Origin: Ketobacter sp.
Lineage (GTDB): Bacteria; Pseudomonadota; Gammaproteobacteria; Pseudomonadales; Ketobacteraceae
Direction: 5' to 3'
Assembly: GCF_003671495.1 (NCBI RefSeq)
Contig: NZ_RCHN01000032.1
Coordinates: forward strand, 1 to 64,000
Length of the DNA: 64,000 bases
Below the pieces are notes generated by a model, which was given only the letters and a program-made list of their open reading frames with translations, had not been told where the DNA came from and searched no databases. Of the stretch, positions 1 through 64,000 are shown in pieces; within the stretch, counting starts at the first letter, position 1; the number at the start of each line of letters is the position of its first letter. Made by a program: the position numbers and the translations under genes.

Positions 1-320
1 ACGTCAGACAGGGTGTAAGCGGCGTATTTTTCCACTTGCTTGGCACCGGTCTGAACGATGTGGATCTGTACTTCGACCCCTTCCACGCCGGTGAGGGATT
101 CCTTGAACAGGCCGCCGGAGGCGTTGTCCATCATCTTGGTGGCGCTTACTTCGCTGATGGAGGGGCGGGTGGCTTCGCGGTTGGCCATGTTGCCCACTTC
201 CATGGTGATGCCGCGGCCGCAGCCCAGGCTGACAGAGTCCAGCTCGATCCAGTTTTCATAACCTTTTGCGGTGACGTTGCCTTTGATCGCCAGTTTGTTG
301 TAGTTCATGTAGATAGCCAT
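1..320 (-). CDS. hcp: Hcp-family type VI secretion tube protein (3' end outside window)
   Basis: Reading the minus strand from an ATG at 320 gives an uninterrupted frame of 106 residues that runs off the window edge. It begins MAIYMNYNKLAIKGNVT and continues with ENWIELDSVSLG, REATRPSISEVSATKMMD and ASGGLFKESLTG, the usual core of the Hcp1 family (PF05638), whose members are about 160-175 residues. Hcp forms hexameric rings that stack into the T6SS inner tube and can carry effectors. An AGGAGA ribosome site lies about 8 bases upstream of the ATG. No sheath, baseplate or ATPase gene is visible in the window, so this is either an orphan hcp or the edge of a cluster lying to the left. Confidence 0.9.
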   Translation of the reverse strand, partial: MAIYMNYNKLAIKGNVTAKGYENWIELDSVSLGCGRGITMEVGNMANREATRPSISEVSATKMMDNASGGLFKESLTGVEGVEVQIHIVQTGAKQVEKYAAYTLSD

Positions 321-400
321 GGTGTTCTCTCCTGAGAGTGCTTGATTTGAGTCGGTTTGTGTATTGGTTACTGCGTTTCTGTGTTGCTTGACTCTTACTA

Positions 401-417
401 ATCAACTACTGTGCCAA
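401..417 (-). promoter_or_regulatory. Sigma54-like -24/-12 element upstream of hcp
   Basis: On the minus strand the sequence reads TTGGCACAGTAGTTGAT: the -24 box TTGGCAC is perfect and the TTG of the -12 box lies at the correct 12-base GG-to-G spacing, but the last base of the -12 GC is A. Sigma54 control of hcp is known in several gammaproteobacteria. It lies about 80 bases upstream of the hcp start. Confidence 0.45.
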
Positions 418-525
418 GTTTTTATGTTGTTGTTTTTGTTGAATAAAGTGGAGTTTCAGTGAGGAGCAGCCGAATCTGGACAGGGGAGCGGAAGCAGGCT
501 GCTGTGTCCCTGGGGGGAACTGACA

Positions 526-548
526 TGTCACTGTTCTCTGCAGTGACA
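526..548. other. Perfect 8-bp inverted repeat after the DUF6931 gene
   Basis: TGTCACTG and CAGTGACA flank a 7-base loop, 25 bases after the stop of the minus-strand gene at 573. There is no T-tract on either side, so it is a weak terminator candidate. It could instead be an mRNA 3'-end structure or a site for a regulator of hcp. Confidence 0.4.
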
Positions 549-554
549 GGGTGG

Positions 555-584
555 TGTTCAGGCCACCTCTGTTCAGGCCACCTC
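555..584. repeat. 15-bp perfect tandem duplication across a stop codon
   Basis: TGTTCAGGCCACCTC occurs twice head to tail (555-569 and 570-584). The inner copy contains the stop codon of the minus-strand DUF6931 gene, so the duplication copied the last codons and stop into the 3' untranslated region without changing the protein. Confidence 0.85.
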
Positions 585-1151
585 GCCCCGGCCACCGGCG
601 GCGAGATCCAGTGCCTGCCGGATAAACCGCTGGTACTGCTCGGCGGCGTTATCCGGCTCGGGGCTGAAGGCGGCCATGGAGATGGCGCCGGCCACCGCAT
701 GGGCGTATAGAAACGGGGGCGCAGGCATGTCCGGTTCGCCGGGTTTGGCCATGCTGCCCCCACTCCAGAAGGCAGCGGTGGCGGCCCAACTGGCGGCGGA
801 TTTCTGCTGGGTCTTTTCACTCCAGGCTTTGGCCAGCTGGCGGTTTTCCTCGGTGGGCTGAATCGCCCATTGCTCCGCTGCATTGAGGGCAGCCTGTTGG
901 GGGGCTGGAGCGTCCGCCGGCAGAGTCTTCTTCACCGCCAGACACGCCCACCAGATGGCTTCCCGTTTCGGCAGGGCGTGGGCCAGGAACTTAACGGCGT
1001 CAAAATAGAAGTTGGACTGTAGCAGCTGATCAATAAAGTCGGCGGGCGGCAGAGCCCCTTTCTCAGCGAACTCAACGGCGTCTTCACTCAGCTCGAAATG
1101 CTTGAGAATCTCACTGGCCTGTTGCGCCTGAATTTTTACCAGTTGTGCCAT
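573..1151 (-). CDS. DUF6931-family protein, probably type VI secretion associated
   Basis: A soluble 192-residue protein if started at the ATG at 1151; the longer frame to 1250 adds a low-quality Pro/His-rich stretch. The features REAIWWACLAVKK (about residues 57-70), AATAAFWSGGSMA near 120 and LYAHAVAGAISMAA near 145 match my recollection of the DUF6931 family, which is often encoded close to VgrG, PAAR or Hcp genes. It is read in the same direction as hcp, 250 bases downstream, which fits that context. No signal peptide, membrane segment or catalytic motif is visible. Biochemical function is unknown. The family assignment is from memory of conserved residues and should be confirmed by profile search. 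Confidence 0.75.
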   Translation of the reverse strand: MAQLVKIQAQQASEILKHFELSEDAVEFAEKGALPPADFIDQLLQSNFYFDAVKFLAHALPKREAIWWACLAVKKTLPADAPAPQQAALNAAEQWAIQPTEENRQLAKAWSEKTQQKSAASWAATAAFWSGGSMAKPGEPDMPAPPFLYAHAVAGAISMAAFSPEPDNAAEQYQRFIRQALDLAAGGRGEVA

Positions 1152-1269
1152 GTGATTGTTCCCGCTTGAGTTTTTTGGATTATGCAGGACTATAGCACAC
1201 TGTTGCGGAAGGTGAAGGTCTGGGCAGTGGCGGCGGGACGCAGCAGCCATCCCGCCGCCAGGCTCGGTA

Positions 1270-2352
1270 TCAGGCCGCTGCGGAGCGGGGCAGCAGCGAG
1301 CCGATGGGCAGGGTGACGTGGGTGGCGCGGCTGCGTTTGCGGTGTTCCTGCGGGGTCATGTCGGTCCAGCGTTTGAACGCCTCGCGGAAGCTGGCGGCAT
1401 CTTTGAAACCGCATTTGTGGGCCACCGCGCTGGATTTCAGTTTGGGGTCCGCCAGGTAATGCAGCGCCAGTTGCAGCTGATGTTCGTGGCATATGCGGCG
1501 ATAGCTGGTGCCGGCTTCCTGCAGTTTGCGGCGCAGGGTGCGTGGGGTGACATGCAGGCGGTCGGCAATATCATCCAAGCTCGGCAGCGGGCCTTCCTGT
1601 TTGCTGATCTCAGAGCGCAGCATCCAGGTCAGATCCCCTTTCTGTACCTGCGCCACCCGTTCCGCCTCCAGCTTGCACACGGCGATGGCCTGCTGCTCGG
1701 TGATGGGGTTGCCGGTGGGCAGGGGGCGGTGCATCAGTTCGTTGGGGATCACCAGCATGCTCTTTTCCCGATTGAAGGAATAAGGGCAGTCAAAGAATTT
1801 CTCGTAATCCTGGTAGTGGGGCGGCGGTGCGTAGTTCAGCTGGATTTCGGCAAACACATTGCGTTCTTTCACCAGGGACCGAATCATGGTCTGCATGGAG
1901 GCGATCAACAATTCATGGGAAAAACTCGATGACAGCGGGAAGCTCATGCCTTCCTGCCGTTCAATCACAATCTCGGTGACATCCTTGCGGAAATGCGGGG
2001 TCAGTTTGAAGCGGCTGCGGACGATGCTGCGGAAACGATTGCCGGTCTCCAGGGCGGAGCCCAGGGTCTGGGAACAGATCATGGCCACCGACAGCACACC
2101 CCAGCGGGACAGGTTCAGGCTGGAACCCAGGGCCAGCGCCACGTCCGGCCGATTGGTGATGCGGAAGATGTTGTGATAGATGATGTCGAACTGCCGCAGG
2201 GAGACCAGGGTCTCCGGATTGAGAATGTGTTCCTCTTTCAGGCCGGTGCCCAACAGCCACTGCCGTGGATGAAAGCCTTCCCGTTTCATAAACTGCTTGA
2301 TAAGGAACAGTTCCGCACTGGGATAGATTGCCTGATCTTCGAATGCCGTCAT
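1270..2352 (-). CDS. AraC-family transcriptional regulator (Arabinose_bd + HTH_18)
   Basis: A 360-residue regulator with the layout of the GntR/OruR-like AraC subgroup: an N-terminal ligand-sensing domain of about 220 residues (Arabinose_bd type, LFLIKQFMKREGFHPRQWLLG onward in the first 60 residues) and a C-terminal double helix-turn-helix near residues 250-340, with DIADRLHVTPRTLRRKLQ as first helix pair and ASFREAFKRWTDMTPQEHRK as the conserved closing signature. An AAGGGGA ribosome site precedes the ATG. It is divergent from the class II aldolase gene at 2573, and the shared intergenic region holds a strong palindrome, so the aldolase is its likely target. Effector unknown. Confidence 0.9.
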   Translation of the reverse strand: MTAFEDQAIYPSAELFLIKQFMKREGFHPRQWLLGTGLKEEHILNPETLVSLRQFDIIYHNIFRITNRPDVALALGSSLNLSRWGVLSVAMICSQTLGSALETGNRFRSIVRSRFKLTPHFRKDVTEIVIERQEGMSFPLSSSFSHELLIASMQTMIRSLVKERNVFAEIQLNYAPPPHYQDYEKFFDCPYSFNREKSMLVIPNELMHRPLPTGNPITEQQAIAVCKLEAERVAQVQKGDLTWMLRSEISKQEGPLPSLDDIADRLHVTPRTLRRKLQEAGTSYRRICHEHQLQLALHYLADPKLKSSAVAHKCGFKDAASFREAFKRWTDMTPQEHRKRSRATHVTLPIGSLLPRSAAA

Positions 2353-2493
2353 GGTGTTTCCCCTTCATTGTTGTTTTGGGTGAATCAAGGAGTACTACCG
2401 GGTGCTTGTCCTTGCTGGTTAAGGTCCTTGTGAGTGGATTGGGGCCACTCTTTATCTTGGGTTGGCCCATGATAGGGGGTTCGAAATCAAATT

Positions 2494-2520
2494 ACGAGTC
2501 ATTTTTTGTAAATGACTCAT
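2494..2520. promoter_or_regulatory. Palindromic operator candidate between araC-type gene and aldolase
   Basis: GAGTCATTT and AAATGACTC form a perfect 9-bp inverted repeat (2496-2504 and 2510-2518) around a TTTGT loop, extendable to 11 bp with one mismatch. It lies in the 220-base divergent region, 55 bases before the aldolase start, in an AT-rich stretch. AraC proteins usually bind direct repeats, so the binder might be another dimeric regulator. Confidence 0.5.
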
Positions 2521-2572
2521 TGTTTGGCGATACTGAAAAATAACTCAAATTCATCAAGAGGTTAGCGACAGC

Positions 2573-3334
2573 ATGATGCATTCAGCGGCAATTCGAAACC
2601 AGGTCAGCGCAGAGGAATGGCAACAACGGGTGGATCTGGCGGCCTGCTATCGGCTGGTGGCCCAGTTCGGTTGGGACGACCTGATCTTCACCCATATCTC
2701 GGCCCGGGTGCCGGGCCCTGAGCACCATTTCCTGATCAATCCCTATGGCCTGTTGTTCGAGGAAATCACCGCCTCCAGCCTGGTTAAGGTGGACCTGCAG
2801 GGCAACCAGGTGATGGATAGCGAGTACGACATCAACCCGGCGGGGTTCACCATCCACAGCGCGATTCATGCTGCACGGGAGGACGCCAAGTGCGTGCTGC
2901 ACACCCACAGCCTGAACGGAGTGGCGGTGTCGGCACAGAAGGAGGGGGTGCTGCCCATCTCGCAACAGTCGATCTTTGTGCTGGCCTCCCTGGCCTATCA
3001 CGATTACGAGGGGGTGGCCCTGCGCGACGATGAAAAGCCCCGTCTGGTGGCCGACCTGGGGGACAAGTCGTTTTTGATGCTGCGTAACCACGGCCTGCTG
3101 ACGGCAGCGGGCAACATCGCCGATGCCTTTCTGTTCATGTACCTGTTTGAGGCCGCCTGTATGATTCAGGTGCGGGCACAATCCGGTGGTGGTGAGTTGA
3201 TTGGCATTGATCCACGCATCATTGAAACCGCCCAGGCCCAGGCTCAGGCCGTGACCCGCCAGGCCGGTGGCGCGCTGGCCTGGCCGGCGTTGTTGCGGCG
3301 CCTGGACCGGCGCAATCCCGGTTACGCTGATTAG
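2573..3334 (+). CDS. Class II aldolase/adducin-family protein
   Basis: A cytoplasmic 253-residue protein of the class II aldolase/adducin fold (PF00596). The zinc ligands are visible: HTHS near residue 107 (VLHTHSLNG) and NHGLLTAAG near residue 178, plus the phosphate-loop region THISARVPG near 40 and the FLINPYGLLFEE strand. Known relatives include fuculose-1-phosphate and ribulose-5-phosphate epimerase-type enzymes; this hydrophobic-substrate-like, adducin-type version is common beside lipid and aromatic catabolism genes and its substrate cannot be read from sequence. It has two adjacent ATGs (2573, 2576) with AAGAGG upstream. The divergent AraC regulator at 1270-2352 is its likely controller. 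Confidence 0.88.
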   Translation: MMHSAAIRNQVSAEEWQQRVDLAACYRLVAQFGWDDLIFTHISARVPGPEHHFLINPYGLLFEEITASSLVKVDLQGNQVMDSEYDINPAGFTIHSAIHAAREDAKCVLHTHSLNGVAVSAQKEGVLPISQQSIFVLASLAYHDYEGVALRDDEKPRLVADLGDKSFLMLRNHGLLTAAGNIADAFLFMYLFEAACMIQVRAQSGGGELIGIDPRIIETAQAQAQAVTRQAGGALAWPALLRRLDRRNPGYAD

Positions 3335-3418
3335 TGGCAACACCGGGATGGAACGGGGTGCGCTGAAACAATCTGTGGCCTCGTGCATCCAATCGGAAAG
3401 CACGAGGAGGCTTACCCA

Positions 3419-4249
3419 ATGAACCGTTTGAAGTCCCTGTTTATTTCCTTGTATCTCAGTTTGCTGACCCTGGGCCTGGTGCGTGCACTGTGGCTGCAGT
3501 CGGCACACGCAGAGTGGTGGTGGGTGGTGCTGGCACTGGCCCCTGGGCTGGGCTTTTTTGGCTGGGTGTTTGCGTTCAACGTGGCGCGCACCGGCCGGGC
3601 GTCGGTGGTGATGTGGTTGGGGCCGGTATTGTCCACAGTCGGTTTGCTGATGCAGGGCGCAGCGGTGCCGGAAATCTGGTGCTGGGTGTTGGGCGTGGGA
3701 CTGCTGGGCGCAGTGTTGTACATTCGCTGGTATTCCGTGTTTGTTGGCCGCGACAGTGCGCAGTTACAACCCGGCGCTAAGCTGCCTGATATTGCATTGC
3801 AGAATGCGCAGGGGGAAACCCTGCAGGTGAACCAGATCGAAGGGCCGTTACTGCTGTTGTTTTATCGCGGTAACTGGTGCCCTTTGTGTATGGCGCAGAT
3901 TCGAGAGGTGGCCGACCAGTATGCGCAACTGGCGGCAAAAGGCGTGGCCTTGTTGATGATCAGCCCGCAATCCCACGCCAACACCGCGGCCCTGGCGCAG
4001 AAGTTCGATGTGCCCATGCAGTTTTTAGTGGACGTGGATTTACAGGCGGCGAAAACCCTGGGAATTGAAGCCCTCGCCGGTTTGCCCGCCGGCTTGGAGG
4101 CCTTGGGGTACGACAGCGATACGGTCATGCCAACGGTGATCATTACCGACGGAGAGCACCGTATTCTGTATGCCGATCAGACCGATAATTACCGGATGCG
4201 GCCGGAGCCGGATGCGTTCCTGCAGGTGCTGGCGCGCGCCGGCCTGTAA
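3419..4249 (+). CDS. Membrane-anchored peroxiredoxin-like (AhpC/TSA) protein
   Basis: The 276-residue product has about three to four hydrophobic segments in its first 105 residues (LFISLYLSLLTLGL, WWWVVLALAPGLGFF, MWLGPVLSTVGLLM, WCWVLGVGLLGAVLYI), followed by a thioredoxin-fold AhpC/TSA domain from about residue 120. The domain has the redox motif GNWCPLCMAQIRE (about residues 155-167), a CxxC rather than the lone peroxidatic cysteine of classical peroxiredoxins, so thiol-disulphide reductase activity is also possible. The start at 3419 is chosen because GAGGAGG lies 8 bases upstream; the longer frame from 3383 lacks a ribosome site. Probably acts at the membrane in oxidative defence; the partner is unknown. 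Confidence 0.85.
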   Translation: MNRLKSLFISLYLSLLTLGLVRALWLQSAHAEWWWVVLALAPGLGFFGWVFAFNVARTGRASVVMWLGPVLSTVGLLMQGAAVPEIWCWVLGVGLLGAVLYIRWYSVFVGRDSAQLQPGAKLPDIALQNAQGETLQVNQIEGPLLLLFYRGNWCPLCMAQIREVADQYAQLAAKGVALLMISPQSHANTAALAQKFDVPMQFLVDVDLQAAKTLGIEALAGLPAGLEALGYDSDTVMPTVIITDGEHRILYADQTDNYRMRPEPDAFLQVLARAGL

Positions 4250-4250
4250 G

Positions 4251-4286
4251 CTGACGCTACCACGAGAGAGTGGAATGCCGCGTCAG
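4251..4286. terminator. Inverted-repeat structure between converging genes
   Basis: CTGACGC (4251-4257) pairs with GCGTCAG (4280-4286), and inside them CCAC pairs with GTGG around a GAGAGA loop. It starts one base after the peroxiredoxin stop and sits before the end of the opposite-strand barrel gene. No T-tract is present, so termination would be of the weak or Rho-assisted kind. Confidence 0.4.
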
Positions 4287-4308
4287 ACCTGAACAGGTGA
4301 GTGCCGGA

Positions 4309-4974
4309 TTAATAAAGTTTGCGGGCGAACTCCAGTCGCCAACTGGTGAAGGTGGGGTTTTCACCGGCCACATCGATATCCACTTCCGACCAGCGGTAAG
4401 TGCCCTTCAAGGCCCAATCCCGGTTGAAATCCCAACGCAAACCCAGTCCCACACCATAGTTCAACCCACTTTCGGATTTGGTGGGTCGATAGCTGGTGCA
4501 GTAGTAACCGCCCCAGTAATCCCACCAGCAATAATCGTAAGAGCGGCCGGAGGCGATGTTGGTGTCGATGTTGGCCCAACCCAGGGTGCCGGTAACAAAG
4601 GGCGTGAACGGCTGCTGCAGAAAGTAGTACACCATGTCGAAGTTGAGGGTGAACATTTCCAGCTCGTTTTTATAGGTGAAATCCTCAGCGCCTTCTTCCG
4701 CTTTGACAAAGGCTTTATAGTTTGGGGATGCCCAGTTGATGCTGCCACCGAACGCCCAATGGGAATCGTAGTTATAGAGGTAGGCGAAGCCCAGGCCCAC
4801 GTCGTCGCTCATGTCCAGGTAGGAGCCGTTGGGACCGTCGAAGGTATCGGACTCCAGATAATTCAGGTTGAAGGAAAACTCGGTGCTGTAAGGTCGTCGG
4901 GTGGAGTCCCCTTCTGAGGCCCAGGCCGCTCCCGATACCAACACGATGATCAGTGCTACCGCCGCTTTAAACAT
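4309..4974 (-). CDS. Outer-membrane beta-barrel protein (OmpA/OmpW-like porin family)
   Basis: 221 residues with a clear signal peptide (MFKAAVALIIVLVSGAAWA, cleavage after AWA) and then alternating amphipathic strands rich in Tyr, Trp and Asn, for example FSFNLNYLES, GLGFAYLYNYDSHWAFGG, FTPFVTGTLGWAN and LNYGVGLGLRWDFN, ending in WRLEFARKLY with the aromatic C-terminal residue expected for BAM recognition. Size fits an eight-stranded barrel. An aromatic-rich loop (CWWDYWGGYYC, about residues 145-155) contains two cysteines and is unusual. AGGGGAA precedes the start. Ligand or role unknown; single gene with dps upstream on the same strand, separated by a terminator. Confidence 0.85.
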   Translation of the reverse strand: MFKAAVALIIVLVSGAAWASEGDSTRRPYSTEFSFNLNYLESDTFDGPNGSYLDMSDDVGLGFAYLYNYDSHWAFGGSINWASPNYKAFVKAEEGAEDFTYKNELEMFTLNFDMVYYFLQQPFTPFVTGTLGWANIDTNIASGRSYDYCWWDYWGGYYCTSYRPTKSESGLNYGVGLGLRWDFNRDWALKGTYRWSEVDIDVAGENPTFTSWRLEFARKLY

Positions 4975-5026
4975 GATATTCCCCTGCCTTGTCCCTGATG
5001 GTCGTTTTGGCCATCGATGGTAGCAG

Positions 5027-5054
5027 AAAAAAAGCCGGAGCGTGATGCTCCGGC
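5027..5054 (-). terminator. Rho-independent terminator after dps
   Basis: Read on the minus strand, GCCGGAGC-ATCAC-GCTCCGGC forms a perfect 8-bp stem with a 5-base loop followed by seven T residues. It lies 73 bases after the dps stop codon and insulates the barrel gene downstream. Confidence 0.9.
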
Positions 5055-5126
5055 GACGTCAGGTTTGCAAGGGTTGGGGGAGTTCGGGTGCGTTGTAGGT
5101 TTGCTTGGGGGTTGCGGGTTTGGGTA

Positions 5127-5597
5127 TCAGCGGTTCAGGGCGCGCAGCATCCAGGCGGTTTTCTCGTGAATGCGCATGCGGTCAGACACCAGGGCCGCGG
5201 TGGATTCGTCGTCGGCCTCGTTGGCCATTTTCAGCGCCTCGCGGCAAGTGCGTACCACCTGCTCATGACCCTGGGTGAGTATATCCACCATTTCTTCGCC
5301 ACTGGGAACGTGATCCACCTCCTGGATAGAGGACAGGCTGGCGAGGGCTTTATAGGTGCCCGGCGCCACCACGTCCAGGGTGCGAATTCGTTCCGCGATG
5401 TCATCCACCGCCACGGCCATTTCAGTGTAATGTTCCTCGAACATCAGATGCAGTTCGCGGAACTGGGGACCGGTGACATTCCAGTGAAAATTGTGGGTCT
5501 GCAGGTAGAGCGTGTACGTGTCAGCCAACAGGCGCTTCAGGCCTTCGGCAATTTGGATGCGATCGGATTCCTTGATACCAATGTTGATCGTGCTCAT
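5127..5597 (-). CDS. dps: Dps-family DNA-binding ferritin
   Basis: 156 residues if started at the ATG at 5597, which has AAGGAGC nine bases upstream; the frame could extend to 5630 but without a ribosome site. The Dps ferroxidase signature is clear: [28 protein letters not shown] (about residues 28-56) with the His-His/Asp/Glu ligands and [11 protein letters not shown] following. Dps dodecamers oxidise and store iron using hydrogen peroxide and protect DNA in stress and stationary phase. The N-terminus lacks the long Lys-rich tail of E. coli Dps, so DNA binding may be weak. Monocistronic, with its own terminator and an AT-rich promoter region. Confidence 0.93.
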
Positions 5598-5638
5598 AGC
5601 GGGCTCCTTTTGAATACGTTTGGAATGCAACGTTGATA

Positions 5639-5672
5639 ATTATAACTAATTGAAAATCTCTTTCTAATTGAA
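5639..5672 (-). promoter_or_regulatory. Probable dps promoter with a 9-bp direct repeat
   Basis: A perfect TATAAT -10 box on the minus strand (5639-5644) lies about 40 bases before the dps start. Just upstream, CTAATTGAA occurs twice (5646-5654 and 5664-5672) with an 18-base period, placing it on the same face of the helix over the -35 zone. A stress regulator or IHF-like binding is plausible. Confidence 0.45.
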
Positions 5673-5881
5673 TTTGGCAATGCCCAAAATAGACGCTGTC
5701 AATCGCCCGGACGGGTGCCTTGGAATAAATTGGTCAATCGCCAAGGCAGATTCGGTCAGTGTGTTACCCGGTGACACCTGATAAAGTACCACCAGTCACT
5801 TATCTGGCCAGTGCAGGCAGTGCTAAGCTGTTCAAAGCCGGATAGCGGTGTTCCGACATTCATAACTGGGGAGATAAGAGG

Positions 5882-6424
5882 ATGAATTGTGCGGTTAAGT
5901 TTCAGGATCTGCTGCAATCCGGACCGGTGCACACCGATCAGGCCCTGGCGTTCTTTGACGAGCTGGAGCCGGTGGATGTGTCGTTCATGCTGGGCACCTG
6001 GCGGGGCAAGGGGTTTCCCACCCATCATCGTATGGATGGGCTGATGGAAAATTTTAACTGGTACGGCAAAATATTTGAGAGCAGCGAGGATGTGCACCCG
6101 CTGGTGTTTCAGCGCCGCAATGGGGATATCGTGAAGCTCAATCCCCTCTGGTTCCCCATGAAATACGCCGGTCGCAGCCGCCTGTCCATGAGCGCCCTGG
6201 GCCGACTGATGTTCGACCTGGGCACCCGCGTACTGAAAACCGGAAAATCCCGCGCCCGGTTGCGCATGACGGAATACCGGGGCAAGGTGAGTGCCACCAT
6301 GGTGTATGACCAGAAGGCCATCAACGATGTGTTCCGTAAAGTGGACGACAACACCGTGCTGGGGGTGATGGACCTGAAGGCGGAGAACTACCGGCCGTTC
6401 TTTTTTGTGCTGGAGCGTGCTTAA
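5882..6424 (+). CDS. DUF4334 / GXWXG-domain protein
   Basis: A 180-residue cytoplasmic protein with the GXWXG motif GTWRGKGFPTHH at about residues 38-49 followed by a DUF4334 region (RSRARLRMTEYRGKVSATMVYDQKAINDVFRKVDD near 120-155). These two domains normally occur together in actinobacterial and proteobacterial proteins of unknown biochemical role; the fold is lipocalin/fatty-acid-binding-like, so a hydrophobic ligand is plausible. Conserved C-terminal FFFVLER is present. GGGGAGA lies upstream of the ATG. It converges on and overlaps by 4 bp with the next gene, and the surrounding genes point to lipid or hydrocarbon metabolism. Confidence 0.85.
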   Translation: MNCAVKFQDLLQSGPVHTDQALAFFDELEPVDVSFMLGTWRGKGFPTHHRMDGLMENFNWYGKIFESSEDVHPLVFQRRNGDIVKLNPLWFPMKYAGRSRLSMSALGRLMFDLGTRVLKTGKSRARLRMTEYRGKVSATMVYDQKAINDVFRKVDDNTVLGVMDLKAENYRPFFFVLERA

Positions 6425-7341
6425 GCCGCTGCTGCCCCTGCAGGCCCTGTCGCTGTCTGCGCGGATGACTGCTGCAGGGTTTCGAGTGCGGCACTCAGGG
6501 AGGCTCGCCACTGGGCGATTTCGGCGCTGTCGTCGTCATCCCAGGGGTGGAAACCGGGTTTGAAATACTGGAACCAGGCAGGCACCACACTGGCAAACAA
6601 GCCCCCGGGCTTGGCCAGCGCCCACAGGCCCTTGGCGATCACCAGGGGCTTGTTGTGCAGGCCGTCTTTCTTCAAAAACGCACCGGTGTAAACAAAGCAG
6701 TACGCCATCAAAAACCAGGTGGCCGGGGCCATCACCCGCACCCGGGTCAGGTAATCCCCGTCGGTCACTTGCTGCAACAGGTCAAAGGCCACCGCCTTGT
6801 GCTCGGTTTCCTCTATGGCGTGCCAGAACCACAGTTGACGCACACTGGGATCAATCTTTTCCAATACGCTGGGATCGGATAACAACCACTGGGCCATAAT
6901 GGCCGTGATGTGTTCCAGCGCCGCGGTGGCTGCCAACTGTTCCTTGGGGCTCAGGCGCTTGCGTCCGCCGGCGATGATTTTCTGGGCCAGGTTCTGGCCG
7001 CCCTCTGCCTCTTCTTGATAGCCGGTGGCCGCCAGCATCTTGTTGAAGGTGTCGTGCTCCAGCGAATGCATGGCCTCCTGGCCTATGAAGCCGGAAATTT
7101 CCTGTTGTTGTTTCTGGCTGGTGGCCTGCTTGCGGAAGTGACGCACCGAATCCACAAAAAAGCGTTCGCCATCGGGAAACGTCAGCGACAGGGCGTTCAG
7201 CAGGTGGGTCTGCACCGGTTCGTTATCGAACCAATGCCTGGGAGTGTTCCTGAATTCAAAGTTCATCCGCTGCGGAATGATGGTCACCGTGTCGGGAGTG
7301 GATTTGATGGTGGAGCGGAGTGCACGAACGGGATTCCACAT
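6421..7341 (-). CDS. PF10118-type metal-dependent hydrolase (ferritin-like di-iron family)
   Basis: 306 residues matching the family annotated as predicted metal-dependent hydrolase: start PQRMNFEFRNTPRHWFDNEPVQTHLLNALSLTFPDGERFFV, FIGQEAMHSLEHDTFN (about residues 85-100), ALEHITAIMAQWLL near 140 and WFWHAIEETEHKAVAFDLL near 170. The repeated ExxH motifs (EAMHSLEH, EHITA, EETEH) are the pattern of a di-iron four-helix bundle, so an oxygenase or hydrolase chemistry is likely; substrate unknown. Proteins of this family are frequent beside fatty acid, steroid and alkane genes. A hydrophobic helix near 200-220 suggests membrane association. GAGAGG precedes the ATG. Confidence 0.85.
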   Translation of the reverse strand: MWNPVRALRSTIKSTPDTVTIIPQRMNFEFRNTPRHWFDNEPVQTHLLNALSLTFPDGERFFVDSVRHFRKQATSQKQQQEISGFIGQEAMHSLEHDTFNKMLAATGYQEEAEGGQNLAQKIIAGGRKRLSPKEQLAATAALEHITAIMAQWLLSDPSVLEKIDPSVRQLWFWHAIEETEHKAVAFDLLQQVTDGDYLTRVRVMAPATWFLMAYCFVYTGAFLKKDGLHNKPLVIAKGLWALAKPGGLFASVVPAWFQYFKPGFHPWDDDDSAEIAQWRASLSAALETLQQSSAQTATGPAGAAAA

Positions 7342-7398
7342 GATTGACTGCCTCTCTTAATAAAACGGGACCATTACCGCAGTTGTCCAAAACCACTT

Positions 7399-7431
7399 TG
7401 GCCCAAAATCAAAAATGGGTGACATGGGCCA
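7399..7431. promoter_or_regulatory. Spaced inverted repeat in divergent promoter region
   Basis: TGGCCCA (7399-7405) and TGGGCCA (7425-7431) are perfect inverted arms separated by 19 bases, midway between the divergent hydrolase and AraC genes. Spacing centre to centre of 26 bases would put the arms about 2.5 helical turns apart. Possible operator; no further support. Confidence 0.3.
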
Positions 7432-7500
7432 GCAAAAAAACTATGGTCTAATGCTCGTATAGAATTCTGTTTTTGTCCTTTGTGGGAGGGCCAATTAACT

Positions 7501-8541
7501 TTGACTTTAGGCCACGATAAGCCGGATGGGCTGTTTCAGGGGATTCCGGGCATCTACCTGCTGTTGCTGTGCGACGTGATCAAACAGTTCGGCCTGGACG
7601 AACAGGACATCATCCACGACCTGGGGGTGACCCGCAGCGAGCTGCTGCGTCCGGACAGCCGCATCACCATGAAAATGGGCCATGTGGCGGCGCAACGGGG
7701 CACCGCCCTGGCCGGGGACATGGGTCTGGGCATGGCCTATGCCCAGGCGTTGAAGGTGACCCTGCACGGGTCGGTGGGGCTGGTGGCCATGACCAGCCCT
7801 ACCATCGGTGCGGCGCTGGAGGCCATGTCGCGTTTTATTGCCCTGCGGGCGCCGTTCTTCAAGGCGGCGTTTGCCACGGATGCGGAGGAAATGGTGGTGT
7901 CCCTGGACCCGACCCTGGAAATGGATGCACCCATCCGCACCTTCATGACCGAAGCCATTCTGATCGGCGTGACCATCATGTCGGAACAACTGCTGGGGCG
8001 CACTCTGCAACACACCCGGGTGGAAATGACCGGGCCGGAACCGCCCTATTATGCGCGCTTTCGCGAGCGCCTGCCGGTGCCGGTGCGGTATGATTGCCCC
8101 CGCTGTTGTGTGCGGGCGCCCATTGAGTTATTCCACGCGGTGCCGCAATTGGCTGACCCGGCGGCGGCGGAGCTGGCCCGCCAGCAATGTGAGTTGGAAT
8201 ATCAGGAACTGTTTCCACAGCAGGAACGGTTTGCCGATCGCATCCGCCGGCATCTGCAACATTCCGCCAAGGGCAAAGCGTTGCCCACCCAGGAAGAAGT
8301 GGCGCGCCGCTTTCATCTTTCCTCGCGCACCTTAAAGCGTCGGCTACAGGACGATGACACCAGTTTTCGCGAACTGCTGGAGCAGGAACAGAAGCAGCGG
8401 GCCATGCAATTGTTGCAGGAAACCGAACTGGATATTTCGGAAATCGCCTACCAGTTGGGTTATCGCGATGTGGGGAATTTCTCCACCGCATTTAAACGTT
8501 GGACCGGGCTAACGCCCCGTGCGTATCGCCAGTCCAGCTGA
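7501..8541 (+). CDS. AraC-family transcriptional regulator (Arabinose_bd + HTH_18)
   Basis: About 346 residues. No ATG starts the frame; a TTG at 7501 follows GGGAGGG and gives the expected N-terminus (TLGHDKPDGLFQGIPGIYLLLLCDVIK), with a further TTG at 7480 possible. The sensing domain occupies about residues 15-220 and contains FHAVPQLADPA; the helix-turn-helix pair is EEVARRFHLSSRTLKRRLQDDDTSFRELL near 265-295, closed by DVGNFSTAFKRWTGLTPRAYR. It lies directly upstream of, and reads toward, the alpha-methylacyl-CoA racemase gene (36 bases to its start) and is divergent from the PF10118 gene; either could be regulated by it. Confidence 0.88.
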   Translation: MTLGHDKPDGLFQGIPGIYLLLLCDVIKQFGLDEQDIIHDLGVTRSELLRPDSRITMKMGHVAAQRGTALAGDMGLGMAYAQALKVTLHGSVGLVAMTSPTIGAALEAMSRFIALRAPFFKAAFATDAEEMVVSLDPTLEMDAPIRTFMTEAILIGVTIMSEQLLGRTLQHTRVEMTGPEPPYYARFRERLPVPVRYDCPRCCVRAPIELFHAVPQLADPAAAELARQQCELEYQELFPQQERFADRIRRHLQHSAKGKALPTQEEVARRFHLSSRTLKRRLQDDDTSFRELLEQEQKQRAMQLLQETELDISEIAYQLGYRDVGNFSTAFKRWTGLTPRAYRQSS

Positions 8542-8576
8542 ACCATTCAATATTAATGACAACAGAGGGAATATCG

Positions 8577-9716
8577 ATGGGACCGTTACAGGGTTTTAAA
8601 GTAATTGAATTGGCCGGTATCGGGCCGGGACCGTTCTGCGGCATGATGCTGGCGGACATGGGTGCGGAAGTGATTCGTGTGGATCGCCCCGGTGGCAATC
8701 CGTCCGCCGCCGGTGGCCACGACATTTTGTTCCGCAATCGTAAAAGCATTGCGGTGAATCTGAAAAGCCCGGAAGGTGTCGACACGATTTTAAAACTGTG
8801 CGAACAGGCCGACGCCATTTTTGAAGGGTATCGTCCGGGCGTGGCGGAGCGCTTGGGTGTGGGCCCGGAACAATGTCTGGCGCGCAATGAAAAACTGGTG
8901 TACGGCCGCATGACCGGTTGGGGACAGGATGGTCCGTTGGCGAAAAGCGCCGGCCACGACATCAATTACATCTCCATTTCCGGTGCCTTGCATGCGGTGG
9001 GGCGCGCGGGTGAAAAGCCCATGCCACCGTTGAATCTGTTTGGGGATTTTGGCGGCGGCGGCATGATGATGGCCTACGGCATTGTATGCGCACTGTTGGA
9101 AGCGCAGCGTTCCGGCAAAGGCCAGGTGATTGATTGCTCCATGCACGAAGGCTCTGCTGCCCTGATGGCCATGTTTTATGGTTTAAAAGCCAATGGTCTG
9201 TTCAGCGATAATCGCGGCACCCATATGTTGGATACCGGGGCCCACTTTTATGATGTGTATGAAACCCAAGACGGCAAATACATCTCCATCGGCTCCATCG
9301 AGCCCCAGTTTTATGAACTGCTGAAAGAAAAAGCCCAGCTGTCACTGGAGGATTTTGGTGTGCAAATGAATCCTGCGTTGTGGCCGCAACAAAAGCAGAA
9401 AATGGAGGCGGTGTTCAAAAGCAAAACCCGCGATGAATGGTGCGAGATCATGGAAGGCAGCGATGTGTGCTTTGCCCCGGTACTGGGTTTGGCGGAGGCC
9501 CCCAGCCACCCTCATAATGTAGCCCGCAACAGCTTTATCGAGGTGGAAGGTGTGGTGCAGCACGCACCTACCCCCAGGTTCTCACGTACCCCCAGCGGCA
9601 CACCACAACCCATGCGCACACCGGGAACCCACACCAAAGAAACGCTGCTGGCGTTTGGCTTTGATGAGGCGGAAGTGGACGATCTGCTGGCATCCGGTGC
9701 GGTGGCGCAGCTTTAA
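8577..9716 (+). CDS. amacr: Alpha-methylacyl-CoA racemase (CaiB/BaiF CoA-transferase family III)
   Basis: 379 residues from the ATG at 8577, which has AGAGGGA six bases upstream; the frame is open further upstream but without a start signal. The N-terminus MGPLQGFKVIELAGIGPGPF, the segment GHDINYISISGALHAVGR (about residues 125-142, with the catalytic His) and PPLNLFGDFGGGGMM (about 150-165, with the catalytic Asp) match the bacterial racemase MCR type rather than formyl- or carnitine-CoA transferases. It interconverts R and S 2-methylacyl-CoA thioesters so that branched fatty acids, isoprenoids or sterol side chains can enter beta-oxidation. Its stop overlaps the opposite-strand gene by 4 bp. 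Confidence 0.92.
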   Translation: MGPLQGFKVIELAGIGPGPFCGMMLADMGAEVIRVDRPGGNPSAAGGHDILFRNRKSIAVNLKSPEGVDTILKLCEQADAIFEGYRPGVAERLGVGPEQCLARNEKLVYGRMTGWGQDGPLAKSAGHDINYISISGALHAVGRAGEKPMPPLNLFGDFGGGGMMMAYGIVCALLEAQRSGKGQVIDCSMHEGSAALMAMFYGLKANGLFSDNRGTHMLDTGAHFYDVYETQDGKYISIGSIEPQFYELLKEKAQLSLEDFGVQMNPALWPQQKQKMEAVFKSKTRDEWCEIMEGSDVCFAPVLGLAEAPSHPHNVARNSFIEVEGVVQHAPTPRFSRTPSGTPQPMRTPGTHTKETLLAFGFDEAEVDDLLASGAVAQL

Positions 9717-10258
9717 CGCTCACCCCGTTTGAACAAGCTGAAGAACCCATAGGAAGGATCATCGACATCGGCGCGGCCGAGCTTTGATCCTTCCACCATG
9801 GGGCTGTGCAGATCCACAATGGAGGGGTTGTGCACATTCACCCAGTCCGCCACCACGGCGCGATGGGAAAACTTCCAGACCCCAGCACGCTTTTCGTATT
9901 TATCCAGATAACGGCCACCGATCAACAGATCAAAAGGCTCAGCCTCCGTCTTTACCTTGTGAAACGCCAACACATACACCTCTCCCTCAGCGTAGTGGCC
10001 ATCGAGCTTGAGGTTCACGGTGGTGACGTTGTGGTGCAGGATCTCCATGGGCGCCTGAATCTGCGGCAGTTGGTCGATGAACTCCAGGGCCAGTCCCTGA
10101 AAGAAACCACCATGGTCGTCCAGGGCATCGGCGTGATACAGCGCCCTCATCTTGTCGAGATCACGGCGGTCGGCGGCGTTGCAATAGGCGTGGATAAGCT
10201 CGTGGATGGCGTGTTTGTCCAGCAGGGCCTGTAGCTGTTGTTCAGTGGTAGGCGTCAT
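9713..10258 (-). CDS. NTF2/SnoaL-like family protein
   Basis: 181 residues from the ATG at 10258. It has the NTF2-like beginning LLDKHAIHELIHAYCNAADRRDLDKMRALYHADALDDHG, then ILHHNVTTVNLKLDGHYAEGEVYVLAFHK and RYLDKYEKRAGVWKFSHRAVVADW, the pattern of the SnoaL_4/bile-acid dehydratase-like subgroup (PF13577). The His/Asp pair typical of the 7-alpha-dehydratase and scytalone dehydratase relatives (Y, D and H of the first helix and the HHN strand) is present, so a dehydratase or isomerase on a lipid or steroid-like substrate is possible. Frame extension to 10339 would add only a Pro-rich tail. Shares a 4-bp tail-to-tail overlap with the racemase gene. Confidence 0.85.
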   Translation of the reverse strand: MTPTTEQQLQALLDKHAIHELIHAYCNAADRRDLDKMRALYHADALDDHGGFFQGLALEFIDQLPQIQAPMEILHHNVTTVNLKLDGHYAEGEVYVLAFHKVKTEAEPFDLLIGGRYLDKYEKRAGVWKFSHRAVVADWVNVHNPSIVDLHSPMVEGSKLGRADVDDPSYGFFSLFKRGER

Positions 10259-10495
10259 CGGGTTGGCTCTTGGAGTGGGGTTTGTAGGGATGTTAGGGAG
10301 CGGTGGTGCGTCTGGCTTCGTTGATCTGGGTGTTGTCATGGTGGGGGTTTTGCAGTAGGAATGGGTGAATCTGGGGCATGGATTCGGCCCTTGGATAGTT
10401 GAAGTAATTCAGTCAGTTTTGTGCAACCATGACAAAACGCCCTTCTCGCATAGGCTCCAACCTGATTGGAAGTATGAGAACTCAAGGTGAATGAA

Positions 10496-10933
10496 ATGGA
10501 TAAGTATTTGAAAGCAGCATTGGATGAAGCGTACCAGGGCCTGAAAGAGGGAGGGATACCCATAGGCTCGGTTCTGGTTCTGAATGGCGAGATCATTGCC
10601 AAAGGTCACAACAGAAGAATGCAGCAGGGCAGTGCCATTCTGCATGCGGAAATGGATTGCATTGAACGGGCTGGAAGGCTCACGGAGAAAGACTATAAAA
10701 ACTGTGTTCTGTATTCGACGCTGTCGCCATGTGATATGTGCAGCGGCACCTCTTTGCTCTATAAAATCCCGAAAATCGTAGTCGGGGAGAATGTTAATTT
10801 TAAAGGGCCGGAGGAGTATTTACGCAGTCGGGGTGTGGTGGTGGAGGTGATCAACGACAAAGAGTGTATTGACTTGATGAAGCGCTTTATTGATGAGAAC
10901 CCCGGCTTGTGGAATGAGGATATTGGGGAATGA
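10496..10933 (+). CDS. Fungal-type (Fcy1-like) cytosine deaminase
   Basis: 145 residues from the ATG at 10496, with AAGGTGA as ribosome site; a GTG at 10487 is also in frame. Zinc deaminase motifs are HAEMD near residue 51 (His ligand and proton-shuttle Glu) and PCDMC near 80-84 (two Cys ligands). From the second motif to the end, the protein follows the order of Saccharomyces cytosine deaminase Fcy1 almost residue for residue: TLSPCDMC, IPKIVVGENVNF, EEYLRSRG, MKRFIDENP and a terminal EDIGE. This is unlike the large amidohydrolase-fold CodA of E. coli. Expected reaction: cytosine to uracil plus ammonia. Base composition is visibly lower in GC than neighbours, suggesting acquisition. Its stop abuts the stop of the opposite AraC gene. 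Confidence 0.9.
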   Translation: MDKYLKAALDEAYQGLKEGGIPIGSVLVLNGEIIAKGHNRRMQQGSAILHAEMDCIERAGRLTEKDYKNCVLYSTLSPCDMCSGTSLLYKIPKIVVGENVNFKGPEEYLRSRGVVVEVINDKECIDLMKRFIDENPGLWNEDIGE

Positions 10934-11980
10934 CTAGTTCTCCATGAACAATGCGGTTGTGTTCCAACCAACCTCTGATCCAAAACTTAGCCGAAATTCC
11001 CGCGGCGATTGCCCGGTCCAGCGTTTGAACGCCTTGCTGAATGCCGAGCTGTCGGAGAAGCTCAAACTGGTGGCGATGTCGGTGATGGAGCGGTTGCTGT
11101 TGAGCAGTTGTGAGATGGCGGTTTCCCGGCGCAGGTCGTTCATGATATCCACAAATGACGTGTCCATTTTCTGCAGGTGACGGCGCAGGGTGCGGGTGCC
11201 CATCTGCAGGCGGGCGGCGACTTCTTCAAAGGTCAGTAACTCACCCATGTGTTGAGCCAGCAGGGCGCGCACCTGACGGTCCACGTACACTTCTTCCCGG
11301 GGTAGGGTTTCGATAAAGCGTTGTTCCACGGTATCGGCAATCTTGCGATCGGCCAATGGCAGGGGGGATTGGGCCAGGGTTTTATCCACCACGAATTCCG
11401 CATGCTCCACGTCAAAATACAGCGGGCACTTCAGGTAGCGGTGATAGGTGTGCTGATACTCCGGCGCTTGGTAGGGAAAGGCAATGTAGTCCGGCTGATG
11501 TTCCTGCCCCAGTAAAAACTGCAGGATGTTGTGGAAGTTGGTCATGATCCATTCCATGAAGAACGGGGTGCAGGGGGCCAGGGACAGGCATTCATACAAC
11601 CGTACTCCCACTTGATCTTCGGTTTCAAAGTAATGCATGGTCAGCGGCGGGAACAGCAGGTTGCACAGGCGGCTGCCGGTTTGCAGGCAGTCGGCATAAG
11701 TGGATTGGTACATGGCAGACAGGCCCGCCATGCCGTGGCAACTGAGACTGGTGAAGTGGCCATTGGCCAGACCGTAATGGGGCAGGCCGCTGAGGTGGGT
11801 GTTGGCCTGCACCAGGCGAATGACGTCCTCCAGGGAGAAGGGTTGGCGGCGGGTGTCCAGGTTGCTCAGGTCCACCCCGGCGTGGTGCTCGATCTGTTTC
11901 AGGTCCAGCCCCAGGTGCAGGGGGTAACGCAAGGTGGTGGCGATGTACTCCGGCAAGATGGTGGGGGTGTTCCTGTCCAC
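10934..11980 (-). CDS. AraC-family transcriptional regulator
   Basis: 348 residues from a GTG at 11980; AGAGAGG lies about 11 bases upstream. The N-terminal Arabinose_bd-type domain covers about residues 15-215 (PLHLGLDLKQIEHHAGVDLSNLD; YGLANGHFTSLSCHGMAGLSAM), and the DNA-binding domain is at 245-335 with FEEVAARLQMGTRTLRRHLQKMDTSFVDIM and SDSSAFSKAFKRWTGQSPREFR. It is the third regulator of this subtype in 10 kb. The next gene on its strand upstream is UbiA (176 bases), so it has its own promoter region. The target is not apparent from position. Confidence 0.88.
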   Translation of the reverse strand: MDRNTPTILPEYIATTLRYPLHLGLDLKQIEHHAGVDLSNLDTRRQPFSLEDVIRLVQANTHLSGLPHYGLANGHFTSLSCHGMAGLSAMYQSTYADCLQTGSRLCNLLFPPLTMHYFETEDQVGVRLYECLSLAPCTPFFMEWIMTNFHNILQFLLGQEHQPDYIAFPYQAPEYQHTYHRYLKCPLYFDVEHAEFVVDKTLAQSPLPLADRKIADTVEQRFIETLPREEVYVDRQVRALLAQHMGELLTFEEVAARLQMGTRTLRRHLQKMDTSFVDIMNDLRRETAISQLLNSNRSITDIATSLSFSDSSAFSKAFKRWTGQSPREFRLSFGSEVGWNTTALFMEN

Positions 11981-12156
11981 GGCAGCCGACCTCTCTTAAT
12001 CAAACTCGCTGAATCAATGGGGCACGGCTCAGTTGTAATCGGTTATGGCATCGCGTGCTTGGAAAATCAGGCCAATGGGGTGGTGAGCAGGCCAGAACGC
12101 GCTTCAATCTGGCCAGAAACAGTAGGTTTTTGTCTGTTCAGCCCGCAGCGGATTCC

Positions 12157-13164
12157 CTAACCGCCCTGGATCACATCCCAAATCCAGCCCAGCACCAACC
12201 CCAAAAACAGCCAGCCACCAAACAGCCGGGTGTGGGCGAATGCGTAGGCAGAGAACCACAGGGGCCACACCGATTCCGGGTAGCGCTCGGGTTTGCTGTC
12301 CGGGGTGGTCTGGCTGTAGACGTGCCACAGGCGGCGGGCGGATTTCAGGCCCAGCAACACCAGCAGTGTGGGCCAGGGCAGACTGCCGCTGAGCACCAGC
12401 ACCAGCACGATGGCGTACTGGGACACCAGCATGATCTGAACCCAACGCCGGGCCTGACTGTCCCCCAATATCACCGGCAGGGTGCGCACGCCTTTGGCGG
12501 CATCGGCGGCCAGTTTGTCGATGTGTTTACCGAACAGAACGCAGGTGGGACCAAGGGCATAGGCCAGGGAGATCAGGGCCACCAGCCAGGACCACTGGCC
12601 GGTAATCACGTAGTAACCACCCCCCACCATCAGGGGGCCCCACACCAGCAGTACCGCCGGTTCCCCCAGCCCCCACTTTTTCAGGGGCCAGGTATAGAAC
12701 AGGACAAAAAAACAGCCGGCCAACAACAGCTGCAACACCAGTTCCCCCCGCCACCACAGCAACAGCAGACCCACGGCCAGGGCCGCCAGCCCGGTACATC
12801 CGATGAGGAAGATCATCTCTGCGCTGGACACCAGGCCACGGGCCAGGGGCTGCACGCCGTATTGGTTGCGGAAGTATTCGTCCTTGTCGATGCCGCGCCA
12901 GTAGTCAGTGGCGTCGTTGATCAGGTTGTTGGTGGCATGGGCCAGGCACAGCCCTAGGGTCACCAGGCACCAGAGACCCCAGTGCAGGGTATTGAAATAC
13001 AGCGCCAGCAGGCCGGCGAGCACCGACGAACTGAAGGTCATCAACAACACTGAGGCCCGCACGCAGATCAGCCAGCGGCCGAACGGGTCCAGTTGTTGCC
13101 ATTGCTCGTCGGTGAGGCGGGGCATGCCGGTGAGGGCCTTGCCCCAGATCTGGACATTAGTCAT
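12157..13164 (-). CDS. UbiA-family prenyltransferase (MenA-like)
   Basis: A polytopic 335-residue inner-membrane protein with about eight or nine hydrophobic helices. The first Asp-rich motif is NNLINDATDYWRGIDKDEY (about residues 79-97, NDxxDxxxxxD) and the second is KHIDKLAADAAKGVRTLPV near 212-230, both needed for Mg-diphosphate binding in UbiA enzymes. The motif spacing and KGVRTLPV resemble 1,4-dihydroxy-2-naphthoate prenyltransferases (MenA) and related aromatic prenyltransferases. No other menaquinone gene is nearby, so the acceptor is open. The start overlaps the stop of the upstream dienelactone hydrolase by 8 bp, so the two are translationally coupled. Confidence 0.88.
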   Translation of the reverse strand: MTNVQIWGKALTGMPRLTDEQWQQLDPFGRWLICVRASVLLMTFSSSVLAGLLALYFNTLHWGLWCLVTLGLCLAHATNNLINDATDYWRGIDKDEYFRNQYGVQPLARGLVSSAEMIFLIGCTGLAALAVGLLLLWWRGELVLQLLLAGCFFVLFYTWPLKKWGLGEPAVLLVWGPLMVGGGYYVITGQWSWLVALISLAYALGPTCVLFGKHIDKLAADAAKGVRTLPVILGDSQARRWVQIMLVSQYAIVLVLVLSGSLPWPTLLVLLGLKSARRLWHVYSQTTPDSKPERYPESVWPLWFSAYAFAHTRLFGGWLFLGLVLGWIWDVIQGG

Positions 13165-13912
13165 GCAGAGTCTCGTTCAGATATTGCAGAAACCGGGTCC
13201 AGGATTGCTGGTCGGCCTGGGCGCGGTAGCGATCGGAGCCGAACACCGTAAAGGCGTGCGGTGCCCCACCGTAGGTAATCAGTTCGTGGGGAATCTTGTT
13301 CTGTTCCAGTTCATTGCCCAGCTGGGCCAGGTCGTTGAGGGTGATCATGCTGTCGGCGCTGCCGTGAAACACCAGAATGCTTCCCTGGGTATGGGCGTAA
13401 CTCTGCCCACCGGGTGTGCTGAGCCCGCCGTGAAAGGTGACGAAGCCTTTGCTGTCGGCACCGGCGCGGGCGTGTTCCAGAACGGCAGCCCCGCCAAAGC
13501 AATACCCCATCACCACCTGATTGTCGGTGGCGGCCCCCTGGGCTTTGGCGGTGTCCACCGCGGCCTGCACCAGGCGTCGCAGTTTGGCGCGATCTTTATA
13601 CAGTGCACCGGTGTGCTGCTGTTTGTCTTCCACTTTGGTGGGGCGCACGCCTTGGCCGAACAGGTCGGCGGCAAACACGGCGTAGCCTGCCTGCTGCAGC
13701 ATCTCGGCCCGCTTGATTTCATAGTCGGTGAGGCCATCCCAATCGTGCAGCAGAATCACCAGCGGCGCCTTGGCCTGGGGCGTGGCGGTGGTCGGGGTGA
13801 CGTAGTAGCCCTCGTAGGGCTGGCCATCCACCTGATACGTGATGGCCTGACCATAACTCAAGGTGGTGATGAACAGCAGAACACTGCCGAACCAGTGTGA
13901 TGGAATGCGCAT
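13157..13912 (-). CDS. Exported dienelactone hydrolase-family protein
   Basis: 251 residues from the ATG at 13912, beginning with a signal peptide (RIPSHWFGSVLLFITTLSYGQA). The alpha/beta-hydrolase core carries the dienelactone hydrolase triad: Cys in VMGYCFGGAAV (about residue 135), Asp in VFHGSADSM (about 187) and His in GGAPHAFTVFG (about 221). Early LVILLHDWDGL forms the oxyanion loop. A Cys nucleophile is the DLH hallmark, and periplasmic versions are common but of unknown substrate. It precedes and overlaps the UbiA gene by 8 bp. The frame extends to 13963 but the signal peptide fits the chosen start. Confidence 0.88.
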   Translation of the reverse strand: MRIPSHWFGSVLLFITTLSYGQAITYQVDGQPYEGYYVTPTTATPQAKAPLVILLHDWDGLTDYEIKRAEMLQQAGYAVFAADLFGQGVRPTKVEDKQQHTGALYKDRAKLRRLVQAAVDTAKAQGAATDNQVVMGYCFGGAAVLEHARAGADSKGFVTFHGGLSTPGGQSYAHTQGSILVFHGSADSMITLNDLAQLGNELEQNKIPHELITYGGAPHAFTVFGSDRYRAQADQQSWTRFLQYLNETLHD

Positions 13913-14002
13913 GTGATGTCTCCCGATTGGATGCAGGGTAACACCATCATACTGAAAACACATGACGCTGCCAGTTGGCAGCGCCGATTTATGAGTCGCC
14001 GG

Positions 14003-17000
14003 TTATTCGTCGGCGGCCTCGGGCCCGAGCCGGGTGCGCGACAGCCAGCGCCGTACCATCTGGTAAAACACCGGTACGAACACCACCGCCAGCACGGTGG
14101 CGGCAATCATGCCGCCGATTACCCCGGTGCCGATGGCCTGGCGACTGGCCGCCCCGGCGCCGGTGCTGATGGCCAGGGGCAGCACGCCGAAGGTGAACGC
14201 CAGTGAGGTCATCAGGATCGGGCGCAGGCGCATGCGGCAGGCGTTGATGGTGGCCTGCAGCAATGAGGTGCCTTTGTGTTCCTCGTCCTTGGCGAATTCC
14301 ACAATCAGGATGGCGTTCTTGGCCGCCAGACCGATGATGGTGATCAGCCCCACTTTGAAGAACACATCGTTGGGCAGGCCGCGCATGTACACCGCCGCCA
14401 GCGAACCCAGTATGCCCAACGGCACCGCCAGCACCACGGCAATGGGAATGCTCCAGCTTTCATAGAGGGCCGCCAGGGACAGGTACACCACCAGCAGCGA
14501 CAGCATGAACAGGGCCGGTGCCTGGGCTTCGGACAAGATCTCCTCATAGGAGGCGCCGGACCATTCAAAGCTGAACCCGGGCGGCAGCCGGGCCGCCATA
14601 CTTTCCATTTCCAGCATGGCTTCACCGGAACTGATGCCGGGCGCCGCCTGGCCACCGATCTTCATGGAGGGCACGCCGTTGTAGCGGGTCAGGCGGGGGG
14701 ATCCCATGGTCCACTGGAGATCGGCAAAGGCGGAAAACGGCACCATTTCCCCGGCCTGATTGCGCACCCGCAGTTGCTTGATGTCCTCCGGCAACATGCG
14801 GGCGCTGGCATCCGCCTGCAGAATCACTTTCTGCACCTGGCCCTGATTCACAAAGTCGTTGATGTAGGCGGAACCCAGGGCGATGCTCAGGGTGCTGTTG
14901 ATCTCGCTGATGTCGATGCCCAGGGCGCGAGCTTTTTCCCGATCCACGTCCACCCGCAGTTGCGGATTGTCTTCCATGCCTTCCGGGCGCACTCCCTGCA
15001 GTTTGTTGTTCTGCATGGCCATGCCCAGCATGATGTTACGGGCTTCGGTGAGTTTTTCATGGCCCTGGCCACCCACGTCCTTCAGCTGGAATTCAAAACC
15101 GGTGGCGGTGCCCAGTTCCGGGATCGACGGCGGGTTGAGGGGGAAGATAATGGCGTCGCGCACCCCGGCGAGGGCGCCCCAGGCGCGACCGATGATGGCG
15201 TCCACTTGCTGGTCCGGCCGGCGGCGTTCATCCCAGGGTTTCAGGCGCACGAAGGCGATGCCGGCGTTCTGCCCGCTGCCGAAAAAACTGAAGCCGGCAA
15301 TGGCGACAATTTTTTCCACGTTGGGGTCGTTCTGCAGGAAATAATTTTCCATGGAACGCAGCACGCGGGTGGTGCGCTCCTGGGTGGCCCCGGCGGGCAG
15401 TTGCACGATGGTGATGAAGTAGCCCTGGTCTTCCTGGGGCAGGAAGGAGGTGGGCAGGCGGAAGGCGAAGAAGGTGACGCCACCCACCAGGATCAGATAG
15501 ATCAGCATCACCCGGCCGCCGCGCTTGAGCAGGTAACCCACCCCGGTTTCATAGCGGCCGGTAAAGCGGTCAAAAGTGCGGTTGAACCAGGCGAAGAAGC
15601 CCCGTTGATGAGGGGCGTGATCGTGCTTCAGCAAGGTGGCGCACAGCGCCGGGGTCAGGCTCAAGGCCAGGAACGCCGAGAACAGAATGGACGTAATCAG
15701 TGCCAGGGAGAACTGCCGGTAGATGGCGCCCACGGAGCCGCTGAAAAACGCCATGGGGATGAACACGGCCACCAGCACCACGGTGATGCCGACGATGGCG
15801 CCGGTGATCTGGGTCATGGCTTTCTGGGTGGCGGCCTTGGGCGAGAGCCCTTCCTCGCGCATGATGCGTTCCACGTTTTCCACCACCACGATGGCGTCGT
15901 CCACCAGAATGCCGATGGCCAGCACCAGACCGAACAACGTCAGCACGTTGATGGAAAAACCGAACAGGCCCATGCCGATGAAGGCCCCCAGTACCGCCAC
16001 CGGCACCACCAGGGTGGGAATCAGGGTGGCGCGCAGGTTTTGCAGGAACAGGAACATCACCAGGAACACCAGCAGCACCGCCTCGAACAGGGTCTGCACC
16101 ACTTCAGAAATGGAAATCCGCACAAAGTCGGTGGTGTCGTAGGGGTTATCCCATTCCATCCCGGCAGGAAAGAACGCTGCCAGTTGAGCCATGCGTTCCT
16201 TCACCAGGGCGGAGGTCTCCACCGCATTGCCGGTGGGGGAAAGCTTGATGCCGATGGCCGCGGCCGGTTGCCCGTTGACGTAGGCGGTGGAGGCGTAGGA
16301 TTCACCCCCCAGTTCTACCCGGGCCACGTCCGCCAACATCACCTTGGAACCGTTGGAGTTCACTTTCAGCAGGATCTGTTCAAACTGTTCCGGCGTGTTG
16401 AGGCGGCTGTCGGTGACCACCGTGGCGTTCAGCATCTGGCCCACGGGTGCCGGCAGGCCCCCCAGTTCACCGGCAGCCACCTGCACATTCTGGGATTGGA
16501 TGGCGGCCGCCACGTCGCTGGGGGTGAGGGCGAAGGCGGTGAGCTTGATGGGGTCCAGCCAGATGCGCATGGCATACTCGGTGCCGAACACTTCGGCTTC
16601 ACCCACTCCTTTGATGCGGCGCAGCTCATCCAGCAGGTAACTGTTGGCATAGTTACCCAGGGCGATGGAATCCATATTGCCGTTGCTGGAACTGACGGTC
16701 AGGATCATGAGGAAATTGCGGGTGGCTTTTTCCACCCGCAGACCCTGGCGGCGTACCGGTTCCGGCAGCCGTGCCTCCACCCGTTTCACCCGGTTGTTCA
16801 CTTCCACCTGGGCAATGGCAAAGTCGATGCCGGGCTCAAAGGTAATGGTGATGTTGGCTGTGCCGTTGGAGCTGCTTTCGGAGCTCAGGGACAACAGGCC
16901 CTCGATGCCGTTCATCTCCTGCTCCACCACCGCGGTGACGGTTTCCTCCAGGATTTTGGCGTTGGCACCGGGGTAGGTGGCACTCACCCGCACCGAAGGG

Positions 17001-17119
17001 GGCGCGATATTGGGGTACTGGGCCACCGGCATGTCCATCACCGTGAGGGCGCCCCCCAGCATGATCAGCAGGGCCAGCACACAGGCGAAGATGGGCCGGT
17101 TGATAAAGAAGTGCGCCAT
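14003..17119 (-). CDS. RND multidrug efflux transporter, HAE1 family (AcrB/MexB/TtgB type)
   Basis: 1038 residues, the normal length of AcrB-type trimeric inner-membrane pumps. Starts MAHFFINRPIFACVLALLIMLGG, contains the porter and docking domains, the TM4 proton-relay motif GILVDDAIVVVENVERIM (two Asp near residue 405) and the second-half repeat GLAAKNAILIVEFAKD with the relay Lys. Twelve membrane helices are expected. Gene 17122-18399 (adaptor) precedes it by only 2 bases, so they form one transcript. No TolC-type outer-membrane channel gene is encoded here, so a shared channel must be used. Expected substrates are lipophilic drugs, solvents or bile-salt-like compounds. Confidence 0.95.
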   Translation of the reverse strand: MAHFFINRPIFACVLALLIMLGGALTVMDMPVAQYPNIAPPSVRVSATYPGANAKILEETVTAVVEQEMNGIEGLLSLSSESSSNGTANITITFEPGIDFAIAQVEVNNRVKRVEARLPEPVRRQGLRVEKATRNFLMILTVSSSNGNMDSIALGNYANSYLLDELRRIKGVGEAEVFGTEYAMRIWLDPIKLTAFALTPSDVAAAIQSQNVQVAAGELGGLPAPVGQMLNATVVTDSRLNTPEQFEQILLKVNSNGSKVMLADVARVELGGESYASTAYVNGQPAAAIGIKLSPTGNAVETSALVKERMAQLAAFFPAGMEWDNPYDTTDFVRISISEVVQTLFEAVLLVFLVMFLFLQNLRATLIPTLVVPVAVLGAFIGMGLFGFSINVLTLFGLVLAIGILVDDAIVVVENVERIMREEGLSPKAATQKAMTQITGAIVGITVVLVAVFIPMAFFSGSVGAIYRQFSLALITSILFSAFLALSLTPALCATLLKHDHAPHQRGFFAWFNRTFDRFTGRYETGVGYLLKRGGRVMLIYLILVGGVTFFAFRLPTSFLPQEDQGYFITIVQLPAGATQERTTRVLRSMENYFLQNDPNVEKIVAIAGFSFFGSGQNAGIAFVRLKPWDERRRPDQQVDAIIGRAWGALAGVRDAIIFPLNPPSIPELGTATGFEFQLKDVGGQGHEKLTEARNIMLGMAMQNNKLQGVRPEGMEDNPQLRVDVDREKARALGIDISEINSTLSIALGSAYINDFVNQGQVQKVILQADASARMLPEDIKQLRVRNQAGEMVPFSAFADLQWTMGSPRLTRYNGVPSMKIGGQAAPGISSGEAMLEMESMAARLPPGFSFEWSGASYEEILSEAQAPALFMLSLLVVYLSLAALYESWSIPIAVVLAVPLGILGSLAAVYMRGLPNDVFFKVGLITIIGLAAKNAILIVEFAKDEEHKGTSLLQATINACRMRLRPILMTSLAFTFGVLPLAISTGAGAASRQAIGTGVIGGMIAATVLAVVFVPVFYQMVRRWLSRTRLGPEAADE

Positions 17120-17121
17120 GG

Positions 17122-18399
17122 TTACTTCACCCCGTCAGTGGAAGCCGCCATTTCAGGGGTTCTGTCAGGGGTTCTGTCTGGGGCACCGTCAGAGCTGCTG
17201 TTATCCGTACTGGTGGATTCCGCCACCACGGCTTTCACCGTGGCGCCGGGGCGAGCCTTCTGCAGGCCCTCGATGATCACCTGCTCGCCGCCCTGCAGAC
17301 CGCTCTTGATGATCCAGCGATCGCCCTGGGCCCGGTCGGTTTTCACCGGCAGCGGGACCACCTTGCCGTCCGGCAGTACCGACATCACCATATCCCCTTG
17401 GGCAGTCCGGATCAAAGCCCGTTGGGAGATCGTAAGTGCTTGCTTATACTCTGCCTGATCCAGGCTTACCCGCACGAACATCCCCGGCAGCAACAGCCGT
17501 TCCGGGTTGGGTAACTGGGCCCGCAGCAGGATCTCGCCGGTGCCCGGGTCCACGGTCATTTCGGAGAACAGCAGCTTGCCGCCGTGGGGGTATTCACTGC
17601 CGTCTTCCAGCAAAACGGTCACGTGGGGGTCTTCCACCGACAGGTCCTGGCCTTCACTGCCCCGTCGTAAACGCAGCAATTCGCTGCTGGACTGGGTAAA
17701 ATTCACATAAATCGGGTCCAGCTGCTCGATGGTGGCCAGGTGGGTGGCGCCGCTGTTGCCCACCAGGGCACCTTCGGACACCAGGGCGCGGCCGATGCGG
17801 CCGGTGATGGGCGCCCGTACGCTGGCGTATTCCAGGTCGATCCGGGAGCGGGCCACGGCGGCCTGGGCGGCGGCCACGTCGGCTTCCGCCTGCTTGGCCA
17901 GGGCGAAGGCCTCATCGTAATCCTGCTGGCTGACCGCTTTGCGTTTCAACAGGTTGGCGAACCGCTTCTGCTTGAGGGTGGCCTGGGTCAGATCCGCCTT
18001 GGCCCGGGCCAGCCGGGCTTCGGCCGCATCCAGGTCCGCCTGCAGGGTGCTGGGATCAATCTGGAACAACAGCTCACCGGAGTCCACCTCGGTGCCTTCG
18101 GTGAAGCGGCGTTCCTGGATAATGCCTTCCACCCGGGCCCGTACTTCGGCTGTGCGCAGCGCCTGCACCCGGCCCGGCAAGGTGGTTTTCACCACCAGGT
18201 GACGGGGCGTCACCACCTCCACCAGCACTTCGGCGGGGGGCATTTGCATGCCGGCGGGTCCCGGGGCACCGCTTTCGGAGTCATTACAGCCCCACAGCAG
18301 CAGGGCGGCGGTCAGCAGGGTGGCGGTGGCGCGCCCGCGGGGCGAAGACAACCGCAACCGGGGGAAGCATGACGAGGACGACATCAACGAGGACAACAT
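17122..18399 (-). CDS. RND periplasmic adaptor lipoprotein (membrane fusion protein)
   Basis: About 425 residues from the ATG at 18399 (GAGG nine bases upstream; a TTG at 18414 is also in frame). After an unusually long basic, Ser-rich N-region a lipobox LLLWGC gives a lipid-anchored Cys. Downstream are the lipoyl half-motifs GRVQALRTAEVRARVEGII and ALVSEGALVG, a coiled-coil hairpin rich in Ala/Arg (LDAAEARLARAKADLTQA to ADVAAAQAAVARSRIDLEYA) and beta-barrel/MP domains, as in MexA, TtgA and AcrA. The C-terminus holds a duplicated DRTP unit created by a 12-bp tandem repeat. Divergent from its presumed repressor at 18526. Confidence 0.93.
   Translation of the reverse strand: MLSSLMSSSSCFPRLRLSSPRGRATATLLTAALLLWGCNDSESGAPGPAGMQMPPAEVLVEVVTPRHLVVKTTLPGRVQALRTAEVRARVEGIIQERRFTEGTEVDSGELLFQIDPSTLQADLDAAEARLARAKADLTQATLKQKRFANLLKRKAVSQQDYDEAFALAKQAEADVAAAQAAVARSRIDLEYASVRAPITGRIGRALVSEGALVGNSGATHLATIEQLDPIYVNFTQSSSELLRLRRGSEGQDLSVEDPHVTVLLEDGSEYPHGGKLLFSEMTVDPGTGEILLRAQLPNPERLLLPGMFVRVSLDQAEYKQALTISQRALIRTAQGDMVMSVLPDGKVVPLPVKTDRAQGDRWIIKSGLQGGEQVIIEGLQKARPGATVKAVVAESTSTDNSSSDGAPDRTPDRTPEMAASTDGVK
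17153..17176. repeat. 12-bp perfect tandem repeat in adaptor 3' end
   Basis: TCAGGGGTTCTG occurs twice head to tail inside the adaptor gene. Read on the coding strand it gives a repeated Pro-Asp-Arg-Thr block in the non-conserved C-terminal tail. It looks like recent slippage in a tolerant region. Confidence 0.8.
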
Positions 18400-18471
18400 C
18401 TTGATAAACCTCAATTATTGGGAATTCAGGTTGGAACGAAACTGGCGTGATTAATTTATATACGCTTTAAT

Positions 18472-18487
18472 CATACATTCATGTATG
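18472..18487. promoter_or_regulatory. TetR/AcrR-type operator between regulator and efflux operon
   Basis: CATACAT-TC-ATGTATG is a perfect 7-bp inverted repeat, close to the ACATACAT...ATGTATGT pattern of AcrR and TtgR operators. It overlaps a TATAAT box for the regulator (18488-18493) and lies near a TATAAA box facing the adaptor (18455-18460), so one bound repressor could block both divergent promoters. Confidence 0.7.
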
Positions 18488-18525
18488 TATAATTGATATA
18501 GAGTATAGACAAAAGTAAACGAGTC

Positions 18526-19158
18526 ATGGTGAAAAAAACCAAAGAAGAAGCGTTGGAGACCCGCAACCTCCTGCTGGATACGGCTGAGTGCGTGTTTAAC
18601 CAGAAAGGAGTATCGGGCACCACCCTGGCGGACATTGCCTCGGCTGCCGGCGTCACCCGGGGCGCCATTTACTGGCATTTCAAAAACAAGGCGGATCTGT
18701 TTGAAGCCATGTGCGAGCGGGTGCGGTTGCCCATGGAAACCATGATTGCGGCGGGGGCTGAAGATGGGGTGGCCGACCCCATGGGGGAGCTGCGCAAAAC
18801 CGTGGACTACTTTTTCCTGAAAGTGGCCACTGACCTGCACCACCATCGGGTGTTCGATATTCTCTTTAACAAGTGTGAGTTTGTGGAGCAGCTGGGGCCG
18901 ATCATCGATCGGGATGCCCGGGTGCGGGAAGCGTTCCGGGAGCGCTTCGAGCGCACCTTTGCCAATGCCGTGCGTCTGGGGCAGTTGCCTGCGTCCACCA
19001 ATGTGCCGCTGGCGGTGAATGCCTATCTTTCCTACACCAAAGGCATCATGCGCAGTTGGCTGTTGGAACCGGAGTCGTTCGACCTGCATCGCGATGGCAT
19101 GCGTATGATGGATGGCTTCTTCGACATGCTGGGATCCAGCACAGCGTTACGGGACTGA
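18526..19158 (+). CDS. TetR-family repressor (AcrR/TtgR type) of the adjacent RND pump
   Basis: 210 residues. The N-terminal TetR helix-turn-helix is TLADIASAAGVTRGAIYWHFKNKADLFEAM (about residues 35-64), preceded by the ETRNLLLDTAECVFNQKG helix; the C-terminal TetR_C_2/AcrR-like domain follows with YFFLKVATDLHHHRVFDILFNKCEF. Transcribed divergently from the adaptor-pump operon with a palindromic operator between them, the classical arrangement for autoregulated, ligand-released repression of efflux. Its 3' end overlaps the opposite-strand P-type ATPase gene by 12 bp. Confidence 0.92.
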   Translation: MVKKTKEEALETRNLLLDTAECVFNQKGVSGTTLADIASAAGVTRGAIYWHFKNKADLFEAMCERVRLPMETMIAAGAEDGVADPMGELRKTVDYFFLKVATDLHHHRVFDILFNKCEFVEQLGPIIDRDARVREAFRERFERTFANAVRLGQLPASTNVPLAVNAYLSYTKGIMRSWLLEPESFDLHRDGMRMMDGFFDMLGSSTALRD

Positions 19159-21840
19159 ATTGCGCCGCCGCTCGTGTTTCCTCAAATGCAACGCGGCGGC
19201 TTTGCCCAACTCCACCAGCACCATAATACCGCCGGCCCCGCCAATCACCCATAACCACTGTTGTGGACTCAACCCCTGGGACTGGAACAACTCCTTGAAA
19301 CCCGGCAGGTAGTTAAACAGCATCTGCAGGATCACCACCGCGCTCACCGCCAGCCAGACTGGCCAGCCGCCCAGGGGCTGGCTGTGTTGCCACAGGGGGC
19401 GATGGCTGCGGCAGTTGAACAGATAAAAAATTTCGTAGAACACCAGGGCGTTTACCGCCAGGGTGCGGGCCTGCTCCACGCTGTCACCCTGTTGCAGTGA
19501 CCAGTAAAACAATCCAAACACCAGCACGCTGCCCAGCGCACCCACGATCAGCAGACGCTGCAACACCGCTGCGGTCATCAACCCCTGTTGCGGCGGGCGT
19601 GGGCCCAGGCTCATGATGTGGGGCTCCGCCGGCTCAAAACTCAGGGCCAGGGCCAGGGTAATGGCGGTGATCATGTTCACCCACAGGATCTGCGCCGGGG
19701 TGATGGGCAGCACCAGCCCCAGCAGGATGGCCACGCTGATGACGCTGGCTTCCGCCAGGCTGGTGGGCAGAATGAAGAGGATGGCTTTGACGATGTTGTC
19801 GTACACAGTACGGCCTTCCCGCACCGCCTGCACCAGGGTGGCAAAATTGTCGTCGGTGAGCACGATGTCGCTGGCGTCCTTGGCGGCGTCGGTGCCCTTG
19901 CGGCCCATGGCGATGCCGATGTCCGCTTTGCGCAGGGCCGGGGCATCGTTGACGCCATCGCCGGTCATGGCCACCACCTGCTGCTGTTGTTGCAGGGCCT
20001 GCACGATGCGCAGCTTGTGTTCCGGGCTGGTACGGGCGTAGACATCGCATTCCTGCACCCGTTGCGGAAACTGCTCCGGATCGATCTGATCCAGCTCCGC
20101 TCCGGTCATCACCCGGTTGGCCTGCAGACCCAGCTGGCGGGCGATGGCCCCGGCTGTGTGTGGGTTGTCCCCGGTGATCATCTTGACGCGGATACCCGCG
20201 CTTTGACACTGGCGGATGGCGGCGATGGCTTCCTCCCGCGGGGGATCGGTAATGCCCACCAGGCCCACCAGAATCAGGCCGGACTCCGCATCGGCATACT
20301 GCAGTTCAGTCATCTCCGGCACCGGTTTATAGGCCAGGGCCATCACTCTGAGTCCGTCTTTGGCCAGGGATTCGATGGCCTGATTCCAGAACGCCGGGTC
20401 CAGGGGCTGGGGCCCGGCCTGCTCCAGCTGCTGATGGCAAAACGGCAGCAACCGATCCGGGCCGCCCTTCACCAGGATCTCGTGCTGGCCGGTGTGATCG
20501 TGTTGCAGGGTGGCCATGTAGCGGCGTTCGGATTCAAACGGCAGCAGATCATGTCGGTGCCAGGTTTGGCGCACCTGCTCCGGCGTCAATCCGGCTTTCA
20601 GGGCCAGGCTCACCAAGGCGCCTTCCGTGGGGTCGCCGCTCAATTGCCAGAGGTTCTCCTGTTTGGTGACCGACGCCGTGTTGCAGAGCAGGGCAATGCG
20701 GCTGAGACAGTCCAGCTGGGGGTGATCGCCACAGCGCCAGGCCTGCGCGCCGGCCTGCACGTTACCGTTATCGCCGTAACCCGTGCCGGTCACCGTCAGT
20801 GCCTGGTCGGCGAAGACAACCTGGGTAGCGGTCATTTCATTGCGGGTGAGGGTGCCGGTTTTGTCGGAACAGATCACCGACACCGAACCCAGCACTTCCA
20901 CCGAGGGCAGTTTGCGCACCAGGGCCCGGTGGCGGGCCATCTTCTGCACGCCCACCGCCAGAGTGATGGTGACCACCGCCGGTAACCCTTCCGGTACGGC
21001 CGCCACCGCGATTCCCACCGCCGCCTGGAACATGGCCAGCAGATCATAGTGACGTACCCAGACGCCGAACAGCATCAATACCCCGGACAACCCCAGGATC
21101 AGATAGGTCAGCTGGCGGGCAAACTGGTGCAGGCGCCGGGTCAGGGGTGTTTGCGGCACCTCCGCCTGTTTCACCAGTTCACCGATGTTGCCCAGTTCGG
21201 TATTGCGGCCGGTGTCGCTCACCAGGCCCTGGGCGCTGCCGTAGGTGACCAGGGTGCCCATGAACGCCATGTTGCTGCGCTCGGCCAGAACCGTGGTCTC
21301 TGCCAACGCGGCGTCGCGCTTGCTGACGGGCTGGGATTCGCCGGTGAGAGCCGATTCGTCGCAGTGTAAATCCTTGATTTCAAACAGTCGCACATCCGCC
21401 GCTACCCGGTCGCCGGATTGCAGCAGAATCACGTCGCCGGGCACCAGCTGTTCGCTGTCCAGGCTGACAATGTGGCCGTTGCGCCACACCCGGCACTCCG
21501 TGCGCACCATGCGGTGAATGGCCCGCAGTGCCGCCTCGGCTTTGCCTTCCTGGATGAAACCGATGAGGGCGTTGACCAGCACCACGGCGTAGATCACCGC
21601 GGCATCCACATAATGCTGCAGCAGCAGGGAGAGCGTCGCGCTCGCCAGCAACACGTAGATCAATACGTTATTGAACTGGGCCAGGAGTCGGTGCCAGGAC
21701 GGGCGGGGTTTGACCTCGGGCATGCGGTTGGGCCCGAACTCCTGCAAGCGTTGCGCGGCGGTCTCCGCGCTGAGGCCTTCGGGACCGGAGCTGAGTCGGG
21801 CAAAGGCGTCGGTCAAAGTGTGAGAATGCAGTTTCCCCAT
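19147..21840 (-). CDS. P-type cation-transporting ATPase, type II (CtpF/PacL-like)
   Basis: 897 residues from an ATG at 21840 (a TTG two codons earlier is possible). Family landmarks in order: actuator TGES ([14 protein letters not shown]), TM4 [33 protein letters not shown], phosphorylation site [26 protein letters not shown] nucleotide site, [17 protein letters not shown] and [22 protein letters not shown] hinge. TM4 fits Ca2+ ATPases, but TM6 reads [18 protein letters not shown], where the Asp of the usual NxxTD Ca2+ site is Ala. The mycobacterial CtpF group shows a similar change, so the ion may not be Ca2+. Lone gene, tail-to-tail with the TetR gene. Confidence 0.9.
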
Positions 21841-21922
21841 GTACAATGGTAATCCGTCTGGTTGGAACAGGAGGGTGTTTCTGAACGCGCAGTCATCATG
21901 GCAATTTGGGATGTATTAAGCA

Positions 21923-24115
21923 ATGGAATGGATGAAACGGTTTAAACACTCAGCGTTGTTCGGAATGGGGCGCGATTCCCTGTCGGCAACCTTCAATGAT
22001 GAACTGCACCACCATGCCGGTTGGGTGCTGTTGTTCAGTTGTGCCATGTCCCTCACTTGGCTCAGCTACATTCCGGTGGATACCCTGTTGCATCCGGAGC
22101 AGGGCGCCATTGTGATGTTGCGCTGGGGGCTGGTGGTGGTGAGTGTCATCGTGTTGATGCTGCGACGTGTACGCTATTTTCGGGAACGCAATCAGATTCT
22201 GCTGGTGCTGTGGGGTTGGTACCTGACCGGTGCCTGTGGTGCCATCACCGGATTGACCGCCGTGGACCCCACCTATGTCTCTGGCTTTGTGCTGGTGACC
22301 TGTTTGATCCCGATGGCGCCATTGCGGGTGCCCTACGCCCTGTCCAGCCTGGCGCTGGGGTTATTGGCGTTACTGGTTTCGGCAAGCTATGTGGGGGTGG
22401 ATCTGACCCAGACCCGGGTGCGCTACACCGTCAACGATGTGGTGGTGGCGTCCATGATTGTGACCTTCTTTATTTTTCTCATGAACAGTTACCGCTACCG
22501 CACCTGGAAAAGCGCCAAAATCATTGAGCGTGAGTCCAGCATCAAAGTGCAGCAGGCGGATTTGCAGAGCCAGGCCAAAAGCCGTTTCATTGCCACCATG
22601 AGCCATGAAATCCGCACCCCCATGAACGGGGTGATTGGCATGGCGGAAATGCTGCAGACCACTTCCCTGAGCAAGGAACAGAAAAACTTTGTGGATGTGA
22701 TTTCCTACTCCAGCCGCTCGCTGTTGAATGTGATCAACGACATCCTGGATTATTCCAAAATCGAAGCCGGTCGCGTCACCCTGGAAAAAACCGACTTTGA
22801 TGTGTATGCCCTCTGTGCCGAGATCGCCACCATTTTCAAATCCACCGCCGACAAAAACAGCATCGAGTTTGTGGTGTGTGTGGACCCGGATGTGCCGACC
22901 CATGTGAAAGGTGATCCCTCACGCTTGCGTCAGGTGTTATTGAACCTGATCGGCAACGCCTTCAAATTCACCCGGGTGGGGCGGGTGGAAGTGAAAGTGG
23001 AAAAAGGCCCGGACACCCTCGATGGCGGCGAGCTGGCGTTCACCATTCTGGATACCGGTATTGGCATCTCCCAGGTGCAGCAGGCCAAACTGTTCAAACC
23101 GTTCCAACAGGCGGACAGCTCCATCACCCGGGAATACGGTGGCAGTGGTCTGGGTTTGAGTATTTCCAAATCCCTGATCGAGCTGATGGGTGGGGACATC
23201 ACAGTGGACAGCGCGCCACGGCAGGGCTCCACCTTCAGTTTCACCATCTACTATGAAACCGCTGCGGCAGTGGAGACCGTGGAGCCCCTGCCGCGTTTTA
23301 ACGGCGTGTGCCTGTTGCTCACCGGGCGCCCCAGTCATTACGGCATGGAGTTGAGTCGGCATCTGCAGCACTGGGGTATCCAGGTGGAGAACGAACGTCA
23401 GGTGAGCCAGGCCATCACCCGCTTGTCCACCGCGGACCACGGTTGTGATGTGGTGGTGCTGGACCTGGACAGCAACAGCGATCTGGACCCCCTGGTGGTG
23501 GAGCAGTTGCAGTCTTTGTGTCGTTCCCACGGGATTGAATGTCTGGTGCTGTGTTCAGAGGAGTATCCAAGCTACAGTTTCAGCGTGATGACCAAACCGG
23601 TGTGTGCGTTTCAGTTCAGAAAACCCCTGGCCCAGGCCCTGGGGCTGCTCGATGAACACCATCCCGCCGCGCAAATGAGCGCATTGCGGTCGGAGTTGTC
23701 AGGCTGCTCGGTGTTGGTGGCCGAAGACAACGACATCAACCAGAAAGTGATCACCAGCATGTTGGACAAGTTGGGTGCCCGTTATCAGGTGGCACAGAAC
23801 GGCCGCCAGGCCTGCGCCGAATATGCCCAGGCCCACGATGAGTTTGATGTGATCCTGATGGATTGCGAAATGCCGGTGATGGACGGCGAGGCTGCCACCC
23901 GCCGTATCCGGCAACAGGAACAAGCGGAAAACTGGGTTCGAACACCGATCATTGCCCTGACCGCCCATGCCATGAAGGAACACATCGACAGTTGCCTGGC
24001 GGCGGGCATGGACGATCATATTTCCAAGCCGGTGGAAATGAATGTGTTGCGGGAAAAAATTTTGAAGGCGGCGCGCTCTGCTACAGCACAGAGCGCGCAA
24101 CCCAGGGAAGGCTGA
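21923..24115 (+). CDS. Membrane-bound hybrid sensor histidine kinase
   Basis: 730 residues. About six hydrophobic helices in residues 30-195 form a membrane sensor without a large periplasmic loop. A short coiled coil leads to HisKA with SRFIATMSHEIRTPMNGVIGM (phospho-His about residue 231), HATPase with N box LRQVLLNLIGNAFKFT, G1 ILDTGIGIS and G2 GGSGLGLSI, then a degenerate receiver-like stretch (VCLLLTGR to FRKP, lacking the acidic pair) and a full receiver SVLVAEDNDINQ...VILMDCEMPVMDGEAAT...KPVE at 595-715. This BarA-like layout usually feeds an HPt protein; none is seen nearby. Signal unknown; divergent from the ATPase gene. Confidence 0.92.
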   Translation: MEWMKRFKHSALFGMGRDSLSATFNDELHHHAGWVLLFSCAMSLTWLSYIPVDTLLHPEQGAIVMLRWGLVVVSVIVLMLRRVRYFRERNQILLVLWGWYLTGACGAITGLTAVDPTYVSGFVLVTCLIPMAPLRVPYALSSLALGLLALLVSASYVGVDLTQTRVRYTVNDVVVASMIVTFFIFLMNSYRYRTWKSAKIIERESSIKVQQADLQSQAKSRFIATMSHEIRTPMNGVIGMAEMLQTTSLSKEQKNFVDVISYSSRSLLNVINDILDYSKIEAGRVTLEKTDFDVYALCAEIATIFKSTADKNSIEFVVCVDPDVPTHVKGDPSRLRQVLLNLIGNAFKFTRVGRVEVKVEKGPDTLDGGELAFTILDTGIGISQVQQAKLFKPFQQADSSITREYGGSGLGLSISKSLIELMGGDITVDSAPRQGSTFSFTIYYETAAAVETVEPLPRFNGVCLLLTGRPSHYGMELSRHLQHWGIQVENERQVSQAITRLSTADHGCDVVVLDLDSNSDLDPLVVEQLQSLCRSHGIECLVLCSEEYPSYSFSVMTKPVCAFQFRKPLAQALGLLDEHHPAAQMSALRSELSGCSVLVAEDNDINQKVITSMLDKLGARYQVAQNGRQACAEYAQAHDEFDVILMDCEMPVMDGEAATRRIRQQEQAENWVRTPIIALTAHAMKEHIDSCLAAGMDDHISKPVEMNVLREKILKAARSATAQSAQPREG

Positions 24116-24126
24116 TTGAAGGTTGA

Positions 24127-25560
24127 TTACTGGAACGGATTGCGGATGACCATGAGGCGCAGTTCCGTCATGTCTTCCATGGCCCAGCGGATGCCTTCGC
24201 GGCCCAGGCCACTGTCTTTAACGCCACCGTAGGGCATGTGATCCACGCGCCAGGAGGGAATGTCGCCAATCACCACGCCGCCCACTTCCAGTTCGTCCCA
24301 GGCTTTTTGTGCCTGATACAGATCCCGGGTGAAGATACCGGCCTGCAAACCGAAGCGGCTGTTGTTGATGTCCTTGATCACCACATCGAAATCATCGAAC
24401 GGCGCCAGCACGGCCACCGGGCCGAAGGCTTCTTCTGCACACACGGCCTGGGAGGAATCCACGTTCTCCAACAGCGTGGCCTGCAGCATGGTGCCTTCGC
24501 GATCACCGCCACACAACAGGGTGGCACCGGCGGCCACCGCGTCGTTGATCCAGCCGTGCAGGCGCGAGGCTTCCGCTTCGCTGATCATGGGGCCAATGAA
24601 CGTTTGCGGATCTTTGGGATCACCACTCTTCAGCGCCTTGGTTTTTGCCACCAGTTTTTCTTTGAACGTGGCGTACACATCGCGGTGTACGTAAATCCGT
24701 TGCACGCCAATGCAGCTTTGGCCGGATTGATAGAACGCACCAAAAATAATGCGCGCCACGGCGTCTTCCAGGTCCCAGTCTTTGTCCACTACACAGGCGG
24801 CGTTGCCGCCCAGTTCCAGCACCACCGGTTTTTTGCCGGCGCGGGCTTTCAACTGCCAACCCACATCGGGGGAGCCGGTAAAACTCAACAGTTTCAAACG
24901 GTCGTCTTCGGTGAGCAGGTCGGCGCTGTCACGGCGGCAGGGCAGAATGGAAAACGCGCCTTTCGGCAAATTGGTTTCCGCGAGGATTTCGCCGATCAGG
25001 ATGGCGCCGATGGGGGTGAGGCTGGCGGGCTTCAACACAAAGGGGCAGCCGGCGGCGATGGCCGGTGCGACTTTATGGGCCGCCAGATTCAACGGAAAAT
25101 TAAACGGGCTGATGAACGCACAGGGGCCGATGGGCACCCGCTTGGTCATGCCGCTGTAGCCTTTGGCACGGGCGCTGATGTCCAGGGGAATGGTTTCGCC
25201 GTATTGGCGTGCGGTTTCTTCGGCCGCGATCTTAAAGGTGTCGATCAGGCGCGTGACTTCGCCCTTGGCGTCGTTGATGGGTTTGCCGGCTTCCACACAC
25301 AGGGCATAGGCCAGCTCATCAAAGCGTTCGCGGAAACGGGTAACGCAATGCTCCAGCACCGCCTGCCGTTCAAACATGGGCATCTTGGCCATGGCCTCGG
25401 CGGCATCACAGGCGGCGCCGATGGCCTGATCCAGTACATCCGGTGTGGCCAGGGGGGCAACCGCTGCCAGTTCGCCGCTGTACTTGTCGTAGATTTTCAA
25501 ATCCTGGTTGGCGTACACCGCCTCGTTGGCCAGGTAATAGGGGTATTCTTTTTTCAGCAT
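24127..25560 (-). CDS. NAD(P)-dependent aldehyde dehydrogenase
   Basis: 477 residues of the aldehyde dehydrogenase superfamily. Cofactor binding is shown by SPFNFPLNLAAHKVAPAIAAG (about residues 148-168) and LLSFTGSPDVGW; catalytic Glu in VVLELGGNAACVV (about 250) and catalytic Cys in YQSGQSCIGVQRIYV (about 284), with the CAEEAFGPV and closing MPYGGVKDSGLGREG motifs. The length and the C-terminal region are similar to lactaldehyde/glyceraldehyde-3-phosphate-type (GapN-like) members, but the ADH two genes upstream argues for oxidation of an aldehyde made from an alcohol. Last gene of a three-gene minus-strand operon (ADH, thioesterase, ALDH), 19 bases after the thioesterase stop. Confidence 0.93.
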   Translation of the reverse strand: MLKKEYPYYLANEAVYANQDLKIYDKYSGELAAVAPLATPDVLDQAIGAACDAAEAMAKMPMFERQAVLEHCVTRFRERFDELAYALCVEAGKPINDAKGEVTRLIDTFKIAAEETARQYGETIPLDISARAKGYSGMTKRVPIGPCAFISPFNFPLNLAAHKVAPAIAAGCPFVLKPASLTPIGAILIGEILAETNLPKGAFSILPCRRDSADLLTEDDRLKLLSFTGSPDVGWQLKARAGKKPVVLELGGNAACVVDKDWDLEDAVARIIFGAFYQSGQSCIGVQRIYVHRDVYATFKEKLVAKTKALKSGDPKDPQTFIGPMISEAEASRLHGWINDAVAAGATLLCGGDREGTMLQATLLENVDSSQAVCAEEAFGPVAVLAPFDDFDVVIKDINNSRFGLQAGIFTRDLYQAQKAWDELEVGGVVIGDIPSWRVDHMPYGGVKDSGLGREGIRWAMEDMTELRLMVIRNPFQ

Positions 25561-25579
25561 GGGGTTTCTGCCTTGGTCT

Positions 25580-26032
25580 TTAAGGTGCCATCACAAGTTG
25601 TTCCAGTGCGCTGCGAATCTCCGCCGGTATGGGTACAGACTTGTTCTCGGCCCGGTTCACAAACACGTGAATAAAATCTCCGAACGCGCAAGCGGTGTCT
25701 TCACCCTGTTTGAAAATACCGACGCCGTAGGTGACGGAACTGTTGCCTAATTTATTGACCCGTAAACCCGCTTCGATCTCATCGGGGTAGGCGATGCCGG
25801 AAAGGTAGCTGCAGCTGGAATTTACCACATACCCTACCACCGGTGCATTCTGAATATCCAGACCGCCTTTTTCGATCAGGTAACGGTTTACGGCAGAATC
25901 AAAGTAGGAATAATAGGTTACGTTGTTCACGTGACCATAAATATCGTTGTCCATCCAGCGGGTGGTGATGGGATAAAAAAGTTTGTAATCGCTGCGGGCA
26001 ATGGGTTTGTCGATGGCTTTGTTGTCGCTCAT
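25580..26032 (-). CDS. YbgC/FadM-like acyl-CoA thioesterase (hotdog fold)
   Basis: 150 residues with the 4-hydroxybenzoyl-CoA thioesterase pattern: TRWMDNDIYGHVNNVTYYSYFDSAVNRYL (about residues 24-52), where the Asp of RWxDxDxxGHVNN is the catalytic residue, followed by the central helix and strands VVNSSCSYLSGIAYPDEIEAGLRV and SSVTYGVGIF. Cytoplasmic, likely releasing free acids from acyl-CoA. Encoded between an iron ADH and an ALDH in one operon, which suggests it works on the acids or thioesters of the same alcohol-oxidation pathway. Substrate chain length unknown. Confidence 0.9.
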   Translation of the reverse strand: MSDNKAIDKPIARSDYKLFYPITTRWMDNDIYGHVNNVTYYSYFDSAVNRYLIEKGGLDIQNAPVVGYVVNSSCSYLSGIAYPDEIEAGLRVNKLGNSSVTYGVGIFKQGEDTACAFGDFIHVFVNRAENKSVPIPAEIRSALEQLVMAP

Positions 26033-26061
26033 GTCATTACTTCTTTGTTCAATAAAATGAA

Positions 26062-27225
26062 TTACCAGGCGGCCTGGTAAATGGCGAATGCATCCTGCTC
26101 GGTTACTTGCCGTGGATTATTCACCAACAGCCGTTGTTGTGCCATGGCATCGGATGCCAGGGTGGCGATGAAATCCTCCGGCACGTCGCAATCCCGCAAA
26201 CGATTGGGCAGGGACACTTTTGCAATCAGGGTTTCAATCCATTGAATCAATTTGTCGGTGACCACGTCATCACCGCCTGCGACAAAATCCTCACCCATGA
26301 TGATCGGTGCCAGCTCAGCATAAAGTGACTTCGCGCTGGGAGCATTGAAGCGCATGACGTGGGGCAACACCAGCGAGTTGCTGAGGCCATGGGGTATGTG
26401 GAAGTGTCCTCCCAGGGGGTAGGCCAGGGCGTGCACTGCGGCCACCGGTGCATTGGCAAACGCTTGCCCCGCCAACAGGGCACCCAGCAGCATATTGCTG
26501 CGGGCTTCCACATCGGTGCCGATGCGCACGGCAGTGAGAATATTGCGTGACAACAGACGCAATGCTTCCTTGGCCAGCATATCCGACAGCGGATTTTTCT
26601 TGTGCACAGACGTGTAGGCTTCAATGGCGTGCACCATGGCGTCGATGCCGGTGGCGGCGGTGACATGGGCCGGCAGGCCCACGGTGAGTTCCGCATCCAG
26701 CAGGGCGATGTCCGGTTGCAACACCGGCGATACCACACCGGCCTTGGTGGTTTCACCGGTGGTGACGATGGCAATGGGGGTGACTTCAGAACCGGTGCCG
26801 GCGGTGGTGGGCACCTGGATCAGGGGCAGGCGCGGCTCCTTGGCATTGCCCACCCCGTACATGTCCGCCAGGGACTGGTTGCACTGGGGGTGGGCGAGGA
26901 TGGCCACCAGTTTGGCCACGTCCATGGAACTGCCGCCGCCGAACCCCACCACCAGGTCGGCCCCCAGGGCGCGGGCGGCGCTGACTGCTTCCAGCACGGT
27001 GCTGTCCGCCGGGTCCGGTTCCACCGCGTCATAGACCTGCACCTGCACGCCGACGGCCTCGAAGCTGGGCAACACCCGTTCCAGCAGCCCGGCCTTGATG
27101 ATGCCGGCATCGGTCACCAGCATGACCGCCCGGGCCCCCTGTTGTTGACACAGGGCGCCAAGCTGGCGGGCACTGCCGGGTTCGTTGATGATGGTTTTGG
27201 TGGTGGAGAATGTGAATGCCTGCAT
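26062..27225 (-). CDS. Iron-containing alcohol dehydrogenase
   Basis: 387 residues from the ATG at 27225 (GAGGTG upstream; a GTG four codons earlier is also possible). It is a group III ADH: nucleotide site VVGFGGGSSMDVAKLVA (about residues 90-106), IQVPTTAGTGSEVTPIAIVT, the metal Asp region ALLDAELTVGLPAHVTAATGIDAMVHAIEAYTS (Asp near 192, then the first His), and the HALAYPLGGHFHIPHGLSNSLVLPHVM segment with the remaining His ligands (about 260-285). Oxidises primary alcohols with NAD+, or reduces aldehydes. First gene of the ADH-thioesterase-ALDH operon. Confidence 0.93.
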   Translation of the reverse strand: MQAFTFSTTKTIINEPGSARQLGALCQQQGARAVMLVTDAGIIKAGLLERVLPSFEAVGVQVQVYDAVEPDPADSTVLEAVSAARALGADLVVGFGGGSSMDVAKLVAILAHPQCNQSLADMYGVGNAKEPRLPLIQVPTTAGTGSEVTPIAIVTTGETTKAGVVSPVLQPDIALLDAELTVGLPAHVTAATGIDAMVHAIEAYTSVHKKNPLSDMLAKEALRLLSRNILTAVRIGTDVEARSNMLLGALLAGQAFANAPVAAVHALAYPLGGHFHIPHGLSNSLVLPHVMRFNAPSAKSLYAELAPIIMGEDFVAGGDDVVTDKLIQWIETLIAKVSLPNRLRDCDVPEDFIATLASDAMAQQRLLVNNPRQVTEQDAFAIYQAAW

Positions 27226-27321
27226 GGGAGTGGGCACCTCAAAATTGACGGAGTTGCCCTATTTTATCACGTCCGTTTGCGGCAGATGGGACAAAAACCT
27301 GGGTAAACAGGCCATCAAATA

Positions 27322-28011
27322 TCAGCGTTTGGCCTCTAAACCGTCATCATCGGCCCGCTGCCAGCGGTTTATGGTGTTCACCAGCAGACGGTGCAGCAAC
27401 AGCGTGACACAAAGGGTGGCGTAGACCAGGCCTTCCTGTTCCCCCACCTTGGCCTCCATCAGGACATGGGCCACCGCCAGTATGCTCAGGGGGTACATGG
27501 CCCGGTGCAGTTGTCGCCAGCGTTTGCCGAGGGTGCGGCGGGCCCATTGGGGCGAGGTCAGGGCCAGCAGTAAAGACAGTATCCAGGCCAGCAGGCCCAT
27601 TTGCAGGAAGGGGCGCTCGCGCAGGTCCTGCCACCACCAGCCCATATTCCAGTCCAGTTCCAGGTGCAGATAGATGCCCGCATGCCAGCTCAGATAGAAA
27701 AAGCTGAACAGGCCCAGCATGCGCCGCGACTTGATCAGGAAATTCCAGTCCGCCAGCCGCTTACCGAATTTCAACCGGAGCCGTTTGCAGAGAAAGCCCA
27801 GCCAGCGCCGCAGGGGGGTAATGGCCAGGGTCAGCAGCAGGTAGAACATGGCCCAGAAGCCGGTGCGGGCGATGAGGGCCTCGAACGGATTGAAGCCCAG
27901 GCCATCCCCCAGGGTATCCCGCAGCAACAACAGGCCCGGAATCAAGCTGAACAGGAACAGTCCCAGGCGGAACCAGTGATCGTTTTGATTGCACCAACGC
28001 AACAGGGCCAT
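27322..28011 (-). CDS. msrQ: Haem-binding membrane subunit of the periplasmic methionine sulfoxide reductase
   Basis: 229 residues, six hydrophobic helices, matching MsrQ (formerly YedZ) of the ferric-reductase-like family. Candidate haem b ligands are His in FYLSWHAGIYLH, RQLHRAMYPL and VAHVLMEAK. MsrQ passes electrons from the quinone pool or a flavin reductase to MsrP. Its ATG overlaps the TGA of msrP by one base (TGATG), so translation is coupled. It is the last gene of a redox operon running 31048 to 27322. Confidence 0.95.
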   Translation of the reverse strand: MALLRWCNQNDHWFRLGLFLFSLIPGLLLLRDTLGDGLGFNPFEALIARTGFWAMFYLLLTLAITPLRRWLGFLCKRLRLKFGKRLADWNFLIKSRRMLGLFSFFYLSWHAGIYLHLELDWNMGWWWQDLRERPFLQMGLLAWILSLLLALTSPQWARRTLGKRWRQLHRAMYPLSILAVAHVLMEAKVGEQEGLVYATLCVTLLLHRLLVNTINRWQRADDDGLEAKR

Positions 28012-28955
28012 CAGTAGTGTTGCTGCAGATCGAGGCCCTGGTACAAGTGCGCCACCTGTTCGGCGTAACCATTGAACATCAGGGTAGGCTGTTTGCGGCT
28101 CTGGCCCAGGGGTACTTCCCGGCGCTGACTCCAGCGGGGATGGGCCACCTCCGGATTGACGTTGGCGTAAAAGCCGTATTCCCGGGGCGCGGCCCGTTGC
28201 CAGGTGGTGGTGGGTTGTTCCGTCAGCAGTTCAATGTGTTGTACCGCCTTGATGCTCTTGAAACCGTATTTCCAGGGCACCACCAAGCGCAGTGGGGCGC
28301 CGTTCTGCGGTGGCAGGCTGGCGCCGTACAGGCCAGTGGCCAGCAGGGTTAGGGGGTGCATGGCTTCGTCCAGGCGCAGAGCTTCCTCGTAGGGCCAGTC
28401 CAGGGTGGGATGGCGCTGGCCGATCATCTCTTTGGGATTGACGATGGCGCGGAACCGCACATAACGCGCGTTGGACAGGGGTTGCGCCAGGGCGATGATA
28501 TCCTTGAGCATGACACCCTGCCAGGGCACCACCATGGACCAGCCTTCCACGCATCGAAATCGATAGATGCGTTCCACCGGGCACAATTTGGCAATGGCGT
28601 CCAGATCCAACGTCAGGGGCTTTGCCACGGCGCCGGACAGGGTCAGCTCCCAGGGCGACAAGGTCAGGCGGCGGGCCAGGATGCGCACCGCTTCCTTGTC
28701 GGTGGAGAATTCATAATAGTTGTTGTAGCCGGTGGCGTATTTTTTGGGGGTAATGGGGCTGGCGGGTTCGGCGATGGGCGGCACGATGCTGTGCGCTGCG
28801 GACGGCGCCGGACAGGCCTCGCTGCCCTGGCCCAGTTGCGGCAGAGCCAGGCCCAATCCCGCCAGGGGCAGGGCCTGCAACAACCGGCGGCGTTGCTGGA
28901 ACACCTTCGGGTCGGTGATCTGACTGGCCGGTGGGATTAGATACTGCCATCCCAT
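28011..28955 (-). CDS. msrP: Periplasmic methionine sulfoxide reductase, molybdopterin catalytic subunit
   Basis: 314 residues. An RRRLLQALPLAGLGLAL stretch (about residues 22-38) is a twin-arginine-type signal, followed by the sulfite-oxidase-fold domain: ATGYNNYYEFSTDKEAV, the molybdenum-ligand Cys in YRFRCVEGWSMVVPW (about residue 139), and GAPLRLVVPWKYGFKSIK. MsrP repairs oxidised methionines in envelope proteins. It sits three bases after the cytochrome c gene and is followed by msrQ with a one-base overlap. The linkage to c-type cytochromes and a cupredoxin, rather than to a standalone msrPQ pair, is unusual. Confidence 0.95.
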   Translation of the reverse strand: MGWQYLIPPASQITDPKVFQQRRRLLQALPLAGLGLALPQLGQGSEACPAPSAAHSIVPPIAEPASPITPKKYATGYNNYYEFSTDKEAVRILARRLTLSPWELTLSGAVAKPLTLDLDAIAKLCPVERIYRFRCVEGWSMVVPWQGVMLKDIIALAQPLSNARYVRFRAIVNPKEMIGQRHPTLDWPYEEALRLDEAMHPLTLLATGLYGASLPPQNGAPLRLVVPWKYGFKSIKAVQHIELLTEQPTTTWQRAAPREYGFYANVNPEVAHPRWSQRREVPLGQSRKQPTLMFNGYAEQVAHLYQGLDLQQHY

Positions 28956-28958
28956 TGT

Positions 28959-29657
28959 TCAGTCCCGAATGGCTTTCAGGTACAGCATCAGTGAATTGAT
29001 CTCTGCATCGGTCAGTTGATCACCCCAGGGCGGCATGTGTTTGGACCGGCCCACCGCTTCCCCGCCTTTCACAATGATGTCCTTCAGATATTGATCCGGC
29101 AGTCGCGACGCGGTCAGGTCAGCCGGCGGTGGCGTTTTCAGCAGTTTGGACATGCGACCATCCCCCTCACCGAACTGGCCATGGCACAGCACACAGCGGG
29201 TGCTGTAAATCTGTTGCCCCAACTTACGGTCCGCCGTGCGGCCGCTGTCGACATTTTCCAGCAGAGCGTAGGCGCGGGTTTTATCCGTACGCAGCAACAT
29301 CACGAAATCGGAAACGGATTCCAGTTCGCTCCAGCTCAGCTCCTTGCCGAAGGGTGGCATATAGTGGGACAGGTCGCGGTAGTGGGGCCCCAGCACGGTG
29401 GCGTTCAGCACGCCGGCCCGGTCCTGCGCCACCCGCCCGGTGAGCAGAGATGTGTTGGGATACTCCTTCAGTCGCATCGGGAGTATTCCCTCACCCATGC
29501 CCTTGCCGCCGTGGCACAGCACGCAGCGGGCAGCGTAAACCTTGGCACCCAGCTCTACGCTGGGAGTGGGGTCATCGTAAGCCGCCTGGGCCGGAAGCGA
29601 ATGACTGAACAGCGTCAGGCCCGCGGCAATGAGCAGTACAATCCCTTGTATCCACAT
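28959..29657 (-). CDS. Exported di-haem cytochrome c
   Basis: 232 residues with a signal peptide (WIQGIVLLIAAGLTLFSHSLPAQA) and two cytochrome c domains, each with a CxxCH haem site: ARCVLCHGGKGMGEG near residue 48 and TRCVLCHGQFGEGDG near 158. Axial Met candidates lie in HYMPPFGKEL and KHMPPWGDQL. The two domains look like an internal duplication. Periplasmic electron carrier. The ATG is 4 bases after the cupredoxin stop, with AGGA inside the end of that gene, so the two are co-translated; msrP follows after 3 bases. It may supply electrons to the peroxidase or to MsrP. Confidence 0.92.
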   Translation of the reverse strand: MWIQGIVLLIAAGLTLFSHSLPAQAAYDDPTPSVELGAKVYAARCVLCHGGKGMGEGILPMRLKEYPNTSLLTGRVAQDRAGVLNATVLGPHYRDLSHYMPPFGKELSWSELESVSDFVMLLRTDKTRAYALLENVDSGRTADRKLGQQIYSTRCVLCHGQFGEGDGRMSKLLKTPPPADLTASRLPDQYLKDIIVKGGEAVGRSKHMPPWGDQLTDAEINSLMLYLKAIRD

Positions 29658-29661
29658 GAGT

Positions 29662-29979
29662 CTATTCCTGTACCTGAATGGTCATCCGCATTTCCGGGTG
29701 GATCGCGCATTCCACTTCCACTTCACCGGCCGTCTCGAAGGTGACGTCACGGGATTCGCCCTGGGGATACGACCCCAGATCAAACATCTCGGCGTCGCTC
29801 AGACTGAACACGTTGTGGAAAAACGGATCGTTGTTGGTGAACTTGACGGTGTCACCCACTTTTATGGTGAGCTGATCCTGGGTGAATTTTTTATCCTTCT
29901 GGCCTACTTCGAATTGCTCGGCCAGCAGATTGGTGCTGAACAACAGGGTGGGAACGATCAAGAGTAAACGGGTGTGCAT
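29662..29979 (-). CDS. Cupredoxin (plastocyanin/amicyanin-like blue copper protein)
   Basis: 105 residues from the ATG at 29979, chosen for its AAGGAGT site seven bases upstream. A signal peptide (RLLLIVPTLLFSTNLLA) leads to a single cupredoxin domain with type 1 copper ligands: His in NNDPFFHNVFS and the Cys-His-Met cluster in VECAIHPEMRMTIQV at the end. A small soluble one-electron carrier of the periplasm. It stands between the di-haem peroxidase (19 bases) and the di-haem cytochrome c (4 bases), so it is likely part of their electron-transfer chain. Confidence 0.92.
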   Translation of the reverse strand: MHTRLLLIVPTLLFSTNLLAEQFEVGQKDKKFTQDQLTIKVGDTVKFTNNDPFFHNVFSLSDAEMFDLGSYPQGESRDVTFETAGEVEVECAIHPEMRMTIQVQE

Positions 29980-29998
29980 GGTAAGACTCCTTGTCCGG

Positions 29999-31048
29999 TC
30001 AAAAGGTGTTGGGTGGCAGAACGGGCAGTGCAAATGGTTCGGGCGGCGTGGTCAGCGCTTTCATGAATTCCACCAGGTCTGCTTTTTCCTGTTGGGAAAG
30101 GCTGAGCTTTTTCATGTTGGGGGACAGGTTGGTGGTCACGGTGCCGCCGGTTTCATAGTGATCCACCACGTCCTTCAACGTCATGGCCGAGCCGTCGTGA
30201 AAATACGGTGCAGTCAGGGTGATGTCGCGCAGGGTCGGGGTTTTGAAAGCCCCCTTCATCAGGCCGATGGGTTTGATGGCATAGCGGCCCATGTCCGGAT
30301 TTTCCATTCCCCAGGAATCCAGCCCAATGTTGTGGAAACCATTGTCGGTGAAATTGGGGGCGGAATGGCACACGGCACAGTTGCCTTTGGCCGGGTCCAC
30401 AAACAGTTTGAAGCCATTCACCTGCTGCGCCGTCATTGCTTTTGCATCCCCCTTTATCCAGCGATCAAAGGGGGAGTTGTTGCTGATCACGGTTCTTTCA
30501 AAATTGGCGATGGCCATGGCCAGGGTTTCATCGGTAATGCCCTGGCCCGGATAAGCCCGTTCAAATGCCGCCACATACGTGGCATTGTTCTGCAAAAAGC
30601 GCAGCGCCATCGACAGGTCCACATTCATTTCCGCGCTGGACAACATGGGGCCAATGGCCTGGTCTTCCAGGGATTTTTTGCGGCCGTCCCACATTTGCAG
30701 GTGGTTGTAGGCGGTGTTGGTGACCGTGGGGGAGGCGCGGCCCAGAACCTTGCTCTTGAAGCCCTTGGCAGTGGGCAGGCCGTCAGACCAGCCGAACAAC
30801 GGACTGTGACAGGTGGCGCAGGACATGTTGCCGTCACCGCTCAAGCGCGGATCAAAAAACAGCATCTTGCCCAGGCTGGCCCGCTCTGCACTGGGGGCAT
30901 TGTTTTTCGGGTAAGGAACGGCGGGCAGCAACCACTCCTGCAGGCTCGGGTCTCCGGCTTTGTACACATAGTCGCTGTCGGCCAGCGCCAGTCCACTGAT
31001 GATGGTGCACCACAGGCCAAAGGCGGCCGCCCGGTATCGGTTGTTCAT
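29999..31048 (-). CDS. Di-haem cytochrome c peroxidase / MauG-family protein
   Basis: 349 residues with signal peptide (AAAFGLWCTIISGLALA). Two haem c sites: MSCATCHSPLFGWSDG near residue 76 and GNCAVCHSAPNFTDNGFHNIG near 222, with the family features LGKMLFFDPRLSGDG, YNHLQMWDGRKKSLEDQAIGPM and KTPTLRDITLTAPYFHDG. This is the CCP/MauG superfamily: either a peroxidase that detoxifies periplasmic H2O2 or an enzyme that uses it to modify a protein. AGGAGGT lies just before the ATG. It begins only 12 bases after the chemoreceptor gene's stop and heads the operon leading to msrPQ. Confidence 0.92.
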   Translation of the reverse strand: MNNRYRAAAFGLWCTIISGLALADSDYVYKAGDPSLQEWLLPAVPYPKNNAPSAERASLGKMLFFDPRLSGDGNMSCATCHSPLFGWSDGLPTAKGFKSKVLGRASPTVTNTAYNHLQMWDGRKKSLEDQAIGPMLSSAEMNVDLSMALRFLQNNATYVAAFERAYPGQGITDETLAMAIANFERTVISNNSPFDRWIKGDAKAMTAQQVNGFKLFVDPAKGNCAVCHSAPNFTDNGFHNIGLDSWGMENPDMGRYAIKPIGLMKGAFKTPTLRDITLTAPYFHDGSAMTLKDVVDHYETGGTVTTNLSPNMKKLSLSQQEKADLVEFMKALTTPPEPFALPVLPPNTF

Positions 31049-31060
31049 AGAACCTCCTTG

Positions 31061-32677
31061 TTATTGTTTGAAAAAAGACACCATATTCGTCAGCGTATTG
31101 GAGGACGCGGACAGGTTGTTGGACAGCTCGTCCATTTGCGAAGCGCTGCTCAGTGCCGAATCGCTGATTTCCTGTAGTTGCTCGATGTGATGGTGAATGT
31201 CATCAATACCCTGCAATTGCGAGCGGTTGATATTCAGGGCGGACAGGATTTGTTGGCGGGAATGATCAGAATGCTCGTTGGCCCGCTTCACATCGTTGGC
31301 ACTGTGTTCGAACAGGGCCAGATTGCTTTGCAATTCGGTGTTCACCACTTCCAGTAAATCGGTAACCTGTTGGAAGTGATGGGTCATGGTGGAGGCCAGG
31401 CCGGAGATCTCCTTGACCGCCTCCCCACTGCGATTGGCCAGTGCCCTTACTTCATCGGCCACCACGGCAAAGCCCCGCCCCTGCTCACCGGCGCGGGCGG
31501 CTTCAATGGCAGCATTCAATGCCAGCAGATTGGTCTGTTCTGACACACTCTGAATGGTGACCGCGATGCTGGTGATGGAATTGGCGGATTCCGACAGGGT
31601 GGTGATTTGCCGCGACAATGAATGCACCTGGGATTCAAACTGTTGCTGCAGCTGGGCGGATTCAATGATGCGGAGGTTGGCTTCGGCGCAGCTTTTGGCG
31701 GTGTCTTCGGCGTCGTTACTGCTGCTCTCCAGAATGGTGCTGACCTGGTTGGCGATCTGCAGCAGCTGCGACACCTTGTCGTTGATGGACAACACGTGGC
31801 TGGCCACCTGTTGCGCATTGGCGGCAGCGGTGTGGGCGCTGTGATTCACCTGCCCGGCGCTGGCATCCAGTTGTCCGGACTGGCTTTGCAGGTTGTTCAC
31901 AATGCGGCTGGTGGCTTGCACCGCCGAGTTGATGGCTTCAAAGGTCCGTGAGACCTCATCGCTGCCACTTTCACGCAGATCAATGTTGAGGTCGCCCTTG
32001 GCGAAACGACCCATGGAATCCTGAATGCGGCCCATGGAGGACACCAATTGGCGAATCAGGATGCAGGCAATCACCGCTGTCAGCAACAGACCCAGCAGGG
32101 TCCAGGTGGCCAGGCTGGTCATGATGGTGGCGTTGCGTTCCCGATTGGTTTCCGTCAGGCCGGTGAGTTTTTTGAATTCGTTGTCCAGGATGTTCTGGGC
32201 ATTGCTGATGATGCGGGCCGTCTGCGGCGCGATGGTCTTGAAGGCCGCGTTGGCATCGTCATCCCGGTTCTTTTTGCCATAGCCGATGACTTTCATTTGC
32301 AGCGGCCGCAGGTCCGCCAGCTCCTGCTTCAGGGTTTTCACCGCGTCGCTGTCGGGGATGGTTTCTTCCAGGCGCTGGATCTGCTCGTCCAGGGTGGAGG
32401 AGGCCTTGATGGTGGCGATGGCGTTTTCCCGGATCAGCTCCGGGGTGTTGGAGGCGATCAGGGCCTGCAGATCCCGCTGCAGCCGCATGATGGCCATCAG
32501 GGTGCTGTTGGCCTGGTGCTGACGCTGCTGGGATTCCTCAATGGCCTGGGTCAGGGCCTGATTCTGCTGGGTGAGGGTGAAACCCGCCAGCAAAACGCAG
32601 CCTACGGCCACCAGGGCGGGCATCACGCACATGGCAATCAATTTGTAACGCCAGGAAATATGCTTCAGCCAGGACAT
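31061..32677 (-). CDS. Methyl-accepting chemotaxis protein-like receptor
   Basis: 538 residues. Membrane segments at about 12-32 ([22 protein letters not shown]) and 187-208 ([20 protein letters not shown]) enclose a helical periplasmic sensor of about 150 residues; a HAMP-like linker ([20 protein letters not shown]) and coiled coils lead to the signalling hairpin [34 protein letters not shown], the CheA/CheW contact tip. Ligand unknown. No chemotaxis operon is nearby. The 12-base gap to the peroxidase gene suggests possible co-transcription, which would tie the sensor to the redox operon. Confidence 0.92.
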
Positions 32678-32789
32678 AACGACTACACAAAATGGATGAT
32701 ACTTTTCAGCATAGTTGATGAGGACTGCCTATCAAGCCGATTGGTACAGGCTATTACCAGGGGGCAAGGCGGCAGGGCCCGGCGGGATG

Positions 32790-34586
32790 TCAGGCTGCCT
32801 GGCGTGGGCACACCCGGTTGCGGCCCTGCTGTTTGGCCTGGTACAGGGCCATGTCCGCCTGTTCCAACAAAGATTGTGGGGTATTGTTGGCGTCCGGCAC
32901 CAGGGAATGAACGCCGGCGCTGATGGTGATGGGCAGGGGGCCGTTGCGGGTCAGAATCGGGTCGCTTTCGATCAGGGTGCGGATGCGCTCGGCCACCGTG
33001 AGCGCACCCTCCACCTCGGTTTCCGGCAGAATGATGCAGAACTCTTCACCGCCATAACGGGAGGCGAAATCCGTAGGCCAGCGCACCCCGGCCTGAACCC
33101 GCTTGGCCACTTCCTGCAGGCAGTCGTCCCCCACCGGGTGGCCGTGGGTGTCGTTTACGTTCTTGAAGTGGTCGATGTCCATCAGAATGACCGCCAGCGG
33201 GCGCTGGTAACGCTTGCCCCGTTCCCATTCCTCCAGCATCACGGAATCCAGATGACGACGGTTATGCAGGCCGGTGAGTTGGTCGGTGTTGCTCAGATCC
33301 CGCAGCTGTCGGGTCAGGTCCTCCAATTCGCGGGTGCGTTCCTGCACCCGGCCTTCCAGTTCCTCATTGGCCCGCTGGGTGGCGATCAGGGCGTGTTCCT
33401 GGGCTTCATAGCGCATCCGGCGCTCGGCATTGATGCGTTCCGCCAGTGCAAAAGACAACAGCACCACCTCCAGGGCCGAGCCGATGTGGGTGCCGTATTC
33501 GGTGAATAAGTTGGTCGGCAGGATGCCGGCCTTGTTCATGGCCAGGATCAGGCCGCCGGATAACATGGAGGTCCAGGCGATGGTGTAGTATTTGGCGGTG
33601 ATCTGCCCCTTGTACCAGCATACGCAGCCGGACAGCAGCGCGGTAATGCAGGCCCCGGCCGCCCAGATGATCAGGGCAACGATGTTGTAGTGATAGGGGA
33701 GGAAGAACGCGCTCACCGCCAGCAGGATACTGCCGCCCCAGAACACCACCAGGGCCCGGTCGATGGCAGGCGAGTAACTCCGTACTTTTAGAAAACTGCG
33801 GGTGAAAGACGCACCAAAAATCACCACGCCGGACAGGAACACAATGATGGACTGGTCATTCCACTGGGTGAAAGTGGGCCACAGGTAGCGGAAGGAGTAC
33901 CCTCCCAGGCTGGCCAGGAACAAGGGCATGCAGAGCACATACCCCACGTACAGTAAATAGGTCCGCTCCCCCAGCACAAAAAAGATCAGCAGGTTGTAGG
34001 CGGCGATTACGATCATGGTGCCGAAAAAAATGCCCTGCAGAATGGTGCGGGTGGTATCAAACCCAAAGAAGGACTGTTCATCCCACAGGGTCACCGGCAC
34101 CTGCACCGCGCTGCTGGTTTTGACCCTCAGGTACACCGTGAGGTGCTGCTGCGGCTCCCAGTTGAGGGGAATAATAAAATTGCGATGATCGAACAGCCGC
34201 TTGTGGTAGGGGTATTTGTCCCCCAACTGGTGCTGGGCAATAAGGTTGTCGCCGGAGAACAGGTACACGTCAATGTAATCCAGCACCGGGTAACTGATTT
34301 CTAACAGGCGGGATTGGGTGCGCTCGGTGGGGTTGTCGATCTCCAGCTTCAGCCACCAGCTGGATTCGTTGTAACTTTTGTTGAAGGTTTTCTCGCCGTT
34401 CTGGGTCCATTGCTGCGGGTGAGCGAGAAGTTCATCGAGCTGCAGCCGGCTGTCCGGGTCCTCCAGATAGCTGAGTGCCGGGTTCAGACTGATACCATTG
34501 CCAGTGTCGTCCAATAGCAGGGGCGAGCCGTGGGCGCTCAACACCTGCAGCGCGAGAAACAAAAAGCCAATAAAGTATCGGTGCAT
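32790..34586 (-). CDS. 7TMR-DISM diguanylate cyclase (GGDEF)
   Basis: 598 residues with signal peptide, an extracytoplasmic beta-rich 7TMR-DISMED2 domain (about 30-170, including WWLKLEIDNPTERTQSRLLEI), seven transmembrane helices (about 180-380), a short coiled coil (ANEELEGRVQERTRELEDLTRQL) and a GGDEF domain at about 430-598 with DIDHFKNVNDTHGHPVGDD and the active-site SRYGGEEFCIILPE. It should make cyclic di-GMP in response to an envelope ligand, possibly a carbohydrate or lipid. The product-inhibition I-site RxxD is not seen: the segment before GGEEF reads RWPTD, with one residue too many. Confidence 0.92.
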   Translation of the reverse strand: MHRYFIGFLFLALQVLSAHGSPLLLDDTGNGISLNPALSYLEDPDSRLQLDELLAHPQQWTQNGEKTFNKSYNESSWWLKLEIDNPTERTQSRLLEISYPVLDYIDVYLFSGDNLIAQHQLGDKYPYHKRLFDHRNFIIPLNWEPQQHLTVYLRVKTSSAVQVPVTLWDEQSFFGFDTTRTILQGIFFGTMIVIAAYNLLIFFVLGERTYLLYVGYVLCMPLFLASLGGYSFRYLWPTFTQWNDQSIIVFLSGVVIFGASFTRSFLKVRSYSPAIDRALVVFWGGSILLAVSAFFLPYHYNIVALIIWAAGACITALLSGCVCWYKGQITAKYYTIAWTSMLSGGLILAMNKAGILPTNLFTEYGTHIGSALEVVLLSFALAERINAERRMRYEAQEHALIATQRANEELEGRVQERTRELEDLTRQLRDLSNTDQLTGLHNRRHLDSVMLEEWERGKRYQRPLAVILMDIDHFKNVNDTHGHPVGDDCLQEVAKRVQAGVRWPTDFASRYGGEEFCIILPETEVEGALTVAERIRTLIESDPILTRNGPLPITISAGVHSLVPDANNTPQSLLEQADMALYQAKQQGRNRVCPRQAA

Positions 34587-34740
34587 AAGCCGGTTTACAC
34601 ATAGATAGCGAGGTCACGCTTAAGAATAGCACCCTCTGTCGGAAGCGGTTATTCGCTGCGCCGGGCAGGGGTTAATTTTGGGTCTTGGGGGTGTACAATA
34701 GGCAGTGGTTATAAGAATAACAACTAAACAGGTCGTTCGT

Positions 34741-36021
34741 ATGAATTTAGCGAAATATGCCCTCGTGCTGCTCAGTCTGATCATCTCTGCCCAAAGCCAC
34801 GCCCTGGTGCCCCCCCTGCCACAGATTGATGCGTTCAAGGTGATCTCATTGGAAGGCGAAGACATCCCCTGGGTGCTGGGCTGGAAACTGGAAGAGCTGT
34901 CCCTGGCTGCCATGGTGGACGGGGTGATGGAGCCCATCCCGTTCCAGATCGATCAGTACAATACCGGTGGTGCCATCTATTTCGAAGGCTGGCACGTGCC
35001 CATGGCGGGGAGCCCCGACCTTATGGATGGCACCGATAAAATCCTGTTCCTGTTCAAGGATGCGGGCCCGCGCCGGGACCCAAGAGCCCCCTACGACGGT
35101 GAAATGGCAGCAGAAATCGTCACTCGCGATGTGAATGGCGTGGAACGCTTCGTCTATCTGGTGCGCAATTCCCGCCTGCGCTCCGAGGAACAGTATGTAC
35201 GCTACAGCGCGGAATTGGGCCTGGTGGAGACCGATTTCTACAGTTTGCGTTACAACAAGAAAAACCACCTGAAATGGGATGATTTCAGCTACGTCAATTA
35301 CGTGGGTGAGCGACCCCTGGATTCCATGAAGCTGCGGCTCAACACCGGCATCCTCACCTCAGTGACCGATACCGAACTCAACAATGACCAGATGATTGCC
35401 CTGCCCACCGGCGAAATCATCGGCCCCATCCGCACCACCACCCAGCTGGATTTCAATCTTTACCTGTTCGGGGTCTCCATCCTCCAGCTCAGCCTGCAGA
35501 TCCACCATTATCCCAAATCCATCATGTACGACGTGCGTGGCATCATTCCGGAACTGCGGCGCAAGCTGCTGGTGGACCCGACCCTCACCATGTCCATCGA
35601 CGCCAACCGCCTGCTGGGTGCCAACACCTATACCTCCGAGTGGCCCGATCACCCCGCCACAGTGGACGGCGTGGTGGACGACAACGAGCTGGCCATGATC
35701 AAGGCCGGCCTGAATCCCGCTTCCAACTGGATCTGGGTGACTTCAAAGCGAAATCTGGATATTTTAGCCTTTGTGGATTATCTGGGGGATTTTGATGAGC
35801 CCATGTCCCTGCTGTACAAGGATGATCTGGAGAACGATGATCCGCCGGAAGTGTTCCCCGGCCAGATGCCCAATGTGGGCTACGGCATCGATGAATTCCC
35901 CATGAGCGGCTTCATCGGGTTTGTGGTGAGCATGTTCATCAGCGACGGCTTCGAGGGCGATCCCAATGAATTTGCGCCCTACACCCGAACCCTGCCGGAT
36001 CTGGAGGTGCGGGCGCTGTAG
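34741..36021 (+). CDS. Exported protein of unknown function
   Basis: 426 residues from the ATG at 34741; the open frame begins at 34705, but the chosen ATG gives a clean signal peptide (NLAKYALVLLSLIISAQSHA, cleavage before LVPP). The mature part is acidic and rich in beta-type segments, with LEELSLAAMVDGVMEPIPFQIDQY early, DRDVNGVERFVYLVRN-like strands, and near the C-terminus a hydrophobic stretch GFIGFVVSMFISDGFEGD. I recognise no domain or catalytic motif. Likely periplasmic or outer-membrane associated. Divergent from the diguanylate cyclase; the next gene follows 102 bases later. Confidence 0.8.
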   Translation: MNLAKYALVLLSLIISAQSHALVPPLPQIDAFKVISLEGEDIPWVLGWKLEELSLAAMVDGVMEPIPFQIDQYNTGGAIYFEGWHVPMAGSPDLMDGTDKILFLFKDAGPRRDPRAPYDGEMAAEIVTRDVNGVERFVYLVRNSRLRSEEQYVRYSAELGLVETDFYSLRYNKKNHLKWDDFSYVNYVGERPLDSMKLRLNTGILTSVTDTELNNDQMIALPTGEIIGPIRTTTQLDFNLYLFGVSILQLSLQIHHYPKSIMYDVRGIIPELRRKLLVDPTLTMSIDANRLLGANTYTSEWPDHPATVDGVVDDNELAMIKAGLNPASNWIWVTSKRNLDILAFVDYLGDFDEPMSLLYKDDLENDDPPEVFPGQMPNVGYGIDEFPMSGFIGFVVSMFISDGFEGDPNEFAPYTRTLPDLEVRAL

Positions 36022-36123
36022 CGGGGCTGGCTGGAATGCAGAGCGTTTGACGATCCGCATGAGTCACAAGGTACATACAAAATAAGGCATCTGAAACCGG
36101 GCACATGAATTAAGGAATTTCGA

Positions 36124-36645
36124 ATGATGAAGCGATGGTTGGGCGTGATGGCGGTAACGGCGCTGTGCGGTTGTACCACCACCCAGGAGACGGCCATGGA
36201 CAGCCAGGTGGCGGCCATGAGCAACTGTGAGAAGATCGAGGCGCTGGTGCAGGGACATCGCCACGGATTCCCGCAGCTGAAGACCACCCTATCCAATGCC
36301 AAAATCATGCAGGTGTGGAAAGCCCGCTATCACCTGGTGGGGGATGCCTGTCAGGTGTGGGGCTGGAGTGCTGACAAGTTCAGTTACGTCTGCTCCCAGA
36401 CCGAACCCAACCAGGAAACCGCCATGGACCATTATGGCAAAGCCAAGGCTGTGACCCGTCAGTGCCTGGGGCCGGAGTGGGTGCTGACAGAAGGCAAGCG
36501 GGATATGGGGGAGGGCGTGAAAGCGGAGTTCGCCAAGGCCGGCGAAAGCGCGGTCATCACGGTGGTGGCGGCATCCTCGCCCACGGTGTTCCACAATGAA
36601 TGGAAAACCTACTATTTCGTGGGTGATCCCAACGACATTAAATAG
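36124..36645 (+). CDS. Small lipoprotein of unknown function
   Basis: 173 residues. A lipobox VTALCGC about residues 11-17 follows a short signal, so the mature protein would be lipid-anchored. The mature sequence has four further Cys (SNCEKIEAL, GDACQVWGW, YVCSQTE, TRQCLGPEW), suggesting disulphides in the periplasm, and a repeated Trp/Gly-rich pattern. No known domain recognised. AAGGA lies eight bases before the first of two adjacent ATG codons. It ends nine bases from the end of a converging gene, itself another small exported protein. Confidence 0.75.
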   Translation: MMKRWLGVMAVTALCGCTTTQETAMDSQVAAMSNCEKIEALVQGHRHGFPQLKTTLSNAKIMQVWKARYHLVGDACQVWGWSADKFSYVCSQTEPNQETAMDHYGKAKAVTRQCLGPEWVLTEGKRDMGEGVKAEFAKAGESAVITVVAASSPTVFHNEWKTYYFVGDPNDIK

Positions 36646-36654
36646 CCGGTAAAC

Positions 36655-37164
36655 CTATTCGGTTTCCCCTTCGTGCAGGGTGGCCTGGGCCAGGGAAAAC
36701 TGGCAGGTTGGGCTCTCCACCCCCTGGGACTTGCTGGAAAGCTTGAGGCTCTTGCCGTCGGTCACGATGGAGTAGCCTCCGTCCCTCTGCACCACTTTCA
36801 GTTCCACGTTCTCGTCGCTCATGATCAGATTCTGGAACAGGATCTTTTTGAAAGACTGATGGGGGTGATCGATGTAAAACTCGTTGTAGAAATCCCCGTC
36901 CGCCACCGCCATGGTCACAAAGGTGGTTTCTCCCGAGGTATAGAAGTTGGCGTTGCAGGTGGTGTTGGAGCCGGCTTTACCCACCAATTCCACCCGGCCG
37001 ATGCCGGAGCGGAACTTACTCAGGGTCTCGTTCAACAGGTTCTTGAACTCCTGGTGTACGGCACCGTTTTCCCGCGGCACTTTGACAATGGTGCTGTCCG
37101 CCATGGCGACAGTGGCGGAGCCCAGCAGAGCGGCTAAACATAGTCCTGTTGTTATTGTTTTCAT
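36655..37164 (-). CDS. Small exported protein of unknown function
   Basis: 169 residues with a signal peptide (KTITTGLCLAALLGSATVAMA) followed by a mixed alpha/beta mature part with two Cys (SNTTCNANFY and SPTCQFSL) that could form a disulphide. No recognised domain. GGGAGA precedes the ATG. It lies 18 bases downstream of the coiled-coil protein gene's stop on the same strand, so it belongs to that transcription unit or overlaps with its terminator-less end. Confidence 0.72.
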   Translation of the reverse strand: MKTITTGLCLAALLGSATVAMADSTIVKVPRENGAVHQEFKNLLNETLSKFRSGIGRVELVGKAGSNTTCNANFYTSGETTFVTMAVADGDFYNEFYIDHPHQSFKKILFQNLIMSDENVELKVVQRDGGYSIVTDGKSLKLSSKSQGVESPTCQFSLAQATLHEGETE

Positions 37165-37182
37165 AACACCGTCTCCCGTTGT

Positions 37183-38739
37183 TTAACGTAAGTGTTGAAC
37201 CAGCAGTTTGGGTAATACCTTGGCTTCTTCGGCCAACAGCAATTTATGGGCATCCTTGTCACCGGCGAAATACACCCGGCGTTGATCCGCCTCGGTGCCG
37301 TTTTCAATGGTGAATCGGCCGGACGCGGTGGGCACGCTCACCACGTTGCCTTTGGCGTCGATGCTGGCAATCTGCCGCTGGTAATCCAGCGGGCCCTGGG
37401 CGTCTTTCTGCCAGCGGTTATAGAAATACTTGATGTTGGACGTGATCATGCGCTTCTTGGCGGATTTGATGCACGCAATGTATTCGGCGTTGGTCATGGT
37501 GTTGCCGGGATCCGGTCGCACACAGGCGCCGCGGGTGTCGTACACAATATTGGCGCGCAGCCCGGCACTGCCCATGGGGTCCAGTACTGCCAGGAAATCG
37601 ATGGTGCGCTTCTCGCTGTAGGCCACGCGGGTGGCGGCTTCGATGGCGGCACCGCCGCCCAGGCCATGGCCGATCAGGATGATTTTGCTGTTTTGGGGGA
37701 TCTGGCGTACGTACTCACGGAATGCCTCCTGGAACCCCAGGCTGTTATTGGGGCCGGTACCCTGGCCGAAACCGTTCCAGTTGGCTTCGATGTACTTGGC
37801 GCCGTAGGATTCCACCCAGCTTTTCAGGTGCAGTGTGCTTTCGATATTGGGCTCCTGGTCGCCGGAGATGACAAACACATAGGAGGCAAACTCCCCTTCC
37901 AGTGCCACCTTGGGGCGCACCGGAGCGCTTACCGCTTTGGGTACTGCAGCTTTGGCCTGCGCGGATTTCTGCTGTGCGCTTTGTTCCTGCTTGAACTGGG
38001 TCACCAGTTGATTGAAGGTGTCGTTGGCCTGGCGTAAACGGGTTTGCTGATTATTCAGTTGGGCACGCAGATTGTTCAGCTCCTGGGCAGTACTGTCCCG
38101 TTTGCTGATGAGGGAGGCGATGCGGGGGTCCGCGTCCATGGAGTGGTCATCCACATCGTCTTTCTGGGTCTGGAGCTGTTGTTGCAGTTCAGCCAGTTTG
38201 GTTTTGGCCCGTTCCAATTCCGCCAGCAATGGCTGCTTTTTGTTGTCCAGGTCCGCGATCTGCTTTTGGTAGTCTTTTTGCCGGGCTTCGTAGTCGCTCT
38301 GGGCCAGCCGTTGCTTCAGCACATTCAGTGCGGCATGGCGTTGTTGGTCCCGCTCCTGGTCGCGACGCACGATATCAATATCAAAGTCCACCAGGGAGAT
38401 GTCTTTCTCAATCCGTTCCACCTCGAAATTCTGCAGTTTCAGCTGGCGCTTGGCCTCGTGAAACAGTTTGCGTTCTTCTGTGCGTTCTTCGCGCACGGAT
38501 TTACGCTTGTCGAGAATCTGCTTGTCCAGGCTCCAGAGGTTTTTCTCCTGGGAGCGGATGGCGGTTTCCGTGTTGGCGACTTCCTGTTTCAGCTGCTTGA
38601 CGGTGGACGCACTGGTGTTGATTTGCGCCTGTGTCACCGCGTGGGCGGTGCCCCACAGCATGCAGCTCAGAAAGATGATCCAGCGGTATTGATTGCGTAC
38701 CAATACCTTGAATAAGTTAGAAAAAGTAAAGCTCACCAT
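37183..38739 (-). CDS. Exported coiled-coil protein fused to an alpha/beta-hydrolase-like domain with degenerate nucleophile
   Basis: 518 residues from the ATG at 38739. After a signal/anchor (WIIFLSCMLWGTAHA, about 20-34) comes a very long coiled coil of about 200 residues (VKQLKQEVANTETAIRSQEK to RLRQANDTFNQLVTQFKQEQ), EnvC-like in character. A Gln/Ala linker then leads to a C-terminal alpha/beta-hydrolase-like domain with ASYVFVISGDQEPN, an elbow ILIGHGLGGGAAIEAA and FLAVLDPMG. The elbow GxSxG reads GHGLG: the nucleophile Ser is Gly, read directly in the codon at 37663-37665. Thus probably not a serine hydrolase; perhaps a binding or scaffold domain. A CRP-type site lies 117 bases upstream. 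Confidence 0.8.
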   Translation of the reverse strand: MVSFTFSNLFKVLVRNQYRWIIFLSCMLWGTAHAVTQAQINTSASTVKQLKQEVANTETAIRSQEKNLWSLDKQILDKRKSVREERTEERKLFHEAKRQLKLQNFEVERIEKDISLVDFDIDIVRRDQERDQQRHAALNVLKQRLAQSDYEARQKDYQKQIADLDNKKQPLLAELERAKTKLAELQQQLQTQKDDVDDHSMDADPRIASLISKRDSTAQELNNLRAQLNNQQTRLRQANDTFNQLVTQFKQEQSAQQKSAQAKAAVPKAVSAPVRPKVALEGEFASYVFVISGDQEPNIESTLHLKSWVESYGAKYIEANWNGFGQGTGPNNSLGFQEAFREYVRQIPQNSKIILIGHGLGGGAAIEAATRVAYSEKRTIDFLAVLDPMGSAGLRANIVYDTRGACVRPDPGNTMTNAEYIACIKSAKKRMITSNIKYFYNRWQKDAQGPLDYQRQIASIDAKGNVVSVPTASGRFTIENGTEADQRRVYFAGDKDAHKLLLAEEAKVLPKLLVQHLR

Positions 38740-38833
38740 GTGTATCAACACTTCTTATAGTTATTCCCTGAACGAATCTACCGTTCTTATTCTTGTTCCG
38801 GCCCCGGACCTGGTTGCTCGCAGTATATGGCAA

Positions 38834-38859
38834 GTCAGATTGTGTGTAGTCAGAATGTG
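38834..38859. repeat. 11-bp imperfect direct repeat
   Basis: GTCAGATTGTG (38834-38844) and GTCAGAATGTG (38849-38859) differ at one base and have a 15-base period. The second copy overlaps the left half of the CRP-type palindrome. Confidence 0.6.
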
Positions 38860-38871
38860 ATCAGGTTCACA
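38856..38871. promoter_or_regulatory. Perfect CRP/Vfr-type binding site
   Basis: TGTGATCAGGTTCACA contains both consensus half-sites TGTGA and TCACA with the correct 6-base spacer. It lies upstream of the minus-strand coiled-coil gene, about 35-45 bases upstream of a TATACT box, roughly the position for activation. Established consensus for CRP in enterics and Vfr in pseudomonads. Confidence 0.65.
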
Positions 38872-39014
38872 AGGCAGAATAAGACGGTTCTCTCTCCTGC
38901 GCAACCCCACGGAATTCACCCGTTTGGGGTTTTCCCATCGTTAATAGTGCCATATCAGCCTGTTACAGACTGTGGCGTCCCTGTAAAAGGTTTGTACAAA
39001 AAACGGTCAGGCAT

Positions 39015-39041
39015 AAAAAAGGGGGTGCTTAGAGCACCCCC
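39015..39041 (-). terminator. Rho-independent terminator of the DUF1302-DUF1329 operon
   Basis: On the minus strand GGGGGTGCT-CTA-AGCACCCCC makes a perfect 9-bp stem followed by six T. It begins 23 bases after the DUF1329 stop codon. Confidence 0.92.
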
Positions 39042-39063
39042 TCATTATACCCAAGATAGGAGA

Positions 39064-40440
39064 CTAGCGAACACCACTGCGGCGCAGGGCGGCAGGCTGG
39101 AATTCCGTCTTGGAGAACTTGACGTCGAAGTTGGTGCCTTTGGCTTCGTTGTTCTCGAAGCCCAGGGCCAGGTAGCGACCGGCGTTCAGGTCATACAGGG
39201 TCTCGATGGCGTAACCCTGGACGTCCACGTTGTAGTAGAACATCTGGTGCGCTTCCGCCACCCGCCACAGGTTGCCCCGACCGTCGTAGTGGTCGATCAC
39301 GCCCGCCAGCCAGGTGTCTTCATCCAGGAAGAAGACCCGTTTGGCATAGATGTGACGGGTACCTTCCCGCAGGTTGCCTTCCACTTCCCAAACCCGATGC
39401 AGCTCATAGCGGGTCAGGTCCTGGTTGATGTGGCCGGGTTTCACCATGTCGTCATAAGGCAGCCCTTTCTCGTCCAGTTTGTAGGCGTTGTAGGCAATAT
39501 ACATCTCTTTCTTGCCTTTCAGTGTCCACTCATAGCGGTCGGGAGAGCCGTTGTAGAGGTCAAAGTTGTCCGCGGTACGCATCCCGTCTGAGGCGGTACC
39601 CGGACCGTCATAGGCCACCTGGGGTGCCCGACGTACCCGACGCTGGCCGGCGTTATAGATCCAGGCCCGACGGGGCTCTTTCACCTGGTCGATGGTCTCA
39701 TGTACCAGCAGTACGTTACCGGCCAGACGCGCCGGCGCAGTCACCTGCTGCTTGAAGTAGAACATGACGTTGTCATCTTCCCCGGGAGTGTAGTCCGTCA
39801 GCTGGTTGGTGATCGACAGCTGATCCTTGAACATGACCATGCTGTAGGCACCGTTAGCCTGGGGCGTGACCTGGCCGATGGTGCGCTCCAGGGCATCACC
39901 GCGCCAGCGGCCGATGTGGTTCCAGATGGCTTCCAGACCATTTTGCGGAATCGGGAACGGGAACCCCTGCAGGTTCAGGCCGCGCAGACCGGTGGCACCC
40001 ACGGTTTCGGCTTCCAGGGCGTTTTTCTTGGTCAGGGCCACAATGCGGTCAGGCATCACAAAAGGACGACGGGTCTGGTACACCGGCATGCGATAGGTAT
40101 CCGGGTATTTCTCGAACATGGCGATCTGGCCCGGGCTCAGTTTGTCTTTATACTGGTCCAGGTTGCCGGCTGTGATGGTGAACAGGGGCTTGTCGTTCGG
40201 GAATGGATTACACAGGAATTCACCCCCCTTGTAACAGTCCGGGTTGCCCTTCATGCCACCATCCCACTTGGGGATGGTGCCGTCGGCGTTACCCGCCACT
40301 TCCGCGCCGCTGGGAGTCAGGGTGCTGCCGCCCAGTTTATCGGCTTCTGCCTGGGGTACTTTGGCAAAGGTTGGGGCTGTTACCAAAGAGGTGGCCAACA
40401 ATGCGCCGGCCAGGAGTTTCAATTTGTGCGTTGATTTCAT
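39064..40440 (-). CDS. DUF1329-family LolA-like exported protein
   Basis: 458 residues from the ATG at 40440, chosen because AAGGA lies seven bases upstream; it gives a signal peptide (STHKLKLLAGALLATSLVTAPTFA). The body matches DUF1329 (PF07044): ADKLGGSTLTPSGAEVAGNADGTIPKWDGG, the middle AWIYNAGQRRVRRAPQVAYDGPGTASDGMRTADNFDLYNGSPDRYEW and LAGVIDHYDGRGNLWRVAEAH. Members have a LolA/LolB-like fold and are taken to be periplasmic or outer-membrane lipid-binding proteins. The gene follows its usual partner DUF1302 by 27 bases. Function unproven; genome and expression studies tie the pair to hydrophobic substrate utilisation. Confidence 0.92.
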   Translation of the reverse strand: MKSTHKLKLLAGALLATSLVTAPTFAKVPQAEADKLGGSTLTPSGAEVAGNADGTIPKWDGGMKGNPDCYKGGEFLCNPFPNDKPLFTITAGNLDQYKDKLSPGQIAMFEKYPDTYRMPVYQTRRPFVMPDRIVALTKKNALEAETVGATGLRGLNLQGFPFPIPQNGLEAIWNHIGRWRGDALERTIGQVTPQANGAYSMVMFKDQLSITNQLTDYTPGEDDNVMFYFKQQVTAPARLAGNVLLVHETIDQVKEPRRAWIYNAGQRRVRRAPQVAYDGPGTASDGMRTADNFDLYNGSPDRYEWTLKGKKEMYIAYNAYKLDEKGLPYDDMVKPGHINQDLTRYELHRVWEVEGNLREGTRHIYAKRVFFLDEDTWLAGVIDHYDGRGNLWRVAEAHQMFYYNVDVQGYAIETLYDLNAGRYLALGFENNEAKGTNFDVKFSKTEFQPAALRRSGVR

Positions 40441-40467
40441 ATTCATATCCTTGTTTCCCCCCACAAC

Positions 40468-42411
40468 TTAGAATGAGGCTTGAGCGCTGATGGTGTAGTA
40501 GTCACGATCAGCCATCTGGTTATATGGTTCGGCGCCGTAGAAATCTGTGTAGGCTACAGATACGGAGTAAGTGTTTAGATACACACCTTCTAGCTCCAGG
40601 CCGAGGGCTTTGCGGTCTTCCAGGAAATTGGTGATTGGGCCTGGCGTGGTACCGTACACATCATGACTGAAGCTGATGGTGGGCCTCAGGTTGATGCCTG
40701 CAAAGACGTTGTTGTAATCACCGCTGAAGCGCAGTTTGTAACCCCAGGCACCACTCGTTGGGTAATATTCATCTTCATAGTTGGTGGCAGGGGAAGGGCT
40801 CAGCTGCAGCAGAGTTTCATAGGGCAAGCCGGTGGACACCGTAGTGGCCGGGATATAAGGATGATACAGCGTCGCGTTGTAGCTGCTGTTCAGCAGCGCT
40901 TCATCCTTACTGGGCATATCCACGTAAGAACCTGCGATGTCCAGGATGGCAGTCCAGCGGGAAGCCCCCAGTACCTGGTCGAAGAAGTGGATGAAGGCAA
41001 TTTCCGCCTGATAGTAGTCCAGCTTGATACCACCGGAGGCAAAATCACCCGGCTCATACTTGGTATAACAATCGTATGGTGTGGGGGCGTCCGCACAGCT
41101 CAGTGACGGCAAGCCCAGCAGACCCGCCAGGGTGTCACCGTCTTCCAGTTGGAACGGTTGATCCTTACGCATGCTGAATTCTCCGGAGAACGCGGTGGCG
41201 CCGCCGGGCAGGCCAAAGTCTACGGTGGTGTTGAAACTGACGCCCAGCAATTGGATGTCTTCGGAGTACTCAGACACGATATCCGCGACCGGGAACAGGC
41301 CAGCAGTGTTGGTCTGGTTGCCAGCGTCTGCAGGCGTACCTGAGTCGAACGGGTTTCCAGTGATCAGGAAGTTTCGCACCTGGGATAAGGTCAGTCCCGT
41401 CAGCCCCGGGTTCAGTTCCGAGGGTACCGGCATGTGTCCGGATACAATGGGCAGGCGGGAGTGGTAGTTCATGTAGTAGAGGCCGAATTCCGTTTCGATG
41501 GAATCCACAAAGTAACGAGCCGCAATACCGAACTGACCATCGTCATCCGGCGTCATGTCGCTGTCTCGTGGTAGGTGCACAGTTGAGGCTCCCGGGGCGC
41601 CTACTTCAAGACCGCTGGGATAGAAGCCGCCATAGCAGTTGGGGCCGGCCAGGTCGGTGGTGGAGAAGAACGTGCCACATTCGGGCAGCAGGGTTTCTTT
41701 CCATTCAAACAGAACAAAACCCTCCAGAGTCAGGGCTTCAGTCAAACCAATGGAGGCATACAATGCATTCAGCGGAATCAGCGCATCCTTGACTTCAGAA
41801 CCGGGTGCCAGCAGGGCGTTGACGTCCACCGGGTTGACGGAGTTGATCCCGTTGGGGAAGAACAGGCCTTCGCCCCAGCTGATGACCTGTTTACCCAGGC
41901 GTACGTTCAGGGGCTTGTCCCCCAACCACCAGTCTCCCCAGACGAACGCATCCAGAATGTCCGCACTGGTGCCGGCGCTTTGGGCGGGTTGGTTGTCTGG
42001 AAAAAATGGCGGCTCGTCGGTGCGGCCATCGCCGTTGACAATGCGATGATCATAAAAAGCTTTACCACGCACAAACGCACCGTAGTTTTTGTAGTTCAAC
42101 TCCATATCGACAGTGACTTTGGCGACTTCCGAAAAGGTGGAGCCTTTTTGCCATAGCAGGTTACTGTTGTCCTGGGAGCTGGTGCCGTGCAGGTGGGCTT
42201 GCGATTCGCCGGCAGCGGCTGCGTTTGCTACGCCCACACCCCGATAGTCGCGATCATCGGCCCGCCAGGACGCACCTACGGAAACCGTGGTATCCACCTG
42301 CATTCGAAAATCATCTTTTTCATATTCGAAACCATACGCCGGTATAACCGACCCAGCAGCTGCTATGGCAGCGGCTAAAGCAGTCACCTTAAAACGTTTG
42401 TTCATTGCCAT
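40468..42411 (-). CDS. DUF1302-family outer-membrane protein
   Basis: 647 residues with a signal peptide (FKVTALAAAIAAAGSVIPAYG) followed by FEYEKDDFRMQVDTTVSVGASWRADDRDYRGVG, the DUF1302 (PF06980) start, and many barrel-like strands; typical segments are NVRLGKQVISWGEGLFFPNGINSVNPVD, SLGLTEALTLEGFVLFEWKE-like and a terminal aromatic YYTISAQASF. Probably a large outer-membrane barrel of FadL/porin character. Four Cys in loops may form disulphides. First gene of the operon with DUF1329; a 340-base AT-rich leader region lies upstream. Confidence 0.92.
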   Translation of the reverse strand: MAMNKRFKVTALAAAIAAAGSVIPAYGFEYEKDDFRMQVDTTVSVGASWRADDRDYRGVGVANAAAAGESQAHLHGTSSQDNSNLLWQKGSTFSEVAKVTVDMELNYKNYGAFVRGKAFYDHRIVNGDGRTDEPPFFPDNQPAQSAGTSADILDAFVWGDWWLGDKPLNVRLGKQVISWGEGLFFPNGINSVNPVDVNALLAPGSEVKDALIPLNALYASIGLTEALTLEGFVLFEWKETLLPECGTFFSTTDLAGPNCYGGFYPSGLEVGAPGASTVHLPRDSDMTPDDDGQFGIAARYFVDSIETEFGLYYMNYHSRLPIVSGHMPVPSELNPGLTGLTLSQVRNFLITGNPFDSGTPADAGNQTNTAGLFPVADIVSEYSEDIQLLGVSFNTTVDFGLPGGATAFSGEFSMRKDQPFQLEDGDTLAGLLGLPSLSCADAPTPYDCYTKYEPGDFASGGIKLDYYQAEIAFIHFFDQVLGASRWTAILDIAGSYVDMPSKDEALLNSSYNATLYHPYIPATTVSTGLPYETLLQLSPSPATNYEDEYYPTSGAWGYKLRFSGDYNNVFAGINLRPTISFSHDVYGTTPGPITNFLEDRKALGLELEGVYLNTYSVSVAYTDFYGAEPYNQMADRDYYTISAQASF

Positions 42412-42751
42412 TAGAGTCGAACTCCATTTAAGTAGGTATTTTTATATGGAAGACCAAGCCGTGCAGGAATCGATTAAAGGAGGGACAACAATAAGGTTTG
42501 GGCTTCAAAATTGGGTTTTTCTTATTGTTATCGTTATACCAGTTCGATAGACGCACCTTCGCACTTTGGTTAGCAAAAAATATATACGTAAAAACACAAT
42601 ACGTGAAATTTTCTTGTGACATTTTTTACAAAATGGCCGCTATTTGATGGATTTTTGTCAAAGTTAGCGCGTTTTATAGAGAAAACCGCCAGCCCCGACG
42701 GTTTTTTATTATGTTTGGCACTTGCCGGAACAAATACAGTAGAATGCGGCA
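42412..42751. other. AT-rich divergent promoter region (DUF1302 / uvrD)
   Basis: 340 bases without a gene, markedly more AT-rich than the surroundings. A TATAAA box facing DUF1302 lies near 42440-42447. ATACGT occurs twice near 42585-42606. An AAAACCG/CGGTTTT inverted repeat sits at 42682-42705. No SOS box of the CTGT-N8-ACAG type was found before uvrD. Confidence 0.6.
42682..42707. terminator. Small hairpin with flanking T/A tracts
   Basis: AAAACCG (42682-42688) pairs with CGGTTTT (42699-42705) around a 10-base loop, with a T-run on the plus side. No gene ends just upstream on either strand, so it may end an unrecognised small transcript or be fortuitous. Confidence 0.3.
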
Positions 42752-44923
42752 ATGCAAAATTCCTCTTTAGTTCAGTCTCTTAACAGTGCGCAGGCGCAAG
42801 CGGTGACCTCCGAGGCCGATCGTTTGCTGGTGTTGGCCGGCGCCGGCAGCGGCAAGACCCGGGTACTGGTGCATCGCATCGCCTGGTTGATTCAGGAACA
42901 ACATTTATCGCCGCACAGCATTCTGGCCGTGACCTTTACCAACAAGGCCGCCGCCGAGATGCGGCACCGCATCGAACGGTTGTTGCGGGCGCCCAGCGGT
43001 TCCATGTGGGTGGGCACCTTCCACGGTCTTGCGCATCGTTTGCTGCGTATGCATTGGGAAGAAGCCCGTTTGCCGCAGAACTTTCAGATTCTGGATTCCG
43101 AAGATCAGTTGCGATTGGTCAAGCGGGTGATGCGGCAACTGGAGCTGGATGAATCCCGTTGGCCTCCCAAGCAGGCCCAGGCGTTCATCAACAGCAATAA
43201 AGATGAAGGTTTGCGACCGGATCACATAGACGATTACGGCGATTTGTATCAGAAAACCCTGGTCACGGTTTACCGGCAATATCAGGAGGCCTGTGAGCGG
43301 GGTGGCATGGTGGATTTTGCCGAGTTGTTGTTGCGCAGTCACGAATTGTGGTTGCAGCAACCCCAGTTGTTGGCCCATTACCAACGGCGCTTCCGTCATA
43401 TTCTGGTGGACGAGTTTCAGGACACCAACCGCATTCAGTATGCCTGGCTGCAGATGCTGGCGGGCAACACGGTACCCATCACCATTGTGGGCGATGACGA
43501 CCAGTCCATTTACGGCTGGCGCGGTGCCCGCATCGAGAACATTCGTTCCTTCGGCGATGACTTCGGTCGGACGGAAGTGGTGCGGCTGGAACAGAACTAC
43601 CGCTCCACCGCCACCATCCTGAACGCCGCCAATGGCGTCATCGCCAACAACCGGGATCGCCTTGGCAAACAGCTGTGGACCTCCGGTGATGACGGCGAAC
43701 CCATTTTCCTGTATGCCGGGTTTAACGAAGTGGACGAAGCCCGCTTTGTGGCGGAGCGCATTCAGCAGGGTTTGCAGCAGGGAATGCGGCGCAGCGACAT
43801 GGCCATCCTGTATCGCTCCAATGCCCAGTCGCGGGTGCTGGAGGAGGCTATGCTGCGGGCCGGGATTCCTTACCGAATTTACGGTGGCCACCGGTTTTTT
43901 GAGCGGCTGGAAATCAAAAACGCCCTGGCGTATCTGCGGCTGATCCAGCATCGGGATGACGACGCTGCGTTCGAACGGGTGGTGAATACGCCACCCCGGG
44001 GCCTGGGGGAAAAATCCCTGGAGCGCATCCGGCTCACGGCCCGCGAGCTCAAGATTCCCCTGTGGCAGGCCAGCCTGATGGTGTTGCAGCATCGGGAGTT
44101 GTCCACCAAGGCGGGAAAATCCCTGGCGGAATTCATGGCCATGGTGGAACAGCTCGACCAGGAAGTCCGCGGCCTGGGTTTGTCGGAACAGGCAGAGCGG
44201 GTGATCGAGGCGTCGGGCCTGATTCCCTATCACCAGAACGAGAAAGGTGACCGGGGTGAGGCGCGGGTGGAAAACATCAAAGAACTGATCAGTGCCACCC
44301 GTGAATTCGAAATCAACGGTGCAGGTAACAGCGGCGAGGAAACCGGCGCCTCACTGGCGGCGTTTCTGGATCACGCCGCGCTGGAAGCGGGGGACACCCA
44401 GGCAGAGGCGGACGAAGACTGCGTGCAGATGATGACGCTGCACTCCGCCAAGGGCCTGGAGTTTCCCGTGGTGTTCATGACCGGGGTGGAAGAGGGGCTG
44501 TTTCCGTCCATGCAGTCGGCAGAGGATCTGGGTCGCATGGAGGAGGAACGCCGGCTTGCCTACGTCGGCATTACCCGGGCCATGAAGAAACTCTTTATCA
44601 CCCATGCGGAAAGCCGACGCATCTACGGTTCGGAAGCCCTGCATGCACCGTCGCGGTTTATCCGCGAGATCCCCCCGCACTGCCTGCAGGAGGTGCGGGC
44701 GGCGGCCAAGATCACCCGCCCCATTGCGCCCAGCGGCGGTTACCGGGTGCAGGAGCCGGATGCACCTTATCGTCTGGGGCGTTCGGTGCGTCATCCCAAA
44801 TTTGGTGACGGGGTTATCATGGGTTGCGAGGGCCTGGGGCCCAATGCCCGGGTGCGGGTCAATTTCGCCGGGGCTGGGGAGAAGTGGCTGGTGGCCCAGT
44901 ACGCTCGCCTGGAGTTGCTGTAA
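42752..44923 (+). CDS. uvrD: DNA helicase II (UvrD)
   Basis: 723 residues, the normal length for UvrD. Superfamily 1A motifs in order: Q motif LNSAQAQAV, Walker A VLAGAGSGKTRVLVHRI (residues about 28-44), Ia FTNKAAAEM, II HILVDEFQDTN (about 220), III GDDDQSIYGWRGA, IV QNYRST, V MTLHSAKGLEFPVVF (about 566) and VI RRLAYVGITRAMKKL. The C-terminal Tudor-like segment FGDGVIMGCEGLGPNARVRVNFAGAG is intact; it contacts RNA polymerase and UvrB in E. coli. Unwinds 3'-5' in nucleotide excision and mismatch repair. Divergent from DUF1302 with no close functional neighbour. Confidence 0.96.
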   Translation: MQNSSLVQSLNSAQAQAVTSEADRLLVLAGAGSGKTRVLVHRIAWLIQEQHLSPHSILAVTFTNKAAAEMRHRIERLLRAPSGSMWVGTFHGLAHRLLRMHWEEARLPQNFQILDSEDQLRLVKRVMRQLELDESRWPPKQAQAFINSNKDEGLRPDHIDDYGDLYQKTLVTVYRQYQEACERGGMVDFAELLLRSHELWLQQPQLLAHYQRRFRHILVDEFQDTNRIQYAWLQMLAGNTVPITIVGDDDQSIYGWRGARIENIRSFGDDFGRTEVVRLEQNYRSTATILNAANGVIANNRDRLGKQLWTSGDDGEPIFLYAGFNEVDEARFVAERIQQGLQQGMRRSDMAILYRSNAQSRVLEEAMLRAGIPYRIYGGHRFFERLEIKNALAYLRLIQHRDDDAAFERVVNTPPRGLGEKSLERIRLTARELKIPLWQASLMVLQHRELSTKAGKSLAEFMAMVEQLDQEVRGLGLSEQAERVIEASGLIPYHQNEKGDRGEARVENIKELISATREFEINGAGNSGEETGASLAAFLDHAALEAGDTQAEADEDCVQMMTLHSAKGLEFPVVFMTGVEEGLFPSMQSAEDLGRMEEERRLAYVGITRAMKKLFITHAESRRIYGSEALHAPSRFIREIPPHCLQEVRAAAKITRPIAPSGGYRVQEPDAPYRLGRSVRHPKFGDGVIMGCEGLGPNARVRVNFAGAGEKWLVAQYARLELL

Positions 44924-45004
44924 CGGGGATTTTCGCTCGCATCCGGGGCTTGACTCCCGGCGCTGAAATAGAGAGCCTTTCAGGCACCAAAAAACAGATC
45001 AACA

Positions 45005-45055
45005 ATCGACACCAAATTAGAATACCATCCGATAACACCAATCGATAACACCAAC
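45005..45055. repeat. Tandem 13-bp direct repeats before the TRAP binding-protein gene
   Basis: CGATAACACCAAT and CGATAACACCAAC stand head to tail (45030-45042, 45043-45055), with a degenerate third copy CGACACCAAA near 45007-45016. Located 24-70 bases before the dctP start, overlapping where the promoter should be; a regulator binding cooperatively to direct repeats is possible. Confidence 0.55.
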
Positions 45056-45078
45056 AAGAAATCTGCAGGAGCCTACAG

Positions 45079-46182
45079 ATGACGCGGATGCTCACGAAGC
45101 TGGTCTGGCTGACCCTAGGATTGCTCGCCCTCACCGCTTGCGGGAAAGACACAGAATCCACCGATGCGGCGCAAGCCGTTCCCCAACAAACATTTGAATG
45201 GAAGATGGTCACCACCTGGCCCCGCAATTATCCCGGCCTGGGCATGGCCCCGGAAAACTTCGCCAAAGCGGTCAATGAAATGAGCGGCGGGCGGTTGAAG
45301 GTGAAGGTGCATGGTGCCGGCGAGTTGGTGCCCGCCATGGGGGTGTTTGATGCGGTGGCCCGCGGTGCCGTGGAAGTGGGTCATGGTGCGGCCTATTACT
45401 GGAAAGGCAAGAGCCCGGCAGCCCAGTTTTTTACCGCAGTGCCCTTTGGCCTGAACGTACAGGAGATGAATGGCTGGCTGCATTATGGCGGCGGCCTGGA
45501 ATTGTGGCGGGAAGTGTACGCCCCGTTTAATCTGGTGCCCTTTGCCGGCGGTAGCACCGGTGTGCAGATGGCAGGCTGGTTCAAACAGGAGATCCACAGT
45601 GTGGATGATCTCAAGGGGCTGAAAATGCGCATTCCCGGACTGGCCGGTGAGGTATTCCAGCGTCTGGGGGGGGTACCGGTGACTTTGCCCGGGGGAGAGC
45701 TGTTCACCGCCCTGCAGACCGGCTCCATTGACGCCACCGAATGGGTGGGCCCCTACAATGATCTCACCTTCGGTTTGTACAAAGCCGCCGACTATTACTA
45801 CTACCCCGGCTGGCATGAGCCCGGGGCCATGCTGGAGTTCATCATCAACAAGGAAGCCTGGGCCAAGCTGCCGCCGGATCTGCAGGCCATCGTCACCTAC
45901 GCCACCCGCGCCATCAACCAGGATATGCTGGATGAATACACCGCCCGCAATAACACCGCATTAAAAGAGCTGGTGGAAAAACACGGTGTGCAACTGCGCA
46001 AGCTGCCGGACGATGTGGTGGAGGCGTTGCGGGTTGCCTCAGAGCAGGTGATTCAGGAGACCATTGCCGAGGATGCCATGGCGAAGAAGGTGTACGCCTC
46101 CTTTAAAGCTTTCCGCGACAATGTAATGCCCTACACCGCCATCTCCGAAGAGGCGTTTCTCAAAATCCGGGATGGGAAATAG
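45079..46182 (+). CDS. dctP: TRAP transporter solute-binding lipoprotein (2-oxoacid type)
   Basis: 367 residues. A signal with lipobox LLALTACGKD marks a lipid-anchored binding protein, less usual for TRAP systems. The DctP fold follows: FEWKMVTTWPRNYPGLGMAPENFAKAV, MRIPGLAGEVFQRLGGVPV with the substrate Arg (about residue 178), and DATEWVGPYNDLTFGLYKAADYYYYPGWHEPGAML (about 215-250). This last segment is characteristic of the TakP/lactate-binding group, which binds 2-oxoacids or 2-hydroxyacids, often with calcium. Its permeases lie on the opposite strand at 46724-48651, separated by a thioesterase gene, so they are expressed as different transcripts. Confidence 0.92.
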   Translation: MTRMLTKLVWLTLGLLALTACGKDTESTDAAQAVPQQTFEWKMVTTWPRNYPGLGMAPENFAKAVNEMSGGRLKVKVHGAGELVPAMGVFDAVARGAVEVGHGAAYYWKGKSPAAQFFTAVPFGLNVQEMNGWLHYGGGLELWREVYAPFNLVPFAGGSTGVQMAGWFKQEIHSVDDLKGLKMRIPGLAGEVFQRLGGVPVTLPGGELFTALQTGSIDATEWVGPYNDLTFGLYKAADYYYYPGWHEPGAMLEFIINKEAWAKLPPDLQAIVTYATRAINQDMLDEYTARNNTALKELVEKHGVQLRKLPDDVVEALRVASEQVIQETIAEDAMAKKVYASFKAFRDNVMPYTAISEEAFLKIRDGK

Positions 46183-46223
46183 CCGCGGGCTGTAAACAGG
46201 TTGTTGCCATCCCCATAAAAACG

Positions 46224-46252
46224 CAAGGCCGCATTCGTGCGGCCTTGTTGAT
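46224..46252. terminator. Strong bidirectional-type terminator
   Basis: CAAGGCCGCA-TTCG-TGCGGCCTTG is a perfect 10-bp stem with a stable tetraloop, between converging dctP and the thioesterase gene. On the minus strand it is followed by GCGTTTTT, on the plus strand by TTGATT, so it serves the thioesterase best and dctP partly. Confidence 0.88.
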
Positions 46253-46270
46253 TGCGGTGGCGAACAGACC

Positions 46271-46690
46271 TCAGGAGGTGCGGGGCACCGGGCGGGTACG
46301 GCGGTTTTCGTCGATGGCCACGAAGGTGAACTGGCCTTCGGTGACTTTGCGCGCTTCGGCGTCACTGTGGTGCCGGGCCCAGACTTCCACCACGATGGTC
46401 ATGGAGCTGCGGCCAATGTCTTTAACGGTGGTGTAGCAGCTCACCACGGAGCCTACTGCCACCGGGCGTAAAAAGACCATGGAATCGATGGCGACGGTGG
46501 CCACTCTGCCGCGGGCCAGGCGATTGGCGCAAACGGCGCCGGCCAGGTCCATCTGCGATACCAGCCAGCCACCGAAAATATCACCGTCCGCATTGGAGTC
46601 GGCGGGCATGGCAATGGTCTGCAGGGACAATTCACCCACCGGCATGGGTACGTCGTCGTTGTCTTCGTCGATTTCCACGATATCGTTCAT
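46271..46690 (-). CDS. yciA: YciA-like acyl-CoA thioesterase
   Basis: 139 residues with the YciA/BACH hotdog pattern: LSLQTIAMPADSNADGDIFGGWLVSQMDLAGAVCANRLARG (about residues 21-61), where the Asp in NADGDIFGG and the Gly-Gly-Trp loop form the active site, then VATVAIDSMVFLRPVAVGSVVSCYTTV and RSSMTIVVEVWARH. A soluble hexameric hydrolase of short to medium acyl-CoA. An acidic N-terminal tail (EIDEDNDD) is an unusual addition. Lies 33 bases downstream of the TRAP large permease start side, i.e. upstream of the permease's stop on the same strand order dctQ, dctM, yciA. Confidence 0.92.
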   Translation of the reverse strand: MNDIVEIDEDNDDVPMPVGELSLQTIAMPADSNADGDIFGGWLVSQMDLAGAVCANRLARGRVATVAIDSMVFLRPVAVGSVVSCYTTVKDIGRSSMTIVVEVWARHHSDAEARKVTEGQFTFVAIDENRRTRPVPRTS

Positions 46691-46723
46691 GTTCTTCCTG
46701 TTATTGGGGAAAGTGGTCGGTCT

Positions 46724-48094
46724 TTAAGAGTTATAGACTATATCTGGCAACCATGTGGCAAGTGAAGGCCAAATTGCAATTAGTGACAAAGTGACAATCT
46801 GGATCAATATAAAGGGAGCCACACCGCGGTAGATGGTGCCGGTGGGGATGCTGTCCGGGGTGACGCCGCGCAGGTAAAACAGGGCAAAGCCAAAGGGCGG
46901 GGTCAGGAAGGAGGTCTGCAGGTTGACTGCGATCATCACCCCGAACCAGACCGGATCAATGCCCATGGCCAGCAGCACTGGCCCCACAATGGGCACCACC
47001 ACAAAGGTGATCTCGATGAAGTCCAGAATGAAACCCAGCAGAAAGATCACCACCATCACCAGCAGCATGGCGCTGAACACACCGCCGGGCATGTTATTGA
47101 TGAATTCGTGAATCAGGTCATCGCCATTGAAGCCACGGAACACCAGCGAGAACAGGGTGGCGCCAATGAGAATGGCGAACACCATGCAGGTGACTTTGGT
47201 GGTGGAGGTCATGATGTCCTGCAGGTTGGACCAGGTCAGTTGTCGCTGCAGCAGGGCCAGCAGGGTGGCACCGACGGCACCCACTGCGGCGGCTTCGGTG
47301 GGGGTGGCCAGCCCCGCCAGGATGGAACCCAGCACTGCCACGATCAACAGCAGGGGCGGCAACAGGCCTTTGATGCATTGCTGCAACAGCGGTCCCTGCT
47401 GGGATTCATCCGGTTCCACCGCCGGTGCGCAGGTGGGGTTCAGCACTGCCCGACTGATAATGTAGCCCATGTACAGCAATACCATCAGCAATCCGGGTAC
47501 CAGGGCGCCTACGAACAGGTCCCCCACCGACACGGTATCCACATTGAAAATGCCCATGTTGAGCTGGGCCTGTTGGTAGGCGTTGGACAGCACGTCCCCC
47601 AGCAGCACCAGGGCGATGGAGGGTGGAATGATCTGCCCGAGCGTACCGGTGGCGGCAATGCTGCCGGTGGCCAGGGCCGGATCGTAGCCCCGCTTGATCA
47701 TGGTGGGCAGGGCCAGCAGGCCCATGGTGACCACGGTGGCGCCGACGATGCCGGTGCTGGCGGCCAGCAGCATGCCCACCAGGGTCACCGACAGCCCCAG
47801 GCCACCGGGGAAACGGCCGAACAGGCGTCCCATGGTGTTGAGCAGGTTTTCCGCTACTTTCGATTTCTCCAGTGTCACGCCCATCAATACAAATAACGGC
47901 ACCGCCAGCAGGGTCTGGTTTTCCATGATGCCGTAAAGCCGGTTGGGCAGGGCATGTAACAGGGTGGGGTCGAAGCCCCCCAGCAGCACGCCGAGTCCGG
48001 CAAATATCAGGGCTACGCCACCCAGGGTAAAGGCCACCGGGTAACCCAGCATCAGCGCCAGGCACACCACCAGGAACATTAATAAAGGAATCAT
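46724..48094 (-). CDS. dctM: TRAP transporter large permease
   Basis: 456 residues and about 12 hydrophobic helices, the DctM/SiaM type sodium-coupled membrane subunit. Recognisable segments are VPLFVLMGVTLEKSKVAENLLNTMGRLFGRFPGGL, GATVVTMGLLALPTMIKRGYDPALATGSIAATGTLGQIIPPSIALVLLGD and AVNLQTSFLTPPFGFALFYLRGV. The length (about 450 rather than 425) and the central loop with LNPTCAPAVEPDESQQGP match the 2-oxoacid TRAP group, consistent with the DctP next door. Its start overlaps the dctQ stop by 4 bp (ATGA), so translation is coupled. Confidence 0.94.
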   Translation of the reverse strand: MIPLLMFLVVCLALMLGYPVAFTLGGVALIFAGLGVLLGGFDPTLLHALPNRLYGIMENQTLLAVPLFVLMGVTLEKSKVAENLLNTMGRLFGRFPGGLGLSVTLVGMLLAASTGIVGATVVTMGLLALPTMIKRGYDPALATGSIAATGTLGQIIPPSIALVLLGDVLSNAYQQAQLNMGIFNVDTVSVGDLFVGALVPGLLMVLLYMGYIISRAVLNPTCAPAVEPDESQQGPLLQQCIKGLLPPLLLIVAVLGSILAGLATPTEAAAVGAVGATLLALLQRQLTWSNLQDIMTSTTKVTCMVFAILIGATLFSLVFRGFNGDDLIHEFINNMPGGVFSAMLLVMVVIFLLGFILDFIEITFVVVPIVGPVLLAMGIDPVWFGVMIAVNLQTSFLTPPFGFALFYLRGVTPDSIPTGTIYRGVAPFILIQIVTLSLIAIWPSLATWLPDIVYNS

Positions 48095-48651
48095 AACAAC
48101 TCGGACTCCCCTGGGGTGGGAGCCAGCTTGCCGCTGAGAATGGCGATACTGCGCAGGGCTTCAATGCTGCCCTGGGCCAGCAACAGGCCACACATCAGGG
48201 GGATCAGGGATTTCAGCAGGTAGATATAGGGCAGGCCGTCGGCCTCGCCGGAGCGTTCCTGGATCTGCCAGGAGAAGGCCACAAAATCCAGGCTGGACCA
48301 GAGCATGAAGCCGGCCATGGGAAACAGCAACAGTAAGGTGCCCAGCAAGTCCACCCAGGCCCGGATACGGGGGCTGAAACGCCGATAGAACACGTCCACC
48401 CGCACATGGGCGTTGTGCTTCAGGGTATAGGCGCTGGCCAGCATGAACAGGATGGCGTGCAGGTACATGACACTTTCCTGCAGGGCGATGGCGCTGAGGC
48501 GGACGCCGCCGATGGTCAGGCCGCTGGTGTTGAAACCATAGCGCAGCACCACCACCAGGAAGGTGATGGCCATAATGGCGATGGATGCAGTGGCCAGCAG
48601 GCGCCCCAAGGCCTCACTGACCCGGTCCAGGTAGGAAATTATGGTTGTCAT
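48091..48651 (-). CDS. dctQ: TRAP transporter small permease
   Basis: 186 residues with four hydrophobic helices, of the DctQ family. Conserved features are the amphipathic start ISYLDRVSEALGRLLATASIAIMAITFLVVVLRYGFN and HAILFMLASAYTLKHNAHVRVDVFYRRFSPRIRAWVDLLG, the latter being the family signature around residues 65-105. It forms the membrane complex with DctM. Its binding protein is on the opposite strand 2 kb away. Confidence 0.93.
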   Translation of the reverse strand: MTTIISYLDRVSEALGRLLATASIAIMAITFLVVVLRYGFNTSGLTIGGVRLSAIALQESVMYLHAILFMLASAYTLKHNAHVRVDVFYRRFSPRIRAWVDLLGTLLLLFPMAGFMLWSSLDFVAFSWQIQERSGEADGLPYIYLLKSLIPLMCGLLLAQGSIEALRSIAILSGKLAPTPGESELL

Positions 48652-48767
48652 CTTGGTGCGCTAATGTCCCCGGAACAGTCGCGGCGCATTATAGCGGCAG
48701 GGGACCCGCCTGGGCAAAGCATCCCTGCGGGATAAATATCCCATGGGCGCGTCCGGTCGAAACGAAA

Positions 48768-48801
48768 TTGTAATATAATTGTCACACGCTGCCCCTATAG
48801 T
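48768..48801 (+). promoter_or_regulatory. Pho box and PhoB-dependent promoter of pstS
   Basis: TTGTAAT-ATAA-TTGTCAC (48768-48785) has two 7-base half-sites at the 11-base period of a PhoB Pho box; the second half-site is near consensus, the first weaker. A TATAGT box (48796-48801) follows 10 bases later, the spacing used when PhoB replaces the -35 box. It lies about 70 bases upstream of pstS. Confidence 0.75.
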
Positions 48802-48869
48802 TCCGAGGTCATGGGGGCAAAGACAGCGATAGTACCCCGATACAAAGCCAACAATCTCGGAGAAAATCC

Positions 48870-49868
48870 ATGAATTTCAAGAAATTAGTTGCTTCTGTTG
48901 CAATGACGGCCAGTGCTGCCCTGATTGCAACCGGTGCTCAGGCTGAAGCCAAAGTCGATCCTAAACTGCCTGCCTACAGCAAGGTGGGTGGCGTTTCCGG
49001 TAACATCTCCAGCGTTGGTTCCGATACTCTGGCTAACCTGATGACGTTCTGGGCGGAAGAGTTTAAAAAGCAGTATCCCAACGTGGCCGTGCAGATCCAG
49101 GCCGCCGGTTCCTCCACAGCGCCGCCGGCTCTGACTGAAGGCACTTCCAACCTGGGCCCCATGAGCCGCAAGATGAAGGACAAGGAAATCGAAGCCTTCG
49201 AGAAGAAATTCGGTTACAAGCCCACCGCGATCCCGGTTGCCATCGACGCCCTGGCGGTATTCGTGAACAAGGACAACCCGATCAAGGGCCTGGACATCGA
49301 ACAGGTTGATGCCATTTTCTCTTCCACCCGTACCTGTGGTGGCGCCAATGACATCACCAAGTGGGGTCAGGTGGGTCTGACCGGTGAGTGGGCCAACCGT
49401 GACATTCAGCTGTATGGCCGTAACTCCGTATCCGGCACCTACGGTTACTTCAAAGACGAAGCCCTGTGTAAAGGTGACTTCAAGAGCAGCGTAAACGAAC
49501 AGCCCGGTTCTGCATCTGTGGTGCAGTCTGTTGCCACTTCCCTGAACGGCGTGGGCTACTCCGGTATCGGTTACAAGACTTCCAGCGTACGCGCTCTGCC
49601 TTTGGCCAAGAAAGGCACCAAGTATGTAGAAGCGTCCCCGGAAGCGGCCCTGGACGGCTCCTATCCTCTGTCCCGTGCGCTGTATGTGTACGTGAACAAG
49701 GCGCCTGGCAAGGAACTGTCTCCTCTGGAGCGTGAGTTTGTCAAACTGATCATGTCCAAAGAAGGTCAGGAAATCGTGGTTAAGGACGGCTACATTCCGC
49801 TGCCTTCCTCCCTGGTTGCCAAGACTCTGGGCAAGTTGGGCATCAAGTCCGAAATCGCCGCAAAATAA
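48870..49868 (+). CDS. pstS: Phosphate-binding periplasmic protein PstS
   Basis: 332 residues with signal peptide ([23 protein letters not shown]). Phosphate contacts typical of this family are visible: [41 protein letters not shown] (about residues 78-107) and [13 protein letters not shown] near 180. This is the longer PstS class found in Pseudomonas-like organisms. Captures inorganic phosphate for PstCAB. Preceded by a Pho box, and separated from pstC by a stable hairpin that probably lets pstS mRNA be more abundant than the rest of the operon. Confidence 0.95.
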
Positions 49869-49913
49869 TTCCTTCCTGATGCAGTAACAACGCAGTAAGA
49901 AGGAAAACCATGG

Positions 49914-49949
49914 ACGGGGCTACAGGCAATTTACTGTGGCCCCGTTTTG
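49914..49949 (+). terminator. Attenuator-type terminator between pstS and pstC
   Basis: ACGGGGCTACAG (49914-49925) pairs with CTGTGGCCCCGT (49934-49945), 12 bp with one T-G pair and an 8-base loop, followed by a short T-run. Located 46 bases after pstS, in the position of the partial terminators of many binding-protein genes. Confidence 0.8.
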
Positions 49950-49977
49950 TCATCAGAAAGTATTGGGTTTAGAGTCC

Positions 49978-52245
49978 ATGGAATCAACCAGCGAAGCATT
50001 GTTTGGGGTGTCCGCAGAGCGTCTGACCAAGATGCGACGGTATCGCAAGTTGAAAGACCAGGTAGCAGCCAAGGCCATCAGCGCCGGTGGCGTGGGGGTG
50101 ATTTTCGCCATCTGTCTGATCTTTTTTTACCTGCTCTATGAAGTGTTGCCGCTCTTCTTGCCGGCCTCCATGGAGGAACGCAGCAGCCTGACCCACTATC
50201 AGGTGGAAGACCCTTACTTTACCGTGTTGGAAGAGCAGGGCCAGGTGGCACTGGCGGTGGATAAAGTGCGTGGCCCGGTGTTCTATAACGCCCGTAGCGG
50301 CGAGCTGGTGGAACAGCCGCAGTTGCCGGTGGATCAGCCGATCACTGCGTTTTCCAAGGATGCGCCGGGCACCCGTTCTTTTGCCCTGGGCTTTGCTGAC
50401 GGCAGTGTTCTGATTCAAAAACCCAGTTACCACATTGAATACGGCGCCACCACCCAGGATAAAACCGTGGTGCCCAGCATCACCTACCCGCTGGGTGAGG
50501 AGCCCATCAGCGTGCTGGAAGGTGAGGCGGTGGCCCACCTGGCCTATCGTGAGTCCGGTGATCGCGTGCGGATCGTTGCCGCCAACGCCGCCGGCGAACT
50601 GTTCATGAAAGATTTTGCCAAAACCGAAAGTTTCCTCTCCGATGAAGTGGAGCTGGAGGAAATCGACCGGGTGCAGCTGCCCTCGGCGTCGGGTACATTG
50701 AATAAAGTATTGTTGAGCCTGGATCAGCGCTGGCTGTTCCTGGTGGAAAACCAGCGGCGGGTGGAAGTGATGGACCTGCGCAATCCGGTGGCGGATATGC
50801 GGGTGGACATCGCCGAAGTGGTGAGTGGGGATACCCGCATCACCGTCAGCGATTTTCTGCTGGGTGGCTTCTCCCTGTTGCTGGCGGATACCCAAGGGGT
50901 CATCAGTCAGTGGTTCGTCACCTATAACGAAGCCAATGCGCCGCACCTGGTGAAGGTGCGATCCCTGACCCTGGAGGAAGGCACTCCCATCACTACCCTG
51001 CAAACCGAGCACCGTCGCAAAGGGTTCATTGCCGGTGACGCTGCGGGCAACGTTGGCCTGTTCAACACCACCGCCGAGCGGGAGGTGAAGGACGAAAAAA
51101 TTTCCGCTGAGCCGATCCGCTGGATTGCCATGTCACCCCGTGGTGACTCGGTGCTGTTTAAAGCCCAGCAGGAAGCCCCACGCAATTTCTATATCCATAA
51201 CGAGCACCCGGAAGTGTCCTGGCACTCCATGTGGAACAAGGTGTGGTACGAGCGTTATGAGGAGCCCACGTTCACCTGGCAGAGCTCGTCCGCCAGCAAC
51301 GATTTTGAACCCAAGTTCAGCCTGATGCCGCTCACCTTCGGCACCATGAAAGCTGCCTTCTATGCCATGCTGGTGGCGGTGCCCCTGGCCATTTGCGGCG
51401 CGATCTATACCGCCTATTTCATGGCACCGTCACTGCGCACCAAGGTCAAGCCCACCATCGAGCTGATGGAAGCCATGCCCACGGTAATCCTGGGCTTTCT
51501 GGCGGGGTTGTGGCTTGCCCCCCTGGTGGAGGCGCACCTGGCGGGGGTAACCAGTATCCTGGTGCTGACGCCGATCTTTATTATCACGGCGGCGTTTCTC
51601 TGGTCCCGTTTGCCCCGTGAAATCAGTACCCGTGTTCCCGACGGTTATGTGCCGGTGATTCTGATTCCGGTGGTGGTGCTGGCCGGCGCCCTCTCCATGT
51701 GGCTCAGCGATCCCATCGAAATGGCGTTCTTCAACGGCAGCATGCGGGATTGGGTATCCCATGACCTGGGTATCGATTTTGACCAGCGCAACTCCCTGGT
51801 GGTGGGACTGGCCATGGGCTTTGCGGTGATCCCCACCATTTTTTCCATCACGGAAGACGCGATCTTTGCGGTGCCCAAAGGGCTCACCCAGGGTTCCCTG
51901 GCGCTGGGCGCCACGCCCTGGCAAACCCTGGTGCGGGTAGTGATGCCCACCGCCAGTCCGGGTATCTTCTCAGCCCTGATGATCGGCCTGGGCCGGGCTG
52001 TGGGTGAAACCATGATTGTGCTGATGGCCACCGGTAACACGCCGATCATGGACATGAATATTTTCGAAGGTCTGCGCACTCTATCCGCCAATATCGCGGT
52101 GGAAATGCCGGAGGCAGAGGTGGACAGCACCCACTTCCGCATTCTGTTCCTGTCGGGTCTGGTGTTGTTTATCTTCACCTTTATGGTCAACACCACCGCA
52201 GAGGTTGTGCGTCAACGTCTGCGTGAAAAATACGGCTCGCTGTAG
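49978..52245 (+). CDS. pstC: Phosphate ABC transporter permease PstC with large N-terminal extension
   Basis: 755 residues from the ATG at 49978, more than double the 300-residue E. coli PstC. A membrane helix at about 40-60 (GGVGVIFAICLIFFYLLYEVLPLF) is followed by about 370 residues of beta-rich, probably periplasmic sequence resembling a WD/propeller-like repeat region (VALAVDKVRGPVFYNARSGE; KVLLSLDQRWLFLVENQRRVEVMD). The permease core starts near 450 (LTFGTMKAAFYAMLVAVPLAICGAIYTAYF) and contains the EAA loop [27 protein letters not shown]. Such long PstC proteins are known in pseudomonads. The function of the extension is not established. Confidence 0.93.
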   Translation: MESTSEALFGVSAERLTKMRRYRKLKDQVAAKAISAGGVGVIFAICLIFFYLLYEVLPLFLPASMEERSSLTHYQVEDPYFTVLEEQGQVALAVDKVRGPVFYNARSGELVEQPQLPVDQPITAFSKDAPGTRSFALGFADGSVLIQKPSYHIEYGATTQDKTVVPSITYPLGEEPISVLEGEAVAHLAYRESGDRVRIVAANAAGELFMKDFAKTESFLSDEVELEEIDRVQLPSASGTLNKVLLSLDQRWLFLVENQRRVEVMDLRNPVADMRVDIAEVVSGDTRITVSDFLLGGFSLLLADTQGVISQWFVTYNEANAPHLVKVRSLTLEEGTPITTLQTEHRRKGFIAGDAAGNVGLFNTTAEREVKDEKISAEPIRWIAMSPRGDSVLFKAQQEAPRNFYIHNEHPEVSWHSMWNKVWYERYEEPTFTWQSSSASNDFEPKFSLMPLTFGTMKAAFYAMLVAVPLAICGAIYTAYFMAPSLRTKVKPTIELMEAMPTVILGFLAGLWLAPLVEAHLAGVTSILVLTPIFIITAAFLWSRLPREISTRVPDGYVPVILIPVVVLAGALSMWLSDPIEMAFFNGSMRDWVSHDLGIDFDQRNSLVVGLAMGFAVIPTIFSITEDAIFAVPKGLTQGSLALGATPWQTLVRVVMPTASPGIFSALMIGLGRAVGETMIVLMATGNTPIMDMNIFEGLRTLSANIAVEMPEAEVDSTHFRILFLSGLVLFIFTFMVNTTAEVVRQRLREKYGSL

Positions 52246-52259
52246 TTGGGGGAAACACG

Positions 52260-53921
52260 ATGAACTCGATCAAACTTTGGTTCCGAAAAGGGGATCCCTG
52301 GGTCTGGCTGAATGGCGGCGCCGTGGCCATCAGCGTGGTCATGGTGGTGGGTCTGCTGCTGTTGGTGGCGTTCCGGGGCTTATCCCATTTCTGGCCCCAT
52401 ACCATCATCGAAGGCACCTACCATGAAGCGGACGGTTCCACCTACACCCTGATCGGTGAGGTGGCGGATGAAGAATGGGTGGCGGCCTCCCGGGTGCGGG
52501 GCACTGGGGTGGCCATTCCGGAAGACGTGAAAGTCGTGCAGCGCATGCTGATCAAGACCGGTAACCGGGATGTCACCGGCCTCGACTTCCGCTGGTTGGT
52601 GGCGGACAAGCTCACCAATGTGTCCACTCCGGAAGAGTTGATGGTGGTGGAGCGGCGTGAGTGGGGTAATTTTTATGGCTACCTCACCGCCATGAAGGAG
52701 AACGGCCAGGTGGTTGCGACCGGTGCTGAGGCGTTGCCGGCGCTGGATGCCCGACTGGAGCGGGCATTGGATCTGTCGGATGCCATTCACGATATTGAGA
52801 ACAAAGATATCGGAGCCATCAACTACCAGGTGGAACGCTTACGCCTGAAGGAGCGGCGCCTGGAATTGGAAGGTGAACTTACGGATGCCGTCAGGATGGA
52901 GCTGGACGCCGAACGCGCCGCCCTGGACGCCGAATACCAGACCTTGAAAGCGGATCTGGATCAGCTGAATGTGGAGATCAGCCGTGACAGCCTGGTGGCC
53001 ACCACCATGAGCGGCGTGGAAAAGGAAATCCCACTAAAACTCGTGGTGCAGTACAAGCAGCCCAATAAAATGTCCCTGTTCGAAAAGATCGGCGATTATT
53101 TCCATCAACTGTGGCTGTTCCTGTCGGATGATCCGCGGGAGGCCAACACCGAAGGTGGTGTGTTCCCGGCGATTTTCGGTACCGTGTTGATGGTGATTCT
53201 GATGTCGGTGATCGTGACGCCGTTTGGCGTGATTGCCGCGGTCTACCTGCGGGAATACGCCAAGCAGGGCCCCCTTACCCGTACCATCCGGGTGGCGGTG
53301 AACAACCTGGCCGGGGTGCCTTCCATTGTGTATGGCGTGTTTGGCCTGGGCTTCTTTGTGTATTTTCTGGGGGGCAGCCTGGATGCGCTGTTTTATCCCG
53401 AGGCGGCGCCTTCGCCGGTGTTCGGTACGCCGGGCCTGATGTGGGCGTCCATTACCCTGGCGCTGTTGACCCTGCCGGTGGTGATCGTGGCCACGGAAGA
53501 AGGTTTGACCCGCATTCCCAAATCCCTGCGCGAGGGTTCTCTGGCCCTGGGGGCCACCAAGTTTGAAACCATCACCAAGGTGATCCTGCCCATGTCCAGC
53601 CCGGCCATGATGACCGGCCTGATTCTGGCCATCGCCCGGGCGGCCGGTGAAGTGGCGCCCCTGATGTTGGTGGGGGTGGTGAAACTGGCGCCGTCGCTGC
53701 CTCTGGATGGCAACTTCCCCTACCTGCACTTGGAACGCAAATTCATGCACCTCGGGTTCCACATCTATGATGTGGGATTCCAGAGCCCCAACGTCGAGGC
53801 GGCGCGACCGCTCGTCTACGCCACCGCGGCCCTGCTGGTGCTGGTGATCGTAATACTGAACCTGACGGCCATCATGATCCGCAACCGGTTGCGTGAGAAG
53901 TACCGGTCACTGGAGAATTGA
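52260..53921 (+). CDS. pstA: Phosphate ABC transporter permease PstA with N-terminal extension
   Basis: 553 residues versus about 300 in E. coli. One helix at about 18-40 ([21 protein letters not shown]), then a roughly 250-residue periplasmic insert that ends in a charged coiled coil ([21 protein letters not shown], about 180-240), then the permease core from about 300 ([34 protein letters not shown]) with EAA loop [27 protein letters not shown]. Forms the channel with PstC. Starts 14 bases after pstC; pstB begins one base after its stop. Confidence 0.94.
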
Positions 53922-53922
53922 T

Positions 53923-54798
53923 ATGAGTGAAACGAATTCAGATGTTAGAAAAGGTGCAACCATGACTGCAGCGGAAAGACCCCGGCCCAAAGTCGGACAG
54001 AAAGTGGTGGATATGGATTTTGTTCCTCACAAGCTTGAGGAAGAAGAAGTCTGTCTGGAAGTGAAAAATTTCCGCCTCTACTACGGTGACAAGCGTGCGC
54101 TTCATGATATTAATATGAAGATCCCGAAAAAGCGCGTGACGGCATTCATCGGCCCCAGCGGTTGTGGTAAATCCACCCTTCTGCGCTGCTTCAATCGCAT
54201 GAACGATCTGGTGGACATCTGCCGTACCGAAGGCGAAATCCTGTTTGACGGCAATGACATTTTTCATCGTACCGTGGACGTCACCGATCTGCGGCGACGG
54301 GTGGGCATGGTGTTCCAGAAGCCCAATCCGTTCCCCAAAACCATCTATGAAAACGTGGCCTATGGCCTGCGTATCCAGGGCATCAACAAGAAGCGGATTC
54401 TGGATGAGCGGGTGGAATGGGCCCTGAAAGGCGCGGCCCTGTGGGATGAGGTGAAGGACCGGCTGCAGGACAACGCTCTGGGCATGTCCGGTGGTCAGCA
54501 GCAGCGTCTGGTGATCGCCCGTACCATCGCGGTGGAGCCGGAAGTGTTGCTGCTGGATGAACCCTGCTCCGCGCTGGACCCGATCTCCACCCTCAAGGTG
54601 GAAGAGCTGATCAATGAGCTGAAAGATCGTTACACCATCGTCATTGTTACCCACAACATGCAGCAGGCGGCGCGGGTTTCCGACTATACTGCCTTTATGT
54701 ACCTGGGTGACCTGATCGAGTACAAGGATACGGATACCCTGTTCACCAATCCGGAACAGAAACAGACTGAAGACTACATCACCGGCCGTTACGGCTGA
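53923..54798 (+). CDS. pstB: Phosphate ABC transporter ATP-binding protein PstB
   Basis: 291 residues from the ATG at 53923 with GGAG seven bases upstream. ABC motifs: Walker [23 protein letters not shown] (about residue 72), Q-loop [19 protein letters not shown], signature [35 protein letters not shown] with Walker B, and switch His in [19 protein letters not shown]. The PstB-specific NRMNDL and NPFPKTI strings make the assignment firm. An extra 45-residue N-terminal tail is present. Powers phosphate import and, with PhoU, signals to PhoR. Confidence 0.97.
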
Positions 54799-54820
54799 TG
54801 CACGCAGAGGAAGAACGTGG

Positions 54821-55552
54821 ATGAGCAGCGAAGAATTTACCCATCATATTTCCAAACAGTTCAATGCTGACCTGGAAGAGGTAAGAAGCCACATTCTTGC
54901 GATGGGCGGCATGGTCGAAAAACAGGTGGTGGATGCGGTACAGGCGCTGGTGGAAGGCGACAGCGGACTGGCCAGCGAAGTGATCAGCAACGAAAAGCAG
55001 GTCAACGGCATGGAGCGGCGCATTGATGAAGAGTGCACCCGCATCATCGCCCTGCGCCAGCCGGCGGCCAGCGATCTGCGTTTGCTGGTGGCGGCCACCA
55101 AAGCCAACACCGACCTGGAGCGCATCGGCGACGAAGCCAACAAAATCGCCAAGATGGCCATTCGCCTGTCAGAGGACGGCGCCATTCCCCGCGGATACAT
55201 CGAGATCCGCCACATCGGCAACCATGTGAATGCCATGTTGCGGCAGTCGCTGGATGCCTTTGCCCGCTTCGACGTGGAGCAGGCGGTGGACGTGGTGCGG
55301 GAGGATAAATCCGTCGATGTTGAATATGAGTCCGCCATGCGCCTGCTGGTGACCTTCATGATGGAAGACCCCCGCTACATCAAACGGGCGCTGAACGTAA
55401 TGTGGAGCCTGCGGGCCCTGGAGCGCATCGGCGACCACGCCCGCAACATTGCCGAGCAGGTGATTTATCTGGTGAAGGGTAAGGATATTCGCCACCTGCC
55501 GTTGTCCACCCTGGATGACAATGACCTGGTGAACGACGGCGAAGGGGTTTAA
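54821..55552 (+). CDS. phoU: Phosphate signalling protein PhoU
   Basis: 243 residues, two PhoU three-helix bundles with the expected metal-binding motifs ANTDLERIGDEANKIAKMAI (about residues 90-110) and SLRALERIGDHARNIAEQVIYL (about 195-215). PhoU holds the Pst transporter and PhoR in the phosphate-replete state and limits phosphate uptake and polyphosphate accumulation. It ends the pst operon, 22 bases after pstB, and converges with the CofD-like gene of the next locus. AGAGGAAG precedes the ATG. Confidence 0.96.
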   Translation: MSSEEFTHHISKQFNADLEEVRSHILAMGGMVEKQVVDAVQALVEGDSGLASEVISNEKQVNGMERRIDEECTRIIALRQPAASDLRLLVAATKANTDLERIGDEANKIAKMAIRLSEDGAIPRGYIEIRHIGNHVNAMLRQSLDAFARFDVEQAVDVVREDKSVDVEYESAMRLLVTFMMEDPRYIKRALNVMWSLRALERIGDHARNIAEQVIYLVKGKDIRHLPLSTLDDNDLVNDGEGV

Positions 55553-55589
55553 CGCGCCCCGTCAGAATCAGCTCCGCCCGCTGTTCCGT

Positions 55590-56843
55590 TCAGGTAAACG
55601 ACAGTAGGGCGGACACCAGTAACTGCTCATCGTAATACGGCGCGCTGCGGTCACTCACCAGGTGGGTATCCACCAGAGTGATGCCCAGGCTGGTGAGAAG
55701 CTCAACCGGTATGTGCCAGGGATACTCGCCGCGGTTACTGTCGATCAGCACAAAATTCAGGAAATGCCCATTGCTCTTCACGGCAGGACTGTCCGCTTTC
55801 AGTTGTTCCAGTAACCGCAGTATAACCTGCTCAAAGCTCATGCCCACCTGCTCGGGATCATGGCCCAGGTTGGGGATGTAGATTTTGGGGCAATCGTTGT
55901 TAGCGATCGCCGTGCCGACCCCTTCCGGCAACAGATTGGCCATCAGGCTGCTGTAGAAGCTGCCAGGTGGATAACAGATCAGATCCGCATTCTGGATCAG
56001 TTTGCGATTTTTTTTACGCAGCTGGGCCTGGCCTGGTTGATACTCACTGGGATGTGCATTCAGAAAAATATCCTGGATGGGCGAGGTGATGGGGGCCACT
56101 TCCTTGCCCGATAAAAGATGTTGGCCGATGAGGCAGCTGCCGTCTTCCAGATGCGCCCCCAGATGCAGGTCCCGATTGACGATGGCGCGCACCGTGCCCA
56201 ATACGTTGACCAGCTTGCTGAACAGGAAAATGATCGGGTCCAGATGCTGGTGGTTGTTGAGGTAACCGCCTGCCAGAATCAGGTTGCCGATGCTGGCGCC
56301 GCGCAGATTGAATTGCGCCGGCAGGGCTTCGATGCAGAACCCCAATTGGTTGCGAATCAGCTGACGCATGGGGTTGGGAATGTTGGCGATCAGGTCAGCC
56401 CGGCCGCTGGCAATGTCCTGCAGCAGCTCCCACAATTGCTTCTGGGGTTTGTCGGTGGGCAGGCGAAAATTAAACAGCTGGTATACGTCCGGGTGGCCGA
56501 GAAGGGATTCATCGGCCAGGGCCAGCAACCGGTTGCGCAGATCGCCGATGGCGGGCATGGCGAAGGCGCGCCGCAACTCCGCTGAGCTGCCGCCGGAGTC
56601 GAACGGCGTAACCAGATGAATGGAGTTGTGGGTGTAATCCTTGAGTGTGCGACACAGGCTGTTGATGGCTGAGCCACCGCTGAAAAACAATACCTTGGGC
56701 CCCAGCTCAGGGTTCTTCCGGTAGCGGCTGATCCGCAGGGGATCAGGAATATCAACAGTGCGGGTGATCCGGATTTTAGTCAAAACGCGAGGTTCCCAAG
56801 TAAACAGGTTCTGGTGGCCACGATACGGACTTTCCCGCGGCAC
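55590..56843 (-). CDS. CofD/YvcK-like protein of the GAK locus
   Basis: 417 residues from a GTG at 56843; a TTG at 56783 gives the likelier N-terminus TKIRITRTVDIPDPLRISRYR, so the first 20 residues are doubtful. CofD/YvcK motifs are LFFSGGSAINSLCRTL (about 53-68), TPFDSGGSSAELRRAFAMPAIGDLRNRLLAL (about 79-110) and CYPPGSFYSSLMANLLPEGV near 290. CofD transfers phospholactate to a deazaflavin precursor; YvcK relatives bind UDP-sugars and govern cell wall and gluconeogenesis. This matches what I know as the CofD-related member of the GAK system. Divergent from the PhoU-kinase gene by 142 bases. Confidence 0.85.
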   Translation of the reverse strand: MPRESPYRGHQNLFTWEPRVLTKIRITRTVDIPDPLRISRYRKNPELGPKVLFFSGGSAINSLCRTLKDYTHNSIHLVTPFDSGGSSAELRRAFAMPAIGDLRNRLLALADESLLGHPDVYQLFNFRLPTDKPQKQLWELLQDIASGRADLIANIPNPMRQLIRNQLGFCIEALPAQFNLRGASIGNLILAGGYLNNHQHLDPIIFLFSKLVNVLGTVRAIVNRDLHLGAHLEDGSCLIGQHLLSGKEVAPITSPIQDIFLNAHPSEYQPGQAQLRKKNRKLIQNADLICYPPGSFYSSLMANLLPEGVGTAIANNDCPKIYIPNLGHDPEQVGMSFEQVILRLLEQLKADSPAVKSNGHFLNFVLIDSNRGEYPWHIPVELLTSLGITLVDTHLVSDRSAPYYDEQLLVSALLSFT

Positions 56844-56985
56844 TGTGTCACAATCGGAACCGTAATGTCGCAGGCATCGTGGTTATGTTAACCCTGATTC
56901 CGCGAATAAGAAATGCAGTGCGTGTTGTCCGTGTCCGTCCGGAGGCGGTCAGCGCCAGATCCGTTTAACGACCTGGAACCTGTTC

Positions 56986-58641
56986 ATGACCTTGGCACTC
57001 CCGAAAAGTGTGGGCGAAAATCTCAGGTTTCTGTGCGTGGAGGTGGAGTCACAGCTCACCGCGTTGCAGGAATATCTGGCGGCTCCCACCTCGGTCAACG
57101 CCCGCCGCATCGTCGATCGCAGCGGCTATTCGTTCAATCTGAAAACCCGCATTCACACCAGTTGTATCAACACGTTGACCAGCCGCAAACAGAATGAATT
57201 GCAGCGTCTGCAGTTGCGCTGTGCCGAATTCATTGCAACGGACCTGGAGCGCATCACCGAGCTGGCCCGGGAATGCGTCAAACAGATGAGCTTTGTGCGG
57301 CAGCCGGAACTGTTGGAACCGCAGCGCTTTCAGCCAGCGCTGGAGCGCATCGCCCACGGGGTCAATCAGGTTTATGCCGCCATCGAGGCCCGGGATACCC
57401 AGTTGGCGCTGGACATCGGCAAACTGGAAAACCGGGTGGAAAAAGAGTACGCCCGCCTCTACCGACACTATATCGGCGCGCTTAAAAGCCAGCATCAAAC
57501 CGAGGATCTGGCGCAGATACTGTTCGTTGCCCACAGTGTGCAGCAGATGGGGGATGCGCTGCGCCATATCAGTGAATCCATCATCTCCGCCAACCTGGGC
57601 CAGCCGGTGAATTTCGAGCGTTATTTCTCGCTGCAGTCATTGGTGCAGACGTTTGAATCCCAGGATGAAAACATCTCCATCGAGCCCCTGGCGGAAACCC
57701 GCTCCGGCAGTGCCATTTCCGGGGTGCGCAGCAAAGCGGGCCAGGATTATCTGGCCATTTACAAGGACGGCATCAAGCGCAAAGTAAAAGAAGAGCGGGA
57801 AGGTGTACAAAGCTGGCACCATGTGTACCCCGGCCTGGCGCCCAAAATTCTTTCCTACAAAAAACGGGGTCAGTCGGCGGCATTGCTGATTGAACATCTG
57901 CCGGGTTACACCTTCGAGCAGGTGCTGCTGAATGAACCCCAGACCATGGTGGATGAGGCGCTCAAGCAGCTGATGAAAACCCTGCGTTCAGTCTGGAAGG
58001 GCACGCGTAATCAGGAAGCGGTTACCGCTGATTTTATGGGGCAATTGGAACGTCGTATTGGCGAGGTTTATAAAATTCATCCGGAGTTTCAACGTGGCAG
58101 GGTCAACCTGTGCGGTTGCAGCAAGCCAGGCTTCGATGGCCTGGTGCAGCAGGCGGCCGCCCTGGAGAAACATCTGCAACCACCGTTTTCGGTGTACATC
58201 CACGGGGATTTTAATGTGGACAACATCATCTATGACCCTTTGGATCAGCGCATCAATTTTATCGATTTGCACCGTTCTCGTTACCAGGATTATGTGCAGG
58301 ATGTGTCGGTGTTCATGGTCTCCAATTACCGCCTGCAGATTCTGGATCAGCCCTTGCGTCGACGCATTCTGAACCTGGCCATCGAGTTTTACCGCGCTGC
58401 CCGGCGGTTTGCACGGAAAGCCGGTGATGATTCCTTTGAACTGCGTCTGGCCCTGGGGCTGGCCCGCTCGTTTGTGACCTCCACCCGCTTTATCCTGGAC
58501 AAGGCGCTGGCCCAGAATATGTTCCTGCGGGCCACCTACCTGATTGAATGGGTGCTGGAGTGTGAGGCCGGCGTGAATCGCGCAGCCGGGGTTGTGCACC
58601 GTGCGCCCAAGCTTCCCATTGAGGAGATATTCCGTGACTGA
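56986..58641 (+). CDS. PhoU-like domain fused to an APH/choline-kinase-type phosphotransferase
   Basis: 551 residues in two parts. Residues about 1-220 are all-helical and PhoU-like, with LAQILFVAHSVQQMGDALRHISESIISANLG (about 178-208) standing where PhoU has LERIGDHARNIAE. Residues about 235-540 form a protein-kinase-like phosphotransferase: ATP-binding strands with DYLAIYKDGIKRKVKEERE, the catalytic loop VYIHGDFNVDNIIYD (about 404-418, HGDxxxxN) and the metal Asp in INFIDLHRSRYQDYVQDVSVF. Substrate unknown; the PhoU part suggests it binds a phosphate-linked metal cluster or a membrane partner. First of six plus-strand genes of the locus. Confidence 0.85.
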   Translation: MTLALPKSVGENLRFLCVEVESQLTALQEYLAAPTSVNARRIVDRSGYSFNLKTRIHTSCINTLTSRKQNELQRLQLRCAEFIATDLERITELARECVKQMSFVRQPELLEPQRFQPALERIAHGVNQVYAAIEARDTQLALDIGKLENRVEKEYARLYRHYIGALKSQHQTEDLAQILFVAHSVQQMGDALRHISESIISANLGQPVNFERYFSLQSLVQTFESQDENISIEPLAETRSGSAISGVRSKAGQDYLAIYKDGIKRKVKEEREGVQSWHHVYPGLAPKILSYKKRGQSAALLIEHLPGYTFEQVLLNEPQTMVDEALKQLMKTLRSVWKGTRNQEAVTADFMGQLERRIGEVYKIHPEFQRGRVNLCGCSKPGFDGLVQQAAALEKHLQPPFSVYIHGDFNVDNIIYDPLDQRINFIDLHRSRYQDYVQDVSVFMVSNYRLQILDQPLRRRILNLAIEFYRAARRFARKAGDDSFELRLALGLARSFVTSTRFILDKALAQNMFLRATYLIEWVLECEAGVNRAAGVVHRAPKLPIEEIFRD

Positions 58642-59533
58642 ACGTAAAATCGGGGTGGTGGGCATTCCCGGCAAGTGGTCCACTGAGGTGCTGGCCGATG
58701 CGCTGGCGGTGCACACCGGATTTCGGCTGGTGATTGATATGGAGGAGGTGGCGCTGGATCTGGCCACCTCCGAGCTGTGGTACCAGGGTCATAACCTGTG
58801 TGAACTGGATGCCCTGGTGGTGAAAAAAATCAGCGCCGAATACAACCCCGGCACCCTGGACCGACTGGAATTGCTGCGGGTGGCGGAACAACAGGGCGTG
58901 CGGGTATTCAGCCCGGCCCTGAACATGTTGCGCCTGATTGATCGCCTGAGTTGCACGGTGACCCTGCGCAATGCCGGTATTCCCATGCCGGACACTCTGG
59001 TGACGGAAAGTGTGGCAGCCGCCGTGCAGGCGGTCATGGAATACGGCGCGGCGGTGTTCAAGCCGCTGTATTCCACCAAAGCCAGGGGCATGTGTGTGAT
59101 CGAGGCGAACGCCGGCGAGGCGGAAGTGCGACGGCGGGTGGTAGAATTCCAGCAACAGAACCCCATGTTGTATCTGCAACGCAAACTGAACTTGCCGGGG
59201 CGTGATCTGGGTATGGTGTTTCTGGGGGGGCAATACCTGGGGACCTATGCCCGGGTCTCGCAAAGTGACACCTGGAACACCACCATCCACAGCGGCGGGC
59301 GCTACGCAGCCTTTACTCCCCCGGCGGCGTGGGTGGAGTTGGCGCGGCGGGCCCAGGCGCCCTTTGGTCTGGACTTCACCACGGTGGACCTGGCAGAAAC
59401 CGACACTGGCCCCATCGTGTTTGAGGTGTCTGCGTTCGGTGGTTTTCGCGGTGCGCTGGAGGGGGCCGGGGTGGAAGCCGCCACCCTCTATGCAGAGTAT
59501 GTGATCAAACAGCTGGTGAACGATGAAAACTGA
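58634..59533 (+). CDS. ATP-grasp enzyme of the GAK locus
   Basis: 299 residues from a GTG at 58634, chosen because GAGGAG lies seven bases upstream and the resulting start, MTERKIGVVGIPGKWSTEVLADAL, is a normal pre-ATP-grasp beginning. It overlaps the previous stop by 8 bp. ATP-grasp features are IPMPDTLVTESVAAAVQAVMEYGAAVFKPLYSTKARGM (about 115-155, with the ATP-binding Lys), LYLQRKLNLPGRDLGMVFLGG and the metal loop IVFEVSAFGGFRGALEGAG near 263-282. RimK-like proportions suggest ligation of an amino acid or small acid to a carboxylate through an acyl phosphate. Substrate unknown. Overlaps the next gene by 11 bp. Confidence 0.88.
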   Translation: MTERKIGVVGIPGKWSTEVLADALAVHTGFRLVIDMEEVALDLATSELWYQGHNLCELDALVVKKISAEYNPGTLDRLELLRVAEQQGVRVFSPALNMLRLIDRLSCTVTLRNAGIPMPDTLVTESVAAAVQAVMEYGAAVFKPLYSTKARGMCVIEANAGEAEVRRRVVEFQQQNPMLYLQRKLNLPGRDLGMVFLGGQYLGTYARVSQSDTWNTTIHSGGRYAAFTPPAAWVELARRAQAPFGLDFTTVDLAETDTGPIVFEVSAFGGFRGALEGAGVEAATLYAEYVIKQLVNDEN

Positions 59534-60692
59534 ATCAGAGTACGACACGGTGGACTGGGCGGCCACCCTCAGCGCGGGGTATCCGCTGCTGGAGCAGCGC
59601 CTCAACCTGCAGATGGGCGCCTGCCGCCTGTGCGTGCAATCCAATTCCGCTGAGTTGCTGGCGCGCTTGCAGCACTACTTTCGCCATTTGGTGGTCAGCA
59701 CGTCCTCTGTCCAATCAACGCTCATGGCGGAATCCACACTCATGCTGACCGCCATTCAGCGCCCGGCGCCTGAACTCAATGTGAGTTTCACAGACTGGCG
59801 GCGGGAGACCGGTAAATCCGGGCGCAAGGATGCTTATTACGACGTTCCCGGTGGGCGGCTGGTGCACAAGGTGCGTACCGGCATGGTGTTTTTACAGTGC
59901 GCGCAGTCACCCCTGGCCGCGGGGGATTGCCTGGCCAACGACAACCAGGTGATCAATTTTATCAATGCCCAGTTCATGACCTGGTTACAACAACGGGGTT
60001 GGCTGATCTGCCATGCCGCGGCGGTGGAATATCAGGGCCGATCCATCGCCATCGCGGCGTTCTCCGGTGGCGGCAAGTCCACCTCCATGTTGCGCCTGCT
60101 GGATCTGGCGGGCACCCGTTTTCTCACCAACGACCGTTTGTTTATTCTGCGAGAGCCAGACAGCCCGACTGGGCAGCAGCACGGACAACAGGAACCCGGA
60201 CAACAGGAACACGGCGTCAAAGTGGCCGGTGTGCCCAAGTTGCCCCGCATCAACCCCGGCACCATTGTGAACAATCCGGTACTGCAGTCCATCCTGTCAC
60301 CACAGCGGCGCGAGCAATTGCAATCCCTGCCCGCGGCGGAGCTGTGGGAGCTGGAAGAAAAATACGATGTGGACGTGCTGGCATTATACGGTGACGACCG
60401 CATCCAACATCTTGCCGAGCTGGATTGCTTTCTGCTTCTGAACTGGCAGCACAATGGCACGCAGACCGTTATCCAGGCGGTGGACCTGGATCAGCGCCGG
60501 GATCTGCTGCCGGCCCTGATGAAAGCGCCGGGCCCGTTTTACCAACAGTCGAACGGGCAGTTCCACTCGGACCAGACTCCGCTGGATGCACAGCGCTATG
60601 TGGATGTGCTGGCCGGAGCCGCGGTGTACGAAGTCAGTGGCGGGGTCGATTTCGATGCCCTGGTCCACTGGTGTCGGCAGCGGTTGGAGTAA
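59523..60692 (+). CDS. HprK-related kinase (HprK-related kinase B type)
   Basis: 389 residues. An N-terminal domain of about 150 residues ends at INFINAQFMTWLQQRGWLICHAAAVEYQGRSIAIAAFSGGGKSTSMLRLL, whose last part is a HprK-style P-loop (about residues 178-187; the first Gly of the Walker A is Ala). FLTNDRLFILRE follows with the catalytic-loop Asp, and GVPKLPRINPGTIVNN resembles the HprK P+loop region. HprK is a serine kinase/phosphorylase of HPr; this relative lacks HPr in context. A low-complexity stretch GQQHGQQEPGQQEHG (about 217-231) comes from DNA repeats. Overlaps the ATP-grasp gene by 11 bp; the next gene starts 3 bases after its stop. Confidence 0.88.
   Translation: MKTESEYDTVDWAATLSAGYPLLEQRLNLQMGACRLCVQSNSAELLARLQHYFRHLVVSTSSVQSTLMAESTLMLTAIQRPAPELNVSFTDWRRETGKSGRKDAYYDVPGGRLVHKVRTGMVFLQCAQSPLAAGDCLANDNQVINFINAQFMTWLQQRGWLICHAAAVEYQGRSIAIAAFSGGGKSTSMLRLLDLAGTRFLTNDRLFILREPDSPTGQQHGQQEPGQQEHGVKVAGVPKLPRINPGTIVNNPVLQSILSPQRREQLQSLPAAELWELEEKYDVDVLALYGDDRIQHLAELDCFLLLNWQHNGTQTVIQAVDLDQRRDLLPALMKAPGPFYQQSNGQFHSDQTPLDAQRYVDVLAGAAVYEVSGGVDFDALVHWCRQRLE
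60171..60210 (+). repeat. In-frame 15-bp repeats in the HprK-related kinase gene
   Basis: CGGACAACAGGAAC occurs at 60182-60195 and 60197-60210, a 15-base period, preceded by a degenerate copy at 60171-60181. The reading frame is kept, giving a Gly-Gln-Gln-Glu/His repeat between the P-loop and the downstream motif. Confidence 0.75.
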
Positions 60693-60695
60693 GGC

Positions 60696-61421
60696 ATGGC
60701 CCGCGTGATCGCCGCTTTGATTCGGCACGGGGACTATCATCAGTTGCCCCAGACACCCAGTGCTCACCAGCCATTCCCGCTCACGGAGGCGGGCAGACAG
60801 CAGGCCCTCGCTGCCGCCACTTCGTTGTGGGACAGGTTGCAGCGGGAGCGTTTGAATTTACACCCTGAGCTGGATTGTTCACGCCTGCTGCGGGCCTGGC
60901 AAACCGCCGACATCATGCGCCAGTGGCTCATCAAGCAATATTCGGAATCGCAGCCCTTCCGTGGTCACCCCATCCGCTTGCATCAGACCGAGGCCCTGGC
61001 CGAGCGCGGCCTGGGCAGTGCGGCAAACCTGACGGTGTCTGCGATCGAAGCAGTGTTGCAGCAGGATCCCCGCTTCAGCCCACCGCCGGCGGACTGGAAG
61101 TCCAACAGTCATTATTGCCTGCCGTTGCAGGGGGCGGAATCCCTGATGCAGGCCGGGGAGCGGGTGGCCTATCACCTGGGCAGCAGAATGGAACAACTGG
61201 CGGGCCAGGTGACGGTGGATACCTTACAGGTGTTCGTGGGCCATGGCGCCGCGTTTCGCCATGGTGCCCACCTGTTGGGTGTGCTGCCGTTCGAACAGAT
61301 TGCCCGGCTGTCCATGTATCACGGGGTCCCCGTGTATCTGGAATACCATGGCGATGGCCGTTGGTCTCATGTGGGTGGGAATTGGAAAGTGCGATCCGCG
61401 GCGGAAGGCCATCACGATTAA
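60696..61421 (+). CDS. Histidine-phosphatase superfamily protein
   Basis: 241 residues. The catalytic RHG is in ARVIAALIRHGDYHQLP near residue 10, the second Arg is in SRLLRAWQTADIM (about 63-74), the acidic residue in LAERGLGSAANL, and the second catalytic His in VFVGHGAAFRHGAHLLG (about 181-197). This is the phosphoglycerate mutase/SixA-like branch 1 fold, with a phospho-His intermediate. Substrate unknown. Three bases separate it from the HprK-like kinase gene, so it may reverse that kinase's product. The 107 bases after it contain a separate promoter candidate. Confidence 0.88.
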   Translation: MARVIAALIRHGDYHQLPQTPSAHQPFPLTEAGRQQALAAATSLWDRLQRERLNLHPELDCSRLLRAWQTADIMRQWLIKQYSESQPFRGHPIRLHQTEALAERGLGSAANLTVSAIEAVLQQDPRFSPPPADWKSNSHYCLPLQGAESLMQAGERVAYHLGSRMEQLAGQVTVDTLQVFVGHGAAFRHGAHLLGVLPFEQIARLSMYHGVPVYLEYHGDGRWSHVGGNWKVRSAAEGHHD

Positions 61422-61456
61422 GCTGAGCGCAAAGGGGAGTGGATTTGCCAAACCGT

Positions 61457-61486
61457 CATGATTGTGCCATGAATGTGCAATATAAC
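61457..61486 (+). promoter_or_regulatory. Tandem 11-bp repeat and -10 box within the GAK locus
   Basis: CATGATTGTGC and CATGAATGTGC stand head to tail (61457-61467, 61468-61478), one mismatch, exactly one helical turn apart, with TATAAC (61481-61486) next to it. The 11-base period recalls a Pho box but the sequence does not fit its TGTCA core. It would drive the last two genes of the locus separately. Confidence 0.4.
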
Positions 61487-61528
61487 GTTAGGCAGTAATG
61501 GTTGTTGGACACCTGAGTGGGCTCAGAC

Positions 61529-62845
61529 ATGCTGCAGAATCCGATTGAACTGAAGTTACCGCCAAACCACGAATTTGGCTGGCCTGGATTACCAACCGAA
61601 GCCATGGAATGGACCTTGAATCCGGGCCAGCGGGGTTCGCGCCAACCCCTGGAATCTGTGGTGAAGCGCAGCACCCATCTCAGCCCCTGGCAATGGCCAC
61701 AGCAACCGGTTCTGTTTTTTGCAGATCTGCATGCGGATGCCGAGGCCTTTCAGGCTTCGCTGCTGGCCTCCGGCGGGGTGCGGATGTCGAAGCTGCATCC
61801 CGCGGAATTTGAACTTACGGCAGCAGGGCAGCGCAGCACCTTTGTTATCGGTGGTGATTGCCTGGACAAGGGGCCGAGCAACCTCAAGCTGCTGCAAAGC
61901 ATTCGCCGCCTGATGCACACCGGCGCTCGGGTGATCCTGTTGGCAGGCAACCATGACGTGCGTTTGCTGATGGGCATTAAGGCGTTGGACCTGGCACCGG
62001 ATCCCGCCACCGAGCATTTGTTTCTGCGCATGGGGCCCAAGGTGGTGCCCTTGTTGAAGGAAGTCTTCGACGCGTATCTGACCGACTGCGATCTGCAGCA
62101 CATTCCCTCCAGCAAGGTATGCCGGCAGCGGCTCTATCCATCCGCAGAGTGGTTTCGCGCCTTCCCCAGGCTGACCGCAAAAGAACTGCCACCGAAAGCC
62201 ATCGCCAAGGAAATCAAACGCATGTGCCGCAAGGTGGAATGCTTTGAAGCCGTGTGCCGTGATGCCGGGCTCGATCTGCGCCAGGTGTATGCCACCGCCA
62301 TGAAATGCCGGGAATTATTTCTGCAGCCGGGGGGGGAATACGCCTGGTTCTTTGACAGCATGCAGTTGTTGCATCGGGAAGGTTCCTTCCTGTTCTTGCA
62401 CGCCGGTGTGGACGACCGCTTTGTGCGCCTGCTTACCCACCGCGATGAAGCCTATTTGAATGACCTGTATCGACGCAAGATCCGCACGGATCTGTTTGGG
62501 TTTTATTACGGGCCATTGGCCAACACCATGCGCACCAAGTACCGGGATGTGGACCTGCCCTTGACCGACGACGGGGTGGAAATGGCGGGCCGGTATGGCG
62601 TGCATGTGGTAGTGCACGGGCATCGTAATCGTACCTGCGGTCAGTGCATTGCCTTGCGCCAGGGCATGATCCACATCGAAGGGGATATCACACTGGATCG
62701 CAACTCCCGACGCAAAGAAGGCTTGCCGGGTGTCGGCATGGGCGTCACTATTATCAGCCCAGAGGGCCGCGTCATTGGTATCAGTAACGATTTTCCCTAC
62801 GCCAAGGTTTTTGAGCCGCAGCGTTATCTTCAAGCACCGGAATAG
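61529..62845 (+). CDS. Metallophosphoesterase
   Basis: 438 residues from the ATG at 61529 (a GTG at 61517 is in frame). Calcineurin-like motifs in order: LFFADLHADAEAF (DxH, about residue 65), VIGGDCLDKGPSN (GDxxDKG, about 108), ILLAGNHDVRLL (GNHD, about 137), FLHAGVDDRF (about 290) and VVVHGHRNRTCGQ (GHxx, about 367). A Lys/Arg-rich helical insert sits between GNHD and the later motifs. The layout is similar to large Ser/Thr-phosphatase-like or Ap4A-hydrolase-like proteins. Substrate unknown; second phosphatase of the locus. The amphi-Trp gene begins 2 bases after its stop. Confidence 0.88.
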   Translation: MLQNPIELKLPPNHEFGWPGLPTEAMEWTLNPGQRGSRQPLESVVKRSTHLSPWQWPQQPVLFFADLHADAEAFQASLLASGGVRMSKLHPAEFELTAAGQRSTFVIGGDCLDKGPSNLKLLQSIRRLMHTGARVILLAGNHDVRLLMGIKALDLAPDPATEHLFLRMGPKVVPLLKEVFDAYLTDCDLQHIPSSKVCRQRLYPSAEWFRAFPRLTAKELPPKAIAKEIKRMCRKVECFEAVCRDAGLDLRQVYATAMKCRELFLQPGGEYAWFFDSMQLLHREGSFLFLHAGVDDRFVRLLTHRDEAYLNDLYRRKIRTDLFGFYYGPLANTMRTKYRDVDLPLTDDGVEMAGRYGVHVVVHGHRNRTCGQCIALRQGMIHIEGDITLDRNSRRKEGLPGVGMGVTIISPEGRVIGISNDFPYAKVFEPQRYLQAPE

Positions 62846-62847
62846 GC

Positions 62848-63123
62848 ATGGCACAGATCAAGAACTCGTTTAAACACGAATCCCTGCAGGATCAGAAAAG
62901 CATTCAGGATATTCTCAAGGCCGTTACCAAGGGCATTGCCAAAGGTGAGTTGGTGTTCAGCGATGATGAAGGCGAAATCGTGCTGCAGCCGGAGGGGTTG
63001 CTGGCGCTCAAGGTGAGTGCCCGTCAGGAAGACGGGCAGAACCGCCTGGACATTCGCATCCGCTGGCAGTCCGAGGAGCAGGAGATCCAACGCAAGCCCC
63101 TGGCCGTGAACAAACGCAAATGA
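62848..63123 (+). CDS. Small amphi-Trp domain protein
   Basis: 91 residues, no signal peptide. It fits the small domain named for an amphipathic strand ending in a conserved Trp: FKHESLQDQKSIQDILKAVTKGIAKGELVFSD (8-39), EIVLQPEGLLALKVSARQ (43-60) and RLDIRIRWQSEEQEI (66-80). Amphi-Trp proteins are known from haloarchaea and bacteria, where they occur with ATP-grasp and HprK-related genes. The C-terminus ends in basic residues. Given its size and place at the end of the unit, it could be the carrier or substrate modified by the enzymes encoded ahead. Function unproven. Confidence 0.85.
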   Translation: MAQIKNSFKHESLQDQKSIQDILKAVTKGIAKGELVFSDDEGEIVLQPEGLLALKVSARQEDGQNRLDIRIRWQSEEQEIQRKPLAVNKRK

Positions 63124-63138
63124 GTGCAGGGCCGGCGC

Positions 63139-64000
63139 TCAGAACTGCACCCCCATCTGCAATGCACCACCGGCGTTGTTCTCACTGAACTGCGCCGCCA
63201 GATCAACGTACACGGCGATGATGTTGAAACCCACACCGGCGGTGAATACATGGTCGTCGTTATCCGCCAGGTTGGTGCGCACCCCACCGCGCAAGCGCAC
63301 GATGCTGGCCACGTCCCATTCCACACCGGCCCCCAGGAACTGAGTGTCTTCTCCCAGAAAATAGGGTTGGTTGCGGGTCAGATCCAGATCCGCGGCCAGG
63401 GTCAGGCCCAGGGGCGCATCCCAGGCCAGGCCCAAACGGGCCTGGGTTTCCACATCAAACTCCGCGGCCTCACCGGTATTGGGTGAGACTTTGGTGCGGT
63501 ACTGGTTGGCGATCAGGTTCTTCACCACCAGGCCCAGGGTCACGCGATCATCCAGAAAGGTGGTGGCGAGACCCAGGTCCAGGTTGAAATCGTCGTCGGT
63601 GTTTTCACTGGCTTCCAGTTCATCCGCCAGGTCGTAGTGTTCATTTTCCAGATCCTGCACGTTGGGCACAGCATAGTAGCTGGTGATGCTCTGCAGCTTG
63701 GGCGTGATGCCCAGGCTCACGTCACGGCCGAAGATCATCACTTCCTTCGAGAGGGACACACCCACTTCCGTCACGGTGACGCCGGCCACCAGCACATCGG
63801 AGGTCAGGTCGTCGGTGGGGTCATGAATACTGCCGTCCCCCAGGTTGACGATGGGTACATCGTCGCAGCCGGCCTGATTGCGCACCGGATCGGCAGCGGC
63901 CAGGGCCAATTCCGCCTGGGAGTTCACCGATTCAAAAAAGGTCAGGTAATCGTCCAGCAGTTGGTTGTCGCATGCTGACACCCGGGGGGAGGTTTCCAGG
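63139..64000 (-). CDS. TraF-like outer-membrane barrel protein (5' end outside window)
   Basis: The frame is open from the right window edge (reading LETSPRVSACDNQLLDD) to the stop at 63139, about 287 residues seen; the GTG at 63981 is only an internal candidate start. Strands such as VTLGLVVKNLIANQYRTKV, ARLGLAWDAPLGLTLAADLDLTRNQ, EWDVASIVRLRGGVRTNL and FTAGVGFNIIAVYVDLAAQFSENNAGGALQMGVQF match the conjugal-transfer TraF-like family (PF13729), predicted outer-membrane barrels with no proven transfer role, ending in Phe. Converges on the amphi-Trp gene with a 15-base gap. Confidence 0.82.
   Translation of the reverse strand, partial: LETSPRVSACDNQLLDDYLTFFESVNSQAELALAAADPVRNQAGCDDVPIVNLGDGSIHDPTDDLTSDVLVAGVTVTEVGVSLSKEVMIFGRDVSLGITPKLQSITSYYAVPNVQDLENEHYDLADELEASENTDDDFNLDLGLATTFLDDRVTLGLVVKNLIANQYRTKVSPNTGEAAEFDVETQARLGLAWDAPLGLTLAADLDLTRNQPYFLGEDTQFLGAGVEWDVASIVRLRGGVRTNLADNDDHVFTAGVGFNIIAVYVDLAAQFSENNAGGALQMGVQF

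Follow-up and report, generated by a model that had tools for sequence, protein, structure and literature searches.

Seven intact genes, at positions 55590-63123 of the window (the whole 64,000-nucleotide stretch of Ketobacter DNA that was analysed), make up a complete GAK locus (Table 1). The start of the ATP-grasp gene that fits its relatives is the GTG at 58634, which gives an 8 bp overlap with the end of the PhoU-APH gene (58641). The ATP-grasp and HprK-B genes overlap by 11 bp, only 3 bases separate the latter from the histidine phosphatase gene, and 2 bases lie between the metallophosphoesterase and amphi-Trp genes. These junctions are those given in the original prediction, which did not mention the 95-base gap (61422-61516) between the two phosphatase genes. 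A scan of positions 55400-57100 for promoters rendered four promoter-like matches (0.8 expected), which were not used as evidence; no terminator-like site was found in the same interval.

Table 1. Genes and sites of the GAK locus and of the adjacent phosphate transporter operon
Feature	Position	Strand	Remarks
Pho-box-like site	48768..48785	+	Score 11.2 of 13.2; ~85 bases before pstS-like gene
pst-type phosphate transporter operon with phoU	48870..55552	+	PstB and PhoU by NCBIfam
GAK CofD-like protein	55590..56843	-	TIGR04357; akin to YvcK/GlmR and CofD; optional
Divergent intergenic region, presumed operon promoter	56844..56985		Pho-box-like site absent
PhoU-like domain fused to APH-type kinase (PhoU-APH)	56986..58641	+	Core, diagnostic of GAK
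GAK ATP-grasp enzyme (RimK/LysX/MptN-like)	58634..59533	+	TIGR04356
HprK-related kinase B (HprK-B)	59523..60692	+	TIGR04355; predicted PEPCK-like over whole length
Histidine phosphatase, branch 1	60696..61421	+	Pfam His_Phos_1
Metallophosphoesterase	61517..62845	+	Pfam Metallophos; alternative start ATG 61529
Small amphi-Trp protein with GAK-only FxHxSLQD motif	62848..63123	+	TIGR04354

Family assignment and core gene set

A profile search with models TIGR04354-TIGR04357 confirmed the identity predicted for the locus, all four NCBIfam models of the GAK system being matched above their cut-offs: the amphi-Trp protein scored 71 bits (cut-off 31), HprK-B 339 bits (200), the ATP-grasp enzyme 450 bits (300; scored on the open reading frame from 58592) and the CofD-like protein 539 bits (340). 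PhoU-APH passed the Pfam gathering scores for both PhoU (43 bits; gathering score 23.5) and APH (38 bits), and remained below the cut-off of the full-length PhoU regulator model TIGR02135 (50 versus 130 bits). The histidine phosphatase (His_Phos_1, 49 bits) and the metallophosphoesterase (Metallophos, 34 bits) also passed their gathering scores, while HprK-B had no Pfam match at E 0.1. The catalytic motifs expected of kinases and phosphatases were conserved in the alignments of relatives; in the metallophosphoesterase, D70, H72, D114, N145, H146, D147, H295 and H369 were invariant in at least 97% of 73 sequences, and for the histidine phosphatase only 17 open reading frames passed the coverage filter. 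Alignment A4 held 36 hand-chosen locus sequences plus that of the window and A5 held 30 plus that of the window; the sets used for motif conservation had 82 and 84.

Mapping of gene neighbourhoods in 93 fetched loci and in a sample of 398 genomes bore out the view of the genes as one conserved unit, the set recurring across the fetched loci, in some of them rearranged. The relatives were the best 80 of 496, and the sample therefore leans towards close relatives. For counts of gene content, 52 of the 93 loci had full flanks (41 with <6 kb to the left or <6.5 kb to the right of the ATP-grasp gene were dropped), and a gene was taken as present if it lay anywhere within the fetched locus; loci L001 and L002 were excluded from these full-locus counts and from the Pho-box and protein-distance counts. 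PhoU-APH and HprK-B were present in all 52, the amphi-Trp gene in 51, and the histidine phosphatase and metallophosphoesterase genes in 50 each. The CofD-like gene was found in 26 of the 52; of 14 whole GAK genomes, 5 have it and 9 do not. A Nudix gene was present in 31 full loci, as was a SixA-Nudix fusion. In the 398-genome sample, in which PhoU-APH, ATP-grasp and HprK-B co-occur, PhoU-APH was present in exactly the 13 genomes with a GAK ATP-grasp above cut-off. For the other GAK genes, protein distances correlated with the ATP-grasp distances (r 0.69-0.89; no value as high in 300 permutations), although a shared species history could by itself produce this.

GAK is a real, conserved gene set of many, often marine, bacteria. 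Its core consists of PhoU-APH, ATP-grasp, HprK-B, histidine phosphatase, metallophosphoesterase and amphi-Trp; the PhoU-APH fusion is diagnostic, and CofD is an optional member. This differs from the system as defined in NCBIfam, to which the conserved core adds PhoU-APH and the two phosphatases, all three of which the window carries in one operon. The original prediction had taken the PhoU-kinase and the phosphatases for additions that enlarge this version beyond the named core; all proved to be near-constant members, and the window's version is instead a small one, without the Nudix gene and the SixA-Nudix fusion. A search for the fusion elsewhere in the window's genome gave no match, an empty result that alone shows little, and a Nudix1 query found four distant Nudix-like matches there (34-38% over part of the query).

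A defence role and a phage origin were considered and provisionally set aside. As for a defence system, PADLOC rendered only two chance-level matches for the seven proteins (Cas2, E 0.019; BrxB, E 0.036). As for a phage origin, a single scan of viral contigs, in which the ATP-grasp of the window was the sole query, yielded no confirmed relative; in PHROGs, four of six proteins had domain matches, all of them weak.

Phosphate-related genes and sites near GAK loci

In the window, 37 bases separate the pst-phoU operon, which also encodes a PBP_like_2 protein and two BPD_transp_1 proteins (Pfam), from the 3' end of the CofD-like gene. PhoU-like genes were found near only three other loci, ~10 kb away, and GAK loci do not in general adjoin pst. 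Pho boxes were scored against a consensus, sites of at least 11.5 being considered strong. The site upstream of the pstS-like gene was the sole pattern match in the window (0.14 expected; at least one match in 13 of 100 shuffles). None was found before the window's own GAK operon, where the best score was 8.4 of 13.2. Strong sites preceded 9 of 82 relatives' operons; the comparison sets were 277 other upstream regions, of which 7 had such a site (P = 0.003), and 1640 shuffles, of which 1 did. Of the 82 operons, 69 scored <10.5.

Genes related to phosphate were also found near other GAK loci: a Na/Pi cotransporter near 13 of the 93 (∼0.26 expected), a CHAD gene near 9 (∼0.19 expected) and PPK1 near 4 (∼0.19 expected), the expected values deriving from gene densities in 20 self-chosen genomes that include loci with those neighbours. 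These loci are not independent, since close relatives are among them, and most loci have no phosphate neighbour. This phosphate-related neighbourhood, newly noted here, suggests that GAK serves to form and break down a phosphorylated compound, in a way linked to the supply of phosphate.

Possible chemistry of the pathway

In a profile search of the PDB, the ATP-grasp enzyme matched RimK, LysX and glutamate ligases; PPIP5K and ITPK chains were absent among the matches at E ≤ 10. It shares the fold family and overall alignment of the RimK/MptN/LysX ligases but lies under their family cut-offs (MptN, the closest, 130 versus 350 bits; rimK_fam, 83 versus 143), and has E278-V-S280 at the site where those ligases carry E-V-N. 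Its likeness is to amino acid ligases and not to kinases. HprK-B, in which the Walker A motif is invariant among relatives, was modelled with pLDDT 92 and pTM 0.91, and its predicted fold, likewise newly noted here, is PEPCK-like over the whole length: the model aligns with PEP carboxykinase from residue 4 to 389 (Z 14.9), and with HprK/P over the catalytic half, residues 159-389, only (Z 13.7, rmsd 2.7), even when the longer HprK chains 1ko7 and 1knx are used. Identity to these PEPCK and HprK structures is ∼10-20% over the aligned residues, and the HprK-B sequence profile found neither PEPCK nor HprK in the PDB at E ≤ 10, but P-loop matches only. Its invariant residues include 12 K/R versus 3 D/E, compared with 22 versus 39 elsewhere (P = 0.003), which would fit PEPCK-type substrates too. 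No such excess was seen in ATP-grasp (the 13 sequences of alignment A1 and a duplicate of that of the window), PhoU-APH, metallophosphoesterase or CofD, HprK-B being the only one of the five families to have it.

The gene set, its co-occurrence, the correlated protein distances, the motifs, the predicted folds, the K/R-rich invariant residues of HprK-B, the DIPP-like Nudix half of the SixA-Nudix fusion and the phosphate-related neighbourhood support the reading to which we give most credence, with a probability of roughly 0.4: GAK would be a six-gene pathway, linked to phosphate, in which an anionic, probably small, compound is phosphorylated and dephosphorylated, with the amphi-Trp protein as partner or target; CofD-like, Nudix and SixA-Nudix genes join the six in many genomes. 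Counting against it are the lack of a Pho-box-like site at the window's operon and the low scores before most others, the rarity of pst neighbours, the majority of loci without phosphate neighbours, the likeness of the ATP-grasp to ligases, the failure of the HprK-B sequence profile to find PEPCK or HprK, and the restriction of the K/R excess to one family in five. In such a pathway the PhoU domain may convey the state of a phosphate transporter to the fused APH kinase. This kinase and the PEPCK/HprK-fold kinase, judging from the families to which they belong, would phosphorylate the compound, and the RimK-type ATP-grasp would, on the same grounds, join or activate it. The two phosphatases, plus the Nudix enzymes where present, would remove phosphate or pyrophosphate, and the amphi-Trp protein may bind the product or be acted on via its FxHxSLQD motif. 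Such a pathway would yield a reversible signal of phosphate status or a reserve of phosphate.

Protein modification is a somewhat unlikely alternative, modelled on HprK acting on HPr and close to the original prediction, in which the amphi-Trp protein was the candidate carrier or target: HprK-B and/or other enzymes would phosphorylate or conjugate this protein, with H10 or S12 as the probable site, and the reaction would be undone by the phosphatases. The near-constant presence of the amphi-Trp gene and the alignment of the HprK-B catalytic half with HprK/P fit this idea, as does the N-terminal FxHxSLQD motif, newly noted here and, as far as the sequences compared go, found in GAK copies only: F8 was conserved in 57 of 57 sequences, H10 in 56 and S12 in 55 (alignment A3, with 56 of 66 distinct GAK sequences plus that of the window; the 10 omitted, which had ambiguous starts, were near-copies or, in one case, truncated, all carry FxHxS by eye), and it was absent from all eight non-GAK amphi-Trp copies in the 398-genome sample. 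However, H10 and S12 have exceptions: S12 is missing at loci L003 and L004, and H10 at L003 as well, although both loci retain HprK-B, whose N-terminal part is itself PEPCK-like. Moreover, D15, mostly D and otherwise S or N, lies directly before a helix and has the look of a helix cap, so that the motif may in part be structural. RimK modifies the C-terminus of S6 and LysX that of LysW, but a modification of this type was set aside because the amphi-Trp C-terminus is variable in the 57 sequences, a variability that also speaks against amphi-Trp as the modified protein. Searches for fold relatives of this protein gave a best E of 1.0 with Foldseek and a best Z of 2.2 (to GnsA) with VIA, from which fold novelty does not follow; its sequence profile rendered only weak matches (best E 0.012).

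It is unlikely, too, that GAK writes and erases a new bacterial, non-inositol messenger of phosphate status, which would be the bacterial counterpart of phosphate signalling by inositol pyrophosphates in eukaryotes. A small compound, phosphorylated and perhaps pyrophosphorylated, would be made by the PhoU-gated kinase, the ATP-grasp and the PEPCK-fold kinase, erased by the histidine phosphatase, the metallophosphatase and the Nudix enzymes, and read by amphi-Trp. GAK shares with the eukaryotic inositol pyrophosphate enzymes (PPIP5K, DIPP/Aps1) an ATP-grasp and a histidine phosphatase set in a phosphate context, and at many loci a DIPP-like Nudix enzyme as well; it differs in its ligase-like ATP-grasp and in that inositol-1-phosphate synthase is mostly absent from GAK genomes.

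The CHAD and PPK1 neighbours might indicate an accessory role in polyphosphate or dinucleoside polyphosphate metabolism, in which Nudix, SixA-Nudix and metallophosphoesterase enzymes would cut phosphoanhydrides and the other genes regulate. CHAD is described as polyphosphate-binding, and Ddp1-type Nudix enzymes and Ppn2 are named as polyphosphatases (PMC6537752); cleavage of polyphosphate is reported for the fission yeast Nudix enzyme Aps1 (PMC11323792). The PhoP-controlled Streptomyces ppk-pptA-SLI_4382 operon also groups ppk with genes for a CHAD protein and a Nudix hydrolase but, as described, is without any GAK core gene (PMC8003754). The role seems improbable, with Nudix genes in only 31 of the 52 full loci, and CHAD and PPK1 near only 9 and 4 of the 93; moreover, polyphosphate turnover requires neither the two kinases nor the ATP-grasp that are the constant genes.

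The best PDB relatives of the CofD-like protein were YvcK-type UPF0052 proteins. It shares motifs and PDB matches with YvcK/GlmR (UDP-GlcNAc-binding; uridyltransferase), but scores below the cut-off of the YvcK model TIGR01826 (110 versus 196 bits). With GlmR, a YvcK relative, described as a uridyltransferase (PMC10128056), this partner in half of the full loci and an ATP-grasp closest to MptN might point to a constitutive pathway for making a phosphorylated cofactor or osmolyte with an amino acid tail, CofD and ATP-grasp acting as they do in the synthesis of F420 or methanopterin. We consider this to have a low probability: CofD is missing from 9 of 14 GAK genomes, the scores are far under the MptN, RimK and YvcK cut-offs, and two to three phosphatases plus Nudix enzymes would point to turnover, not synthesis alone. 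Finally, a literal inositol pyrophosphate pathway, brought to mind by the Nudix half of the SixA-Nudix fusion (nearest DIPPs among solved chains), the ATP-grasp kinase and histidine phosphatase paired in PPIP5K (PMC11836120) and the Nudix enzymes of the PP-InsP system (PMC11836120, PMC11323792), was set aside as highly improbable because inositol-1-phosphate synthase (Ino1, PF07994) turned up in only 3 of the 34 GAK genomes tested, not in that of the window nor in any of the 14 with quality data, and the ATP-grasp profile had no PPIP5K/ITPK match at E ≤ 10, although sequence absence is not proof and import could still supply inositol.

GAK is already named in NCBI annotation, and GAK terms were not found in the open-licence literature searched. 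The redefined core, the optional CofD, the diagnostic PhoU-kinase fusion and the pointer to phosphate turn an unexplained annotation into a testable one. If the phosphate-linked reading is true, many bacteria would carry an undescribed phosphate-responsive pathway.

Gene content of the GAK system

The seven genes of the window locus are all intact. The four NCBIfam models of the GAK system (TIGR04354-TIGR04357, for the amphi-Trp protein, HprK-related kinase B [HprK-B], ATP-grasp enzyme and CofD-like protein) all scored above cut-off, bearing out the membership claimed in the original prediction. PhoU, APH, His_Phos_1 and Metallophos passed their Pfam gathering scores in the window proteins, and a Pfam search at E 0.1 gave no match for HprK-B. 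The predicted junctions were also found, with two overlaps (8 and 11 bp) and two short gaps (3 and 2 bases); a 95-base gap, beyond those listed, separates the histidine phosphatase and metallophosphoesterase genes. The TraF_2-family gene that follows is convergent with the operon, encodes an outer-membrane-like protein and runs past the window end.

Gene neighbourhoods were compared in 93 loci (L-numbers): 80 named loci, taken from genome contigs as the top 80 of 496 relatives, and L003-L015, which derive from the 13 genomes above the ATP-grasp cut-off, leaving out the window's own locus and adding a contig-edge fragment from genome G033. The GAK gene set recurs in them, with rearrangements. 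The commonest order was PhoU-APH (a PhoU-like domain fused to an APH-type kinase), ATP-grasp, HprK-B, histidine phosphatase, metallophosphoesterase and amphi-Trp, with a histidine phosphatase/Nudix fusion (SixA-Nudix) placed in many loci between HprK-B and the histidine phosphatase, and CofD often upstream and divergent. This arrangement is not universal: a variant order was seen in 12 loci (see table), and L059 and L060 have neither phosphatase gene. In the loci with full flanks, PhoU-APH and HprK-B were each present in 52/52, amphi-Trp in 51/52, the histidine phosphatase and the metallophosphoesterase each in 50/52, a stand-alone Nudix gene (Nudix1) and SixA-Nudix each in 31/52, and CofD in 26/52; ATP-grasp is present in 52/52 by construction.

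Co-occurrence was examined in 398 genomes (G-numbers), all of the window's phylum. The GAK ATP-grasp was above cut-off in 13; at E ≤ 0.001 there were 282 matches, nearly all weak and at the level of RimK-like proteins. PhoU-APH (E ≤ 1e-40) was found in exactly those 13 genomes, and HprK-B (E ≤ 1e-15) in 16, namely the same 13 plus G033, G140 and G184; in the last two, whose completeness is 87% and 84%, the match lies close to the start of a contig. Amphi-Trp (E ≤ 1e-4) was found in 21: 12 GAK genomes, G184 and eight without GAK; G156 and G033, whose contigs stop within the operon, had no match. CofD_GAK occurred in 5 of 14 GAK genomes, distant from the operon in two of the five. These locus and genome counts therefore place the PhoU-kinase and the two phosphatases, originally taken for extras enlarging the named core, within the core itself, and make CofD an optional member. 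Protein distances of the other GAK genes track those of ATP-grasp (r 0.69-0.89), for which shared species history alone could suffice.

Some loci showed peculiarities. In G116, the GAK-type amphi-Trp gene is separated from the other operon genes by ∼9 kb, adjoining CHAD-like and ParA-like genes (labelled by eye, plus probe). The PhoU-APH and SixA-Nudix genes of L044, from a tube-worm endosymbiont, are perhaps frameshifted. The neighbourhood of L041 matches that of loci from gammaproteobacteria, L022 and L027 among them, and its contig is perhaps mis-binned. Annotated GAK ATP-grasp and HprK-B genes were found on five Rhodobacterales plasmid records, so the operon can be plasmid-borne; the plasmids are typed as non-mobilizable. 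All three records examined carried ATP-grasp, HprK-B, both phosphatases, amphi-Trp and a phosphotransferase gene of the same length as PhoU-APH, with CofD in two and a Nudix gene in one.

Features of the window and of the compared loci
Locus	Positions	Feature
Window	45079-48651	TRAP transporter genes
Window	48870-55552	pst-type operon, phoU last, directly before GAK locus
Window	55590-63123	GAK locus
Window	63139-63999	TraF_2-family gene
L024, L031, L036, L049, L051, L052, L055, L057, L063, L074, L094, L095		Phosphatase genes directly after ATP-grasp
L024	4671-5798	Exo_endo_phos-family gene between metallophosphoesterase and HprK-B
L036	12967-14109	Exo_endo_phos-family gene, same position
L055	13267-14424	Exo_endo_phos-family gene, same position
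L041	1-12181	Record titled Halobacteria archaeon
L044	8362-14011	PhoU-APH and SixA-Nudix, each as two matching ORFs
L111	3-1776	GAK-type amphi-Trp gene of G116
L112	1453-3084	Non-GAK amphi-Trp gene adjoining Ppx/GppA phosphatase gene
L114	351-1752	Non-GAK amphi-Trp gene directly 3′ of GpsA-like gene
L118	228-1749	Non-GAK amphi-Trp gene directly 3′ of GpsA-like gene

Enzymes, accessory genes and the amphi-Trp protein

Motifs that we take to be catalytic were conserved at ≥97% in the kinases (HGDxNxDN and D427-L-H in APH; Walker A and N203-D204-R205 in HprK-B) and phosphatases (the metal-ligand set of the metallophosphoesterase; RHG of the histidine phosphatase, on 18 sequences only). Against the PDB, the ATP-grasp profile matched RimK, LysX and glutamate ligases (E down to 2e-18), with neither PPIP5K nor ITPK among its matches at E ≤ 10; the window protein falls under both the MptN and RimK family cut-offs. 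The PhoU-APH profile matched PhoU (E 1e-9) and an aminoglycoside kinase (E 6e-5). A sequence-only search of solved chains with HprK-B returned no PEPCK or HprK/P chain at E ≤ 10. In its confident structure model (pLDDT 92, pTM 0.91), residues 4-389 aligned with ATP-dependent PEPCK (Z 14.9, rmsd 4.7-4.9 for about 300 residues) and residues 159-389 with HprK/P (Z 13.7, rmsd 2.7-2.9 for 133-138 residues). Its invariant residues are K/R-rich, an excess not seen in four other families tested, which would fit an anionic substrate without proving it.

The nearest solved chain to the first half of SixA-Nudix was SixA (E 4e-14; the SixA model scored 46 and 57 bits, below its 74.5-bit cut-off), and those nearest to its Nudix half were human diphosphoinositol polyphosphate phosphohydrolases (E about 1e-6); RHG was present in 48/54 copies. 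Nudix1 (Pfam NUDIX, 65 bits) matched in 51 of the 93 loci, immediately ahead of PhoU-APH in all except L058. Searches of the window's genome gave no match for SixA-Nudix and only distant ones for Nudix1. The Exo_endo_phos label is Pfam-confirmed for L036 only, and an additional Nudix-like gene in L022, L024, L036, L052 and L055, labelled by eye, had no Pfam match at E 0.001.

The amphi-Trp model (pLDDT 87) is a single helix followed by four strands, with no confident relative among solved structures. Ahead of the helix, GAK members carry FxHxSLQD (F8 in 57/57, H10 in 56/57, S12 in 55/57), a motif absent from all eight non-GAK copies of the 398-genome sample. The main rival reading, advanced in the original prediction, makes this protein the target of modification; the motif exceptions (L003 and L004) and the variable C-terminus speak against a single fixed modification site. 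The non-GAK gene in L112 is a further phosphate link of the family; the GpsA-like labels in L114 and L118 were assigned by eye.

Phosphate-related neighbours and the redrawn core

GAK looks linked to phosphate. The window locus begins 37 bases past phoU of the pst-type operon, whose permease genes are unusually large (769 and 553 aa). Upstream of pst lie TRAP transporter genes, DctP and, on the opposite strand, DctM/DctQ. Such pst adjacency is not general, PhoU-like genes lying near only three other loci of the 93, about 10 kb distant. Near GAK loci we found Na/Pi cotransporter genes in 13/93, CHAD in 9/93 (in at least five different arrangements) and PPK1 in 4/93, counts that include close relatives and are not independent events, with labels Pfam-checked on one of each. 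From the background of 20 GAK genomes (28, 20 and about 20 genes, respectively, in 76.6 Mb), 0.26, 0.19 and 0.19 would be expected in about 0.72 Mb of flank, or 0.54, 0.38 and 0.38 in all 1.47 Mb of loci.

With what we take to be the Pho-box consensus, a site was found ∼85 bases upstream of the window's pst-type operon, the window's only match of the pattern (0.14 expected; at least one in 13/100 shuffles); the divergent GAK promoter had none (best score 8.4). Sites scoring ≥11.5 preceded 9/82 GAK operons, several of them related pairs, versus 7/277 other upstream regions (P = 0.003; 1/1640 shuffles); three of these other regions share their intergenic stretch with such an operon, read from the opposite side. 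At ≥10.5 the counts were 13/82 and 15/277 (P = 0.004; 20/1640 shuffles). Most other operons scored had no such site.

Searches of open-licence PMC papers (preprints not included) for the GAK system, amphi-Trp, the HprK-related kinase and TIGR04355-TIGR04357 found no paper. Families, folds and neighbours suggest the mechanism proposed for GAK. The window locus is a member of this known system, whose core, as redrawn here, is larger than its named parts.
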